Source: Chondrosia reniformis (taxonomy: Eukaryota > Porifera > Demospongiae > Chondrillida > Chondrillidae). From it: a DNA stretch of 64,000 nucleotides. The stretch lies in contig OX359198.1 in assembly GCA_947172415.1 (NCBI GenBank), positions 1,519,401 through 1,583,400 of the forward strand. Direction: 5' to 3'. The translations under genes and the position numbers were made by a program. Shown in pieces: positions 1 to 64,000 of the stretch (position 1 is the stretch's first letter; every line of letters begins with the position of its first letter). The notes below the pieces were generated by a model. It was not told the origin of the DNA. It saw only the letters and a list, made by a program, of their open reading frames with translations, and made no database searches.

Positions 1-284
1 ACATGGGTGATACCAGAGCTACATGGGTGAGAACTGAGCTACATGGGTGATACCTGAACTACATGGGTGATACCTGAGCTACATGGGTGATACCTGAGTT
101 ACATGGGTGATACTTGAGCTACATGGGTGATACCTGAGCTAGATGGGTGATACCTGAGCTAGATGGGTGATACCTGAGCTACATGGGTGATACCTGAGCT
201 AAATGGATGATACCTGAGCTACGTGGGTGATACCTGAGGTACATGGGTGATACCTGAGCTAGATGGGTGATACCTGAGCTACAT
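1..284. repeat. 20-bp minisatellite array (copy 1)
   Basis: About 14 head-to-tail copies of a 20-bp unit close to ACATGGGTGATACCTGAGCT, with a few substitutions per unit. The array begins before the window. The same unit recurs at 757-955, 15028-15139 and 15753-15795. Those places are also the left edges of the two ankyrin-gene duplicons, so the array marks duplication boundaries. There are no unique spacers between units. Confidence 0.97.
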
Positions 285-756
285 GAAGACCTAAGGGTAG
301 ACTTACGTAATATATCCTACTTTTGTCTATAGTTATGCTGAGTCTGTTTTACCTGTACAAGTAAGTTTACTAATAGATTTATAATTAATTCATAAAAGTT
401 AATTGGACCTACATTCCTTTCATAAAATTAAATTTCATCATGTGTCTTAGTTAACACCTTATTTAACTTTTGGCTCCAGAATAGTGTATATAAGGCCCCT
501 AGATTTAGCATAGAGAGCCAAGGATTCACAGAAGATCAAGATAAAGAAAAAGACAAAGACTCCCAGGATCACTGATGAAGGGTGGAATTCCCAGAAACGG
601 CTGTCTGACCAAGTGGAGAAGAAGATGAAAGAAGGGAAAAGAAGGAAGAAAAGACTCCTGTATCTTCATCTAAAGCTCTCTTTAGGTTTAGTTCCCCTAT
701 AGGCTCTTTTTACAGAATAGGCATATAGCATGTAGGAAAATGGTATCTTAGATTTT
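285..756 (+). repeat. Dispersed repeat copy interrupting the minisatellite
   Basis: A roughly 470-bp block splits the 20-bp array. Its 480-740 part belongs to a dispersed family with the recognisable core GATGAAGGGTGGAATTCCCA, then a purine-rich GTGGAGAAGAAG stretch and an AAAGCTCTC..TAGGTTTAGT tail. Relatives lie at 10490-10610 (+), 43400-43530 (-) and 48785-48875 (+). No ORF is evident. It is probably a non-autonomous mobile element, but I could not define its termini. Confidence 0.6.
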
Positions 757-955
757 TCATGGGTGATACCTGAGCTAGATGGGTGATACCTAAGCTAGAT
801 GGGTGATACCTGAGCTACATGGGTAATACCTGAGTTACATGGGTGATACTTGAGCTACGTGGGTGATACTTGAGCTACATGGGTGATACTTGAGCTACAT
901 GGGTGATACCTGAGCTACATGGGTGATACCTGAGCTATATGGGTGATACCTGAGT
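757..955. repeat. 20-bp minisatellite array (copy 2)
   Basis: About 10 further units of the 20-bp repeat seen at 1-284. It ends directly at the left border of duplicon A: sequence from about 955 onward matches sequence from about 15796 onward. Confidence 0.95.
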
Positions 956-1225
956 GCTATATATATACAGACATTATTCCTCTCATTACTTACATTTGTG
1001 ATTGGTTTCACAGCTTGACTTTTCCAAAACGTTTTCTTGAAATACTAAAAATGATTAATATATAACTAACATAGAAATTAAAAACTGACACAAATATTTT
1101 AATATAACAATACATGAATATAGTTAAGTTCCTATATAAATAAAATCAAATAGCATTTGATTAAGGTTAAGATAAAAAATAAATGTTTCAGATAGAATAT
1201 TTCAAATACCCTAAACTTGTTTGTA

Positions 1226-4136
1226 CTAGCTCACTTCTGATGCACAATCTTCTGGAGTTCTACCCTCAAGATCTTTCTTGTTCACATCAGCATTATGCTG
1301 AATCTACATTGATATTTGAATATGAAGTCAGTACTGGTTTAGGTTTGTACGTGCCTGGTATTTTTAATGATATTCACCACATAGTAAATATGTTTAATAC
1401 TATTCATGATAACGACATAATGACATAATCACAGAACATACGCACATAATATAATACTGTAAAATTGTAGAACATATATAGAGTGCATATGATACAAACT
1501 ACAATTCAATTATCATAGTTTGGCATTTAAAGACATTCATTAATATAACAGACTCTAATGTATAGTGAATATGGAAGGAACTGGGCCTAGCAAAAATCAT
1601 GTAATACAGTATTAATTCATTGCTTGTCACACTGCACACTGAAACCAGCCATTTGGCATAACAATGCAAACACAACAACAATAAGATGTACCCACAGATA
1701 TTTTGAAGTCTTTTTGAAGACTAGCAATTTTATGACATGTACTCTATATGTCAATACATAATTAAAAATATCTCAATTTTTCAATTACAAAGTTGGTAAA
1801 TATTTAATGTAAAAGGGTCAATCATAAACTTAGGAAAAACATAAAACTAGTAATCCAATGTTTGAAACACATTGCTTACTAGTAATTCACATGTCTTAGC
1901 ATGTCCTCGCTGGGATGCCTCATGTAATGGAGTTTGTCCATCACTATCCACAGGATCTTCTAGACTGCCATGTTCTAACAATACTTTGGTAACTTGCACC
2001 TATTTAAAGATAAAAGAATACACTAATATAATACAGCATTGCATCAAACTGATTGAATATAGTAGTTATATCTTGCAAATTGTGAAGGAACATGGCAATC
2101 AAGGTGATTGGCTTTTAATACTGTCAGTTTACATTAAATTGGATTACAATAAAGAGATTCTAGCTAAAGTAGTCAGAAAATGTTACATTGTCCCATATTA
2201 CATGGTATATCAACTGTATATACGTACTTTGAATAGAAAACACTAATTATATAAAACACTTACAGTTCTAGCATATTGAAGTGGTATCTTGTTCCACCTG
2301 TCCTCCTTGTTCACATCAGCTTTGTGTTTCAACTATGAAATCAATATACACATAAACAACAATAACAAAACCTTACAAAACAAACATTCATACAATACTC
2401 ACTTACCAATAGTTGACATGTCTCAGCATCTCGTCTTTCAGCTGCCTGATGTAATGGAGTCTGTCCAGAACTATCCACAGGATCTACTTGACTGCCATGT
2501 TCTAACAATACTTTGATAACTTGCACCTATTTAAAGATAAAAGAATACACTTAGTCTAACACAATACAGCATTGCAGTTATATCTTGCAAATTGTGAAGG
2601 AACATGACAATCAAGGTGATTGGCTTTTAATACTGTCAGTTTACATTAAAATGGATTACAATAAAGAGATTCTAGCTAAAGTAGTCAGAAAATGTCATAT
2701 TGTTCCATATTACATGGTATATCAACTGTATGTACGTACTTTGAATAGAAAACACTAATTATATAAAACACTTACAGTTCTAGCATATTGAAGTGGTATC
2801 TTGTTCCACCTGTCCTCCTTGTTCACATCAGCTTTATGTTTCAACTATTAAATCAATATACACATAAACAACAATAACAAAACCTTACAAAACAAACATT
2901 CATACAATACTACACTTACTAGTAGTTGACATGTCTCAGCATCTCCTCTCTTAGCTGCCTCATGTAATGGAGTTTGTCCAGAACTATCCACAGGATCTCC
3001 TTGACTGCCATGTTCTAACAATACGTTGGTAACTTGCACCTATATAATGATTAAAGAATACACTAATACAATACAGCATTGCATCAAACCTGATTGAATG
3101 TAGCAGTTTTATTATGCAAATTGTGAAGAAATATATGGCAATATGACAAATAGAAAGAAATAGAAAGAAATAGAAAGCACTAATACAAAAAACACTTACA
3201 GTTTTAGCATAGTGAAGTGGTATCTTATTCCTCTTGTTCTTCTTGTTCAAATCAGCTTTATGTTTCAGCTATGAAAGCAATATACACATAAACAACAATA
3301 ACAAAACCTTACAAAACAAACATTCATACAATACTACACTTACCAGTAGTTGACATGTCTCAGCATCTCCTCTCACAGCTGCCCAATGTAATGGAGTGAG
3401 TCCATAACTATCCACAGGATCTACTTGACTGCCATGTTCTAACAATACTTTGGTAACTTCCACCTGTATACAATGTGTATTTGAACATATAAATATACAT
3501 GACATTCAATATAAAAGGTTTACAACATAAGAAATTGATCTAGCTTGTTCCACTGCTTTTAGAAACAAGCTGCTCTAATAAACACATGAATACAGTCCAC
3601 TAATAAAACTGGTAATGTCGGCTAATAAAACAATTCTCTCATTTTAGTGATATACATAAGACACAATAGAAGATCACACAATCAGTTCTTACTTTAGCAT
3701 AATGTAATGGTACTCTATGATCATAATCCTTTACATGTACATCAGCACCCAACTCGAGGAGGTAGAGAACAATATCTAGGTCATTGTGTTGAACAGCTAC
3801 TAGAAGTGGAGTCCTTCTAGTTTCATCTATTACACTATTTACATTGCTCCTGTTAATAAGTTCTTGCATCTGAGAAAGAAATGTAATTCGACTGGTTTAC
3901 AAAAGAAGTCAGAAAGAAGAAGTGAGTAAGTTGTAACAGGATATACATTCGTACTACAAAAGGGAATTCTATTTCATACAAACCTTAAGCTTGTCGCCCA
4001 TCTTAATGCAATCAAAAGTATCATTATCCGGTCTCATTGGATGAATAAGTCGTTCCCTTCGTGAATCAGTTAGTTCTGGAGTAGTGAATCGTTCGTGGAC
4101 TGTGCTTGATTTCGCTGAGCTTGACTTATTTCCCAT
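1226..4136 (-). CDS. ANK-A: myristoylation-signal ankyrin-repeat protein, 10 exons
   Basis: Minus-strand exons, in order: 3984-4136, 3693-3869, 3344-3463, 3200-3268, 2920-3039, 2776-2844, 2407-2526, 2264-2332, 1880-1999, 1226-1303 (stop at 1226-1228). Every junction has GT/AG borders and every exon is a multiple of three in phase 0, predicting 364 residues. The start MGNKSSSAKS fits an N-myristoylation signal (Gly2, Ser6), suggesting membrane anchoring. Exon 2 encodes an ankyrin repeat (TPLLVAV..DIVLYLLELGADVHVKD). Four A exons (40 codons, TPLHEAA..GDAETCQLL) alternate with three B exons (23 codons, LKHKADVNKKD..IPLHYAKT); each A+B pair makes about two ankyrin repeats. The last exon (IQHNADVNKKD...CASEVS) is a B-type variant. 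Ankyrin arrays bind protein partners; the partner is unknown. The terminal exon could instead be read through from 1880, but the splice to 1303 aligns exactly with the other B exons. Confidence 0.85.
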
Positions 4137-4540
4137 CGCAACTATATCTGCACAAATTCACTCCAATCGATACCTTTGTAGAAGTTCTACTAAAAGCGTA
4201 CTAAAAGCGTACACGCCCATACAATTCAGACGCCATTTTATTTACAGCTTTCGGGTCTAGGCGTAGGAGACTACGTACGCAGGTATTTCCCCACGTCTGT
4301 TATGTTGTCCATTGCCATTTGAGATCTGATGACCTTTTCTCTTTCAGGAACGTCTCATCTTGTGAGGTGCTGAACGTTACAGTAGATAACAGAACAGAGT
4401 CTAGTTATGTAAAGAGATGTTGCAATGTGGAGTCAACTGGAGTGAGTACATGTCTCCTTACACTTCAGTACCTTATGTGGTACACTGTTATCAGACAACT
4501 TGTATGCAATAATGAAAATTGTTAGGCATACTGAATGTTG
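4137..4540. other. ANK-A upstream region
   Basis: The 5' flank of ANK-A is conserved upstream of ANK-B at about 30003-30371. A 207-nt plus-strand reading frame at 4319-4525 has a relative at 30152-30343. The differences between the two copies include amino-acid changes and a 2-bp indel that shifts the frame, so I do not call it coding. The proximal region probably holds the ANK-A promoter, but I see no distinct core element. Confidence 0.4.
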
Positions 4541-4677
4541 AATATAGTACTGTTTTAGTGGACAATCTAGCTCACCATCAAGTAGATCAAACTTCCAATG
4601 ATTGCAAGGTTTTGCCATTTCAGTAGTTTGATCTACTTGATGGTGAGCTAGATTGTCCAATAAAACAGTACTATATT
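4541..4677. repeat. Near-perfect long hairpin (copy A)
   Basis: Arms 4541-4593 and 4625-4677 are 53 bp each and complementary except for a single mismatch near one end (TAGTGG against TATTGG), around a 31-nt loop. The same structure is kept in duplicon B at 30372-30511, again with nearly complete pairing. It could be a small palindromic MITE or a template for a double-stranded or hairpin small RNA. Neither reading is proven by sequence alone. Confidence 0.85.
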
Positions 4678-5191
4678 TAACTTGTATGCAAGATTAGCAA
4701 CCCTATTTTTATTGTACATCTTCTTAGAAGGGTCTGAAAGGTTTGATGATATAAGTGTAATGAGAATACACCTTGACACTACTGTTTTTCCTTGTGTTAC
4801 AAGAATGCACTTTGACAATAACTGTTGTTCCTTTTTAATCTTAAATGTGAACTTATTACAGTACATTGTGTACATAATTGTCTGATGTCTATATATCTAT
4901 TTTTTAGAATGTCTAGTTATTCCAAGTCAAACTGGTATGTGAAGTACTGCTGGATCAGGTTAGAAAACAGTATATAAAGTGGTATTTAAAGCAAGTTATA
5001 TAAGATAAGATTTACACTACAATGATAAAATGTATGTATAGTACTTTTACCTGTTAATATGTACACAAGTTATATATCTGTAATATGAGTATTACTTATC
5101 AGTACGTATACGTACATATATGTAGGTCCTCCTGTATATTATGTGGAGGGAGTTCTCGTACATAGTACATTGTAAAGTGTATATAGAAATT

Positions 5192-5275
5192 AAGGGGAGA
5201 CTGTGGTTCCCATTAAGTGAACTTTTGTTCCCCCCATTAGCTCATCAAGCTCCTCAGGAGACGTGAGTGGGTGGG
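5192..5275. repeat. Three-copy short repeat (copy 1)
   Basis: A block starting AAGGGGAGACTGTGGTTCCC and running through AGCTCATCAAGCTCCTCAGG occurs here, at 6461-6545 and at 30977-31070. Homology extends about 200 bp downstream of each copy (shared GATGAGACAAAATGTATATA). The 6461 copy has no counterpart in duplicon B and marks the end of A/B homology. No reading frame spans it in all copies. Confidence 0.8.
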
Positions 5276-5758
5276 GTTAGGGTTAGGACAAAATGATGAG
5301 ACAAAATGTATATAACTACACAATTGCAACAATAATAATTTTGGATCTTGATCAAGACTTTTAGTTTATCACATATTTGAAAATGTATCAAAGTATTATG
5401 TTTATCTTCGTATATATGTATATATCTATTGGTCACATTCTAAAACTAAATAATGCAACAAGTACAATATTGGTATAGCACTGTAACTACGTATATGGAG
5501 AAGAGAAAAAGAAGAAAAATGGTGTTATAGCAAAGATTATAATTGGGATATTTAAAGTATGATTATTCAATAGTTGCATGACTCAAGCAATTACTAAAAA
5601 TTCAGATTTTTAATGACAAACTCCTAATTAATGAACTACGAGGAATGTATGTCAAATTTATGATTCCTCAATGGTCGCAGTATGTAACCTGCCAAAAACC
5701 ACAGCCTGACAGGGAAAGTAAAGCTGGTAAAGTAAAAAGGGAAGACTTTTAATGAAAT

Positions 5759-6108
5759 GATAAGCAAAAATCATCACTGGAAAGTATTACACCAAACCAG
5801 CCAAGTGACTGAAGTCGAATCTTGGCTTGCGGACCAAAGTTCTATTAAATTGGCAACCAGTGATCACCTCCCAGTTATTCAAAATGGAAAAAAGAAGAAC
5901 TGTGGAAAACAGTCATCCAAACGCACCATCATTGAAGTGTACCACACTGATGAGCCCAAATGAGGGAGAAACAGCTCTCTGGTTCTTTTGATGATTTTTT
6001 CCACTGGGAGGCGATCACTGGTTGCAAATTTAATAGCACTTCAGTCCCCCAGCCAAGAGTAGACTTGAGTCACTTGGCATAACATTTTCCAGTGAACATT
6101 TGCTTATC
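5759..6108. mobile_element. Foldback/MITE-like element with long inverted arms (copy A)
   Basis: The left end (GATAAGC, 5759) and right end (GCTTATC, to 6108) are inverted. Arms of about 120-140 bp pair imperfectly (shared AGCCAAGTGACT, GCTATTAAATT, CAACCAGTGATC), with a short centre. A second copy sits in duplicon B at 31604-31953, so insertion predates the duplication. It has no transposase ORF; it is a non-autonomous element whose superfamily I cannot assign. Confidence 0.65.
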
Positions 6109-6267
6109 ATCATAGCCTTTGTACAGTAATAACTCACTTTTATTCACTCTTAATGTACTATAGGTTCTATTAAAATATTTCAAATTAATCACATGTGGAC
6201 TAAAAACTTTCCTGAAATGACAAATATTCAAGTCTCTATTCAAGTGGTCCCTTAGTAGTAACTTCAT
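6070..6267 (-). other. Short ORF with synonymous-only differences between duplicons
   Basis: A 65-codon ATG ORF overlaps the right arm of the foldback element. Its duplicate at 31915-32112 differs at three nucleotides, and all three changes are silent (Gly-Tyr, Leu and Tyr codons), so the peptides are identical. I recognise no domain. Three silent changes out of three is suggestive, but could be chance given the small number and the overlap with a repeat. Confidence 0.2.
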
Positions 6268-6460
6268 ATTTGACTAAACAATTTGGTCTATTAAATAAGT
6301 ACTAAATAAGATTATATATATGTTTGGTTGTTCAATAACTTCACCTGATCACTACCCTAATAGCAATTATTTTCACTAGTTTATAATTACTGTATTACAT
6401 AATGAGATGTACAGTTTGATAATGTCTGCTGAGACTGTTTCTATTTGTGAAATATGTTAA

Positions 6461-6545
6461 GGGGAGACTGTGGTTCCCATTAAGTGAACTTTGGTTCCCC
6501 CCATTAGCTCATCAAGCTCCTCAGGAGACATGAGTGGGTGGGGTA
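6461..6545. repeat. Three-copy short repeat (copy 2)
   Basis: A second copy of the 5192 block, with homologous flank to about 6790. It sits exactly where similarity between duplicons A and B stops, so it probably took part in the rearrangement that set the right edge of the duplication. Confidence 0.75.
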
Positions 6546-6927
6546 AATCCAGAGTCAAATGATGAGACAAAATGTATATAACTACACAATGTGTATAATT
6601 TCATAATTTCACAATCTATACAATTATATGCAACAATAATAGATTTAGGTCTTGAGCAATACATTTACTATATTTACACATTTGAACATGTATCAAAGTA
6701 GATATTATCTTTTGGAAGTTTATCTTTATATTGTCTTTATCTGTCTATTGTGCTCACATTCTAAAATTACAAGTACATTATTGGTATAGCACTGTATTTA
6801 TAGAGTGTACTTACTGTAGATGGTGATAGTGGAATGGAGTATGTATTTGCTGTCAGTTTTGAAAGATTCAGACCTATTCTCGTCAGAAGAGCTATACAAG
6901 AAGCATTTTGAAGAGAAGTGTATTCAG

Positions 6928-7079
6928 ATTTGAGGAGTGCTAATGTACAAAGCACTAAGGAAGTGATTAAACTTGTTGTAAGTGGTCGGAAGAGGAAGAA
7001 CTTAGTCTACATTTCCACTATTGGTGTGTTTGGAGGTGGACAAGTGGAACCAAATGAGTCACTTGAGTCTATACTTTGA
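6928..7079 (+). pseudogene. Fragment resembling a thioester/acyl-CoA reductase domain
   Basis: After a possible acceptor (TATTCAG), the frame encodes LRSANVQSTKEVIKLVV, then KRKNLVYISTIGVFGGG, ending at TGA. The ANV-T-EVI-L and VYISTI-VFGG pattern matches the NAD(P)-binding reductase family fused to adenylation domains in carboxylate and aminoadipate reductases. The sequence just upstream does not continue the expected fold and carries a stop. This is probably a broken exon left by rearrangement at the duplicon edge. Family assignment is from motif memory only. Confidence 0.45.
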
Positions 7080-7215
7080 CACATCACATCCATCTTGACA
7101 TCTTAACCATATACTGTACATACATACATTAGTGATAGATTAAAATGTTGCATTATCTGAACACTCTATTATTATTATCTATATGCATATATTGTGTATT
7201 GTATATCACTTTTAG

Positions 7216-8813
7216 ATTCCAAGATGGCTACTTCAAAACTGGTGACATTGATGAGATGGATTCTGAGAATCAGAATATTACCCTCATAGACAGGTTTGTA
7301 CAATGAATATTGGAACACTAGGAGAGGGACAACCAGTGTGATTGCATATTGAACTGATAATATACGTATGAACAGATTATACATTAATATTCTATTGTGT
7401 ATAAAATGTTCATGTACTGTGATAGGATCTCTTTAGTTTGGTATTCTTCTTGTTATATTTGAATGCTCATAAATTTCCCACTGTGTTGTTTGTATACATT
7501 GATAAGGTTTAATATTTTTGAGATGTAACAGTATGTATTTCTGTGTAGCACAAACAAAAGCTGATTACACCCGTTTGACTGGTGCTGTAAAGACACTGTG
7601 AGTTTAGCTGTAGTTATACTGAGTGTACTTGTATGTCTGACCCTTTGAAACTAGTGTATCCTGCTATTAGATACATACGTATATATACAGTACATACATA
7701 CATACTTACATACATATGTACAAGAAGAATCTCTTTGATTTTTCCTTTGAATTAACTTATATTTTAAGTCTGTTATCATGATCATATTCCACGTATTGTG
7801 CTAAATGGGGTAAGGTATAGCCCTAGTTTGCTTTACAAACTTAGAACTTAAAATTGCAATTATAATAATATACATATGCAGATGTACCCGTATCTGGGGC
7901 GTCCGGATAGTGTATTTGTGTAAAGATGTGTATACATTTAACTGCATGCTGGCTGTATATAATATGCTTAGTCCATAATTTTACCTAGTTTTTGCATCTC
8001 TTTTAATCGGTTAGAAAGAAGAACATATTCAAATTGTCTCAAGGGGAGTTTGTAGCTCCTAGCAGACTGGAGAACATATTTATTGAAGAGAGCACCCTAC
8101 TCAATCAGATCTTCATCTATGGAGAAGGATCATGGAGCAATGTGGTGGCCGCAGTGGTTCCAAATAAGATTGCTGCACTGGAGAGATGGGAGAAAGAAGA
8201 GAAAGGTTAGTTGTACTCTAGTTTATATGAAGTTTTTATAGAACTAGTATGTATAAAGTCTTTATAGAACAGTCTTTGTATAAACATACTTCAGAATATG
8301 TAAGATATAGTGGCAAATTCTAAGTTACCTAGTTATCTAAAATGTATAATGTGAAGAATATTCACATGTTAGCTATGATTGCTTCATACTTTGTAGATGC
8401 AACATTTTCCTTTGAAGAGATTTGTCAGTCTTCAGCTTTTAACTCAATAATGCTCAAAGAGGTACAAATATGAATAGTTTGTGAATAATTGTGTTGCAGC
8501 CACCACCTTTTTGACCCCTACCATATATGGTCTAACATGATGTCACATGTACTGATTTAGTGTGCATGTAGGATGTTGTTACAATTTGGTTTTATTCATT
8601 GACATACATATCTAGATAAGAGAAATTGCTCGATTGCATAATCTACCAGGATGGGAAATTCCCATTGCCGTTTTGATTGAACCAGAGCAGTTTACTCCAG
8701 AGAATGGGCTCCTTACGGCAACCTTCAAACTGTCCAGACCCAAGCTGGAACTAAAGTACAGAGACAAACTGGCCCAGCTCATCAGTGGAACAGAAGGCAA
8801 AGAAGCCCTGTAG
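7216..8813 (+). pseudogene. Acyl-CoA synthetase (AMP-binding) C-terminal exons; 5' part missing
   Basis: Four exons fit in phase: 7216-7293, 8015-8205, 8397-8461 and 8616-8813. They encode the end of the AMP-forming ligase core (DGYFKTGDIDEM...LIDR), the hinge and lysine region (KKNIFKLSQGEFVAPSRLEN) and the C-terminal subdomain (PENGLLTATFKLSRPKL). These are diagnostic for long-chain acyl-CoA ligases, which activate fatty acids to acyl-CoA via acyl-AMP. The frame ends at TAG (8811-8813), where the 26-bp minisatellite begins. The roughly 450 residues carrying the P-loop and AMP site are not found upstream, where only 750 bp separate exon 1 from the duplicon edge. So this is a truncated gene, or the 3' end of one disrupted by rearrangement. 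The remaining frame is intact, so loss could be recent. Confidence 0.7.
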
Positions 8814-10345
8814 GTAATGGTATAGGTAACAGTATGTAGGTAACTGTATGTAGGTAACAGTATAGGTAACTGTATGTAGGTAACAGTATAGGTAACTGTA
8901 TGTAGGTAACAGTATAGGTAACTGTATGTAGGTAACAGTATAGGTAAGTGTATGTAGGTAACAGTATAGGTAACTGTATGTCGGTAACAGTATAGGTAAC
9001 TGTATGTAGGTAACAGTATAGGTAACTGTATGTAGGTAACAGTATAGGTAACTGTATGTAGGTAACAGTATAGGTAACTGTATGTAGGTAACAGTATAGG
9101 TAACTGTATGTAGGTAACAGTATAGGTAACTGTATGTAGGTAATGGTATAGGTAACTGTATGTAGGTAACAGTATAGGTAACTGTATGTAGGTAACAGTA
9201 TAGGTAACTGTATGTAGGTAACAGTATAGGTAACTGTATGTAGGTAATGGTATAGGTAACTGTATGTAGGTAACAGTATAGGTAACTGTATGTAGGTAAC
9301 AGTATAGGTAACTGTATGTAGGTAACAGTATAGGTAACTGTATGTAGGTAACAGTATAGGTAACTGTATGTAGGTAACAGTATAGGTAACTGTATGTAGG
9401 TAACAGTATAGGTAACTGTATGTAGGTAACAGTATAGGTAACTGTATGTAGGTAACAGTATAGGTAACTGTATGTAGGTAACAGTATAGGTAACTGTATG
9501 TAGGTAACAGTATAGGTAACTGTATGTAGGTAATGGTATAGGTAACTGTATGTAGGTAACAGTATAGGTAACTGTATGTAGGTAACAGTACAGGTAACTG
9601 TATGTAGGTAATGGTATAGGTAACTGTATGTAGGTAACGGTATAGGTAACTGTATGTAGGTAACAGTATAGGTAACTGTATGTAGGTAACAGTATAGGTA
9701 ACTGTATGTAGGTAACAGTATAGGTAACTGTATGTAGGTAACGGTATAGGTAACTGTATGTAGGTAACAGTATAGGTAACTGTATGTAGGTAACAGTATA
9801 GGTAACTGTATGTAGGTAACTGTATAGGTAACTGTATGTAGGTAACAGTACAGGTAACTGTATGTAGGTAATGGTATAGGTAACTGTATGTAGGTAACAG
9901 TATAGGTAACTGTATGTAGGTAACGGTATAGGTAACTGTATGTAGGTAACAGTATAGGTAACTGTATGTAGGTAACGGTATAGGTAACTGTATGTAGGTA
10001 ACGGTATAGGTAACTGTATGTAGGTAACTGTATAGGTAACTGTATGTAGGTAACAGTACAGGTAACTGTATGTAGGTAATGGTATAGGTAACTGTATGTA
10101 GGTAACAGTATAGGTAACTGTATGTAGGTAACAGTATAGGTAACTGTATGTAGGTAACAGTATAGGTAACTGTATGTAGGTAACAGTATAGGTAACTGTA
10201 TGTAGGTAACGGTATAGGTAACTGTATGTAGGTAACAGTATAGGTAACTGTATGTAGGTAACAGTATAGGTAACTGTATGTAGGTAACAGTATAGGTAAC
10301 TGTATGTAGGTAACAGTATAGGTAACTGTATGTAGGTAACAGTAT
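8811..10345. repeat. 26-bp minisatellite rich in splice-donor-like motifs
   Basis: About 59 copies of a 26-bp unit near GTAGGTAACAGTATAGGTAA plus CTGTAT, differing by scattered single substitutions. Each unit has two TAGGTAAC or TAGGTAAT motifs, close to a 5' splice site. The array starts exactly at the end of the last acyl-CoA ligase exon, so the founding unit may have been an exon-intron junction. The 553-codon minus-strand frame through it is an artefact of a stop-free repeat. Confidence 0.97.
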
Positions 10346-10489
10346 GCAGACAGGTGAGGCTCCCTCTACAAAGTCCTTTAGTCCTTTGTAATGTGTATAT
10401 CCTGTCAGACAAACGCTTGTAGTTAAGAGCGTTATGATGTGAAGGATCTATATGGATTCAAAGAAGAAGGAAGTAGGAAGTCTTTAAGG

Positions 10490-10610
10490 GGCACTAATGA
10501 AGGGTGGAATTCCCAGAAAAGCTGCCCGGCCTAATGGAGCAGCAGAATAAAGAGAAGAATCTTGTATCCTCAGCCAAAGCTCTCACTAGTTTTACTTATA
10601 TATATATATA
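10490..10610 (+). repeat. Dispersed repeat copy with TA microsatellite tail
   Basis: Shares the core GAAGGGTGGAATTCCCAGAA and the tail CCAAAGCTCTCACTAG with the copies at 285-756, 43400-43530 and 48785-48875. It is followed by a (TA)n run at about 10601-10622. Confidence 0.7.
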
Positions 10611-10800
10611 TATATATATATTGGAGCTAGATATAGTACATGTATATAGGCATTAATTACTGTAGAATATATATATAGACATGATAGTATGCATATTATA
10701 GGAAAATTGTGTTTTAGATTACTTGTGATGTGATAGAAGTAAGTACTATAATATGTTTTGATGATTAGCAATCTTTATTATTGTTTTGTTTTTGATTTCA

Positions 10801-11043
10801 GACTATGGCACATTCAGAGTGACTTTGAGAGAAGAAGCTAAAAAGAGTGATGTTCCAGCTCTGTTTGTAGCTAATTCACTTCTATATACCCGACACAGAA
10901 ACTCCACCATTTGTTCGGCAAATTAAGGATTTATACAACAAATCATTCCTAAAGAATATGAAGCCATTTATAAAGAGATCAACGATTGGAGATGAATATT
11001 GTGAAAAATATTTCAAATTTCTTTCCAAAAGGGAAATATAATT
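10801..11043 (+). pseudogene. Possible terminal exon or exon fragment with a frame shift
   Basis: After a good acceptor (TTTTTGATTTCAG, ending 10800), one frame reads GTFRVTLREEAKKSDVPALF and runs to a stop. A second frame then reads IPDTETPPFVRQIKDLYNKS and ends at a TAA near 11041. The two look like one protein segment broken by a one-base shift near 10880-10890. I do not recognise the family. It may belong with the ligase/reductase remnants upstream, but that is a guess from position. Confidence 0.3.
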
Positions 11044-11147
11044 TTTAATTGTTATAACAATGCAATGTTACAAAACAAATGAAGGAAATGATATAATATT
11101 ATGCAGTGCATGTAGTGTATGTAGTGTGCATGTTTCAAACGTTATTG

Positions 11148-13920
11148 TTAGATTGTTGCTATGAACTGATCTATTCTATCAGCAAGTTCTTCATGACATC
11201 CATGAGTGCGGTCTTCTCTCAGAGCATTTGAGAGAGCTTTGAGTTTAGCTAAACTTGGGTCATTGTTGAGGAGAATGTATAGGTTGGTATTGGCACTACG
11301 TCGATCTAGACTATGCACCATTTTCTCCAGGTCATCAATCTCCAGCACTTTACTCTGTTGCAAATATACGCCAATGCGACGTACATCACAAAACGATCGA
11401 AAATAATCCAAAAAGTGATTGCTTGACAAAAATGTCCTTATCTTCCTTTCAGTACTACAGCTAACTGCGTAAATGAAAATAAAATACGTACTCAATTCTA
11501 TAATATGAAATTTACAGTATAACACAAGACAGCAAAACAATATGATATATCAAATGAATATACGTAGATCGACTATAAATGTAATAAGACACTACTATAT
11601 ATAGCAAATTCCAAGAGAACTAAAAATGATCAATTGACATACCTGCAGCACCAGATTGTCCTTTGCTGACTGGCTCAAACCAAATTCTAGCTCCTTCACC
11701 AAATGCCCTTCTTTTCTCAAGTTGACAGACTAGGCATTCATTAACTTTGTCCTCTTTAACAAGAGCCAGGTGAGCTGGTTTGGTGGAGTCACATCTGCAC
11801 AGGAATCCAACTTCAAGCTGTGGTTTCTTGTCTGGAGACATTCCATCCATCATCTTGGAACTGATTTCCTGAATAGTGGAGTGGACAATGTGGCGAATTT
11901 CTTTGCATCGCTCATGCAGCTCAGAGTAACGATCACTTGGACTCTTCTCTGGATAGAATAAACTGCTGCACTCAACTTGTAACTCTAATCGACCTGGTTT
12001 CTCCATCAGGTAGACATTGAGACCACCTGAGATGAAGGCAGCTGTAGTCTGATCACAGTTTGCAGTCTGAGGCTTCAGGTTGCTTCCCTTAGCTTGCTCT
12101 GAGAGCTGTACCACAAGACGACAGAATATGCCTCTGGGTAGGTCAAGGAGGTCAATCCTGCCATGGCTTCCAAGGTATTTGTATGCAAAGCAGAGATTCT
12201 CCACTGATCCACGTTCAGGAACCTTCACTTTCCCATAGGGCAAGACTAGAGGCATGAAGTACTCTTCAGGATCAGATTGGTACTTTGCTGCTAGTCCTAA
12301 GTGGTGAATGACCTCCAGCAGCCATTTTTTGGGAATTGCTTCGTTGATGCCTAATTCATTGAAGAGCTCTTCAAAATCTGCTTGACGAATGATGCCTGAA
12401 CGATGGAATAACTGGGCTGCATCACTATCAAAATAGAGTGGATCCTTGAAGTGCACTGTCAGCAGGTTTGCAAATTCACTATACAGAGCTGTAATATCAG
12501 TGCAGATCCACTCTCGTGAGGTTTCGGTGTGGTCAAAAAATGCATAGAACCCAAGCATATGAAATAGGGTCAGCATTCCTTCAAACTGGTGATCAGCATC
12601 TTCATGATCCAGGTAGCTGCTTTGGATACAGAACTCCTTCAAGTCGTGGAATTGAATAAACTTTTGTTCATTCTTGCAGGTGATGACGTAAAGGAGAAAC
12701 CACGTCAATGGCATTTCTAGCTCAAAGCCATTGGTGGATCCCTTCTTTGAAGCACTGAGGATTTTGGATCTGAGTGCTTTAAGAGTCGCAAGATCCTCTT
12801 CTGAAGGAGGTCCATCTTTGCTCATCATGTTGTTGATGATAAAAGGCCATGAAACAGACTCTGGGCGATCATGGCTGTCTTTGAGAGAATCAGCCAGTGT
12901 ACGTCTAGAGGGTACATCATTCTTCACTATGAAGGGGTGATACGGCTTTCCTCCTAAATGATTTAGTTGGGTGACGATTGATTCCAATCTTGCTTCCCGA
13001 TCTTCTCTCAGTAATGAAAAGAGCTTATCCTTGAAGGTGCCCACCAGAAATATTTGTAGCTCTGGTTGACGGCTCAGTATACTCTTGATCCTTGGATCCA
13101 TTGGCTTTGAGGCAGCAGTGTAGATGCTGGAGAACGATCTCAACATTAGATCAATGGATGTAAGGCCATGATCCGGTGGGAGCTTGTAGGTTTGGCCATC
13201 TTGGGATCTAAAGGTCATATTGGCTTCTTGCTTAAGATCTTCTGATGCATTGAAGACTTGGATGTAAGTACAAGGCATTGTGAGGAGAAAGGGGAGGGAG
13301 TCTTGGAAAGATGGCTGACCTCCACTGTCCAAGAAGTGGATAAAGGTTGCTTCTTTCAGATTAAGGTCGCTGAGATCTTGCTTTCCCAACACTTCATCTC
13401 GAATATCCTGGAGTCGCTTCACTTGAGGAGCAACAGTGGAGTCTTCTTGAGCATCATCAGCCAACCCAACTGGTTCGGTGGTTGGGGTTACTGGTCTGTC
13501 CTGAGTAGACTCTGAAATGGGAAGAGGAGACGGAATGACCTGTGTGGAAGAAATTGCTTCGACTTTTGGATCTTCTTCATCAGGAGGAATGCTTGGTGTT
13601 GGGTAAGTAGAGTGCTCCTCGTAATCTCCCTGATTAGTACATGTGCGTACCAATGTCTCCATCACCTCTTCATCAACTGGAATCCAGTCTGCATCACTTC
13701 CTGTGGCAAGGTAGTTGGTGGCAATAACCACCTCCGGAGATTCAGCGACACCAGTGCTAATCTTCACCTCCTTTGACTTGCCATAGACAAGGTTGTACTT
13801 CAGTGAGGACTTTCCCACTTCTGGGGATCCACAGAAGATGGCACGAACTACCTTAACTATAACTGATCCACGCTTATCAATAGCCTTCTGGTAGTCCTCA
13901 ATCCAAGTTGGATTAGTCAT
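11148..13920 (-). CDS. ROCO-like NTPase with C-terminal CARD-like death fold
   Basis: Exon 1 is 11643-13920 and exon 2 is 11148-11464. The 178-bp intron has GT/AG borders and is in phase 1. The sum is 864 residues. Visible motifs: Walker A GSPEVGKSS (31-39), a switch/G3-like DSGGQ (198-202), and a G4-like GTFKDK (294-299). Between G1 and G3 lies a Pro/Glu/Ser-rich linker of about 90 residues. Residues about 400-590 resemble a COR domain (winged-helix LTWFLLYV..., LHxLGFYAFF, VLPYGK). Exon 2 encodes an all-helical segment (CDVRRIGVYLQQSKVLEIDD ... ALREDRTHGCHEELADRI) typical of the CARD/death-fold group. Together this suggests a signalling GTPase that recruits death-fold adaptors in innate immunity or cell death. 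Start chosen at the ATG 13920; an acceptor CTTTAG lies 9 bases before it, and an in-frame upstream exon (14895-14945) is possible, so the N-terminus may be longer. Confidence 0.75.
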
Positions 13921-14402
13921 TGTATCAGTCTAAAGGATAGAATTAGAAGTACCCAAATTAGAATATTTATAATTACTATTCATATGTATATATACATTGA
14001 AACTTAACTAGGACATACAAACCAGTTTGGGATAACAAGTAAGCTGGCTTACAATCTACACATTCACTGTAGCCAAATTATTCTATACACCTGTACTGTT
14101 CCTTATACTTGTCTATAATCAGTCACAACCGGTATAGCTAGAGACAAACATTAAAATTATTTTTTTTATTTTGAACAGTCTTCCCTGTACGTATAAAAGA
14201 TGTTGCAAGGTTGTTGAATAAATTTCACACCAGAATTAATCTAATAATAAATTTAAAACCTAACTTATATAGGTGACGATGTCTGTAGATTTAACTGTTT
14301 CAAGACCATACGTATGGTTCAAATTCTGTAGCTTGTGAAAATTGTTGCACACCCAGTGGATTGCTGTTATTATTCTAATGATTATATAAAAATGACCATC
14401 CT

Positions 14403-14690
14403 GATGAAGAAGTCGATAAAATCTATAATGAAATGGAGGAGCTTAAGGATAGTGGAAAAGGAAATGATTATGTAATTATTATGGGAGACTGGGAATGTTG
14501 CATCAGTAAGATGGGGATGAGATTTGTGAGTATGGATAAGGAGACAGAAATGGAAGGGTTGACAGGAGATGGAAGAACCGGATGTGGTATATTTGGAGAG
14601 GAAATAGTATGTTGAAAGAGGTATTGGAAGGAAGGCTAGAGGGGAAAGACCCAGAGGAAGAAAGAGGATGATGTTAAAGACAGATCACTG
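14403..14690 (+). mobile_element. Internally deleted non-LTR retrotransposon scrap
   Basis: The frame from 14403 reads DEEVDKIYNEMEEL then NDYVIIMGDW, which matches the endonuclease (EEP) domain of LINEs around the GD[WF]NA motif. From about 14610 the sequence turns into a basic RPRGRKRMM-type stretch, like the C-terminal end of LINE reverse transcriptases. The catalytic middle is missing and frames are broken. It is a dead fragment about 290 bp long between the NTPase gene and its possible upstream exon. Confidence 0.5.
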
Positions 14691-14894
14691 ATTTTTATAG
14701 ATAGTCAATATAAATAATACTTAGAACAGTACTGGATTTACTAATACAATATTTAGAACAAAGCAGAGATAATAATCAAACACCAACATTACATAAGAAG
14801 ATTGGTTAGTGGGAACTTGGTTTTGAAAACTATACAGAATTACTTTTAAACTCACATTCAAAGTTGATTGGACAATAAGCTCTTCTTTCATTAC

Positions 14895-14945
14895 AGTTGA
14901 CTCCAGACGGAGGTCACTTTCTGATTCGGATTCTACTTCAGCTAT
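14895..14945 (-). other. Possible upstream exon of the NTPase gene
   Basis: A 51-nt segment lies between acceptor AAATTCAG and donor GTAATG on the minus strand. It encodes an acidic stretch (IAEVESESESDLRLEST) and would join in frame with the sequence before the NTPase start (TDTMTNPTW). Splice sites and phase fit, but the exon is short and low in complexity. Transcript evidence would decide. Confidence 0.3.
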
Positions 14946-15027
14946 CTGAATTTGATAGGAAAAACAGTGTTCTTCTCAACATGAATTCGAATGAAAAATA
15001 TAATTTGACCTTAATTACGTATATGTG

Positions 15028-15139
15028 CTAACTGAACTACATGGGTGATACCTGAGCTACATGGGTGATACCTGAGCTACATGGGTGATACCTGAGCTAC
15101 ATGGGTGATACCTGGGTTACATGGGTGATACCTGAGCTA
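15028..15139. repeat. 20-bp minisatellite array (copy 3)
   Basis: Five to six units of the same 20-bp repeat as 1-284, at the left edge of duplicon B. It is interrupted at a TA by the Tc1-type relic at 15140-15752 and resumes at 15753. Confidence 0.93.
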
Positions 15140-15752
15140 CTGTACTGATTAAAGATTTCTAGCCACTAAATCGTGTTTCGACTGCAGACGATGCACAGCA
15201 CTCATGCGGACATTGTACGAGCACCGTGTAGACATCACTAATTTACACCTAATTTTACACATTCTATATGCCTAACATCGCACCTAAGAATCATAGTCTA
15301 CTATACTGTGAGAAGTTATCTCTAAAAAACCTCGAAAACCGATCGAAATTGCCGTGAAATGGTTGGAATCGATCTTCCACTCCTATGTTCGTCTTCAAGC
15401 GGTGCTGTTGCCAACGATATATCCATTTTCTTACCGTATCCTGTGTTGTTTCTTTTCCTTCCGCCTTTAATACCTTGACGATAGATGATACATTTTCTCC
15501 ATCGATCCACAAACGAATTATTCGCTCTCTGAAATAGGAGGATAACGTAGACATTGCCGACTCGATAGCGCTTTAAACTTTGCTTCTATGATAGCGGCCA
15601 GGTGTTAGATAATGTGTAAAATGTAACTATTACTGATAATTACATATTATGGTGACGATTTTCTTTATGTCTGTGCGAGTATCGTACCAGCATCGTACAC
15701 TTATTGCGTGCTAACTCTGTGTTACACGGCAAGAAATTTTTAATCACTACTG
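15140..15752 (-). mobile_element. Tc1/mariner relic inserted into the minisatellite
   Basis: A 613-bp element flanked by TA on both sides (15138-15139 and 15753-15754). Its ends are 25-bp imperfect inverted repeats with 21 of 25 matching, sharing TGATTAAA.ATTTCT.GCC. Inside, on the minus strand (15291-15554), lies the start of a transposase: a helix-turn-helix (SYFRERIIRLWIDGENVSSI, RKWIYRWQQ). It frameshifts after about 55 residues, and the catalytic region is absent. It is a non-autonomous deletion derivative. Confidence 0.85.
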
Positions 15753-15795
15753 TACATGGGTCAAACCTGAGCTACATGGGTGATACCTGAGGTAT
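15753..15795. repeat. 20-bp minisatellite (remainder after insertion)
   Basis: About two more units of the 20-bp repeat to the right of the Tc1 relic. Duplicon B homology starts immediately after. Confidence 0.85.
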
Positions 15796-16100
15796 TTCGG
15801 TGCTATATATATATACAGGCACTATTCTTACATTTATGATTGGTTTCTCAGTTTGACTTTTCCAAAATGTTATTTTGAAATACTAAAAATGAATAACACA
15901 TACGTATATCGGCATCTTAAAAATTATATGATTAACATATAACTAACATAGAAATTAAAAACTGATACTAATATATTAATATAACAATACATGAATATAG
16001 TTAAGCTCCTATATAAATAAAATCAAATAGCACTTGATTAAGTTTAAGATAAAATAAATGTTTCAGAGAGAATATTTCAAATACCCTAAACTAGTTTGTA

Positions 16101-19100
16101 CTAGCTCACTTTTGATGCACAATCTTCTGGAGTTCTACCCTCAAGATCTTTCTTGTTCACATCAGCATTTTGCTGAATCTACATTGATATTTGAATATGA
16201 AGTCAGTACTGGTTTAGGTTTGTACGTGCCTGGTATTTTTAATGATATTCACCACATGGTACATATGTTTAATACTATTCATGACAACGAACATGTGTGA
16301 CATAATAACAGAACGTACGTACTCTATATAATACTAGAACATATATACGTAGAGTGCATATGATACAAACTACAATTCCATTATCATATTTCGGCATTTA
16401 AAGACATTCATTAATACAACAGACTCTAATAAGAATTCCTCTGCAAAAATCCTGTAATACAGTATTAATTCATTGGTTGTCACACTGCACACTGAAACCA
16501 GCCATTTGTCATAATAATGCAAACACAACAACAAGATGTGCCCACAGATATTTTGAAGTCTTTTTGAAGACTAGCACTTTTATGACATGTACTCTATATG
16601 TCAATACATAATTAAAGATATCTGAATTACAAAGTTTGGTAAATATTAGATATAAAAGGATCAATCATAAACTCAATCATAACACATTGCTTACTAGTAA
16701 TTCACATGTCTCAGCATCTCCTCGCTGGGATGCCTCGTGCAATGGAGTTCGCATGTAATCATCCACAGGATCTATTTGACTGCCATGTTCTAACAATACT
16801 TTGGTAACTTCCATCTATTTAAAGATTAAAGAATACACTAATACAATACAGCATTGCATGAAAACTCATCGAATTTAGTAATTATATCTTGCAAATTGTG
16901 AATAAATATGGCAATCAAGGTGATTGGCTATTAACACTGACAAGGCAGTATACAAAAAGATTACAATAAAGAGATTCTAGCTAAAGTAGTCAGAAAATGT
17001 CACATTGTTCCACATTATATGGTATATCAACTGTAGCAAGCACTTATTACATAAAACACTTACAGTTTTAGCATAGTGAAGTGGTATCCTATTCTCCTTG
17101 GCCTTCTTGTTCACATCAGCTTTATGTTTCAACTATTTAATCAATATACACATAAACAACAATAACAAAATCTTACAAAACAAATATTCATACAATACTA
17201 CACTTACCAGTAGTTGACATGTCTCAGCATCTCCTCTCTCAGCTGCCCTATGTAATGGAGTTTGTCCAAAACCATCCACAGGATCTACTTGACTGCCATA
17301 TTCTAACAATACTTTGGTAACTTCTACCTGTATAAAGATACACTAATACAATACAGCATTGCATCAAAACTGATTGAATGTAGCAGTTATATCTTGCAAA
17401 TTGTGAAGAAACATGACAATCAAGATGATTGGCTATTAACACTGACAAGGCAGTATACATTAAAATGGATTACAATAAAGAGATTCTAGCTAAAGTAGTC
17501 AGAAAATGTCACATTGTTAAACAATATATGGTATATCAACTGTATGTAGAATAGAAAGCACTAATTACATAAAACACTTACAGTTTCAGCATATTGAAGT
17601 GGTATATTACTCTCATTGTTCTTGTTCACATCAGCTTTATGTTTCAGCTATTAAATCAATATACATATAAACAGTAATAACAAAACCTTACAAAACAAAC
17701 ATTCATACAATACTACACTTACCAGTAGTTGACATTTCTCAGCATCTCCTCTAATAGCTGCCCAATGTAATGGAGTCCATCCATATATATCCACAGGATC
17801 TACTTCACTGCCATGTTCTAACAATACTTTGGTAACTTCCACCTAATTAAAGATTAAAGAATTCACTAATATAATACAGCATTGCATCAAAACCCATTGA
17901 ATGTAGTAGTTATATCTTGCAAATTGTGAAGAAACATGGCAATCAAGGTGATTGGCTATTAACACTGACAAGGTAGTATACATTAAAATGGATTACAATA
18001 AAGAGATTCTAGCTTAAGTAGTCAGAAAATGTCATATTGTTGAAACAGTAGACAGCACTAATTACTTAAAACACTTACAGTTTTAGCATATTGAAGTGGT
18101 ATATTACTCTCCTTGTCCTTCTTGTTCACATCAGCTTTATGTTTCAGCTATTAAATCAATATACATATAAACAGTAATAACAAAACCTTACAAAACAAAC
18201 ATTCATACAATACTACACTTACCAGTAGTTGACATTTCTCAGCATCTCCTCTCTCAGCTGCATTATGTAATGCAGTTTGTCCATATCTATCCACAGGATC
18301 TACTTGGCTGCCATGTGCTAACAATACGTTGTTAACTTCCATCTATTTAAAGATTAAAGAATACACTAATATAATACAGCATTGCATTAAAACTGATTGA
18401 GTGTAGTAGTTATATCTTGCAAGTTGTGACGAAACATGGCAATCAAGGTGATTGGCTATTAACACTGACAAGGTAGTATACATTAAAATGGATTACAATA
18501 AAGAGATTCTAGCTAAAGTAGTCAGTAAATGTCACATTGTTGAAACAGTAGACAGCATTAATTACTTAAAACACTTACAGTTTCAGCATATTGAAGTGAT
18601 ATATTACTCTCCTTGTCCTTGTTCACATCAGCTTTATGTTTCAACTATTAAATCAATACACACATAAACAACAATAACAAAACCTTACAAAACAAATATT
18701 CACAAAATACTACACTTACCAGTAGTTGACATGTCCCAGCATTTCCTCTCTCAGCTGCATTATGTAATGGAGTTTGTCCAAAACCATCCACAGGATCTAC
18801 TTGACTGCCATGTTCTAACAATACTTTGGTAACTTGCACCTATATAAAGATTAAAGAATACACTAAAAACACAATATAGCATTGCATCAAAACTGATTGA
18901 ATGTAGTAGTTATATAAGGTTGCGAATAAACATGGCAATCAAGGTGATTGGCTATTAACACTGACAAGGTAGTATACAAAAAGATTACAATAAAGAGATT
19001 CTAGCTAAAGTAGTTAGAAAATGTCACATTATTCTATTTTATATGTCAACTGTATATAGAATAGAAAGCACTAATTACATAAATCACTTACATTTTTAGC

Positions 19101-22100
19101 ATATTGAAGTGGTATCTTATTCCTCTTGTCTTTCTTGTTAACATCAGCTTTATGTTTCAGCTATTAAATCAATATACACATGAACAACAATAACAAAACC
19201 TTACAAAACAAGTTTTCATACAATACTACACTTACCAGTAGTTGACATGTCCCAGCATCTCCTCTTTCAGCTGCCTTATGTAATGGAGTTTGTCCAAAAC
19301 CATCCACAGGATCTACTTGACTGCCATGTTCTAACAATACGTTGTTAACTTGCACCTATATAAAGATTAAAGAATACACTAATAACACAATATATCATTG
19401 CATCATAACAGATTAAATGTAGTAGTTATATCTTACAAGTTGTAAAGAAACATGGCAATGAAGGTGATTGGCTATTAACACTGACAAGGCAGTATACATT
19501 AAAATGGATTACAATAAAGAGATTCTAGCTAAAGTAGTCAGAAAATGTCCCATTGTTAAACAATATATGGTATATCAACTGTAGCAAGCACTTATTACAT
19601 AAAACACTTACAGTTTTAGCATAGTGAAGTGGTATCCTATTCTCCTTGTCCTTCTTGTTCATATCAGCTTTGTGTTTCAGCTATTAAATCAATATATACA
19701 TAAACAACAATAACAAAACCTTACAAAACAAACATTCATACAATACTACACTTACCAGTAGTTGACATGTCCCAGCATCTCCTCTCTCAGCTGCATTATG
19801 TAATGGAGTTTGTCCATCACTATCCACAGGATCTACTTGACTGCCATGTTCTAACAATACTTTGGTAACTTGCACCTATATAAAGATTAAAGAATACACT
19901 AAAAACACAATTATCATTGCATCAAAACTGATTGAATGTAGTAGTTATATAAGGTTGCGAATAAACATGGCAATCAAGGTGATTGGCTATTAAACACTGA
20001 CAAGGTAGTATACAAAAAGATTACAATAAAGAGATTCTAGCTAAAGTAGTTAGAAAATGTCACATTATTCTATTTTATATGTCAACTGTATATAGAATAG
20101 AAAGCACTAATTACATAAAACACTTACAGTTTTAGCATAGTGAAGTGGTATCCTATTCCCCTTGTCCTTCTTGTTCACATCAGCTTTATGTTTCAGCTAT
20201 GAAATCAATATATACATAAACAACAATAACAAAACCTTACAAAACAAACATTCATACAATACTACACTTACCAGTAGTTGACATGTCTCAGCATCTCCTC
20301 TCTCAGCTGCATTATGTAATGGAGTTTGTCCAAAACCATCCACAGGATCTACTTGACTGCCATGTTCTAACAATACTTTGGTAACTTCCACCTGTTTAAT
20401 GATTATAAAGAATACACTAATAACACAATATAGCATTGCATCAAAACTGATTGAATATAGTAGTTATATAAGGTTGCGAATAAACATGGCAATCAAGGTG
20501 ATTGGCTATTAACACTGACAAGGCAGTATACATTAAAATGGATTACAATAAAGAGATTCTAGCTAAAGTAGTCAGAAAATGTCACATTGTTCCACATTAT
20601 ATGGTATATCAACTGTAGCAAGCACTTATTACATAAAACACTTACAGTTTTAGCATATTGAAGTGGTATCTTATTCTCCTTGTCCTTCTTGTTCACATCA
20701 GCTTTATGTTTCATCTATTAAATCAATATACATATAAACTACAATAACAAAACCTTACAAAACAAACATTCATACAATACTACACTCACCAGTAGTTGAC
20801 ATGTCTCAGCATCTCCTCTCTCAGCTGCATTATGTAATGGAGTTTGTCCATGGCAATCCACAGGATCTACTTGACTGCCATGTTCTAACAATACGTTGGT
20901 AACTTGCACCTATTTAAAGATTAAAGAATACACTAAAAACACAATATAGCATAGCATCAAAACTGATTGAATGTAGTAGTTATATAAGGTTGCGAATAAA
21001 CATGGCAATCAAGGTGATTGGCTATTAACACTGACAAGGCAGTATACATTAAAAAAAGTAGTTCGAGTTTAAAAACTTGTGGGGTTGCCGTCCCCCGAAT
21101 TTACTCCAACTACTTGGCCGCATTGTTGGGCTTTTGATATATTATTCTTAATTCTAACAATTGAGGACGCTTAAGTGTCTTGAAAATTATAAATAGCAAC
21201 AGAAAAGCTTCGTTAACTAAAGCTTCCTGAACGCCGCCATTTGCAAAAACGATGTATTGACGTATATATTAAGTGTTAAAATAGTTGCGTATGAACTCGT
21301 ATTATACATATATCTGTAACATAAAGCCATACATAAATCGCGTTATGAAAACAATAGAGGGGGCTACCTGCAGCAGCCCCTAATAAATTACAATAAAGAG
21401 ATTCTAGCTAAAGTAGTCAGAAAGTGACACCATGTCCAACATTATATGTAAACTGTATATATGTAGAATAGAAAGCACTAATTACATAAAACACTTACAG
21501 TTTTAGCATATTGAAGTGGTATCTTATTCCCCCTGTCCTTTTTGTTCACATCAGCTTTACGTTTCAACTATTAATCAATATACATACGTATAAACAACAA
21601 TAACAAAACTTTAAAAAACAAGTATTTCGAGTTTAAAAACTCGTGGGGCTGTAGTCCCCAAATTAACTTGAACTACTTGACTGCATCATTGGGCTTTATA
21701 TACATATTTTCTTAAGTCTAATGATTGAGGATGCTTCACTGTTCAGTGTCCTGAACATTATAAATAGCGACAGAAAAGCTTCGTTAATTAAAGCTTCCTG
21801 AACGCCGCCATTTGCAAAACGATGTATTGACTTATAATAAAGTGTTATAATAGTTGCGTATCAACCCGTATTATATACAGTACAAGTTACAATATACTAA
21901 GGTAATCTAAATGCAGTACAAGTTACAATATACTAAGGTAATCTAAATACAGTACAAGTTACAATATACTAAGGTAATCCAAATAAATAAATAAATAATT
22001 CATATGGCTCATTTTAAATTAAGGGATTTTTGATTTAGGTCTCCATTTGGTAGAAAATGGAGGACAAAAATCTGCATATAAAATGCCATAGGACTATAGA

Positions 22101-25100
22101 AAAGCTATAGAAAATTTATATTGAAACCAAGTGTTATATTGATAAAAAATTTCAATTGGTCAGATCACTGTGAAACCGACATATATCATGGTACATGTGT
22201 AAGTAAAACGTCTGATGAAGTTTTGCTTAATTAAAGTTGCAAAATAATCAAGATATAATGAAGAATGCAAGCTTATGATTGCACAATTTGGTGATGTATT
22301 GTGATGTTTCTCTAGTGCGTCACCAACACTCTCATACGTTTCAACCCGGAGGTCGTCATCAGTAATACAGGAATGGGAATATCAAGTAGGAAATTAGTAA
22401 TTTCATGTTGCTGACGCTCAACAAGGCTTTATTCTCATAATGATCACAACAAACACTCCTTATTCCTACACATGGACAAGTAAAATATGAACAAAATACA
22501 TAAGAAGAGAAGAGAGACCTTAAATTACCAAAGTTTTAATACAGTCGACTAAACGAATTTCTTTTGCAACAATATAGGGACAATTCTGCCTCAAACTTAA
22601 CGGGAACGTATCTATCCTTCGCTACAATTCGCTTATTCAGTAGCTCCTTCTCGTAGGAGAGCGTCGACTTGTCATAGCTGTTTACAAAAGGGATGATCTT
22701 CTTTAGCAACGATGAGGTGACGTTTTCGCAATGTCACATGATAATCCATTAAATATGTAGGCAGCGACATATGAGAGTGTTGGTGACGCACTAGAGAAAC
22801 ATCACAATACATCTACAGATTGCAAAATCATAACCTTGAATTCTTCATTATATCTTGATTATTTTGCAACTTATAATTAAGCAAAACTTCGCCAGATGTT
22901 TGTCATATACATGTACCATGATATATGTCGGTTTCACAGTGATCTGAACAATTGATAATTTTATCAATATAACACTTGGTTTCAATATAAAATTTCTATA
23001 GCTTTTCTATAGTCCTATGGTATTTTATATGCAGATTTTTGTCCTCCATTTTCTACCAAACGGAGACCTAAATCAAAAATCCCTTAATTTAAAATGAGTT
23101 TTATACCCTAAACTTTATGTATTATGCCTATTCTGTTGCTAGGTACTTTCCTGGAGCCATATGAATTATTTATATTATTTATTCATTTATTTATTTATTT
23201 ATTTGGATTACCTTAGTATATTGTAACTTGTACTGTATATATATATATATGTAACCGTCCATGCGAAAAGGGGCATTTTCGCGTATGCAACGGAATTGCG
23301 TTTTTGCTATCATTTGAAAGGGTTTCTGTAGTACTAGTGAATGGTGCAATCGGAAGTGTCATAGCTGACCGATCCGAAGTTCCGACACTTTGAAACAGAA
23401 CCGTTGCCAAACGTAATATGTAAAACAGCTTTACTTCTGTTTAGTTAATAAAATGACATATTTGATTGCGCAATCTCAAGCAAATCAACTCAAAACTATC
23501 GAACGATAATGATATTCACCGTTCCGTATAGAGAACAAAATGGCGTATTTCCGGTAGCTTCTATTTAATAAGATCGGATTTATCGCACAAAGAAGACCGA
23601 AATAACAACGGCGACATTGGGAAAGGTTAGATTAACGAATATTTAATGATATTAAAAGAGAATCGCACTTTTGACTATTTTGCCACGACGTTTTTAAAAC
23701 ACTTGTATTGAACATATTGCTACAGCGCGAATATGCCCCTTTTCGCATGGACGGTCACATATATCTTTCCGTAACAACGCAATCTGTAAATGAAAAGAGG
23801 CTGCCTGTAGCCCCTAATTACAAAACAAACATTCATACAATACTACACTTACCAGTAGTTGACATGTCTCAGCATCCCCTCTCTTAGCTGCATTATGTAA
23901 TGGAGTTTGTCCATAACTATCCACAGGATCTACTTGACTGCCATGTTCTAACAATACTTTGGTAACTTCCACCTATTTAAAGATTAAAGAATACACTAAT
24001 AACACAATATAGCATTGCATCAAAACTGAATGAATGCAGCAGTTATATCTTACAAATTGTGAAGAAACATGGCAATCAAGGTGATTGGCTATTAACACTC
24101 AATCTGACAAGGCAGTATACAAAAAGATTACAATAAAGAGATTCTAGCTAAAGTAGTCAGAAAATGTGACATTGTTCCATATTATATGTCAACTGTATTA
24201 TAGAATAGAAAGAACTAATTACATAAAACACTTACAGTTTTAGCATATTGAAGTGGTATCTTATTCCTCCTGTCCTTCTTGTTCACATCAGCTTTATGTT
24301 TCAGCTATTAAATCAATATACACATAAACAACAATAACAAAACCTTTCAAAACAAACATTCATACAATACTACACTTACCAGTAGTTGACATTTCTCAGC
24401 ATCTCCTCTCTTAGCTGTCCAATGTAATGGAGTTTGTCCATAACTATCCGCAGGATCTACTTGGCTGCCATGTTCTAACAATACTTTGGTAACTTGCACC
24501 TATTTAAAGATTAAAGAATACACTAATAACACAATATAGCATTGCATCAAAACTGCATGAATGTAGTAGTTATATCTTGCCAATTGTGAAGAAACATGGC
24601 AATCAAGTTGATTGGCTATTAACATTGACAAGGTAGTATACAAAAAGACTACAATAAAGAGATTCTAGCTAAAGTAGGCAGAAAATGTCACGCTGTTCAA
24701 CATCATATGGTGTATCAACTGTAGCAAGCACTAATTACTTAAAACACTTACAGTTTCAGCATAATGAAGTGGTATCTCATTCCCCTTGTTCTTCTTGTTA
24801 ACATCAGCTTTGTGTTTCAGCTATTAAATCAATATACACATAAACAACAATAACAAAACTTTACAAAACAAACATTCATACAATACTACACTTACCAGTA
24901 GTTGACATGTCTCAGCATCTCCTCTCTTAGCTGCCCAATGTAATGGAGTGCATCCATCACTATCCACAGGATCTACTTGACTGCCATGTTCTAACAATAC
25001 TTTGGTAACTTGCACCTACGTATATTAAGAATACACTAATACAATACAGCATTGCATCAAAACGGATTGAATGTATATCTTGCAAGTTGTGAAGAAACAT

Positions 25101-28100
25101 GGCAATCAAGTTGATTGGCTATTAACACTGACAAGACAGTATACAAAAAGATTACAATGAAGAGATTCTAGCTAAAGTAGTCAGAAAATGTCACATTGTT
25201 CCACATTATATGGTATATCAACCGAGCAAGCACTTATTACATAAAACACTTACAGTTTTAGCATATTGAAGTGGCATCATATTCCTCTTGTCCTTCTTGT
25301 TCACATCAGCTTTATGTTTCAACTATTAAATCAATATACACATAAGCAACAATAACAAAACCTTACAAAACAAAACATTCATACAATACTACACTTACCA
25401 GTAGTTGACATGTCTCAGCATCTCCTCTCTTAGCTGCCCAATGTAATGGAGTTTGACCTAACCTATCCACAGGATCTACTTCACTGCCATGTTCTAACAA
25501 TACTTTGGTAACTTCCTCCTATTTAAAGATTACAGAATACACTATTGCAATACAGCATTGCATCAAAACTGATTGAGTGTAGTAGTTATATCAGGTTGCG
25601 AATAAACATGGCAATCAACGTGATTGGCTATTAACACTGACAAGGCAGTATACAAAAAGATTACAATAAAGAGATTCTAGCTAAAGTAATCAGAAAATGT
25701 AATATTGTTCAACATTATATGGTTACCTACGTATATCAACTGTAGAAAGCACTAATTACGGTACAGGTCAAAAGAAACTTGGCGATTTTTGCATTTTTCC
25801 GCTGTTGGACAACGCCACCGTCTGCAGTTGGCCACGCAGCTGTCTGAGGGATTTTGGGAGAGCAACTGAGGAAAGCTGCAAGTGCGGAAATTTGCGAATA
25901 CGTACATACGTACATATATATATGCGTTTTTTAGACACGTAGACTTCTAATGTTCCTTGTCCGTATGCGTACATGGTATATATACGTCCGTAACGAATTT
26001 ATAAATGACGAATACAATTCGTAGTCTATAATCGTCATCCTCGTAATCGTAATCCTTCAACTACGTACGAAATGCCAGTCGATCATTACTCAAGGACAAT
26101 AGAAATTGAATCGATAATCGATTACATATGCCACATAGATGTACATATAACGTAAAAAAACTAAAATTCATTGTTTGCTTCTTGGAATGTTTTCTTTGTT
26201 TTCCTGCATGCTTCATCAATAGCATTCCTCATCTCCTTTTCAGCCTGCAGATTCGTCTCAAATCTGTCTAAGGGAAATTTTTTTAAGCAAACTGTATAAA
26301 TTGCCTTTACTGTCGCTGGATTGAGAGGTCTCTTCCCTAGAACTCCTCTACAATTACTTGCTTGCCTTACTGCTTCAGGAAATATTCTGTTACACAATCT
26401 CCCAGCCAAATTTCTTCTGGACTTGCAGCACTGCATTGCCTGCATAATTACCTCTTCTGGAATTACATTTTGCCCTGAGTCCTCAGTCCTTGGGTGCTTG
26501 TTGGTCATATCCTGCAGTGGAAACATGTATTGGTGGCTGTTTGGTACCTGCAGTGGAGGGTTAACAACAGCTAGTGGTTCATAATAAGGAGATGAAGAAA
26601 ATCCATCGAAGAAGGAGGTGCTATTTGCTGGTTCAGGTATGCAGCTGTTGCTATTTAGACCTTGCGCCACAATCTTTTCTTTGACTTCCTCCATAGATCT
26701 CTCAAAAGCATCCATACGAGCAAGTAATCTGGAATAATGTCTTTCTGTAGTATCTCTTAAATCAGATGCTGTGTCTTTTAAATCCGATACCATATCAATT
26801 AGCTTCTGAATAATAGCTTCAGACTGAGTACAGTTATGTTGCCTTTCTTTGGGCTCAGAGGTTGCAATTGGGCTACCCATTTCAAAGAGGAAATCATCCT
26901 CAGCTGTGTCTTTGGCTCTTGATGAGGTAGACTGAACTGGGATTTCGGGAGATGTCAGCATATCTTCCACTATAATCGCATCATAAACTCTTCTTGACTT
27001 TCCCCAAATCACGCTAACAGTTTTTCCAGGAGCTACAGTTCCTTCTTTGATACTGTTTCTTGTTACATACGATCTTTTGCCAGCTGCCCTTCCTTCGATC
27101 CATTCTACCATAATTTTGCTTGCCATCTCACTCTTAATTGCTTCTTCTAATCGCAATGATTCAAAACGCCCAAATGCATGTACGAATATTTATAGAATAT
27201 TACAGGATACTCATGTTATTTAATTCGCCAATCAAAACTCTACAATAAAACACTGAGGTCCGCCAAAAGAATCTGTAAAAATCCTCAGAATATAGGTGTT
27301 AATCTGCGAATCTATACGAATTCCAAGGATTTTCACAGATTCTTTCGGCGGACCTCAGCGTTTTATCGTAGAGTTTTGATTGGCGAATTAAATAATATGA
27401 GTATCCTGTAATATTCTATAAATAATATGAATAATGATAATGAATAATACGTATGAGTTTCCAGTAATAAACTATGCCATTAACTAAGTATCAAAGAGAA
27501 AGAATTGTGTCTCTCCATCTCCAAAGTAAAGGGTCAGCATCCAATATTTTAAAACTTTTAGCAATTGAAAGAATCTATACAACAAAGCAAACTGTTTTGA
27601 ATACTCTTGCCAGATGGAAGGAAACTGGAAGCTGTGAAGATCGACCTAAAAGTGGTCGTGTGACGAAAATACCCAAGGTGTATTATAAGTATATAGATGA
27701 TAAGATGGTAGTCAATGATGAACTGACAGCCTCCGATTTGATGGACCTATTGCAAAGAAAATTTGGTGAGACATCTATAGCGTACTCTGTTAGAACCATA
27801 GCAAGGGCTAGACTAGACCTCGGATGGACCTTCACGACTGCACGATATTGCCAAGCAATTCGAGATGCCAACAAAGAAAAACGATTGGAATGGTGCAAGG
27901 AAAGACTAGCAGAGCAGGAGCAGTTCAATGATGTCATCTTCACCGATGAGTCAACCTTTCAACTTGACAGGCACAGGAGGAAATGCTTTAGGAAACAAGG
28001 AGCTCCCAGGAAGCTCAAATACAAGCACAAGCATCCTCCTAAAGTGCATGTATGGGCTGGTATATCAAGGAGAGGAGCTACTTCTATTGTTATATTTGAC

Positions 28101-29933
28101 GGGACGATGACAGCCACAAGATATGGAGACATCCTTACAGCCTCACTGCTATCCTTTATTAGGGAGAAGTATCCTCAAAGTCATCGCCTCTATCAGGATA
28201 ATGACCCAAAACATACAAGCCATTACATTCAAACTTATTTCATGGATAACAGAGTGAGATGGTGGAAAAGTCCAGCAGAGAGTCCGGATCTAAATCCCAT
28301 AGAGAAAGTTTGGGGTTCAATGAAGACCTTTCTCCGTGATCGTCACAAGCCGAAGAATCTTGGTGAGCTAAAAGAAGGCATCAAACTTTATTGGAAAAAG
28401 ATGACACCAGTTTGCTCAAGGTACATAGATCACCTTGAGAACGTTCTACCGATTGTGGTAGAAGTAAACGGGGAACCTTCGGGGCATTAATAGGAATTTA
28501 TGTACACTTTTTAGACTAAGTTTCTTTATTATACGTACACTTTTTAGACTAAGTTTCTTTATTATACGTACGTACGTATGTATACATTGTATTAATTATT
28601 TCATTGTTGACTACATACTTTCGTATTATTAATTTTGATACTTATACGTAGGTAAAGATCGAAATGCTCGACATACGTAATGTATCAATTTTCTTCGTAG
28701 ATTGCATGGCTTCCCTATCGACACCTTACGTACGTACGTATTGTTCGTTTGTTTACAAACATCGCTGATGATACCCGCAGATGATGATTTGGCAAACCGC
28801 AAATGGCTGTACAGCAGTACGCAGAAAATTTGCGGATTCCCTTACAAACCCTTGCGGAAATCGCCAAGTTTCTTTTGACCTGTACCGTACTTAAAACACT
28901 TACAGTTTCAGCATAATGAAGTGGTATCTCATTGCACTTGTCCTTCTTGCTCACATCAGCTTTGTGTTTCATCTATTAAATCAATATACACATAAACAAC
29001 AATAACAAAACCTTACAAAACAAATATTCATACAATACTACATTTACCAATAGTTGACATTTCTCAGCATCTCCTTTCTTAGCTGTCCAATGTAATGGAG
29101 TTTGTCCATAACTATCCACAGGATCTACTTGGCTGCCATGTTCTAACAATACGTTGGTAACTTGCACCTGTAGACAATGTGTACTTGAACATATAAATGT
29201 ACATGACATGACTTAAGTGTGATGCATAAGTGCCAAAGGTCGAGGGCGGATATCACTTAGCTTCACACTTGAGTGTGGTATAATTAATATATATCACGTA
29301 TGATAAGTAAACAGGAATAGGCCTACTGGCATATAACATTTATCACTAATTCAAATGTGAAATGTAACACCCCAGATATCACCCAGTTGCCCTGGTAACG
29401 CGATATATAAAAGGTTTACAACATAAGAAATTGATCTAGCTTGTTCCATTGCTTTTAGAAACAAGCTGCTCTTATAAACACATGAATACAATCCACTAAT
29501 AAAACTGGTAATGTCGGCTAATAAAACAATTCTCTCATTTCAGTGATATACATAAGACACAACAGAAGATCAAACAATCAGTTCTCACTTTAGCATAATG
29601 TAATGGTACTCTATGATCATAATCCTTTACATGTACATCAGCACCCAACTCAAGGAGGTAGAGAACAATATCTAGGCGGTTGTGTTCAACAGCTACTTCA
29701 AGCGGAGTGCTACTAGTTCCATCTATTACACTGTTTACATTGCTCTTATTTATAAGTTCTTGCATCTGAGAAAGAAATGAAATTCGACTGGTTTATAAAA
29801 AATGTCAGAAAGAAGAAGTGAGTAAGTAGTAACAGTATAAACATTCGTACTACAAAAGGGAATTCTATTTCATACAAACCTTAAGCTTGTCACCATTCTT
29901 AATGCAATCAAAAGTCTCGTTCTCCATTTTCAT
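16101..29933 (-). CDS. ANK-B: 30-exon ankyrin-repeat protein with 14 tandem exon-pair modules
   Basis: Minus-strand exons: 29880-29933, 29589-29765; then A/B pairs 29048-29167/28904-28972, 25399-25518/25254-25322, 24896-25015/24752-24820, 24380-24499/24236-24304, 23853-23972/21499-21567, 20790-20909/20646-20714, 20272-20391/20128-20196, 19756-19875/19612-19680, 19236-19355/19092-19160, 18720-18839/18579-18644, 18223-18342/18079-18147, 17723-17842/17582-17647, 17208-17327/17064-17132; then 16695-16814 and the terminal exon 16101-16178. All A exons are 120 nt. B exons are 69 nt, except two of 66 nt (18579, 17582) with one codon deleted. All junctions are phase 0 with GT/AG sites and no stops, giving 959 residues and about 28 further ankyrin repeats after exon 2. 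The start is MKMENETFDC: the ANK-A-like myristoylation start is removed by a ~94-bp deletion. The high repeat count and near-identical modules suggest a flexible binding scaffold; the ligand is unknown. Confidence 0.85.
21055..21388. mobile_element. ~330-bp dispersed element, copy 1 (ANK-B intron)
   Basis: Inserted between the 21499 B exon and the 20909 A exon. It breaks the normal intron text (GTATACATTAAAA ... TTACAATAAAGAG). It begins near TTCGAGTTTAAAAAC and ends with GGGCTACCTGCAGCAGCCCC-TAA, a terminal GC-rich hairpin. A related copy lies at 21618-23820. There is no ORF. TTA/TAA at the borders would suit a Harbinger-type target, but this is not firm. Confidence 0.65.
21873..23240. mobile_element. 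Foldback element with ~450-bp inverted arms
   Basis: Long inverted arms run from about 21873-22345 and 22765-23240 and pair over most of their length (for example CTAGTGCGTCACCAACACTC and its complement, and GATTTAGGTCTCCATTTGG). The termini read ACAGTACAAGTTACAATATA. On the left this terminal motif is present three times in tandem, about 41 bp apart. The centre (about 22345-22765) is unique, with no transposase. A lone terminal-like motif also occurs near 47170. Confidence 0.8.
23250..23759. mobile_element. MITE with ~34-bp terminal inverted repeats
   Basis: Both ends carry TGT[A/G]ACCGTCCATGCGAAAAGGGGCAT[T/A]TTCGCG in inverted orientation (two mismatches in 34), flanked by TA within an AT microsatellite. 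The 510-bp interior has no coding capacity. TA target and short TIRs suggest mobilisation by a Tc1/mariner-type transposase. Confidence 0.85.
26161..27156 (-). CDS. BEN-domain protein encoded inside the transposon
   Basis: An intact 331-residue ORF. The N-terminal ~65 residues form a compact basic domain (VEWIEGRAAGKRSYVTRNSI, VSVIWGKSRRVYDAIIVEDM). Residues about 110-165 form a likely coiled coil (IIQKLIDMVSDLKDTASDLR and following heptads). Residues about 215-325 match the BEN domain pattern (RRNLAGRLCNRIFPEAVRQA, SNCRG, GKRPLNPATVKAI), a DNA- and chromatin-binding fold found in BEND/Insensitive proteins and some DNA viruses. The ORF sits between transposon TIRs, divergent from the transposase, so it is likely an accessory factor (DNA binding, silencing avoidance or targeting) or a captured host gene. 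The function is inferred. Confidence 0.8.
   Translation of the reverse strand: MRLEEAIKSEMASKIMVEWIEGRAAGKRSYVTRNSIKEGTVAPGKTVSVIWGKSRRVYDAIIVEDMLTSPEIPVQSTSSRAKDTAEDDFLFEMGSPIATSEPKERQHNCTQSEAIIQKLIDMVSDLKDTASDLRDTTERHYSRLLARMDAFERSMEEVKEKIVAQGLNSNSCIPEPANSTSFFDGFSSSPYYEPLAVVNPPLQVPNSHQYMFPLQDMTNKHPRTEDSGQNVIPEEVIMQAMQCCKSRRNLAGRLCNRIFPEAVRQASNCRGVLGKRPLNPATVKAIYTVCLKKFPLDRFETNLQAEKEMRNAIDEACRKTKKTFQEANNEF
27187..27424. promoter_or_regulatory. Central palindrome between the two transposon genes
   Basis: Arms of about 97 bp (roughly 27189-27285 and 27325-27422) are inverted with only a few mismatches, around a ~39-nt loop. Shared text includes AATTCGCCAATCAAAACTCT and GAGGTCCGCC. The two start codons lie 30-50 bp outside each arm (27156 minus, 27474 plus), so each gene gets the same upstream sequence. 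CCAAT-type boxes (GCCAATCAAAA) sit in each arm. It is likely a symmetrical divergent promoter. Confidence 0.7.
27474..28490 (+). CDS. Tc1/mariner DD34E transposase
   Basis: A 338-residue intact ORF. The N-terminal paired-type helix-turn-helix region (about 1-110: YQRERIVSLHLQSKGSASNI, RPKSGRVTK) binds the TIRs. The catalytic domain has FTDES (first Asp), YQDNDPKHTS (second Asp) and SPDLNPIEKVWG (Glu). Counting from the first Asp of QDND to the Glu gives 34 residues between, i.e. DD34E as in the Tc1 group. Length is typical for the family. The enzyme cuts and pastes DNA at TA sites, consistent with the flanking TA duplication. No stops or frameshifts are visible, so it may be active. Confidence 0.95.
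   Translation: MPLTKYQRERIVSLHLQSKGSASNILKLLAIERIYTTKQTVLNTLARWKETGSCEDRPKSGRVTKIPKVYYKYIDDKMVVNDELTASDLMDLLQRKFGETSIAYSVRTIARARLDLGWTFTTARYCQAIRDANKEKRLEWCKERLAEQEQFNDVIFTDESTFQLDRHRRKCFRKQGAPRKLKYKHKHPPKVHVWAGISRRGATSIVIFDGTMTATRYGDILTASLLSFIREKYPQSHRLYQDNDPKHTSHYIQTYFMDNRVRWWKSPAESPDLNPIEKVWGSMKTFLRDRHKPKNLGELKEGIKLYWKKMTPVCSRYIDHLENVLPIVVEVNGEPSGH
29210..29406. mobile_element. ~195-bp dispersed element in ANK-B intron 2
   Basis: Present in ANK-B and absent from the equivalent ANK-A intron (3500-3512), giving a clean presence/absence pair. It includes AGGCCTACTGG..ATAACATTTATC and CACCCCAGATATCACCC. A relative lies in the MDM1-like gene at about 61330-61470. It has no coding capacity; probably a SINE or MITE. 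Confidence 0.7.
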
Positions 29934-30371
29934 TGAATAAGTTAGTCGTTTTGGAGTTTTTCTTAGTATTAGTTCCGATGAATCAGTTAGTGCTCACTTG
30001 AATCGATACCTTTGTGGAACTTCTACTAAAAGGCGTACACGCCCATACAATTCAGACGCCATTTTATTTTATTTATTGCTTTCAGGTCTGGGCGTAGGAG
30101 ACTTACGTAAGCAGGTGTTTTCCCCCCGTCTGTTATTTTGTCCATTGCCATTTGAGATCTGATGACCTTTTCTCTTTCAGGAACGCCTCATCTTGTGAGG
30201 TGCTGAACATTACAGTAGATAACAGAACAGAGTCTAGTTATGTAAAGAGATGTTGCAATGTGGAGTCAACTGGAGTGAGTACATGTCCTTACACTTCAGT
30301 ACCTTATGTGGTACACTGTTATCAGACAACTTGTATGCAATAATGAAAATTGTTAGGCATACTGAATGTTG

Positions 30372-30511
30372 AATATAATACTGTTTTATTGGACAATCTA
30401 GCTCACCATCAAGTAGATCAAACTTCCAATGATTGCAAGGTTTTGCCCATCTCAGTAGTTTGATCTACTCGATGGTGAGCTAGATTGTCCAATAAAACAG
30501 TACTATATTCA
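30372..30511. repeat. Near-perfect long hairpin (copy B)
   Basis: Duplicate of 4541-4677. Arms about 30372-30424 and 30457-30511 pair over more than 50 bp, with a few mismatches. Here the left arm has TATTGG, which pairs fully with the right arm at the site mismatched in copy A. Confidence 0.85.
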
Positions 30512-30976
30512 ACTTGTATGCAAGATTAGCAACCCTATCTTAATTGTACATCTGCTTAGAAGGGTCTGAAAGGTTTGATGATATAAGTGTTACAAGAATG
30601 CACTTTGATAATAACTGTTTTTCCTTTTTAATCTTATATGTGAACTTATTGTGTACATAATTGTCTGATATCTATATGTATCTAGTTTGTTTAGAATGTC
30701 TAGGTATTCCAAGTCAAGACTGGTTCGTGAATTACTGCTGGATCGGGTTAGAAAACAGTATATAAAGTGAGGTGGTATTTACAGCAAGTTATAAGATTTA
30801 CACTACAATGATAAAATATATGTATAGTACTTTTACTTGTTAATATGTACACAAGTTATATATCTGTAATATAAGTATTACTTATCAGTATGTATACGTA
30901 CATATATGTAGGTCCTCCTGTATATTATGTGGAGGGAGTTCTCGTACATAGTACATTGTAAAGTGTATATAAAAAT

Positions 30977-31070
30977 TAAGGGGAGACTGTGGTTCCCATT
31001 AAGTGAACTTTGGTTCCACCCATTAGCTCATCAAGCTCCTCAGGAGACGTGAGTGGGTAGGGTAAATCCA
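30977..31070. repeat. Three-copy short repeat (copy 3)
   Basis: Duplicon B equivalent of 5192-5275, with the same GGGGAGACTGTGG start. Duplicon B has no counterpart of the 6461 copy. Confidence 0.8.
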
Positions 31071-31603
31071 TAGTCTAATGATGAGACAAAATGTATATAA
31101 CTACACAATTGCAACATTAAGATTTTGAATCTTGATCAAGACTTTTAGTTTTTCACATATTTGTACATGTATCAAAGTATTATGTTTATCTTCGTATATA
31201 TGTATATATCTATTGGTCACATTCTAAAACTAAATAATGCAACAAGTACAATATTGGTATAGCACTGTAACTATATGGAGAGGAGAAAAAGAAGAAAAAT
31301 GGTGTTATAGCAAAGATTATAATTAGGATTTCCTTAATTAGGAGTTTGTCATTAAAAATCTGAATTTTTAGTAATTGCTTGAGTCATGCATCTTTGTATT
31401 AGAAACCTTTATTTCTTTTACTTTAAATTAGATTCATTGTTATTCATTCCATATAAATAGATTCGGAACTACGAGGAATGTATATCAAATTTATGATTGC
31501 TTAATGGTCACAATATGTAACCTGCCAAAAACCACAGCTGGACAGGGAAAGCAGAGCTGGTGAAGTAAAGTAAAAAGGGAAGACTTTTAATGTAATGATA
31601 AGC

Positions 31604-31953
31604 GATAAGCAAAAATCATCACTGGAAAGTATTACACCAAACCAGCCAAGTGACTGAAGTCGAATCTTGTCTGGGGGACCAAAGTCCTATTAAATTGGCA
31701 ACCAGTGATCGCCTCCCAGTTATTCAAAATGGAAAAAAAAAGAACTGTGGAAGACAGTCATCCAAACTCACCATTATTGATGTGTACCACACTGATGATC
31801 CCAAATGAGGGAAAACAGCTGTCTGGTTCTTTTAATGATTTTTTTCCACTGGGAGGCGATCACTGGTTGCAAATTTAATAGCACTTCAGTCCCCCAGCCA
31901 AGAGTAGACTTGAGTCACTTGGCATAACATTTTCCAGTGAACATTTGCTTATC
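31604..31953. mobile_element. Foldback/MITE-like element (copy B)
   Basis: Duplicate of 5759-6108 with the same GATAAGC/GCTTATC termini and long imperfect arms. It overlaps the conserved 65-codon ORF at 31915-32112. Confidence 0.65.
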
Positions 31954-32310
31954 ATCATATCCTTTGTACAGCAATAACTCACTTTTATTCACTCTTAATG
32001 TACTGTAGGTTCTATTAAAATATTTCAAATTAATCACATGTGGACTAAAAACTTTCCTGAAATGACAAATATTCAAGTCTCTATTCAAGTGGTCCCTTAG
32101 TAGTAACTTCATATTTGACTAAACAATTTGGTCTAATAAATAAGTTCTAAATAAGATTATATATATGTTTGGTTGTTGAATAACTTTACCTGATCACAAC
32201 CCTATGTAATAACAATTATTTTCACTAGCTTATAATTACTATATTACATAATGAGATGTACAGTTTGATAATGTGTGCTGAGACTGTTTCTATTTGTGAA
32301 ATATGTTAAG

Positions 32311-35079
32311 CCATATGAGATTTGCTAGTTACGAGATTGTTTCCATGGCAACATTCTTATCCCAGGTAACCTGCTATCTTTATAGGTCAATTAGTAATTA
32401 CAAGTACAAAGTAAGTTACCAAGCATTATTAATTGAAGAATCTATTAACGTAGATGATTAACTGATGAATCAACGTAAACAGTGAACTTTGATAAAGTGA
32501 TACCTTGGATACAAAAGTGATTTATTGATGGTGATACTAATTAATATCAACATTCTTCAGTTAATTGATCATGACCATGAACAGCTGTTGAGCATCATAT
32601 TAGTTTGTTAGTGGTCTCCCAATAACCAGTTTAGGTCACCACTCCTTTTCCATTATTAGGTTGATTTGGAGGGTCTGATTGATTTAACTGATGATTCAAA
32701 CTTGTTAATCAAACTGCAGAGTTGGCATATATATCCATGCCTATTCACTGATATACCATATATGGTCGTACATTAGCAGCACTCCTTGCCAATGATCACA
32801 GGACACATAAACTTGTGATAGGTCCCCTCAAACGTCATCATGTTCTGTTGAATGAGGTAGTTTTAATCTTTGAGTAGAATGTACTTTATCATTCAAGGAT
32901 TTCCTCAACAAGCCTGAGTTCATGTACTTATTAGAAATTCAACTTTGATAGGGACATTTATCATTAAAGTATACTTTTTTTCAGATTCCCTTTAACTGAT
33001 TGCGTAATCCTTATGGACCCATTGTAGTGATATGATGTGTTATGTATAGTGTGTGTGCAGTATATGTGTGACTGTCTCATTTTTCAGAGTCAAAATGTCA
33101 TTGTATGTAGATTTTGAGAAAGTAATGCATTAATTAACAAGATAGCTTTCAATATACGTATACGTACATTAAAATTCATTCATTGAATGAACTGAAACAT
33201 ATGAAATTCTTATGTGACAGTAGCAATATAGAATTGAAGATTACAAATTTGAGACAGCATTCGAATATTCTAAGTGCATATAGCTTGCTGTAGCTTGGTC
33301 TTGTTTCTCAATTTCCATGACATTATTTTTCTCTAAACTTTCACAAAAGCTGAAACGAGATTAATAAAGGAAAAACTAGACCTTATTTTCCATTTCTATT
33401 CCCAACTATATGTTGCATGATATATATACTGTCACATATACTCTACAGTATACCAGATTCATACTATACAGTACTTACGTATATAGATTGCTTAGTTCAT
33501 ACACATTGTGTACTCCATTCTGCTTAACTTCCTATATATGGTCGAGATCTGCACGGTTCAATGCCATCTTATATATTGGTAGTGATTACTGAAGTTACGA
33601 GACCTAATTGACTGTGAAGTGCAATAACACTGTGCATCTCTTTCTCCCTGTCTCCATCTTATTAGAGACATTAACGCTGCACAGTCTAGTGATTTGAAAT
33701 CACAAGTGTGTATTATCTGAGACATTTGAAATGGGCGATGTGATATTCTAGTGTGTAAGACTTGTTTGATGATTAGTAATTCTGAACCTTTGTAGATTAT
33801 ATGGCACTGAAATGGTACACATGAAAAACATTACAAATAATTGATGAAAGACAATAAATTATTTTGTGGCTGAAGCTATTAATTTACTGTCAAGGAACTC
33901 TGTAGTTTTCAATTAGATGCTATATAAATCTCATAATTAGTGGTAATATTTGGAGGTCTTCATAATGTAACACTGATTGAAATATAATATATTTTATGAC
34001 TTAAAAATTAACAGATTTTACAAATACGTACATTCGTATATATGTATACTGAAAAGCTGATGATTTAAGTGTGTACCAAAGTAAATATTACGTACATATA
34101 CTATAATTATCCCTGTCCTTTATCTCATCATGTGACCTTGGTTAACCCCTCCATCACTCTGTCACAAATGAGGTGCTACAGCTGACTCTACAGTCACTGA
34201 CTAACTTATGTATGTAGTGACCATTTTGTACTATATAATCCACTGACTTGCATTCTATTATTAAACCTCTAACTATAGGTTATCACATCTTCCTGGTTCC
34301 TACATTAAGGTATTAGATGGTTGGTTAAACAGTCCAGTGAATTCACACTTGAGAATGCAGATTACAAATAGCTCTTGATACACTTTACTATCATTGTTCA
34401 TTGTTGACATATTTGCTTGCATCTCATTTTCTGATTAGATAGTAATATTAGATACTGTACATGAGATAATCAGTGTCTTGTCATCTCTACCAGGTCTGAA
34501 ATGTTCTCCTGTTATCAAAGTTCCTTAACTCCAGCCTTCCTCCGTCAAGGAATGAAAGCTTGACATACCTGTGAGCATGGAAGCGTTACTTGACATGTTT
34601 ACCAATGCATGTATTTTTAATTTTTGTAAAGGTATTTCCATTTTTTTCCCAATTTCAAATGTCTACAGATATGTACGTACATATACATTCAATTGGAAAG
34701 GTTTGTATGTGTTGGAGGAATAGACAACGAGTAAGTGCACAAGCTTTGTGTTGCTTTTAATAACAGATATACCTCATACACGACTCCTCATATATACTAT
34801 GATATCTGTCCATATTTAACAATTTCCAAATTTAGCATTTACTAACTGTATTAGCTTATAACCCATTATCTAGCAAATGGACAATTTAAAGGCATTTGCA
34901 GTGATAACTCAATAGTCTTAGATATGTCATTGCCAATGTCATTTGTATGATGTCTGGGAGGAGGTTTAACTTTCTGAACGTGATGCATTCTCATTGGATA
35001 GACTAACCTTTGTTTTCAAATCTTTTTTCCTCTTAATGTGGACTCCCTATTTGGTACCATATGCATACATATGTACATA
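32311..35079. other. Noncoding stretch with one exon-like relic
   Basis: Unique AT-rich DNA beyond the duplicon. At about 32660-32870, after an acceptor-like CATTATTAG, one frame reads VDLEGLIDLTDDSNLLIKLQ and then hits a stop. A shifted frame continues RTLAALLANDHRTHKLVIGP up to a donor-like GAG|GTAG. It may be a decayed exon; I do not recognise it. Nothing else convincing is visible. Confidence 0.35.
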
Positions 35080-35571
35080 CTGTATTTGTCCAAATAGAAG
35101 CCCAGGCTTCTATTTCATTCCAGTCATTTTGTTGTTGTCATGATCAGTTCATACTTTAGCCCAGTGTGTCAATTTGAGAGATCCCATGCTCTATTTGACA
35201 CCCAGTTTCTTTTTGAGACCTCATGCTCTATTTGAGACCTCATGCTCTATTTGAGACCTCATGCTCTATTTGAGACCTCATGCTCTATTTGAGACCTCAT
35301 GCTCTATTTGACACCCAGCTTCTATTTGAGACCCAGCTTCTATTTGACACCCAGCTTCTATTTGAGACCCCATGCTCTATTTGAGACCCAGCTTCTATTT
35401 GACACCCAGCTTCTATTTGAGACCCCATGCTCTATTTGAGACCCAGCCTCTATTTGAGACCCAGCTTCTATTTGAGACCCAGCCTCTATTTGAGACCCAG
35501 CTTCTATTTATGAATAGTCCAGTTGACCCCAACCTCTAAACCAGGCCCAGCCTCTATATTGACAAATACAG
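35080..35571. mobile_element. TA-flanked MITE with an internal minisatellite
   Basis: The ends CTGTATTTGTCCAAATAGAAGC (left, broken here as 35080-35101) and its near-inverse (right, to 35571) are flanked by TA (35078-35079 and 35572-35573). The interior from about 35180 to 35515 is about 19 tandem units of 18-19 bp, alternating two types: GAGACC(T/C)CATGCTCTATTT and GA(G/C)ACCCAGCTTCTATTT. The unit resembles the element's own subterminal sequence (GAAGCCCAGGCTTCTATTT), so the array probably grew inside the element. Confidence 0.8.
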
Positions 35572-37888
35572 TATACTTTTTATATACGTATGTGATAAAT
35601 TCCAGTTTTCCTTCATTTTTGTTATTATATATGTCATAAGATATGGTGTAATTGAGTATTTAAATATTTCATTACTAAATATGCTCTTTCCTTTATGATA
35701 GACAGTGCCAAGACAAGTGAATTGAAATTGAAATCCTATACCTTTCTCACTGGCCATCTGGTAAAGCAGTGTTGAGAGAGTATCAAATGGAGGATTTCTT
35801 TTTGTTTCAAGACAGTGTACGTTTACCTACGTTAATTGAGATATGAAATTTATTAAACATAATCCCTTGTAATATTTTATTATATTGTAGTCACTTGTGT
35901 TATTGATTTTATGATATAGGGATTTCTTCTAACTGTGCCAAACTTACCTATGCTAAGATGAATTATCTCAAAGATTTACCTTAAATATCTCATGTATGTA
36001 TGTAAATTCATTTGTAGGAATTCTTGACGAGTCAACTTCTGACACATAATTAAAACATACAATAATAGTGGATTCAAGTTCCATTGTAGCTCTCATTCCC
36101 AACCCCAGCTTGTTTTGTCAATGGATTACTTGTATCTACACCTTAAGGCTGTAATTTCTTATCTGCAATATCTTGTACTCATCATTGTTCGGATGTGACT
36201 TTCTTATCTCCAGTCTCATTTAATTATCCACCCAAATCAATCTGATATCTCCCATTGTGATTTACCATGGAAAATGATGGCTGCACTTCTAGGAGGTCAA
36301 CTCACTTCAGCAGTCAAACTGCTCCAGGCACTGTCTCTTACCCCTGCCTGCCCCAATATTTTGGTTCCAGATTTTTAACTGTTAAAATCTAATTTTGTAA
36401 CTATGGTTTAGTAATTGAGGCACTTCTTACTTCAGAAAGAGTTTGGCACAGTCTGTCACAATGATGTGGAACCTTCTCTCATTGTTACAATTATAAGATA
36501 ACCTTGAAATCACTAGCCAAACAAAAATGTATTATGTAAACACCAGCAGTTATAAATGTTGGAACTATTCATTGCCATATATAGGCAGAAAGAATATTAT
36601 CATTATTTCACTGCCTTGGACCAGATATATATTATGGTACACCTTATTATACGTATATTATGTTCATACGTACGAACAATATAAATATATTTCAATTCAA
36701 ACAATATTTTCAAATTTTTTAGCCCTTCATGGATCATATACGTAGAATACTTATATTAGAAATAAAAATAGATGGATTTTTGTTACCATATTTGAGCAAA
36801 CCTGAAGATTTCGTTGCAGTGTTGTGATGTAGATGAATGAACTGTGATTTAGTTCTGCCAGCATTAGGTCTTGATTTATGTAACTGCAAGTAGAAGTATG
36901 TAATTGTTGGGTTTCTATTGATGTGTATATATCTTGGAAACCTTTTATCTGTTGTGATAATGGCTTCTCTTTTTTGTTTATGATTATGTAATCCTTCCTG
37001 CCATGGTAACACCAATGAGGATGAGAGAAAGGTCATCCACAACTTTATAATCTCAAGACTGATGTGCTGACTCATTAGCTGATACTCCCTGAGTGTGTAT
37101 AGATTGACAATGGCTGATGGGGTTTTCCCCTTACTTGTATGGTTTAATGAACATGAACCTATATTATTAGTGTACACCTGTATGTGCTAAAGACAAGATG
37201 TCTAAAGGTAGTGCTAGTTGCCATGGTAACCAGCCTTTTGACTCATGCAGTGTCGCCCAGCATGCAGCCAGCAAATTATGAGGTAGTAAAGCAAGTAACT
37301 GCTGCACCTAGCTCATCTAATATGCTTCTCTGTGAAGTATTTGCTACCGTCTGCACTTGGTAAATTGGTCGTTTTGGGATATCTTTGGTAATAGATGTAA
37401 TGCTTGCTTATTAATTCTCATATCGTGTTACCAGATAAACATGATGAGTCATCCGATCTTTGTATTTCTATTATGTTTAGCCAAAAGTGGGATTACTGTA
37501 ACTTAATATGATATGGGTATATTTTGTGGTTGTTGCCATGGTGTTCATTTGATTTTACAGGTGTACAGTAAATATGATTTTGTAATTAGCTGAAATAATT
37601 CCTATGTATGTGTTTGTGTAATGTGGAGTAATAGTTAACCACAGTATATATATATAAGCAGGCTACGTAGATCGATGTAAAATTAGTCAAAGACTAGTTT
37701 AATTAAGATTTAGTCATGTCTTCTTTTGCAAGCCTGCTTGTTCATAATGATGTTAGCCTTAGAGGCACCGTGTTATATCATTTTAATTAAGTTTTTGCTA
37801 CTGAAATTTCCTGTCAACCATTAGAGTGTGTATTTTAAACTTGACATTGAAATGAAGTATTTGTATGTACATGTACGTATGTACGTAT
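35572..37888. other. No gene seen
   Basis: AT-rich sequence with scattered short frames. The longest, 147 codons on the minus strand at 36734-37177, has no recognisable domain and no splice context. I see nothing I can support here. Confidence 0.5.
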
Positions 37889-38283
37889 GCCCTAGAGCGT
37901 GACTCATGGAGGCAGGACATTGCAGTGAGAACGGAGAAGCTCAATGCACAGGATGAGAAAGAAGAGCAGCATAGGAAAGATGAGAAGAGAAGGAGGCGTG
38001 TAGAGAGTCAGATGCAGTCTGAGGCTGCACTCGCCTGCGACTGGCCAGGATGTACCTTCCAAGCCGTGAACAGGTCTGGCCTTATCAACCACCAGCGGCA
38101 GTCCCACAGCACTCCACAGCTCACCCCATGCCCGTACTGTGGCCGGGAGTTAAGGCATCAAGGTCTGCACAACCACAAGAGGTTCTGTAAAGCAAGGCCA
38201 GCGGTGAACTGAGAAGCTGGATCTAGCAGCCTGTACCACTGGAGATGTCTTCAGTGCAAAGCAGCACATGGATGGATGGATGG
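37889..38283 (+). mobile_element. 5'-truncated LINE: ORF tail with zinc fingers, then (GGAT)n
   Basis: A noticeably GC-richer island. The frame reads RDSWRQDIAV, a charged helix, then two zinc-finger-like motifs: CDWPGCTFQ with a downstream HQRQSH (C2H2), and CPYCGRELRHQGLHNHKRFC (C2HC type). It stops at 38210-38212. This arrangement is typical of the extreme C-terminus of invertebrate LINE reverse-transcriptase polyproteins, where DR.RWR-type motifs precede a final finger. A GGATGGATGGAT tail at 38268-38283 fits a LINE 3' end. Only the last ~110 codons are present. Confidence 0.6.
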
Positions 38284-41200
38284 TATGTACGTATATAGCT
38301 TTCATTGCCCTATATATATACTTTATTATACAGAGACAAAGAATCTTGAGAAATAAGTATACTTGAATGCTGTTATCGATAACCATTAATTAGTATATCT
38401 TGTCCTTTAGTAATGGTATTGCCATGCCTCAGAGATTCCAATTGCACTATTTGATTACATCTAATGGACAATTGCTGCCCATGAAAGCTGGTGAAATGTG
38501 ATGTGAAAACTGGCAGACAATGAAAGTAGAATAAATTTAATAATGTGCTAGTCCAGAAGACTACGCCTTACAGGAAGATAAACTTGAGTTTTAAGTTTCA
38601 GAAAATCTGTTGTATACACCCTTAACATTGGTCATTAATAGGTTTGTTACTTGACAATTTAAGCACAAAATTTGCTTAAAAGGTGTGCATTATTAGAAAT
38701 AAACTATCTTGGGCACTATGCTATGCTATTATGTATTACATGTATAGTATATATATACCCATATACATTGTAATATTACATATGTAATATTCTAACCTCT
38801 GTTGTATTGTGATGCCTTGGAAATAATGACTTCTTCTGACTTGCAAATTAGAAGATTTGTACAAAATTGTCTCTCAATAAGTGCACCACTTTGATCATTT
38901 TGCTGGAGGCACATGTGCAGGACAATATCTATTTCTTCAAATACAAATGATGATTGATGATTAAGTATTAAAACACTGATGCTGGTTTATGATATCAATA
39001 ACACTGTATACATATATATGTATGCGTGTCACAGGTCATACATGTTATATTTATACATTTGGAGATTCAGTTATAAATTTCATTATCTCATCCAAATATA
39101 GAATTACTGACTAATTTATTAACAATGGTACATCTGAACATGAATATATATGTTTAGAATTCCTATGATACTCCCTTGCCTTTGTTGGTATATCAGCCTA
39201 TCAGGATATTATGATGTATTCATTACCAGCAGCTGCCTATGCTCAAGGTCAGGTTATGGGAAATAGAATAAGATATATGTGTTAATGGAAAAATTCCCAA
39301 AAGTCAGTGAAAAACATTCTGGTGTAGCAGTCACAATTATTAAGCTTGTTAGTTTCTTAAATTCTTGTGTAATGAGATCTTACAGAATATATCTTTTCTC
39401 CACTGCCAAATAAGCTGTATCTCACTCTGTGATCTAATCCAGTTATCCAGGGTACCTATTCCAAATATACAGTTTTAAAATTACCTTATTTTAAATGCAG
39501 TTTGCTACAACTTAATGTGAATGTAGCTGTACTTTGACATGTATAATGTTAGTGGCAAATTTGCCATGTCTTTGATTATTGGTTTAAGTGTCCTTTTATT
39601 TGAGTGACATACGTAGTAATCATTATTTGGTAATTTAAATTTTATTACTCGTATGCCTTAATCTAAAAGAATATTGAAACAAGGTAATGATGTGTTACTA
39701 ATATATAGAGCTATATATAGTTGCTAAACTATTTGTTGTTTCATCAGTATTGTGTTGGTTAGTCTAATAGTAGAAAAATTGAACCTGATTTTGTCTCTTT
39801 TACATGCTAAATTTCCAATCATGTACTTCTGTTTGTTTTGAATTTGGTACATTTTGGGGTTTCTGTCATGTACACCCACATTGAGGAGTCAATACACCAA
39901 TTTCCTTAGTGTTATAACTGTAATCAGTGGGTAACCGTGGGAGATTGAAGGCTACCCATATATGGATGTTTAGAAACGTACAAGATATAATATGGAATGT
40001 AAAAGTTATATATAGCAAAAAAATTAAAGTTCCCTAAACCTTACTACTCCTGCTTGTATGATATAATGTTTCAGAAGAAGTGATAAATACAGTGTGTCCA
40101 CAACATCCTGGTCATATTAGCAGTCACATGAATAATGATCTAAAACAAGAATGATAAATTGAGAAAATTCTGTATGGAGATTTCTAGTCAAGCAATCTAA
40201 TGTGATACTGTGCAAGCAATGCTATATCACAAGTGCTCAAGTTTTTTATTTATATTGAATACATTGTGATGCAATTTATACCTACTTATATAAATGGTTT
40301 GGAATGCATTAGCATTATATGTACAAAATTGCTGCATGAGACTTGATGATCAGTATTTGATTTTCTGTCTCGGAATTCGCTGGTAGTGACCCCTTATCTA
40401 AAGAATGCATGCTCATCAAAATGTTCTGTGATTGTAAATTTCCCAACTCATAATAGTGGTTTGAATTTACATTAAATTTGTTTTATCTCACTCACTTTGG
40501 AAATGACAAGTTTATTTCCCTTTAGTTGAATAACTGATTTACGTATATAGTACGTAGTTGATATTTGATAGCTGAGAGATGATATTATTGAGAGATGATG
40601 GTTGATAGTTGAGTAGCTGATAGATGATAGATGATAGCTTAAAATGAGCATTATACTTAATTGAACTGAAATTGTTGGACCTTGAGATCACTTGTTTGTG
40701 CACTTAAAAATTGTAGATTGCGAGGTTGCTGAAAATGGAAGTTATATGCATAGCATCACTGTTTAATAAATTGGGTGTTGGCTGTGGTAAAATTTCATTA
40801 AATCCTAGTTAGCACGTCTGACTACCAGGCTGTGTTTGTCCATGTTATACTGATCATGACAAAGCAGATGTACTTATGTGTATTTTGACTAGGAAGTATA
40901 CTGCACCCTTTTTATATAGTTGCAAGCAGGGATGTGGCTAGGAGGGATGGAGAAGTTATATTTTAATTAAATTATGTAAATAACTGCTGATTGGTGTCAT
41001 TCCTTTTATCTTATATCATTAGCAGATTATTTTCCTTTTAATTTGCTAAACTGTTGCAGTAGATATAAGTCATTGCATTCCTATTTTCTAGGTAGTAAGT
41101 AATTGCTAATGACTTCAATTGTGATAAATTGATTAGACTTCTAATTTGTCATACTCTCTTACAGAATGATATTTGGTATTAATGTGGCACAGATGTCATT

Positions 41201-41714
41201 GGAACAAAGATTCACTTTATAATTTATCTAATATTGAAGACTTAGTATACAAAACTTGAAATTCTCCCATGTGTTTTGAAGCAATCAGTCTTGTTTAAAA
41301 TGTCTGATTAATTTACTGTGTAATTGTAATTTAGAAGGAGAGCATGACAGTACATTTACGTATATATTATGTATGTATTATTTTATCAATACTCTACCTA
41401 TTTATAAGTATATATACGTATATTACACTAATTATGTTAGTCTTTAGATCTTTGTTAATGTACTTTATGTGTATATACTTGTAACAAAAAGATTAATCAT
41501 TTGTTTTGCAATCATCTCTTTCTGGCATCTGTCTCCTGGAACGCAAAATAAGTGTCACTATTTTGTTATCAAGTTATCGATAGCTTGCACCTGTACATTA
41601 GAGACTAATTAAGTTATGTCAGACTACAATGCAATTTAGAGGCAAGTTATGTGACATATACCGTTCCAAGTATTATGTATGTTTTTTTTAAAATCCCTAT
41701 GTGGCCAGGTTCTG
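38284..41714. other. No gene seen
   Basis: AT-rich noncoding sequence. The only local structure I noticed is a short degenerate GATAGNTGA/GAGAGATGAT run at about 40555-40640. Confidence 0.5.
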
Positions 41715-41925
41715 ACATAATAGCTACACTAGCCAGGAATCAAATATATAGGATCAATTTCAGAATTCAGTCGTTTTGGCCCTATCCATTGTCCGCATAT
41801 AAAGTCACCTTGCCTTGTATTGTAGATTATCAATTTACTGAATCAGGGCCCTGGAAAGGGCCGAAACGTCTGAATTCTGACCCTTAACATTGGTTCCGGG
41901 CTAGTGTAGTTAGAGAATAAACCTA
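41715..41925. repeat. Palindromic element (~75-bp arms)
   Basis: The left arm (about 41715-41800: AGCTACACTAGCCAGGAATC ... CAGAATTCAGTCGTTTTGGC) and right arm (about 41845-41925: AGGGCCGAAACGTCTGAATTCTG ... GGGCTAGTGTAGTTAG) are inverted with moderate mismatch. The small size, lack of a gene and palindromic form suggest a MITE or foldback remnant. Confidence 0.6.
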
Positions 41926-43399
41926 ATATATGTATGTATGTTTGGAAGAGCATTATATTACACTTAATAGAATGCACTTGTATTTGGCAAAGACTACTGA
42001 GGTAAACCCTATACTTTAGGTTATTTAATAGATGTTCCTGTTGAAACACCTGATAGTAAGAATATATAGCTGTGATAATCAAGGCTGATAGCTGTACCTA
42101 TCTATGAACACTCATATAGGACATGAAATAAGAATATTATATCATCACCACACTTGAACTGATAGGGTATAGTCAGTTCTGACCATTACTCTGTTAGTTT
42201 GTCTGAGTACGTTGCAATTGTAGATACACATTATTAGTTGAAAGGAGCTGTTCGTAATGATGTATGTATGTATGTTTGTGGTTCTGTTCCCCATATATAT
42301 CTACAGCAAGAAGTATGCTCAGGCATTTTTTAAATAATATACTTGTACATTTTTCTTGCTACATCTTTATTCCTTGTTCATTTTACATCGTAGTCTTTGT
42401 ATACGTATTATGCAGTTCTCTCTTTAGCTCTTTCATCATATATCTCTTTATGGCAATCCTATTGAACAATATCCTAGCAGGCAACTGACAGTCCATGGCA
42501 TTAAAGTTTTAGAGCAGAAATATTATTCTTATATGTCTCTGCTATTTTAGATACATATCATAAGAAAGTTTTAAAGTCTTAAAAATAATAACATCAAGTA
42601 CAGTATAGCTTACATATATATTAGTCCACATCTTTATTATATACCTACTGTATATGATGAGTGTTGGTATTATATCGGCTATACCATGCACTATGTATAT
42701 TATGTGTGTATGTTCAGAATACACTTAAGTTTACCTACATATCCATGTCCTTTGCCTTATTTAGCCCAATCTATTATTAGCTTGACAAGTAGCTAGCTAA
42801 TATGTCACATATGTTGATAAATGTGATTAGAAATTGTAAATTAAAGTATAATTAAATTGTCTCCCGTAATGAAGCCAATATAGGTGTGTAAATTATGACA
42901 GACTTATCAATGAGTCCAGATTCTCCATTAATGCTATAGAATGAACGGATCCATATAGTCCACCTTGTTATTTAGAGGTCAGGTAAGCAATATATAACAT
43001 TCATCAATGAGAATTGATATGATGCATTAACTGAATTGATAATTATAGCTTGTTATGTAATGATTAGCTTGAGGAACTTAGATTTTATATGTAGACATGT
43101 AATTGTATGGATATCAGTCGGCAATAATAAATCCAATAAACATACCTTTATGTACAATTTTGGCACTAATCTGGTTGAGGTAAATACAAAGGTTTAATGT
43201 TAATAGCTGACCTGAAAATATATCTAATTATTATATACGAGAGTGCATGATTGCATTATATAGCTGATACCATATAGGGTATACTGTTTAATGTATACGT
43301 ATGATTTCTGACATTGTGTATATAAAATGGTATATAGGCACAGATACATGAATGAATAATCTAACACACCATTTTTCTTATATGCCTCATCTACTTTAG

Positions 43400-43530
43400 A
43401 ATAAAAGGCCTACACTATATAGGCAACTAAACCTAGTTAGAGCTTTGGATGAGGATATACAGAGATTTCTCTTACTCCTCTTCTTCTCCACTGGGTCAGA
43501 TAACTGTTTCTGGGAATTCTACCCTTCATT
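43400..43530 (-). repeat. Dispersed repeat copy (minus orientation)
   Basis: The reverse complement contains GAAGGGTAGAATTCCCAGAA, a GTGGAGAAGAAGAGG stretch and CCAAAGCTCTAACTAGGTTT, matching the family seen at 285-756, 10490-10610 and 48785-48875. Confidence 0.65.
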
Positions 43531-46500
43531 AATGACCAAGGGTTATCCCCCCCATATTAAGCTTCCCTATATAGCATGACTAAGTTCACGTTCAGTCTAT
43601 TCTACTTGTATATTTCATTAACTTCATATTCATGTCAACTATGTCAGTAAGAAAATGGTGTTGTAGATAATGGACATATATAACTTGTGATTGATTTTCT
43701 GAAGTGATGATATGCATGTATTCATTATACCATTTTATCATGCCAGCCCATATAGAAAAACTTATACCTTTGTATGATGATGGTGTGTTTCACATAGTAC
43801 ATGTGTACATCACAGTCTGTTGTTTTGAAGTTAGTTGTATGTAATGATCGTAATTAGGTGCATTCAGTTTATTAAGTGATTGACATTGCATGGTATTCCA
43901 GACTGTTAAATCTTATCATGTTTACTCATGTTTTATTGTCTGTGCTATCAAGTTTCTCTATTCTAACCCAAGTCTGCTATATCCATATAAAATGTAAGGA
44001 ATGTACTTGCATAGTTTCATGTGCTATTGATGCAGCATTCTAATGCGCTGATCCCTAATTACTGGCCAATTCAGCCAATTCATGCTCATCAAATCCCAGG
44101 TTGAAGACATAAATGAAGTTAATGTACATCATTAAAGAATAACTAGAAATCCTTCTTCTTACTTATTAAGGGGAGGTAAATGCCTTACATAATGATAGGT
44201 AGTGCTTTAATCATTTTGTTAACATTGAACTGTCTATACGTATAAGTATATGCATATCAAATTTTAAAAGCTTTCAATATGTACGTATGTAATTGCCTAA
44301 AATTAGTCATTGTAATAAGATACTATATTTATACATTTGCCTTAAATGTATGTCTAATGTGAATCCTCATTTATGCCGGAAATTTTAATATTGTGTATTG
44401 TATCCTTCGTCCTACAAGTAATCACTCATTGAATGTGAATATGTAGGTATATGATTATCATATTGATTTTTATTTAATGCAATCTTTAACAAATTCTTTT
44501 TTGTATGGTCTGCATGCTGTTATCCATTGGGGTCTATTTTTATAATAAAATTATAATGTCATGTCCATGAATCTTTTTTAACGTGTACTGTATTTTCATT
44601 AACAGCTACATCGATATATTGGGAAAGTTATGTATTTCTGACAAAGCATGTTCTGACATTCAAGAAGCAGTTTGGTAATTAATTGAAAGAATTGCAGGCC
44701 AGACTTGCATATTTGATATTAAAGTGAACGACTAATTCATTTTCATTGTGGAAATAAAGGCCACTTATTTGAAAATGGAGACTGTATTAATATCAAAGTG
44801 CTTTAGACCAAATATATTAAAATAGTACATTATTTGACGTAATTATTAAATTCCTATTTCCATTGAATGGGGATGGAAACTAGCTAGTGTTACTAAAAGT
44901 AGCACCTTTATCCATGGTTAAGTAAGATGTAATTGTAAGTATGACATTTCATCCTGTATTACCTCAATGGAACCACCCTGGGACAACCTTGTTTCAAAAG
45001 AGTTGAATGTGTGCATATATGTATATGTTACTCATATCCTTGTAAATACCCTAACTCATTGTAAGTAATATAACTAATGTATTATGAAGCAGCAGTTGGG
45101 AAAACCAGACCTTCCTTAGAAGGTATAAGGACATGCATGTTTTTGATGTATGAGTTGTGAGTATTCTTGTTTAATGGTAATTGTACTTCATAGCAAATAT
45201 ATACGTAGCAAGCAAACAAGTGTGGGAGTATATATGTACGTATGTGTGGGTAATTGATATTTATATTATAATGAGCCTGAAGCTGTATCTGGTAATGAAC
45301 TAAGTGTAGGACTACAACCTTGAGTACAACATCTGTAAAATCTGATTTTCTTGTCTAGGCTCTTTTTAATGAAATATGATATTTAATCTTCTGTTCCTCA
45401 ATGCATTATATATGTGTGCTAAAAAAAGCCACAATATCACATTACAAACACACTTTATCAATGGCCAGTGGTCAGTCCTTCACTATATGGATTCACCATT
45501 GACAAGACAACTGCAGCTGTTGTTGAGAAGAATTCTGCCACTCCTATTTGACAATAAGAAAACTCTACATCTTTATTCTCATATACCCATGGCCATCTCA
45601 ATAGGTCTATATAGAAGGATATTCAGCCAAATGCTGAATGAAGAGACTATAATAGACAGTTGTCTGGTATTTGAAATATGCTACTGATAAATAGAATCCT
45701 TAAATTATTATTCCTACCCTACTCCCCATAGAACCCACAGAAATACTTTATCATCCATTTCTCTGCCTATTGTAAGGTAAGGAAATGCCTAACAATACCC
45801 ATGAATGTGTATTATTTTCCCAGAGTCCATCCTCCTTAGTGGAGGGGGGCAGTAACAATTCATATCATCTACGCCCTCCATGATTGGTGAGACCTGCAAA
45901 GTATTGCAGCACTGCTCAGTTTAGTATTTGATGGATACTAGAGTTACGTATGGGTAAATGATGTTAGTTATTTTCCATTAGACCTACTGATCCCTTTTTA
46001 TGTAAAATTTTATTTGCTTTGGAGTATGACAAACAAGTTGGTGATTGTGAAACCCCAATGTATTTCTCAATCTTTGTATTTGTGTTATATAGATGATATG
46101 TATGCATCTGTTTCACAACCTAACTTATATATATTATTATTAATTTGCCACATGCTCACCAGCACTAGGGCCAGACTGCCTTATGAGGCACAAAACAACA
46201 ATAACAAACATATACACAAATGTCTTCAAAGGAAGGAGTTTATATACTACTGGCTTTAAAACTCCATTCCTAAGGATCAGATTATCATTTCGCTATTGTA
46301 ACAATGTCTTGTATTATTTACCAAGTACATATCATTGAGGTTCAATAGCCATTATATAATTATATAATTGTTACACATTAAGTCCTTGAATGTATAATAT
46401 ACAAGCAATTGAATCAGTCTTGAATGATAGTGTTTTGGCCGTTTTTTAGATTCACTGTTAAGATCTTCAATTTCAATGTGGTAACTCTGTTGCAATAGGA

Positions 46501-48784
46501 ATCTAACTTAATTCATTATGTCTTATACGTATATATATGTATATTCACCTAATATGGTAATAGTATATATTGTAACTTTTTCTTGTACCTATGTTTTGTG
46601 ATCTGCGCCGTCTGGTTTAAGTGTTTTGAAAGTGTTTGTTTGTCATATCAAACCTAATGTGTCATATTTCACATACGTACATTACTATTCAAGAAGGCTT
46701 ATAATATATATTGCAACAATCACCACAATTGAAAACTATTTACTGTTTGATAAGGCTCAAGTGGGAGTTTGTGAAATTTGCTACTTTGCAGTAATGTGAA
46801 AAGATGGTTGAACCATCAAGTCTCCCTAAAGATGTGTTTAGGATGTGCTCGTGATTATGTTGTTTTCATCACAATGCTAACTTAACCATTCAAATACAAG
46901 CCTCCTACGTGCTGCCTTGGAATGTTTGAATACTTCATTCTGATTGGACAATTTTTGAATACTTCACTCTGATTGGTCAATTTTTATAAGCGAAAGACAA
47001 TGTCATAAGAAAGCCAGGTGTAAGTCCCTGGTATGAATGAGAAAGTTCAAGCAACATATTCTGTGACCACACCTAATTACATTTTTTTTATTCAAATGAT
47101 TGCCAGTCAAATTAAATTAAAGTTGTTTTCAGCCCCTATACCATGCTATACATATAATTCCCATATATATACAGTACAAGTTACAATTGTGTTCTAATAT
47201 ATTTATATACAGAAGTAATATATGTGATTGGTCTGATCTAATAGAAGTATATATGACATCATTGAAGGTCGTTTTGAGTGGAATATTTGGCTAATTGATC
47301 AGTTCCTTGAAAGTTAGTTCACTAAATTTGAGGAGAACATTTGTGTGTTTATAGTGTATTTGTGGTAAAGGATTGGGTTTTCGTTAGGTAATTGTAGTTA
47401 CGCTACCATATCTTATAATGGAATAACGGGTAACTATCTGATTCTACCGTTTTGGTCATTGCAAATTCACAAAATCTTCACTAAAAATGAAAATCCATGA
47501 CAATAGTTTTAAAGACATTATTCTATGGAATACATTGATATAGTGTTGTTAATGTTGGTTTTATAAGTCTGTAATTATGAACATTTAAGATTATAATACC
47601 CCATGATGTCAGTTCCTTTCCAGTATAGACACGTTAAAAGGATGACGCCTTTGTTCTTAGAAAATCAGAAATTGGCAAATTTCAGCTCCAAAGACTAATT
47701 AACTACATTACAATTTTCGACTATGAAACAGATATTAAATTCTTACTTCAAAGATAGTGAAGTAACTCTTGTTAATGTGTTCTCTTTTCCGCTGGATTTA
47801 CCTTAGGAAGTTTAATAATTTTCTTTAGTCCCAAACTTTCCATACCACTTTCATTCTTCATTTCCAAATGTGGCTATACCATATAAAGTCCTTTGTAGTT
47901 GTCTTTCAAAGCGATTCTTAATTGGCCAATGAACCGTAACTAAATCACTCAGAGCATGCCTGAATGATTCCTTAAACTTGTGCCATGTAGGTTCAATGGT
48001 TACTTGCTACATAAATGTCCATTGACCATTTGTCAATGTATTGTTTTTAAATTCAGTTCCTCTTAGTACCTCTAAGGAGCCTGAATAACAGGTGTCTTGT
48101 GAACAGATGGCCATTGTAAGCTAACTTAGTGCCTTCTTAGGAATCTATAACATGAAAAGAATTGTTTCTTTTCCTCTTTATCTGTGAATAGTGCTAGCCT
48201 AGATTAGTAAAGTAAGTATACATATGAGCTTTCGCTCACACTTAGTCTTTGGGTCTCATGTAAAAGGATTCCTAGCTATTTGACCTTTCTACACACATTT
48301 AATTTCTTTCTAACTTTTACAGTGCTCATTTTCATTGGAAAGAAAATTATTTTCGTTAATTATCCACTCAATCTTAACTTAATTGCTTCTATAATTAAAA
48401 AAGAAAAAGTAAGAGTTAAAGATGAAAAAATAACATAACTTTTATGGACATAGAAATTTGTTTTGTCACGTACATTGTGGAAAGAGATTCTTCCCTAAGT
48501 CTGAAACAGTCAGCTACAGTCAACTATTACCTCTACACATACAAGTCTTCTGTGTTGTGTATTCATAAACTTTCACATATTTCACATAATGCCAGCACCA
48601 TACCTATTCTGTGAGACTGAAGGAATGATATTTGTGATTAGCACATTTGTGTGTATAGTTTAGTCTTACCCATTACCTCCATGTAAAGAGATATGACATG
48701 CATGGTTTTAAATAGATATACGTAGTTTTATGTCAAAATTTGCAATCAATGACAAAGGTATATAAATATATTTCCCAGTAGAGT
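43531..48784. other. No gene seen
   Basis: AT-rich. The longest frame (103 codons at 45376-45687) shows no domain. At about 46915-46985 a ~32-bp unit (TGAATACTTCA.TCTGATTGG) is present twice. Otherwise I see nothing supportable. By position it could hold distal regulatory DNA for the downstream Wnt gene. Confidence 0.45.
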
Positions 48785-48875
48785 GGAAGAAAAAGAGAAG
48801 ACTTTATTTATCCTAAACCAAAGCTCTCACTAGGTTAGTTCTCTATTGGACTTTTATAATAGATGTACGTAATAG
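48785..48875 (+). repeat. Dispersed repeat copy (partial)
   Basis: GTGGAAGAAAAAGAGAAGAC followed by CCAAAGCTCTCACTAGGTTAG matches the 3' half of the dispersed family. Confidence 0.55.
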
Positions 48876-51800
48876 TAGATTATATGTTAGTACAGTACAC
48901 GTAGTGGAAGACCAATTCAAGGAATCCAGGCAAATGATACTGTTTTTCAACACCAATACACTCCCACTTAACAATGAACTACCACCAGAGCTATCCATGA
49001 ATGTGGACTATATATTATGTATTATAGTCCTTTTCATAGTTTTACTACAAAGGAACTTGGGATGGGAGTAGAGTGTTAAAGTAAAAATCAATTGTGATGA
49101 TAACAAACTAATAATGTTTTGCGATGTGGGTGTAAATGTGTTTCATAATCACAGAAAAGATGTCAAAGATTAACATACATACTTTATTTCTGAATAAATG
49201 TGATCTGACACTTAAGTAGAGAGAATATATTCATATTCTACACTTCATAGTTATTGTTATTCTGTAATGACATGCCTTTTATATTACTTGTACTTTCATG
49301 ATAGCAACATACATTTATATACACAAAAGTATAAAAATGACTACATCACCCATATCATCATTTGTACTTTGCACAAGTATTTCATGATGCAATGGACACA
49401 TTCACCTAAAATGAGATAGCGCCAGATAGCTCATTGCCTCAATGGCTTCCTCCAGTACCTACTGGATAGGAAATCATAGAAGTGAATTTTTTTCTTCTAG
49501 GTGTCCAAGCACAAAGTTGTGTGTATACGTAGGTCTGATCTTATATCTTATTAGCGCCTAGTATTTACACTTATATTGGCTTATATTGTATCCATTACCC
49601 CTGGATTATATTGTGGCTTAAATCAGAGAATAAAGTGTTATACTTTCTAAGCAGGGATGGTATAAAAACATGGTCGGTATACCTAGTATTGTCTTTAAAG
49701 CAGTTCATATTGCATGTGTACATAAAAAGATGAAACGCATACATGTGTAGGTAATATCCTGTTTTTGTTTCCTTTCGTACTTTCAAAAACTGCATATAAT
49801 TTACATGTACAGACATTTAAACTCACCAATGAAAATTTTAATGTTAACAAAAGAGGCCACAATAAAAGTGTAGAACAAGTGTTTAATGTACTCATCTACA
49901 AATGTATATACCATATCACATTTCAATTTATGACATTGTGGTTTATATAACATAATATTTGCCATATATAATAAATTATATATATCATATATATGTAGTT
50001 AGTCTAAATTAGGAATCTCTTTGAGGTCACGACATTTTATTTTCCTGTTAAACTTGGATTGCGTATATATATACGTACATATATTATAGTGCAATGATTT
50101 CAATGTTGTTTCTGATGTGCATGAATTGTCCAGATCATTTCAGCATTATTTTATTTCTTGATCTGTATCTTTCAAACTATGCACTTTAGAAATACAAATT
50201 AACTGTAAAAATGCTAAGTCACAATCAGTATAGTTCCAAACAGGATACATATTTCCATATACGTACTATATACTACGTACATCAAGTTTGTATGGTATAA
50301 TAATCCCTCCATATATATTGTCACCTTCATGATCAATTACTTGTATATACGTACATCCACACACCCACACAAACTCAACAGTTGTACGTTACTTGGAGGA
50401 ATTCGGGGAAAATGAGAACTTTAGTACCCTTACTTCTTGAGGAATTATATGAAGATGGCATGCAGGATTGTGTATGTCAAATATATATATATGGTTGGTA
50501 TCCAATGCAACAGTTAAACATTAACCATTAATAATTTTATGAAATTTCTGCACATCTGTCATATATATAATACCTAAATACTACTGAGAATAATTAATTA
50601 AGCAGTACATACAGTAAATTAATATAATTAAGTTCAATGGTGCTGGTACAGTATTGATATTGAGGCTGGGATGATGGAATTAAATCATATTCAGCAGTAC
50701 ATTGAATTTCCATACAGTTAATTGATAAATGTACGTGCTTTCTCTTGGTGCTAAAAGGACAATATGATGATTATAACATGTATATACGTACGTATAATCA
50801 TTTATGCATGTACCTAAGCTGTACATGTATCATTATGTCCTTATTATGTTCTTTAACTATATTCTGCTGTATATATATAGTCTGATAATATATTACAATG
50901 CTAAGACTAGTACTGTTGTGGCAATTAATAGGTCTTCTTTGTATGTACTGAATATGGCCTCTCAGCAAACAGTACATCTATATATATATTATATTATGCT
51001 ATATATAGTATAATTGATAGAGGGGTTGACATACTTTCACTATATATAATATATTTCATGGAAATAAATTGAAACATTTCTACACAAAATTGACATCTAA
51101 TTATAAAACACAGTTGAAAATTGCATGTATAATATTATAATTATATAGAGGACAATGTCTCACATATAATACTATGACTATAATATTATGTATATATAAT
51201 TAGCCATATATGCAGTCAACAGACTAGGGTTTTGTAGTGAAATGATTTGTGAAATAAAGTAATATTAGTAAGTATTTCTCTAAGGTATAATATACATATC
51301 GAAACACAACCAGCTCTATAAGGATAATGCATATAGCTTGTGACATATATATATATATAGATAAGATTATATGTATATATAAATATTAAAGAAAAGTCTA
51401 TGTATGTCTGCAAGCCCATTCCATGTATATATCATCATATCATTTTTAATAAATCCTTTATAAAGTCACTCTTCTGTTCATATATATTCATATATAATAC
51501 ATATATAACATCTAGTTACCCATCTGTTCGGATCTATATATACAGATTATCTATAATAGCCTTGCATGCCCTTAATTTACTGATTCAGTGTTCCGGCTAT
51601 TTATTGTACATTAGTTTCAACATCCAAATTTAATTAGCCTGAATAATCCTTATTTCCAAAATTGTGGATGTTACATGTTTTCAGTTGTCCATTTTGAAAT
51701 TCATACGTAAGTATACCATATATATGATCATGATAATTGATAAATCATCTTTAATTTCCTTATCCAATCGAACTGGCTTCTGGCGTGGGCGTATTGATAA
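48876..51800. other. Noncoding 5' flank of the Wnt gene
   Basis: Very AT-rich, with many short TATATA tracts and no convincing frame. It is the proximal upstream region of the Wnt gene. Confidence 0.45.
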
Positions 51801-51802
51801 AG

Positions 51803-51809
51803 TATATAA
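51803..51809 (+). promoter_or_regulatory. Possible TATA box of the Wnt gene
   Basis: TATATAA in a locally GC-richer stretch (GGCGTGGGCG upstream, CCCGAGCGGCG downstream), 87 bases before the ATG at 51896. Spacing suits a core promoter with a short 5' leader. Confidence 0.4.
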
Positions 51810-51895
51810 GCATTAGCCCGAGCGGCGTAGTATAGTTTGCAGTAGTGTAGTACTAACCTAGCTGTTTAATTTCATTTCAAAACGATCGAATCAGT

Positions 51896-54800
51896 ATGAT
51901 CTTTAACAATTGTTCAAGAGTTATAAGGTATATTAATGGAATTGCATTCGTGTTCCTAGTTCATTTATTAAAGTTATCCCTTTCTTAACTCAGTTTACTC
52001 ATTTTAACATCCTTGCTTACGTCTTCAAAATCCAACGACCAATGCCGAAATTTTGATAGCACTTATGAAATGTCTACTTCTCAGCAAGAACTCTGTCGAA
52101 ACGAGGGTATTCATATTATAGAGGCTGTTAAAGCCATCGCAGAGGTTGAGTTTCGGCGGCAATGCCAGTTCTCTTTGAGACAGAAATCCTGGAACTGTAC
52201 AGGGATATCAGCGGCCGTGTTTCCAGGAAGATCTAGATTTATGTCAGAGAGCCCCTGGGTTTACAAGTGTAAGTAGCTAACTGACTGCATGTACGTACCT
52301 GCGTGTACCTGGATCTTTACGGTCGATTTCCTATATACGTGTGAGAGTAGGTATAGCAATAGTCGGGACTAGTGATAATTATATAAATTAATTGATGTCC
52401 ATCACAATTACATATTTGACGTTATCGCCCTTCACTGCATGTGCGCTAGGTTGGGATTTTAGCTAATTATTGGTGATATACAGGTTCGTTGACTACAATA
52501 ATATGTGCTATACGTACACATAGAAAATGTATAATCTACTTTACACTTTACAGCCTATTATGTATGTATATACACACGACGCACGCCCGTTATAGTGTCA
52601 CTGGGTCTTGTAGTGCACGTGTTGTTCTATATAGATCTGTTTAGCAGCTTTGTTAACATGTTATAGTGGCATGCATGCATGCTGCATTATGTATATACAT
52701 ATCTATAATAGGCAAGTTACAGTTCATTTACCAAAAAATGATACTACAAATTAGTATAAATATGAATTCTAATTGATACACACCACATCTATATACGTAC
52801 TGCATGATTACGTGCTCTCTTCTCATTTGCAAATTTACAGTTATTACATTATGTATATTTACAGTAACTAAGGAGACTGCTTTTGCACAAGCTCTCACTT
52901 CAGCTACAATTGCATACGAAGTTGCAAAAGACTGCAGGAATGGACTGTATGGTGATACAATGTCATGTTATTGTTTCTTACCTACTGGACCATTAGAGGA
53001 AAATTATGAATGGAACTGTTCAGATGATATTGGATATGGTACTGAGCTCACAAAGAGTATACTGGATGATACATGGAAAAGAGATCTAGACCTAATATTG
53101 CCAAATAAGGCAGATGATTATAGGAAGGAACAAAAGATGATACATCTCCATAACTTTGAAGCTGGAAGACAAGTAAGTATATACTATAGAGAATGAAAGG
53201 AAGACTTTCCTAAAAATATGTACGATAGGAGCGTTTAAAGAGGTCTTGCAGGCTTGACTATTTTGTTTGTGACAAAAGATTATGGCTCATAGTGCCAAAT
53301 GACGGCAGTATGTTAAAAATTATTAGAATGAAGATACTAAGTGCACCTGGTAATTTTTAGAATACCTGAGAATAAAAACACGTCAAGTTATAAAATTCCA
53401 TTCAGATAATACAGCATACGTATATGTATATAAATATTCATGTACCTATAAGTATACATATAAATTATATTATATATACAGGAAGATACAATTTTGTGTA
53501 CGTACATGTTTCATAAGCCAGCCTGCATGCCTGGGGCACAGTGTGATATACATACGTATATTATATGCAAGTGGTTCCTCATTTGTAACCCTGTCCTCTA
53601 TCAGATAAATGATTATTATTACCATATGGTATTGTATGTAATTAAAACAAGTGATTAATGACATAGGTTCTGAAGTATAATGGCATGACTTGTTTACAAG
53701 AAGGTGAATCATTCTAGAAAAAGTATTATATTGATCACATTACAAAGCTTTAATGCCTGGGGCACGGTGTGATATACGTACGTACGTATATTACGTATAT
53801 CCAAGTGGTTCCTCATTTCTAACCCTGCCCTTTATTGGCTACAAATTTAAAGCTATATGTATAACTTATAACTCAGCATTTCCTCCATAATCATAATCTT
53901 ATGTATATAATAATTATATACATTCTATCCCATATCACACCAACCTATATACTACTACTACATATATGAATATGTACATATATAAACAAAGTCTATTTCC
54001 ATGGACCAATTAAACCTTTTAACTCCCACTTGTAAGTGTTGCTGTGACTGCCCTTAAATACATAGGGGAAACCACATTTCATATTAACATATCTGAGCTA
54101 AAGGGAAAGTAGAAAATTAAGAATCAGAAAATGGATCAGTTGCTAATTTTAAAATTAGATGCCAGCACAATATATTTTTGCTTTCCTCACCACACTTGGC
54201 ACTTGATTGGTTATTATACCATGCTCCCTGAGGCTGTGTTTTTACTCTATCTATTCAGAGAGTACATTACCATACATTCATTATTAAACCCTGAAATTCA
54301 TACCATCTAAAATGGTCATGTGTACACTTAGAATTGTATTTGGTGGCTTCCTAATATAACATTTATTATGTATACTTTAAATTAATCTGTACACAATATA
54401 ATAGTTTGCATATATATATGTATTCACAAACTAAGGTGTCATTTGTATATGTGATCAAAACGGTAAGAGGTTTTATTGATGAAATAATATGGGGTACTGG
54501 TTGTGATTATTATGGTTAGCAACCAGTTTTTATTATTATATTGACAGAATTAAGTTATTTAGAGTGACAAATATATACTCACTTTTATATAATAGAGTGC
54601 AGTCTTGCATCTCTAGCTATATAGATCATTAATTCTGCATTTTATTCCACCAATGAGATGTTAATATCTATATTCTTGCATGTGTCCTTAATTTGATATT
54701 TACATATTTATGCACTTACCTAGCAATATGTACGTATATATATATATACGTAATATGTAAGTATATGGATTCACTGTGTATATGTATACATAAAAACAGG

Positions 54801-55723
54801 TGATGGCTACATGTATGTATATGTATATATATACGTTTATCACATTGAATGTTTGTATATACGTTTATCACAAAATTAATTTAATCTTCAAAACTCCCAA
54901 AGCAATAATTGCAAATATCTTTCATGCATGATCATAATTTACTGAATTCTCTGTAAAACATTATTACAACATACAGTATAATAGATACGTATGTTATATG
55001 TACAACCTTCCATGAAATCCATACCTTCATTAACCTTAATTAAAACCAATGATATAGTCCCTTTATAACCCTGGGGATCCATAACCACAATGCTAATCTC
55101 TCCATTAGTAAATAAAATTTGATACAGACTGTCAGATTAAATTTGTGGTCATATATAGTGATGTGATGTATGATGCAAATATAGTCTAGGATATGAATAT
55201 TATTTTATTGCTTCCTTTTATATAGGCTATATTGCAGAATCGAAGGAAAATATGTCGTTGTCATGGCTCGACTACCTCATGTACTATTAAGACATGCACA
55301 TTAGACATGCCAGACATCAGTGAAATAACCAATCAGCTTGAGACAAAGTATGAAACAGCTAAGCAGGTGACAGTTAAAAAATCTAGACAAGGTCTCCCAG
55401 AAGAGTTGGAAATTGTGGAAGGAGACAGAGTATCAGGTGTAAGACATCCAAAAGGTAGCGACCTTGTATTCAGTGAGGTATCTCCAAGTTATTGTCAACC
55501 CTTACGCTCTTATGGTGCCTTGGGCGTTTCAGGAAGGGAGTGCTATAATAAGACTCCACCGCTTGAGAACAATAGAGGAAAATGTTCAGAGATTTGCTGT
55601 AATGGTATTAGGAATAGCACTGTACACCAAGAACGTCTTTGCGCATGTATAGCCTTACCTGATGGGCGTACCTTGTGTGAAGCAAAGTGTAAAGAAGAGC
55701 ATACAGTATATACCTGCTTATGA
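51896..55723 (+). CDS. Wnt family secreted ligand
   Basis: Four exons: 51896-51927, 51994-52268, 52865-53172 and 55226-55723, with GT/AG borders and matching phases, predicting 370 residues. The first ~24 residues (MIFNNCSRVI then SLLILTSLLT) form a signal peptide once exons 1 and 2 are joined. Wnt hallmarks in order: QFRxRxW-type FRRQCQFSLRQKSWNCTG, WVYK..TKETAFAQALTSA, LHNFEAGRQ, RRKICRCHGSTTSC, and the C-terminal cysteine block ending ERLCACI...CEAKC...YTCL. Wnts are secreted cysteine-rich glycoproteins that bind Frizzled and LRP. In the thumb loop, the usual SGS after CHG is replaced: the position normally holding the acylated serine is Thr221. The normal Trp after KTC is Thr230. Length is in the family range. 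Confidence 0.95.
53515..53835. repeat. Pair of ~90-bp direct repeats in Wnt intron 3
   Basis: ATGCCTGGGGCAC.GTGTGATATAC through AAGTGGTTCCTCATTT.TAACCCTG occurs at about 53526-53600 and again at about 53752-53830, with a few differences. No function is evident. Confidence 0.7.
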
Positions 55724-57634
55724 AGACGTGATCCACCCCACATTTATATATTTACCACTGTATATATATGGATCACATTACAATCATTTTATCAAGTTGT
55801 CCACCCTGTACTATTTAAATGTATCATAGTGTATATTTATTTAATGTTTTATTCAGTTTTTATTCTTAGACTAATTTATATACACCTGGAAGTGGCCTTT
55901 CTTATACAAACATATATATAAATTTTCCTTTGAATTGATGAATTTTATTGAGATCATAAATTGCATTTGATTCTTATACGTATATAATAACATATTCAGT
56001 ACTATATAGCATACGTATTATATATACGAATTTTATATACACGTATACACCATGCATGTATGTATATAATAATAATAATATTGCATGTGTGTAATAATAC
56101 ATAATCCACAAGAAATGTTTTAATTAATTGTGGATCATAACAGAAAGTTAAAATTGTTTCATAGTCTTTAATATAAATTTTGGCAGATATTTTAATTAGG
56201 AAATGCAATTTAGGCATGTATATTAATGCACACTTATATACGTATATACAAAATTACCTGCACAAACAGAAATTTTATTATAGCATTGTGTATATACGTA
56301 TATACTTGATTCTAGGTTATATGTGTGAGATCTGTATACATATATATACGTATATACACGTATGTGCCATTATTAAATAGGGATTCTTCTAACTGCACCA
56401 AACTTAATTATTTTGAGTTTTTAGCATCTAGAGACGTAGTTGGTTATTTTCTGGTGATCTTTAGGGTCAAAATGTCTGAAACTCTAAAAGAACCAAGCAT
56501 CTCTAGACGCTCAAAATACTAAAAGATGAACCATTTGAAAGATTTGTAGGACATGTATGCATATACATTTGATATACAAATGCACATCAAAATTTCTAAC
56601 TCTTTGGAAAGTCATGCTTTCATTCAACATGCATAGAATGTGTCCAATCATCGGAGTATGAGAATATTGTGATGCATAAATCCATATTTAATGTTGCATT
56701 GCTGGTATTCGTATTTGCCTTATATATCTCTCCCATCATATAGAAATACGTATTATTAAGTTCGTATATAGCAGAATATAATGCACATTCACTGCTGTAA
56801 CTCTACAAATTAAAAGACACGAAGCTAATATTTGGTGTCAACATTTACAGACATATGCATCTGTAAAGTATGTCCAATGAGTTTATTCAAAATCTGATGT
56901 ACACTTATAATTATTATTTGTCTTGGAAGACCAGCTTTGCTGAGGGGGCACTTCCTGTTATAAATCAAAATCTATCTATTTCATCTTTATCTATATCTCA
57001 CCACACCTTAAATTTGTAATTAAGTGCTACGACTATATCAAATGGACTGATCTAAAGCTGATTGGTGTCAATATTCACAGAAGTGTGTACATGATCATGA
57101 GGTTTAAGTATTTATGCCTTATATTTCGCTATGTACATTTTATAACATCTCTTCAAACTCACTTATTTAAGTAATACAGACCTTATAATATATAGGGACA
57201 TTTGTATTTTTTAGGATAATTATTTATTAGAGGTCAGCTGCAGCTATTAATTGATTCGTATGTACAAATATGTAGCTAGTCAGAATTTTTTTTCCTTTTT
57301 TCATTAATTGCGTAATATTAAAAATGGCCGCCGTGAGAACTACTGTATGAACATTTTTCGTCGTTGATGTAAAAGAATTGCGGTTGCTTATATGGCATCT
57401 TTTAATTGGCTCCTATAAATATATGCCTACACATTCCATGATTAAAGGATCTACACGAACGCATCTAAATAGGATAATCGAGGGAACCAGCCATCCGCCA
57501 CTTTTAAGCAAATCTCATAAAAAATGAAGTCGGACAATACTTACGTACGTATATATATATATATATATATATATACAAGCACTACAAATTACAAACAGTT
57601 GCACAAATTCCCGTTTCCATGTACATCTTCTCTT
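55724..57634. other. Intergenic region between convergent Wnt and Spen-like genes
   Basis: It should hold the 3' UTRs of both convergent genes. It includes a (TA)n microsatellite at about 57547-57575. No additional gene is visible. Confidence 0.5.
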
Positions 57635-60040
57635 TTAAGCTGCACCTTTCATAACAACTGCCACAATGTGTTCATCCTTGGACGCTTCACTGTCAAGATT
57701 AGGAGCAACCTTTTTGAGAAGGTCAAGTGAAAAACCACAAGGAGGAAAAGCATGCAACATGCCCACATTTACAGAATCCTGAGATACTGCTCCGGCCTCA
57801 TTCACACTTAACTCAACTGACTGACTACTGTCTCCCAGTGACACAATACCAGCTGCTTCCTTCTGCTTAAGATAAGAAACTAGAGTCTTTAGAGGTCTAA
57901 ACTGAGCACTGTCCGACTCTTCTTGAGATGTAGAAGGATTAGGAATTGCCAATGGTAAAGCAAGCAATAAGCAATGACCCTTGGGTCCTGCACTTTGAAT
58001 TCGTTTATTAACTTCATCTAATCTTGAAGGCTCCAAGCGAAGCCTTTGAGTAATCTTCAAAACAGCTATGTCTTCATTTGCTTTAACAAGTAATTCTGCA
58101 ATCGCAGGGTCTCCCCCAATAAGATGCATTCGAGCTGGAAAAGCTGTATTCTTAAGAAGAAGATTTCCCTTCCACGCTACTGGAAAACCTTTAGCAAAAT
58201 CAACCAAACTCTCAGCCTCTAGCAGGGGGTTAGATTCTTGTTTGAGGTCCTTCACTAAATTGTCGCTATCAGGCGAAGAAGGCTCTGTAATGTCTGCATA
58301 GGCAACGTTGGCCAAATCATCCTTTGGAGACTTTTTCTTGTTGTTGTCGTTAGTTGAGCTTAGCTTGCTTGGCCTTACTTTATTTCCAGGCTTCTCCTCG
58401 CTCTGATGGTGACTTCTTGAAGATCGCTCTCCATTATCTTGAGACTTCCTCTGAGATTTTCTAAAGGGTTGTCTGGATTGGTCCTCATTTTTGTTCCACT
58501 GTTTTGAACTATGTGTTGAATGCTTGTATTTCGCTGTTGGGGGCATACCTAAAATTGACCTGTCTTCCCGATTCTGCTGATCATGATGGCGATGATGATG
58601 ATGCTCTTGAGCAAAACCATTTCCACGACTTCGATGACGTCCATTCACTTTTTCATCATTTAAATTACCTTCACTTCTGACACGAACATGTCTTGTCGAA
58701 TTGATATGAGCACGCAAGTCTCTTACAGGGGAGTGCTGATCAAAAATAATTTTCCTAGAGTGACTGGGTGAGTGAATACTTCTCTCTTCTCTACCAAATC
58801 CCTCACGAGTTGACTCTCTTGAAACAAAATCAGTGAAAGAAACATAATCATCTTGCTCTACAAATGACTTTGCCAACTCAATCTTTAAGAAGTTGCCACT
58901 CTTTAAAGAAAGATTTTTCATGGACTGAACAGCAATAAGTGCTGCATCATGATCCACAAAGTGTACAAATCCGTGGTCATCCCCGTCCTTGTAATCAACA
59001 CGTTTCACAACTCCATATCTGTCACAGTGATGTTCCACTTCGACCATATCATCCAAGCCACCAAGATTACCAACCCAAATACGAGACACTGGAAAACCTT
59101 TACCATAACCAACTCTCAACCTATGTCGACCCCAGAACCTGTCTTGCATCTCCTCCTTTGCTGCAATGGCATCCTTAATATTAATGTACTTCACAAAGGC
59201 ATAAGCCGTACTCCCATTCAAGGGACATTTAATATCTACATTTTCAATCTGACCATAACGACCAAACACATCCTGTAATTCACCCTCAGTAACTTTATTA
59301 TCTAAATTTCCTACAAATAGGGTTCTTGTCACTGAAGGATCTGTATCCACGACTCCTTTCCTAGAAAAACTAGGTTCATCAAAGGAGGCACCTTTTGAAG
59401 ATAAAGAACGTCTTAAGTGGTTAACAGAGCTCGGAGAATCCCGATTGTCAAAGTGGTGACGTGAAGGCACATCTACAACATGTCTGCTACTAAGATTAGG
59501 TTTATTGAAAGACACTGAAGGTTTTTGAGGAGAAAACTTATTCAAAATTGTAGACTTTGAAAACTCTATTCTCATAGGTCGGCCAAACAGCAACTTATCT
59601 TGAAGTTGCCTCCGTGCCCTCCTTGCCTCTTCTTCTTTAGTGAAGTTTACATAAGCATGTCTGTCTTTGTGGAATCCAAGTACCTTAACGTCAACCAAAC
59701 CATATTTTTTAAACTCTTCCATAAGCGCAGCATGCGTTCTACGCTCATTGAACTGGTAGTTTAAGTTGCCTATTCTCAAGGAGTACTCAAATCTGATACG
59801 TGGCGGCGATTCATCTTGATGCACATGACGACTTGGAGACCGCCGGTTGGGAATGGGTGACCGCGCTTCTGCCTGATGAATAGGTTTTCCTATGCGATCA
59901 TCCTCAAAATAATATTTTGATTTATAATCACTGCGGTTCACTGGTGAAGCAGAATTCTTAGCTTTCTTTGAGCGATGCTCGTTATACGGACTGTCCGATC
60001 TCTTATGAAGCCTTCGCTCGCCGGAGCGATGATTGTCCAT
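57635..60040 (-). CDS. Spen/RBM15-like protein (3 RRMs plus SPOC)
   Basis: A single-exon 801-residue CDS. The start is ATG at 60040, just downstream of a clear acceptor (TTTTTTTTCTAG), so a 5' UTR intron is likely; an upstream in-frame ATG at 60088 lies in that intron. Architecture: an Arg/Ser-rich N-terminus; RRM1 about 85-162 (SLRIGNLNYQ, HAYVNF); RRM2 about 238-315 (TLFVGNLDNK, YAFVKY); RRM3 about 320-395 (RIWVGNLGGL, HGFVHF); a disordered Ser/His/Arg-rich middle with a His cluster; and a C-terminal SPOC domain about 640-801 (FPVAWKGNLLLKNTAFPARM, GHCLLLALPL, LVSYLKQKEAAGIVSL). This is the small Spen layout of RBM15/Spenito, nuclear RNA-binding adaptors in m6A writing, X-inactivation-type silencing and splicing. 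It is head to head with the MDM1-like gene. Confidence 0.93.
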   Translation of the reverse strand: MDNHRSGERRLHKRSDSPYNEHRSKKAKNSASPVNRSDYKSKYYFEDDRIGKPIHQAEARSPIPNRRSPSRHVHQDESPPRIRFEYSLRIGNLNYQFNERRTHAALMEEFKKYGLVDVKVLGFHKDRHAYVNFTKEEEARRARRQLQDKLLFGRPMRIEFSKSTILNKFSPQKPSVSFNKPNLSSRHVVDVPSRHHFDNRDSPSSVNHLRRSLSSKGASFDEPSFSRKGVVDTDPSVTRTLFVGNLDNKVTEGELQDVFGRYGQIENVDIKCPLNGSTAYAFVKYINIKDAIAAKEEMQDRFWGRHRLRVGYGKGFPVSRIWVGNLGGLDDMVEVEHHCDRYGVVKRVDYKDGDDHGFVHFVDHDAALIAVQSMKNLSLKSGNFLKIELAKSFVEQDDYVSFTDFVSRESTREGFGREERSIHSPSHSRKIIFDQHSPVRDLRAHINSTRHVRVRSEGNLNDEKVNGRHRSRGNGFAQEHHHHRHHDQQNREDRSILGMPPTAKYKHSTHSSKQWNKNEDQSRQPFRKSQRKSQDNGERSSRSHHQSEEKPGNKVRPSKLSSTNDNNKKKSPKDDLANVAYADITEPSSPDSDNLVKDLKQESNPLLEAESLVDFAKGFPVAWKGNLLLKNTAFPARMHLIGGDPAIAELLVKANEDIAVLKITQRLRLEPSRLDEVNKRIQSAGPKGHCLLLALPLAIPNPSTSQEESDSAQFRPLKTLVSYLKQKEAAGIVSLGDSSQSVELSVNEAGAVSQDSVNVGMLHAFPPCGFSLDLLKKVAPNLDSEASKDEHIVAVVMKGAA

Positions 60041-60514
60041 GGACTTGGGATGTAATCTAGAAAAAAAACAGGAAGTCCTCATTAACACTGATGTATTGTA
60101 AATAAATAAATCTGGTTTTCACAGCCTAACGATCAAAACAAGAAGTTGTGCAGTCAAGTTAGTTAGCCTGGATCACTCACAGGATTGACCAAGCTTCAGT
60201 CCGATCAAACAACAGTTAATAGAGAGTTCCAACTACGGCTCTTGACAATCTCAAGACGGAACACTATTGACAAGTCTTTTGATTGCCCGACAACAGCAAA
60301 AGGTAAACAAATAAATGTCCACTTCAACAGGAGTGCAAAGGGATACTTGCAATTCAATATTTAGTAGGCGAGTTCTGAAAAGTGCAAATTCCGTCAATAG
60401 ATTGCCGTAGTCCTGAACTACACCTCTGCGCATGCTCAGTTGCATGAGACCTATGAATATGCTAAAATATGGCGACTCCCGCATAGCGTGTTGCTAAGCA
60501 ATTGGTGAAGAAAA
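60041..60514. promoter_or_regulatory. Shared upstream region of the Spen-like and MDM1-like genes
   Basis: The two genes diverge from this 474-bp interval, which is less AT-rich than the surroundings near 60400-60514 and contains no TATA box that I can see. It must also hold the 5' UTR exon(s) of the Spen-like gene. A bidirectional promoter is the simple reading. Confidence 0.5.
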
Positions 60515-63500
60515 ATGGCGGAGGTAAGCGTGAGAATAAAATGGAAATCCAATTCTCCATACTGTACTTTTAATATCCTGTAAAGTCTTATTGTAGTGTT
60601 ATCCTCATGTAGTGTGAGATCCAGTATTGTCCATGTTTTATTTGTATTTTCGCAAGTTGCTCCAACCTTTATACACTATATCATAAGATTGCTATACTCT
60701 ACAAGGCCGCAATCCAGGCCCCTACAAGATGACTATGTTGTTTAAACCAAGTAAAGCCATCATCGTTAAGATGACTATGTTTTGAGATTACTTGTTGTTT
60801 GAAATGCGCTGATTAATCATAATGAAATGAAAGGTGAATCCGAAACTTTATATTTGTTTACATTTCTTTAGTGCGCTAGTGCTTATAATCGTAGCCTATT
60901 CCTTTTGTCCTTTCATTTACTTTCACCATCATAGAGGATAATATGTTCATTTTTTTAACAAAGGTCTCAGAGTACCAGAGGAATTTCCAACCCTTTGCCT
61001 TCTCTGAAAGGTCTAGAATGAAGAGTGGTGATCAAATAGCTGGTCTTAGCTCAATGGATCTTGCAGTAGCTAGAGAACCACCACTACAGCACAAGAGACG
61101 ATCTCATTTGGAACCATCTAATAAGGTGTGTACTTAATGTTCCATATGTATAGTAGTACAATTTCAATGGACCAATGTTCACATACATACAGACAACCAC
61201 AAACGTACGTAGTAATAATAATAATGATTACTGCTACATATGCACCTAAGTGCGTACATGTTAGCGAGTCTCTACGTATGTAGTAGTTATATCACCTATG
61301 ACTTGAATTAATTGTAAAGGTGATGATAAGGTATTGTAAGGTGATGCTAAGTACGTAAACATGAGTAGGCCTACTGGTGATATAACATTTATCTCTAGTT
61401 TAAGTGTGAAATATAGGGTTTATAACACCCCAGATATCACCCGGTTGCCCCGGTAATGTGATATATGTATGTATATTGGTTTATGTATTAATCGCTGTAT
61501 TGATTAATATGTACTGTGGAGTCCAGTTGAGTCAAACTCGCCTGACTCGAAATTCTGCTTAAATGTATGTTAAGTGTATTAGGAAAGTGCATAAGTATAA
61601 TCTGTATGTATCTGTCTGAGTGTGTAATATTAGTCATGGAACTGTAGGTAGGTTATGCCTTTATCATTTAAAAGTTTGCCAAATCAGTAATTAATACTTT
61701 CACAAGATAAGCAAAGATATGAGGTTTTAACAAAAACAAAACTGTTTATACTGATTGTTGTCACATTTGTACTTGTGTCAGTTATGTATGTATGTACATA
61801 CATGTGTATGTTAGCATACGTACCATTTCCTCCAAGTTCTGTTAATCTTTCTTTCCAAACAATATTTGAGGGCTCACTTTGAATGATAACAATGAATTAT
61901 TGTAATTACATTGGTTGGTAATCTTGTCTGTGTACTAGTTTGTCTAAAGTGGCCAATGTCATAGTACTAACATTAATTATACGTACGTATGTACGTACAT
62001 TTGGTGCTTTGATGCTTTATGCAAACAAGGTGGAAAGGTAGTGCTGTAATTATGATAATCTTTGGAAATACTTGGAGTGATTGGGATGCTCAGAAGTTTT
62101 AAGGATGATATCAGTTAGTGAAGGGTGGTTACATTAAAATAAATGTAACCACTCTGTGTGATGTAATGAGAAAAGGGCACCAAATATATTTTTTGCTATG
62201 CACACGTACATCATGCCTGTTTAATCTGTACTGAAATAGGCAGGTGTAGTGTACTCGCAGTATGTCTATATCATTAACTTTATAAACATATAAACTGAAA
62301 TTTTTGAAATGTGGTGTTCTAAATTTTTCATATTCGTATAGCAGCTGACAGTCCAAATGGTAAGCAAACGCTTCTATTTATTTATTTTTAGATGCCTGCT
62401 GGCATTAGTAGTATTGCAAAGGCCAATCAGAAGACTGAATACCAGCTGCAGTATGATAAAAAGGACCCTCTTCTAGAACCATCTCCTCTCTTGGCTGCTG
62501 ATCTACTCAAAAGAAGTGGAGAAGTGCCAGCTGCGGGCAAACCAAGCAGAAAGTGAGATTGCATGACAAGGCCTCATTCAGTTGATCATTCCACAAAAAT
62601 TAAACAGTCACTTCTTAAGCTTATGCAATGGCCTGATAGGTGATAATTGAATGGTGAAGTTCAAAGAATTTTATTTAACATGGATTATCACAAAATAATT
62701 CTAAGTATGTACATGCATATAATCTACCTTGTGTGGAATTGTTTCTACTTGCTGTTACATATGTATGTACCTGCTACAGAGGATATTCAATTTAATTCAA
62801 TGGGAATGGTGAGCCTCTTAGCCATTGGCTGCTTTACAGTGGTCCAAGACACAATCCAAGAACTGCGTACCTAATATATCCTTTGCTGATATTGTTTTTT
62901 AATGAACATTCTCTTGATCTTCTCTACCTGACCAAAAGACTGCTCCATGCATATACTGATGTGTATATATTGGCTATTAGTATTAACTTTCTCGTTCTCC
63001 TAATGCAGCATTACATTTCAAGATATTGTTAAAGAGCCAATTCTCCCTGTACCTCCAAGCAAGGCTAGACCCAAAACAGCTCCCTTGACCAAAGAGCATT
63101 CTGAGGAAAGAGGAGAGACTGGTGATAGTGGAGTTGGCGAGGAAATACATGATGAGCAGGATTGCCATGAAATACAAGAGTCATCTCCCATAACTAAAGA
63201 TGGATCAGTTTCTCTAAAAGGTTATATTTTAAGGAATATTATGTACCTTCATACGTACGCACCTACGTATTAATACATATTAAAGTATTTTATTTAGAAT
63301 TATACCTACGTACATACATAAATTTAATCTTTTGTTGTTAATCTTTCCTTAGATGGTAAAAAGACTAAAAAGAGCAGACATTCAAGAAGTCATCGTCATC
63401 ACCACCACTGTCGATGTAGTCATAGCCGTTGCCATCATTCTCATCATCGCCCAAAGAAGATTAGAGTCCCCATGAGCACAGAGTACAGGGACAAGTACAG

Positions 63501-63874
63501 GGAATGGCCCATAGTGTCTGCAAGGAAACCTGAGGTGAGGGCACAGAGTGCATGCTTTATGAGTGCATGCTTTTAAATACGTACATACGTACACATATGT
63601 ATGTGTATGTACTTGGTGGATTACATACATATCCATCATCTTGATCTCTCAAACTTATTTATTTGTACATACGTACTTAAGGTATGCTTACATCAATATG
63701 TACATATACATATGTATATACGTACGTATACGTATATATGTACGTATATTAGGAGGTTGCTAACTCAAAGGAGACTGGCTCTCCAGCAGGTAGCCCCGCA
63801 AAGCTTCACAGCCCCTCTGATATGAGACTTCAAAGACACTCACCAATCAAGACAGCATTACCCATTGCAAACAA
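60515..63874 (+). CDS. MDM1-like centriole/microtubule-associated protein, 5' exons (incomplete)
   Basis: Exons in phase: 60515-60523 (MAE), 60964-61125, 62392-62552, 63009-63220, 63353-63534 and 63753-63874, with a GT donor after the last; the gene continues outside the window. The product starts MAEVSEYQRNFQPF. The SEYQRNF motif opens the MDM1 family, and two further EY-type repeats follow (TEYQLQYD in exon 3, TEYRDKYREW in exon 5). In vertebrates these repeats bind microtubules, and MDM1 restrains centriole duplication. Exon 5 also encodes a His/Ser/Arg/Cys-rich tract between about 63379 and 63450. The 274 or so codons seen are about a third of the vertebrate protein. The family call rests on the repeat motif and N-terminal position. 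Confidence 0.7.
61330..61470. repeat. Relative of the 29210 dispersed element in MDM1-like intron 2
   Basis: Shares AGGCCTACTGG..ATATAACATTTATC and CACCCCAGATATCACCC.GTTGCCC with 29210-29406, in the same orientation on the plus strand. It is partial and diverged. Confidence 0.65.
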
Positions 63875-63929
63875 GTACGTACGTACGGTGCTAGTCAGTG
63901 ATACGTAAATGGCTGACTTGTTATGTTTC

Positions 63930-64000
63930 TTCTTTTATTATCTTCTTCTCTACTGAGCAATTCTTTTACTCTTCTTCTTCTCTACTGGGCAATTCTTTTA
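63930..64000. repeat. CT-rich repeat at window end
   Basis: Two near-identical units (CTTCTTCTCTACTG[AG]GCAATTCTTTTA) in tandem. The text resembles the reverse complement of the GTGGAGAAGAAG part of the dispersed family, so another minus-strand copy may start here and continue past the window. Confidence 0.4.

Follow-up and report, generated by a model that had tools for sequence, protein, structure and literature searches.

A tandem sponge gene family predicted to join phase-0 ankyrin exon pairs to a Roc-COR-like GTPase and a CARD fold

What kind of protein is encoded by a gene containing 14 tandem, symmetrical ankyrin exon pairs, and does its exon design allow the array to change in length? 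This question is raised by a 64,000-nucleotide stretch of the Chondrosia reniformis genome (assembly GCA_947172415.1, contig OX359198.1, positions 1,519,401 to 1,583,400), referred to here as the window, in which a sequence-only reading placed such a gene at 16101-29933 and a sister gene with four modules. The window gene (g1) heads a row of 13 tandem array genes on one strand of chromosome 10 (C10, 1.29-1.55 Mb), numbered g1 to g13 from the window side.

The array lies on the minus strand, and checking every exon gave agreement with the module structure described in that reading. All 14 A exons are 120 nt long, the 14 B exons measure 69 nt (12) or 66 nt (two), and all 28 are open, with AG before them, GT after them and phase 0 at both ends. 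From the 5' end of the gene, the modules are located at 28904..29167 (module 1; A 29048-29167, B 28904-28972), 25254..25518 (module 2; A 25399-25518, B 25254-25322), 24752..25015 (module 3; A 24896-25015, B 24752-24820), 24236..24499 (module 4; A 24380-24499, B 24236-24304), 21499..23972 (module 5; A 23853-23972, B 21499-21567), 20646..20909 (module 6; A 20790-20909, B 20646-20714), 20128..20391 (module 7; A 20272-20391, B 20128-20196), 19612..19875 (module 8; A 19756-19875, B 19612-19680), 19092..19355 (module 9; A 19236-19355, B 19092-19160), 18579..18839 (module 10; A 18720-18839, B 18579-18644, 66 nt), 18079..18342 (module 11; A 18223-18342, B 18079-18147), 17582..17842 (module 12; A 17723-17842, B 17582-17647, 66 nt), 17064..17327 (module 13; A 17208-17327, B 17064-17132) and 16110..16814 (module 14; A 16695-16814, B 16110-16178), this closing B exon being divergent from the others. 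The introns, which had been described as matching, are mostly alike from module to module; the exceptions are four enlarged ones (B1-A2, 3.4 kb; A5-B5, within module 5, 2.3 kb; B5-A6, 0.6 kb; A14-B14, 0.5 kb). As a control, overlapping 120-nt windows were taken from the second introns of all 13 arrays, and only 98 of 1874 were open, indicating that the open state of the array exons is not due to chance. One A+B module encodes 63 residues, equivalent to two ankyrin repeats, one 33 and the other 30 residues long, and the 3-residue gap is visible in alignment to designed ankyrins. The ankyrin identity of the array is supported by matches to Ank families far above the Pfam cut-off and by a PDB list topped by designed ankyrins and ankyrin-1.

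Upstream of the array, exon 2 (29589..29765, minus strand, phase 0) encodes an N-terminal ankyrin cap and exon 1 (29880..29927, minus strand; MENETFDCIKNGDKLK) ends in phase 0 at a GT donor, both being matched in all 13 cluster genes. Two in-frame ATGs are present, 29933 lying two codons before the ATG of the gene model, and either is usable as a start; g2, g7, g9 and g10 have no ATG at the exon 1 codon and an in-frame ATG upstream instead. The sister gene, g2, has the four modules claimed for it on the minus strand at 1235..3463 (low coordinates of the A exons 3344, 2920, 2407 and 1880, and of the B exons 3200, 2776, 2264 and 1235), preceded by exons 1 and 2 at 3693..4028 (exon 2 3693-3869; exon 1 3984-4028 as matched), and the window ends before the linker, GTPase and CARD exons of this gene.

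The end of the window gene at 16101 was not borne out and was rejected as the best reading, since the stop there follows a conserved splice donor and the frame continues downstream on the minus strand to 11148. After the array, this path includes a 90-nt linker exon (14856..14945, phase 0 at both ends), a Roc-COR-like GTPase exon (11643..13929) and a C-terminal CARD-fold exon with the stop codon (11148..11464), giving a gene model of 33 exons and 1852 amino acids. The label of ankyrin gene is correct for the array but understated, as it overlooked the tandem family and the exons for the GTPase and the CARD. The same DNA could be read as two genes duplicated together, an ankyrin-array gene ending at 16101 and a separate downstream GTPase-CARD gene; this would agree with the closing B exon, which when read through its donor gives VS and then a stop, with the in-frame ATG that forms the fourth codon of the GTPase exon, and with the linker exon not having been found in g4, g9 and g12. 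Such a pair of genes is nevertheless unlikely, given that the donor after the closing B exon is kept in all 13 cluster genes (gtgagc in 12, gtgagt in one), that the linker exon is matched in 10 of the 13, every time with a gtgagt donor and a CAG acceptor, that the GTPase exon is present in 12 of the 13, and that ankyrin arrays on C8 and C4 likewise precede GTPase exons.

Several other features lie in the window. In both window genes, the interval from the closing B exon to the exons that follow carries a 20-bp minisatellite (ACATGGGTGATACCTGAGCT, at 1-285, 758-954 and 15005-15160), and other paralogues have similar repeats downstream of their closing B exon. A helix-turn-helix ORF (15291-15572, minus strand; HTH_28, E 3.5e-4, below the cut-off), possibly a transposase remnant, lies in the intron that precedes the linker exon, and a 26-bp minisatellite of 59 copies (8811-10345) lies downstream of the CARD exon. 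An ORF of 827 aa at 57635-60118 (minus strand) matches RNA recognition motifs and a SPOC domain in Pfam and is presumably of RBM15/SPEN type, and an ORF at 55226-55723 (plus strand) matches the C-terminal part of the Wnt family (Pfam, E 7.1e-28). Scanning the window for Rfam families and tRNAs gave no match.

The GTPase exon contains the sequences GSPEVGKSS and DSGGQP, which we take to be the G1 (P-loop) and G3 motifs of a Roc GTPase, and residues G34, G39, K40, D201, G203, G204, Q205 and P206 are invariant in all six diverse members compared. Pfam Roc was matched in four of these six at E ≤0.1 (best 9.1e-5), with the window member at 0.11 and below the cut-off, and COR-A in five of the six (best E 4.7e-4), with the window member below the curated cut-off, cut-off status being known only for the first of the six. 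NCBIfam gave only weak matches of small-GTPase type to the six members, and a PDB sequence search with the exon found no match (E up to 1 and up to 10). With the Roc motifs present, the exon is classified, on its sequence, as Roc-COR-like. No NACHT or NB-ARC domain was matched in it by Pfam at E ≤1 (window member) or ≤0.1 (six members), thresholds that very divergent copies could escape, and the NLR label was not adopted on this ground. The predicted structure of the C-terminal exon finds its best matches among CARDs, in a list compatible with other death-fold families, while Pfam CARD was matched in one of eight members (E 0.046) and the best PDB profile match is CARD8 (E 0.066); the domain is modelled as a death fold of CARD type. 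No kinase precedes Roc-COR in the gene model, and none was detected by Pfam in two of the three ORFs of at least 150 aa at 30000-64000, a region in which small upstream exons could escape.

The sequence-only reading had proposed a search for related genes elsewhere in the genome, and this search, run on 117,379,552 bases in 15 contigs, recovered both the 13-gene row on C10 and at least about 58 GTPase loci. From g1 to g13 the cluster genes contain 14, 4, 5, 2, 6, 5, 8, 8, 2 (one broken), 6, 8, 3 and 17 A exons, a range of 2-17 modules. All parts are present in eight of them (g1, g2, g3, g5, g8, g10, g11 and g13), g11 being without one B exon. The GTPase frame of g4, which has no linker, is split by a frameshift; g6 and g7 have only a partial close CARD exon; g9, with its broken A exon, is without linker, GTPase and CARD; and g12 lacks the linker, its match to the CARD exon being divergent.

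Genome-wide, the GTPase exon gave 59 scored rows out of 212 candidates, 57 of them with no stop codon, and its loci comprise 18 at ≥89% identity to the window exon (on C10, C8, C14 and C6) and 40 at 34-53%; the C-terminal exon gave 150 scored matches out of 321 candidates. The subfamily on C4, with a GTPase exon about 41% identical, has the identical 120+69 phase-0 exon-pair design: a sample stretch includes three A and two B exons within 4.5 kb, and, grouped by position, at least 6, 14, 4, 3, 2, 0 and 8 A exons lie ahead of successive GTPase exons. A relative at C8:1781240-1789918, whose A exons are truncated and whose GTPase exon contains two stops, is apparently a pseudogene; next to it lies another gene, which has at least seven modules. 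Three GTPase exons at C6:2472376-2517750 are 93-94% identical to that of the window, with no ankyrin module among the matches listed for this region, and these genes may carry another N-terminus. Relatives of the CARD-fold exon are many and clustered on C7 and C3, no C7 row is included in the 59 GTPase rows, and in these clusters the domain may form part of different architectures.

Whether such arrays change in length can be judged from the paralogues. Exon lengths had been said to vary by whole codons only, which is true in the window gene and in a survey of 87 A exons, each bounded by both splice sites, and 86 B exons, from which the broken g9 A exon, lacking an acceptor, was dropped. The A exons measure 120 nt (82), 123 nt (two), 126 nt (two) and 96 nt (one) and the B exons 69 nt (83) and 66 nt (three), all differences being multiples of 3 without exception; among second introns shorter than 700 nt, 35 of 55 non-modal lengths are off by a non-multiple of 3. 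Repeats within arrays, measured as exact-run counts, include runs of 1179, 966 and 957 bp in g13 at offsets of three, four and two modules, introns included, and of 1114 bp in g8 at an offset of two modules, these exact duplicates covering about two modules with their introns. Shorter exact repeats are present in g11 (338 bp), g7 (307 bp), g6 (215 bp) and g10 (166 bp), and g11 has lost one B exon through a 118-bp deletion that kept the frame. The window gene array contains no exact repeat of ≥150 bp, indicating that its modules are older and that the evidence of recent change comes from the relatives only.

Comparison of 65 of the 87 units (those with a regular B exon and ≤700 bp) points in the same direction, with four identical whole-unit pairs (m12=m15, m9=m11 and m4=m8 in g13; m2=m4 in g8) and a nearest unit from the same gene in 49 of the 65. 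The unit tree requires 25 changes of gene label versus a mean of 44.7 and a minimum of 40 in 200 shuffles, or, without g13 and g8, 18 versus a mean of 28.8 and a minimum of 24, and mean unit identity is 0.938 within genes versus 0.912 between genes, a modest gap. Recent exchange between cluster genes was not detected (0 segments of ≥300 bp at ≥98%), the longest exact block common to two arrays being 264 bp. The claim that whole modules can be gained or lost without breaking the frame consequently stands for the paralogues, with their 2-17 modules, exact duplicates and the g11 deletion, but finds no recent example in the window gene's own array. Array length change by whole modules with the frame intact is well supported by the DNA of the paralogues, a comparison that does not tell unequal crossing-over from replication slippage or gene conversion.

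Selection on the modules was assessed at a ligand-face set of 11 sites per module, which we take to correspond to the randomised positions 2, 3, 5, 13, 14 and 33 of designed ankyrins. Among 66 modules of exactly 120+69 nt, pN/pS is 1.50 overall, with pN 0.254 and pS 0.138 at the ligand-face sites and 0.069 and 0.056 elsewhere. Counting changes on a tree built from the introns of 58 modules with regular introns gave an omega of 2.11 at ligand-face sites (p 1.5e-4) versus 1.32 elsewhere (p 0.04), with a difference between the classes at p 0.013, and the most changes were counted at repeat-1 position 10, outside the ligand-face set (49 replacement, 0 silent). Drawing one module per gene (500 draws, 12 genes) gave 2.16 (1.23-4.33) versus 1.03 (0.75-1.67). 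Taken alone, the window gene (11 modules) has a value of 2.07 at ligand-face sites and 1.20 overall, and g13 (16 modules) has 1.94 at ligand-face sites and 1.92 at the rest, so that the excess in g13 is not confined to the binding face. As controls, the GTPase exon has an omega of 0.47 (11 of 12 genes, with g4 left out for its frameshift) and the CARD exon 0.71 (eight genes, single pairs 0.43-3.92); intron divergence is 0.092 for second and 0.029 for first introns. The GTPase exon is constrained, and the modules show a replacement excess at the ankyrin ligand face, the corresponding sites of which a fungal study locates on the ankyrin binding face (PMC4986451).

These observations have to be weighed against readings in which the array has no part in recognition or does not change in the germline. 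An old structural ankyrin scaffold, drifting neutrally in module number, would fit the lack of recent duplicates in the window array, the age of an exon structure common to the C4 subfamily and the unconfined excess in g13. It is improbable in view of the ligand-face excess, which also appears in draws of one module per gene, of the purely replacement changes at repeat-1 position 10, and of the values in the window gene alone, 2.07 at six positions, 1.62 at eight and 0.81 at the rest. Module number might instead be altered chiefly by exon skipping, producing isoforms of the kind known in brown-algal LRR-ROCO genes (PMC11378527), because every A and B exon is symmetrical in phase 0 and the frame survives any skip; yet gain and loss are visible in the paralogue DNA itself, and skipping an A or a B exon singly would break the two-repeat register, making this a very improbable main route. 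That the identical modules of g13 and g8 are assembly artefacts is hardly credible: near-identical tandem DNA is difficult to assemble, but the assembly is based on PacBio long reads with a reported QV of 69.8 (PMC12181767), most g13 units differ mutually by some substitutions, and length also varies among arrays without recent duplicates.

The best explanation, and a probable one on the genomic evidence, is that these genes form a family of CARD-signalling intracellular receptors whose recognition array is turned over by germline gain and loss of modules under diversifying selection. The predicted protein would begin with an N-cap and 14 ankyrin modules of two repeats each, continue through a linker into a Roc-COR-like GTPase and end in a CARD-fold domain, the ankyrin array acting as the recognition half that binds a microbial, non-self or altered-self ligand. 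Ligand binding would switch the GTPase and expose the CARD, to which death or immune adaptors would be recruited. In the germline, unequal exchange between near-identical modules would add or remove whole modules with the frame undamaged, renewing specificities while selection diversifies the binding face.

DAPK1, an animal protein of comparable layout, carries ankyrin repeats. Its group consists of Roco proteins without LRR, with a kinase before Roc-COR, a C-terminal death domain and one human member (PMC6337361). The sponge genes are similar in being animal Roco-like genes without LRR that end in a death-fold domain, and differ in that their gene model shows no kinase and a C-terminus modelled as a CARD fold. 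In Amphimedon, large expansions of TRADD-N/Death-like receptors with ankyrin repeats have been proposed to sense invaders (PMC8195603), another case of large sponge families pairing death-fold domains with ankyrin repeats; those receptors have a TRADD-N base and an N-terminal Death-like unit, and no Roc-COR GTPase is named in the part of that source used here. In Halichondria, receptor expression is specific to individuals (PMC8242945). No animal or sponge ANK-ROCO-CARD family appeared among the literature matches listed, beside which an unlisted paper could exist, and a literature search for tandem phase-0 ankyrin-repeat exons with unequal crossing gave no match.

By analogy, the closest known parallels appear to be the brown-algal LRR-ROCO genes and the fungal ANK-NLRs, which may work in a similar way. 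Brown-algal LRR-ROCO genes combine a Roc-COR GTPase with a repeat array whose symmetrical exons are the size of one repeat (72 nt, phase 2); their concave-face sites are under diversifying selection, splice isoforms occur, and an immune-receptor role has been proposed for them (PMC11378527), as it is here for the sponge genes. The sponge gene has the symmetrical repeat exons and, by counting methods, the diversifying selection on the binding face. It does not have an LRR array with one repeat per exon: each phase-0 pair of 120+69 nt encodes two ankyrin repeats, whereas each 72-nt phase-2 exon of the algal genes encodes one LRR. The algal genes are LRR-ROC-COR only, with alternative splicing observed (PMC11378527), whereas the sponge genes, known from genomic DNA, add a C-terminal CARD fold. 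Fungal NLRs with ANK, TPR or WD repeats similarly show highly alike repeats, variable repeat number (7 to above 16 ANK among isolates) and positive selection on the concave face (PMC4986451). They use NACHT or NB-ARC in place of the Roc-COR-like domain, and their repeat-number polymorphism is found within species, whereas that of the sponge is found among paralogues only.

A more far-reaching and rather doubtful possibility is that in this early-branching animal the family forms an open-ended CARD-signalling repertoire, an animal counterpart of the brown-algal ROCO genes, in which ankyrin module number and order would vary between individuals through germline exchange and possibly exon skipping. 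RNA-seq of the sequenced specimen and the alternate haplotype have been deposited as ERR10177766 and GCA_947172445.1, respectively (PMC12181767), making the main claims testable at once. If these are true, fungi, brown algae and sponges would be three distant lineages that reached one solution, consisting of a near-identical repeat array, length change by whole units and selection on the binding face, and an animal that hosts a rich microbial community would provide a link from the Roco family to CARD signalling.
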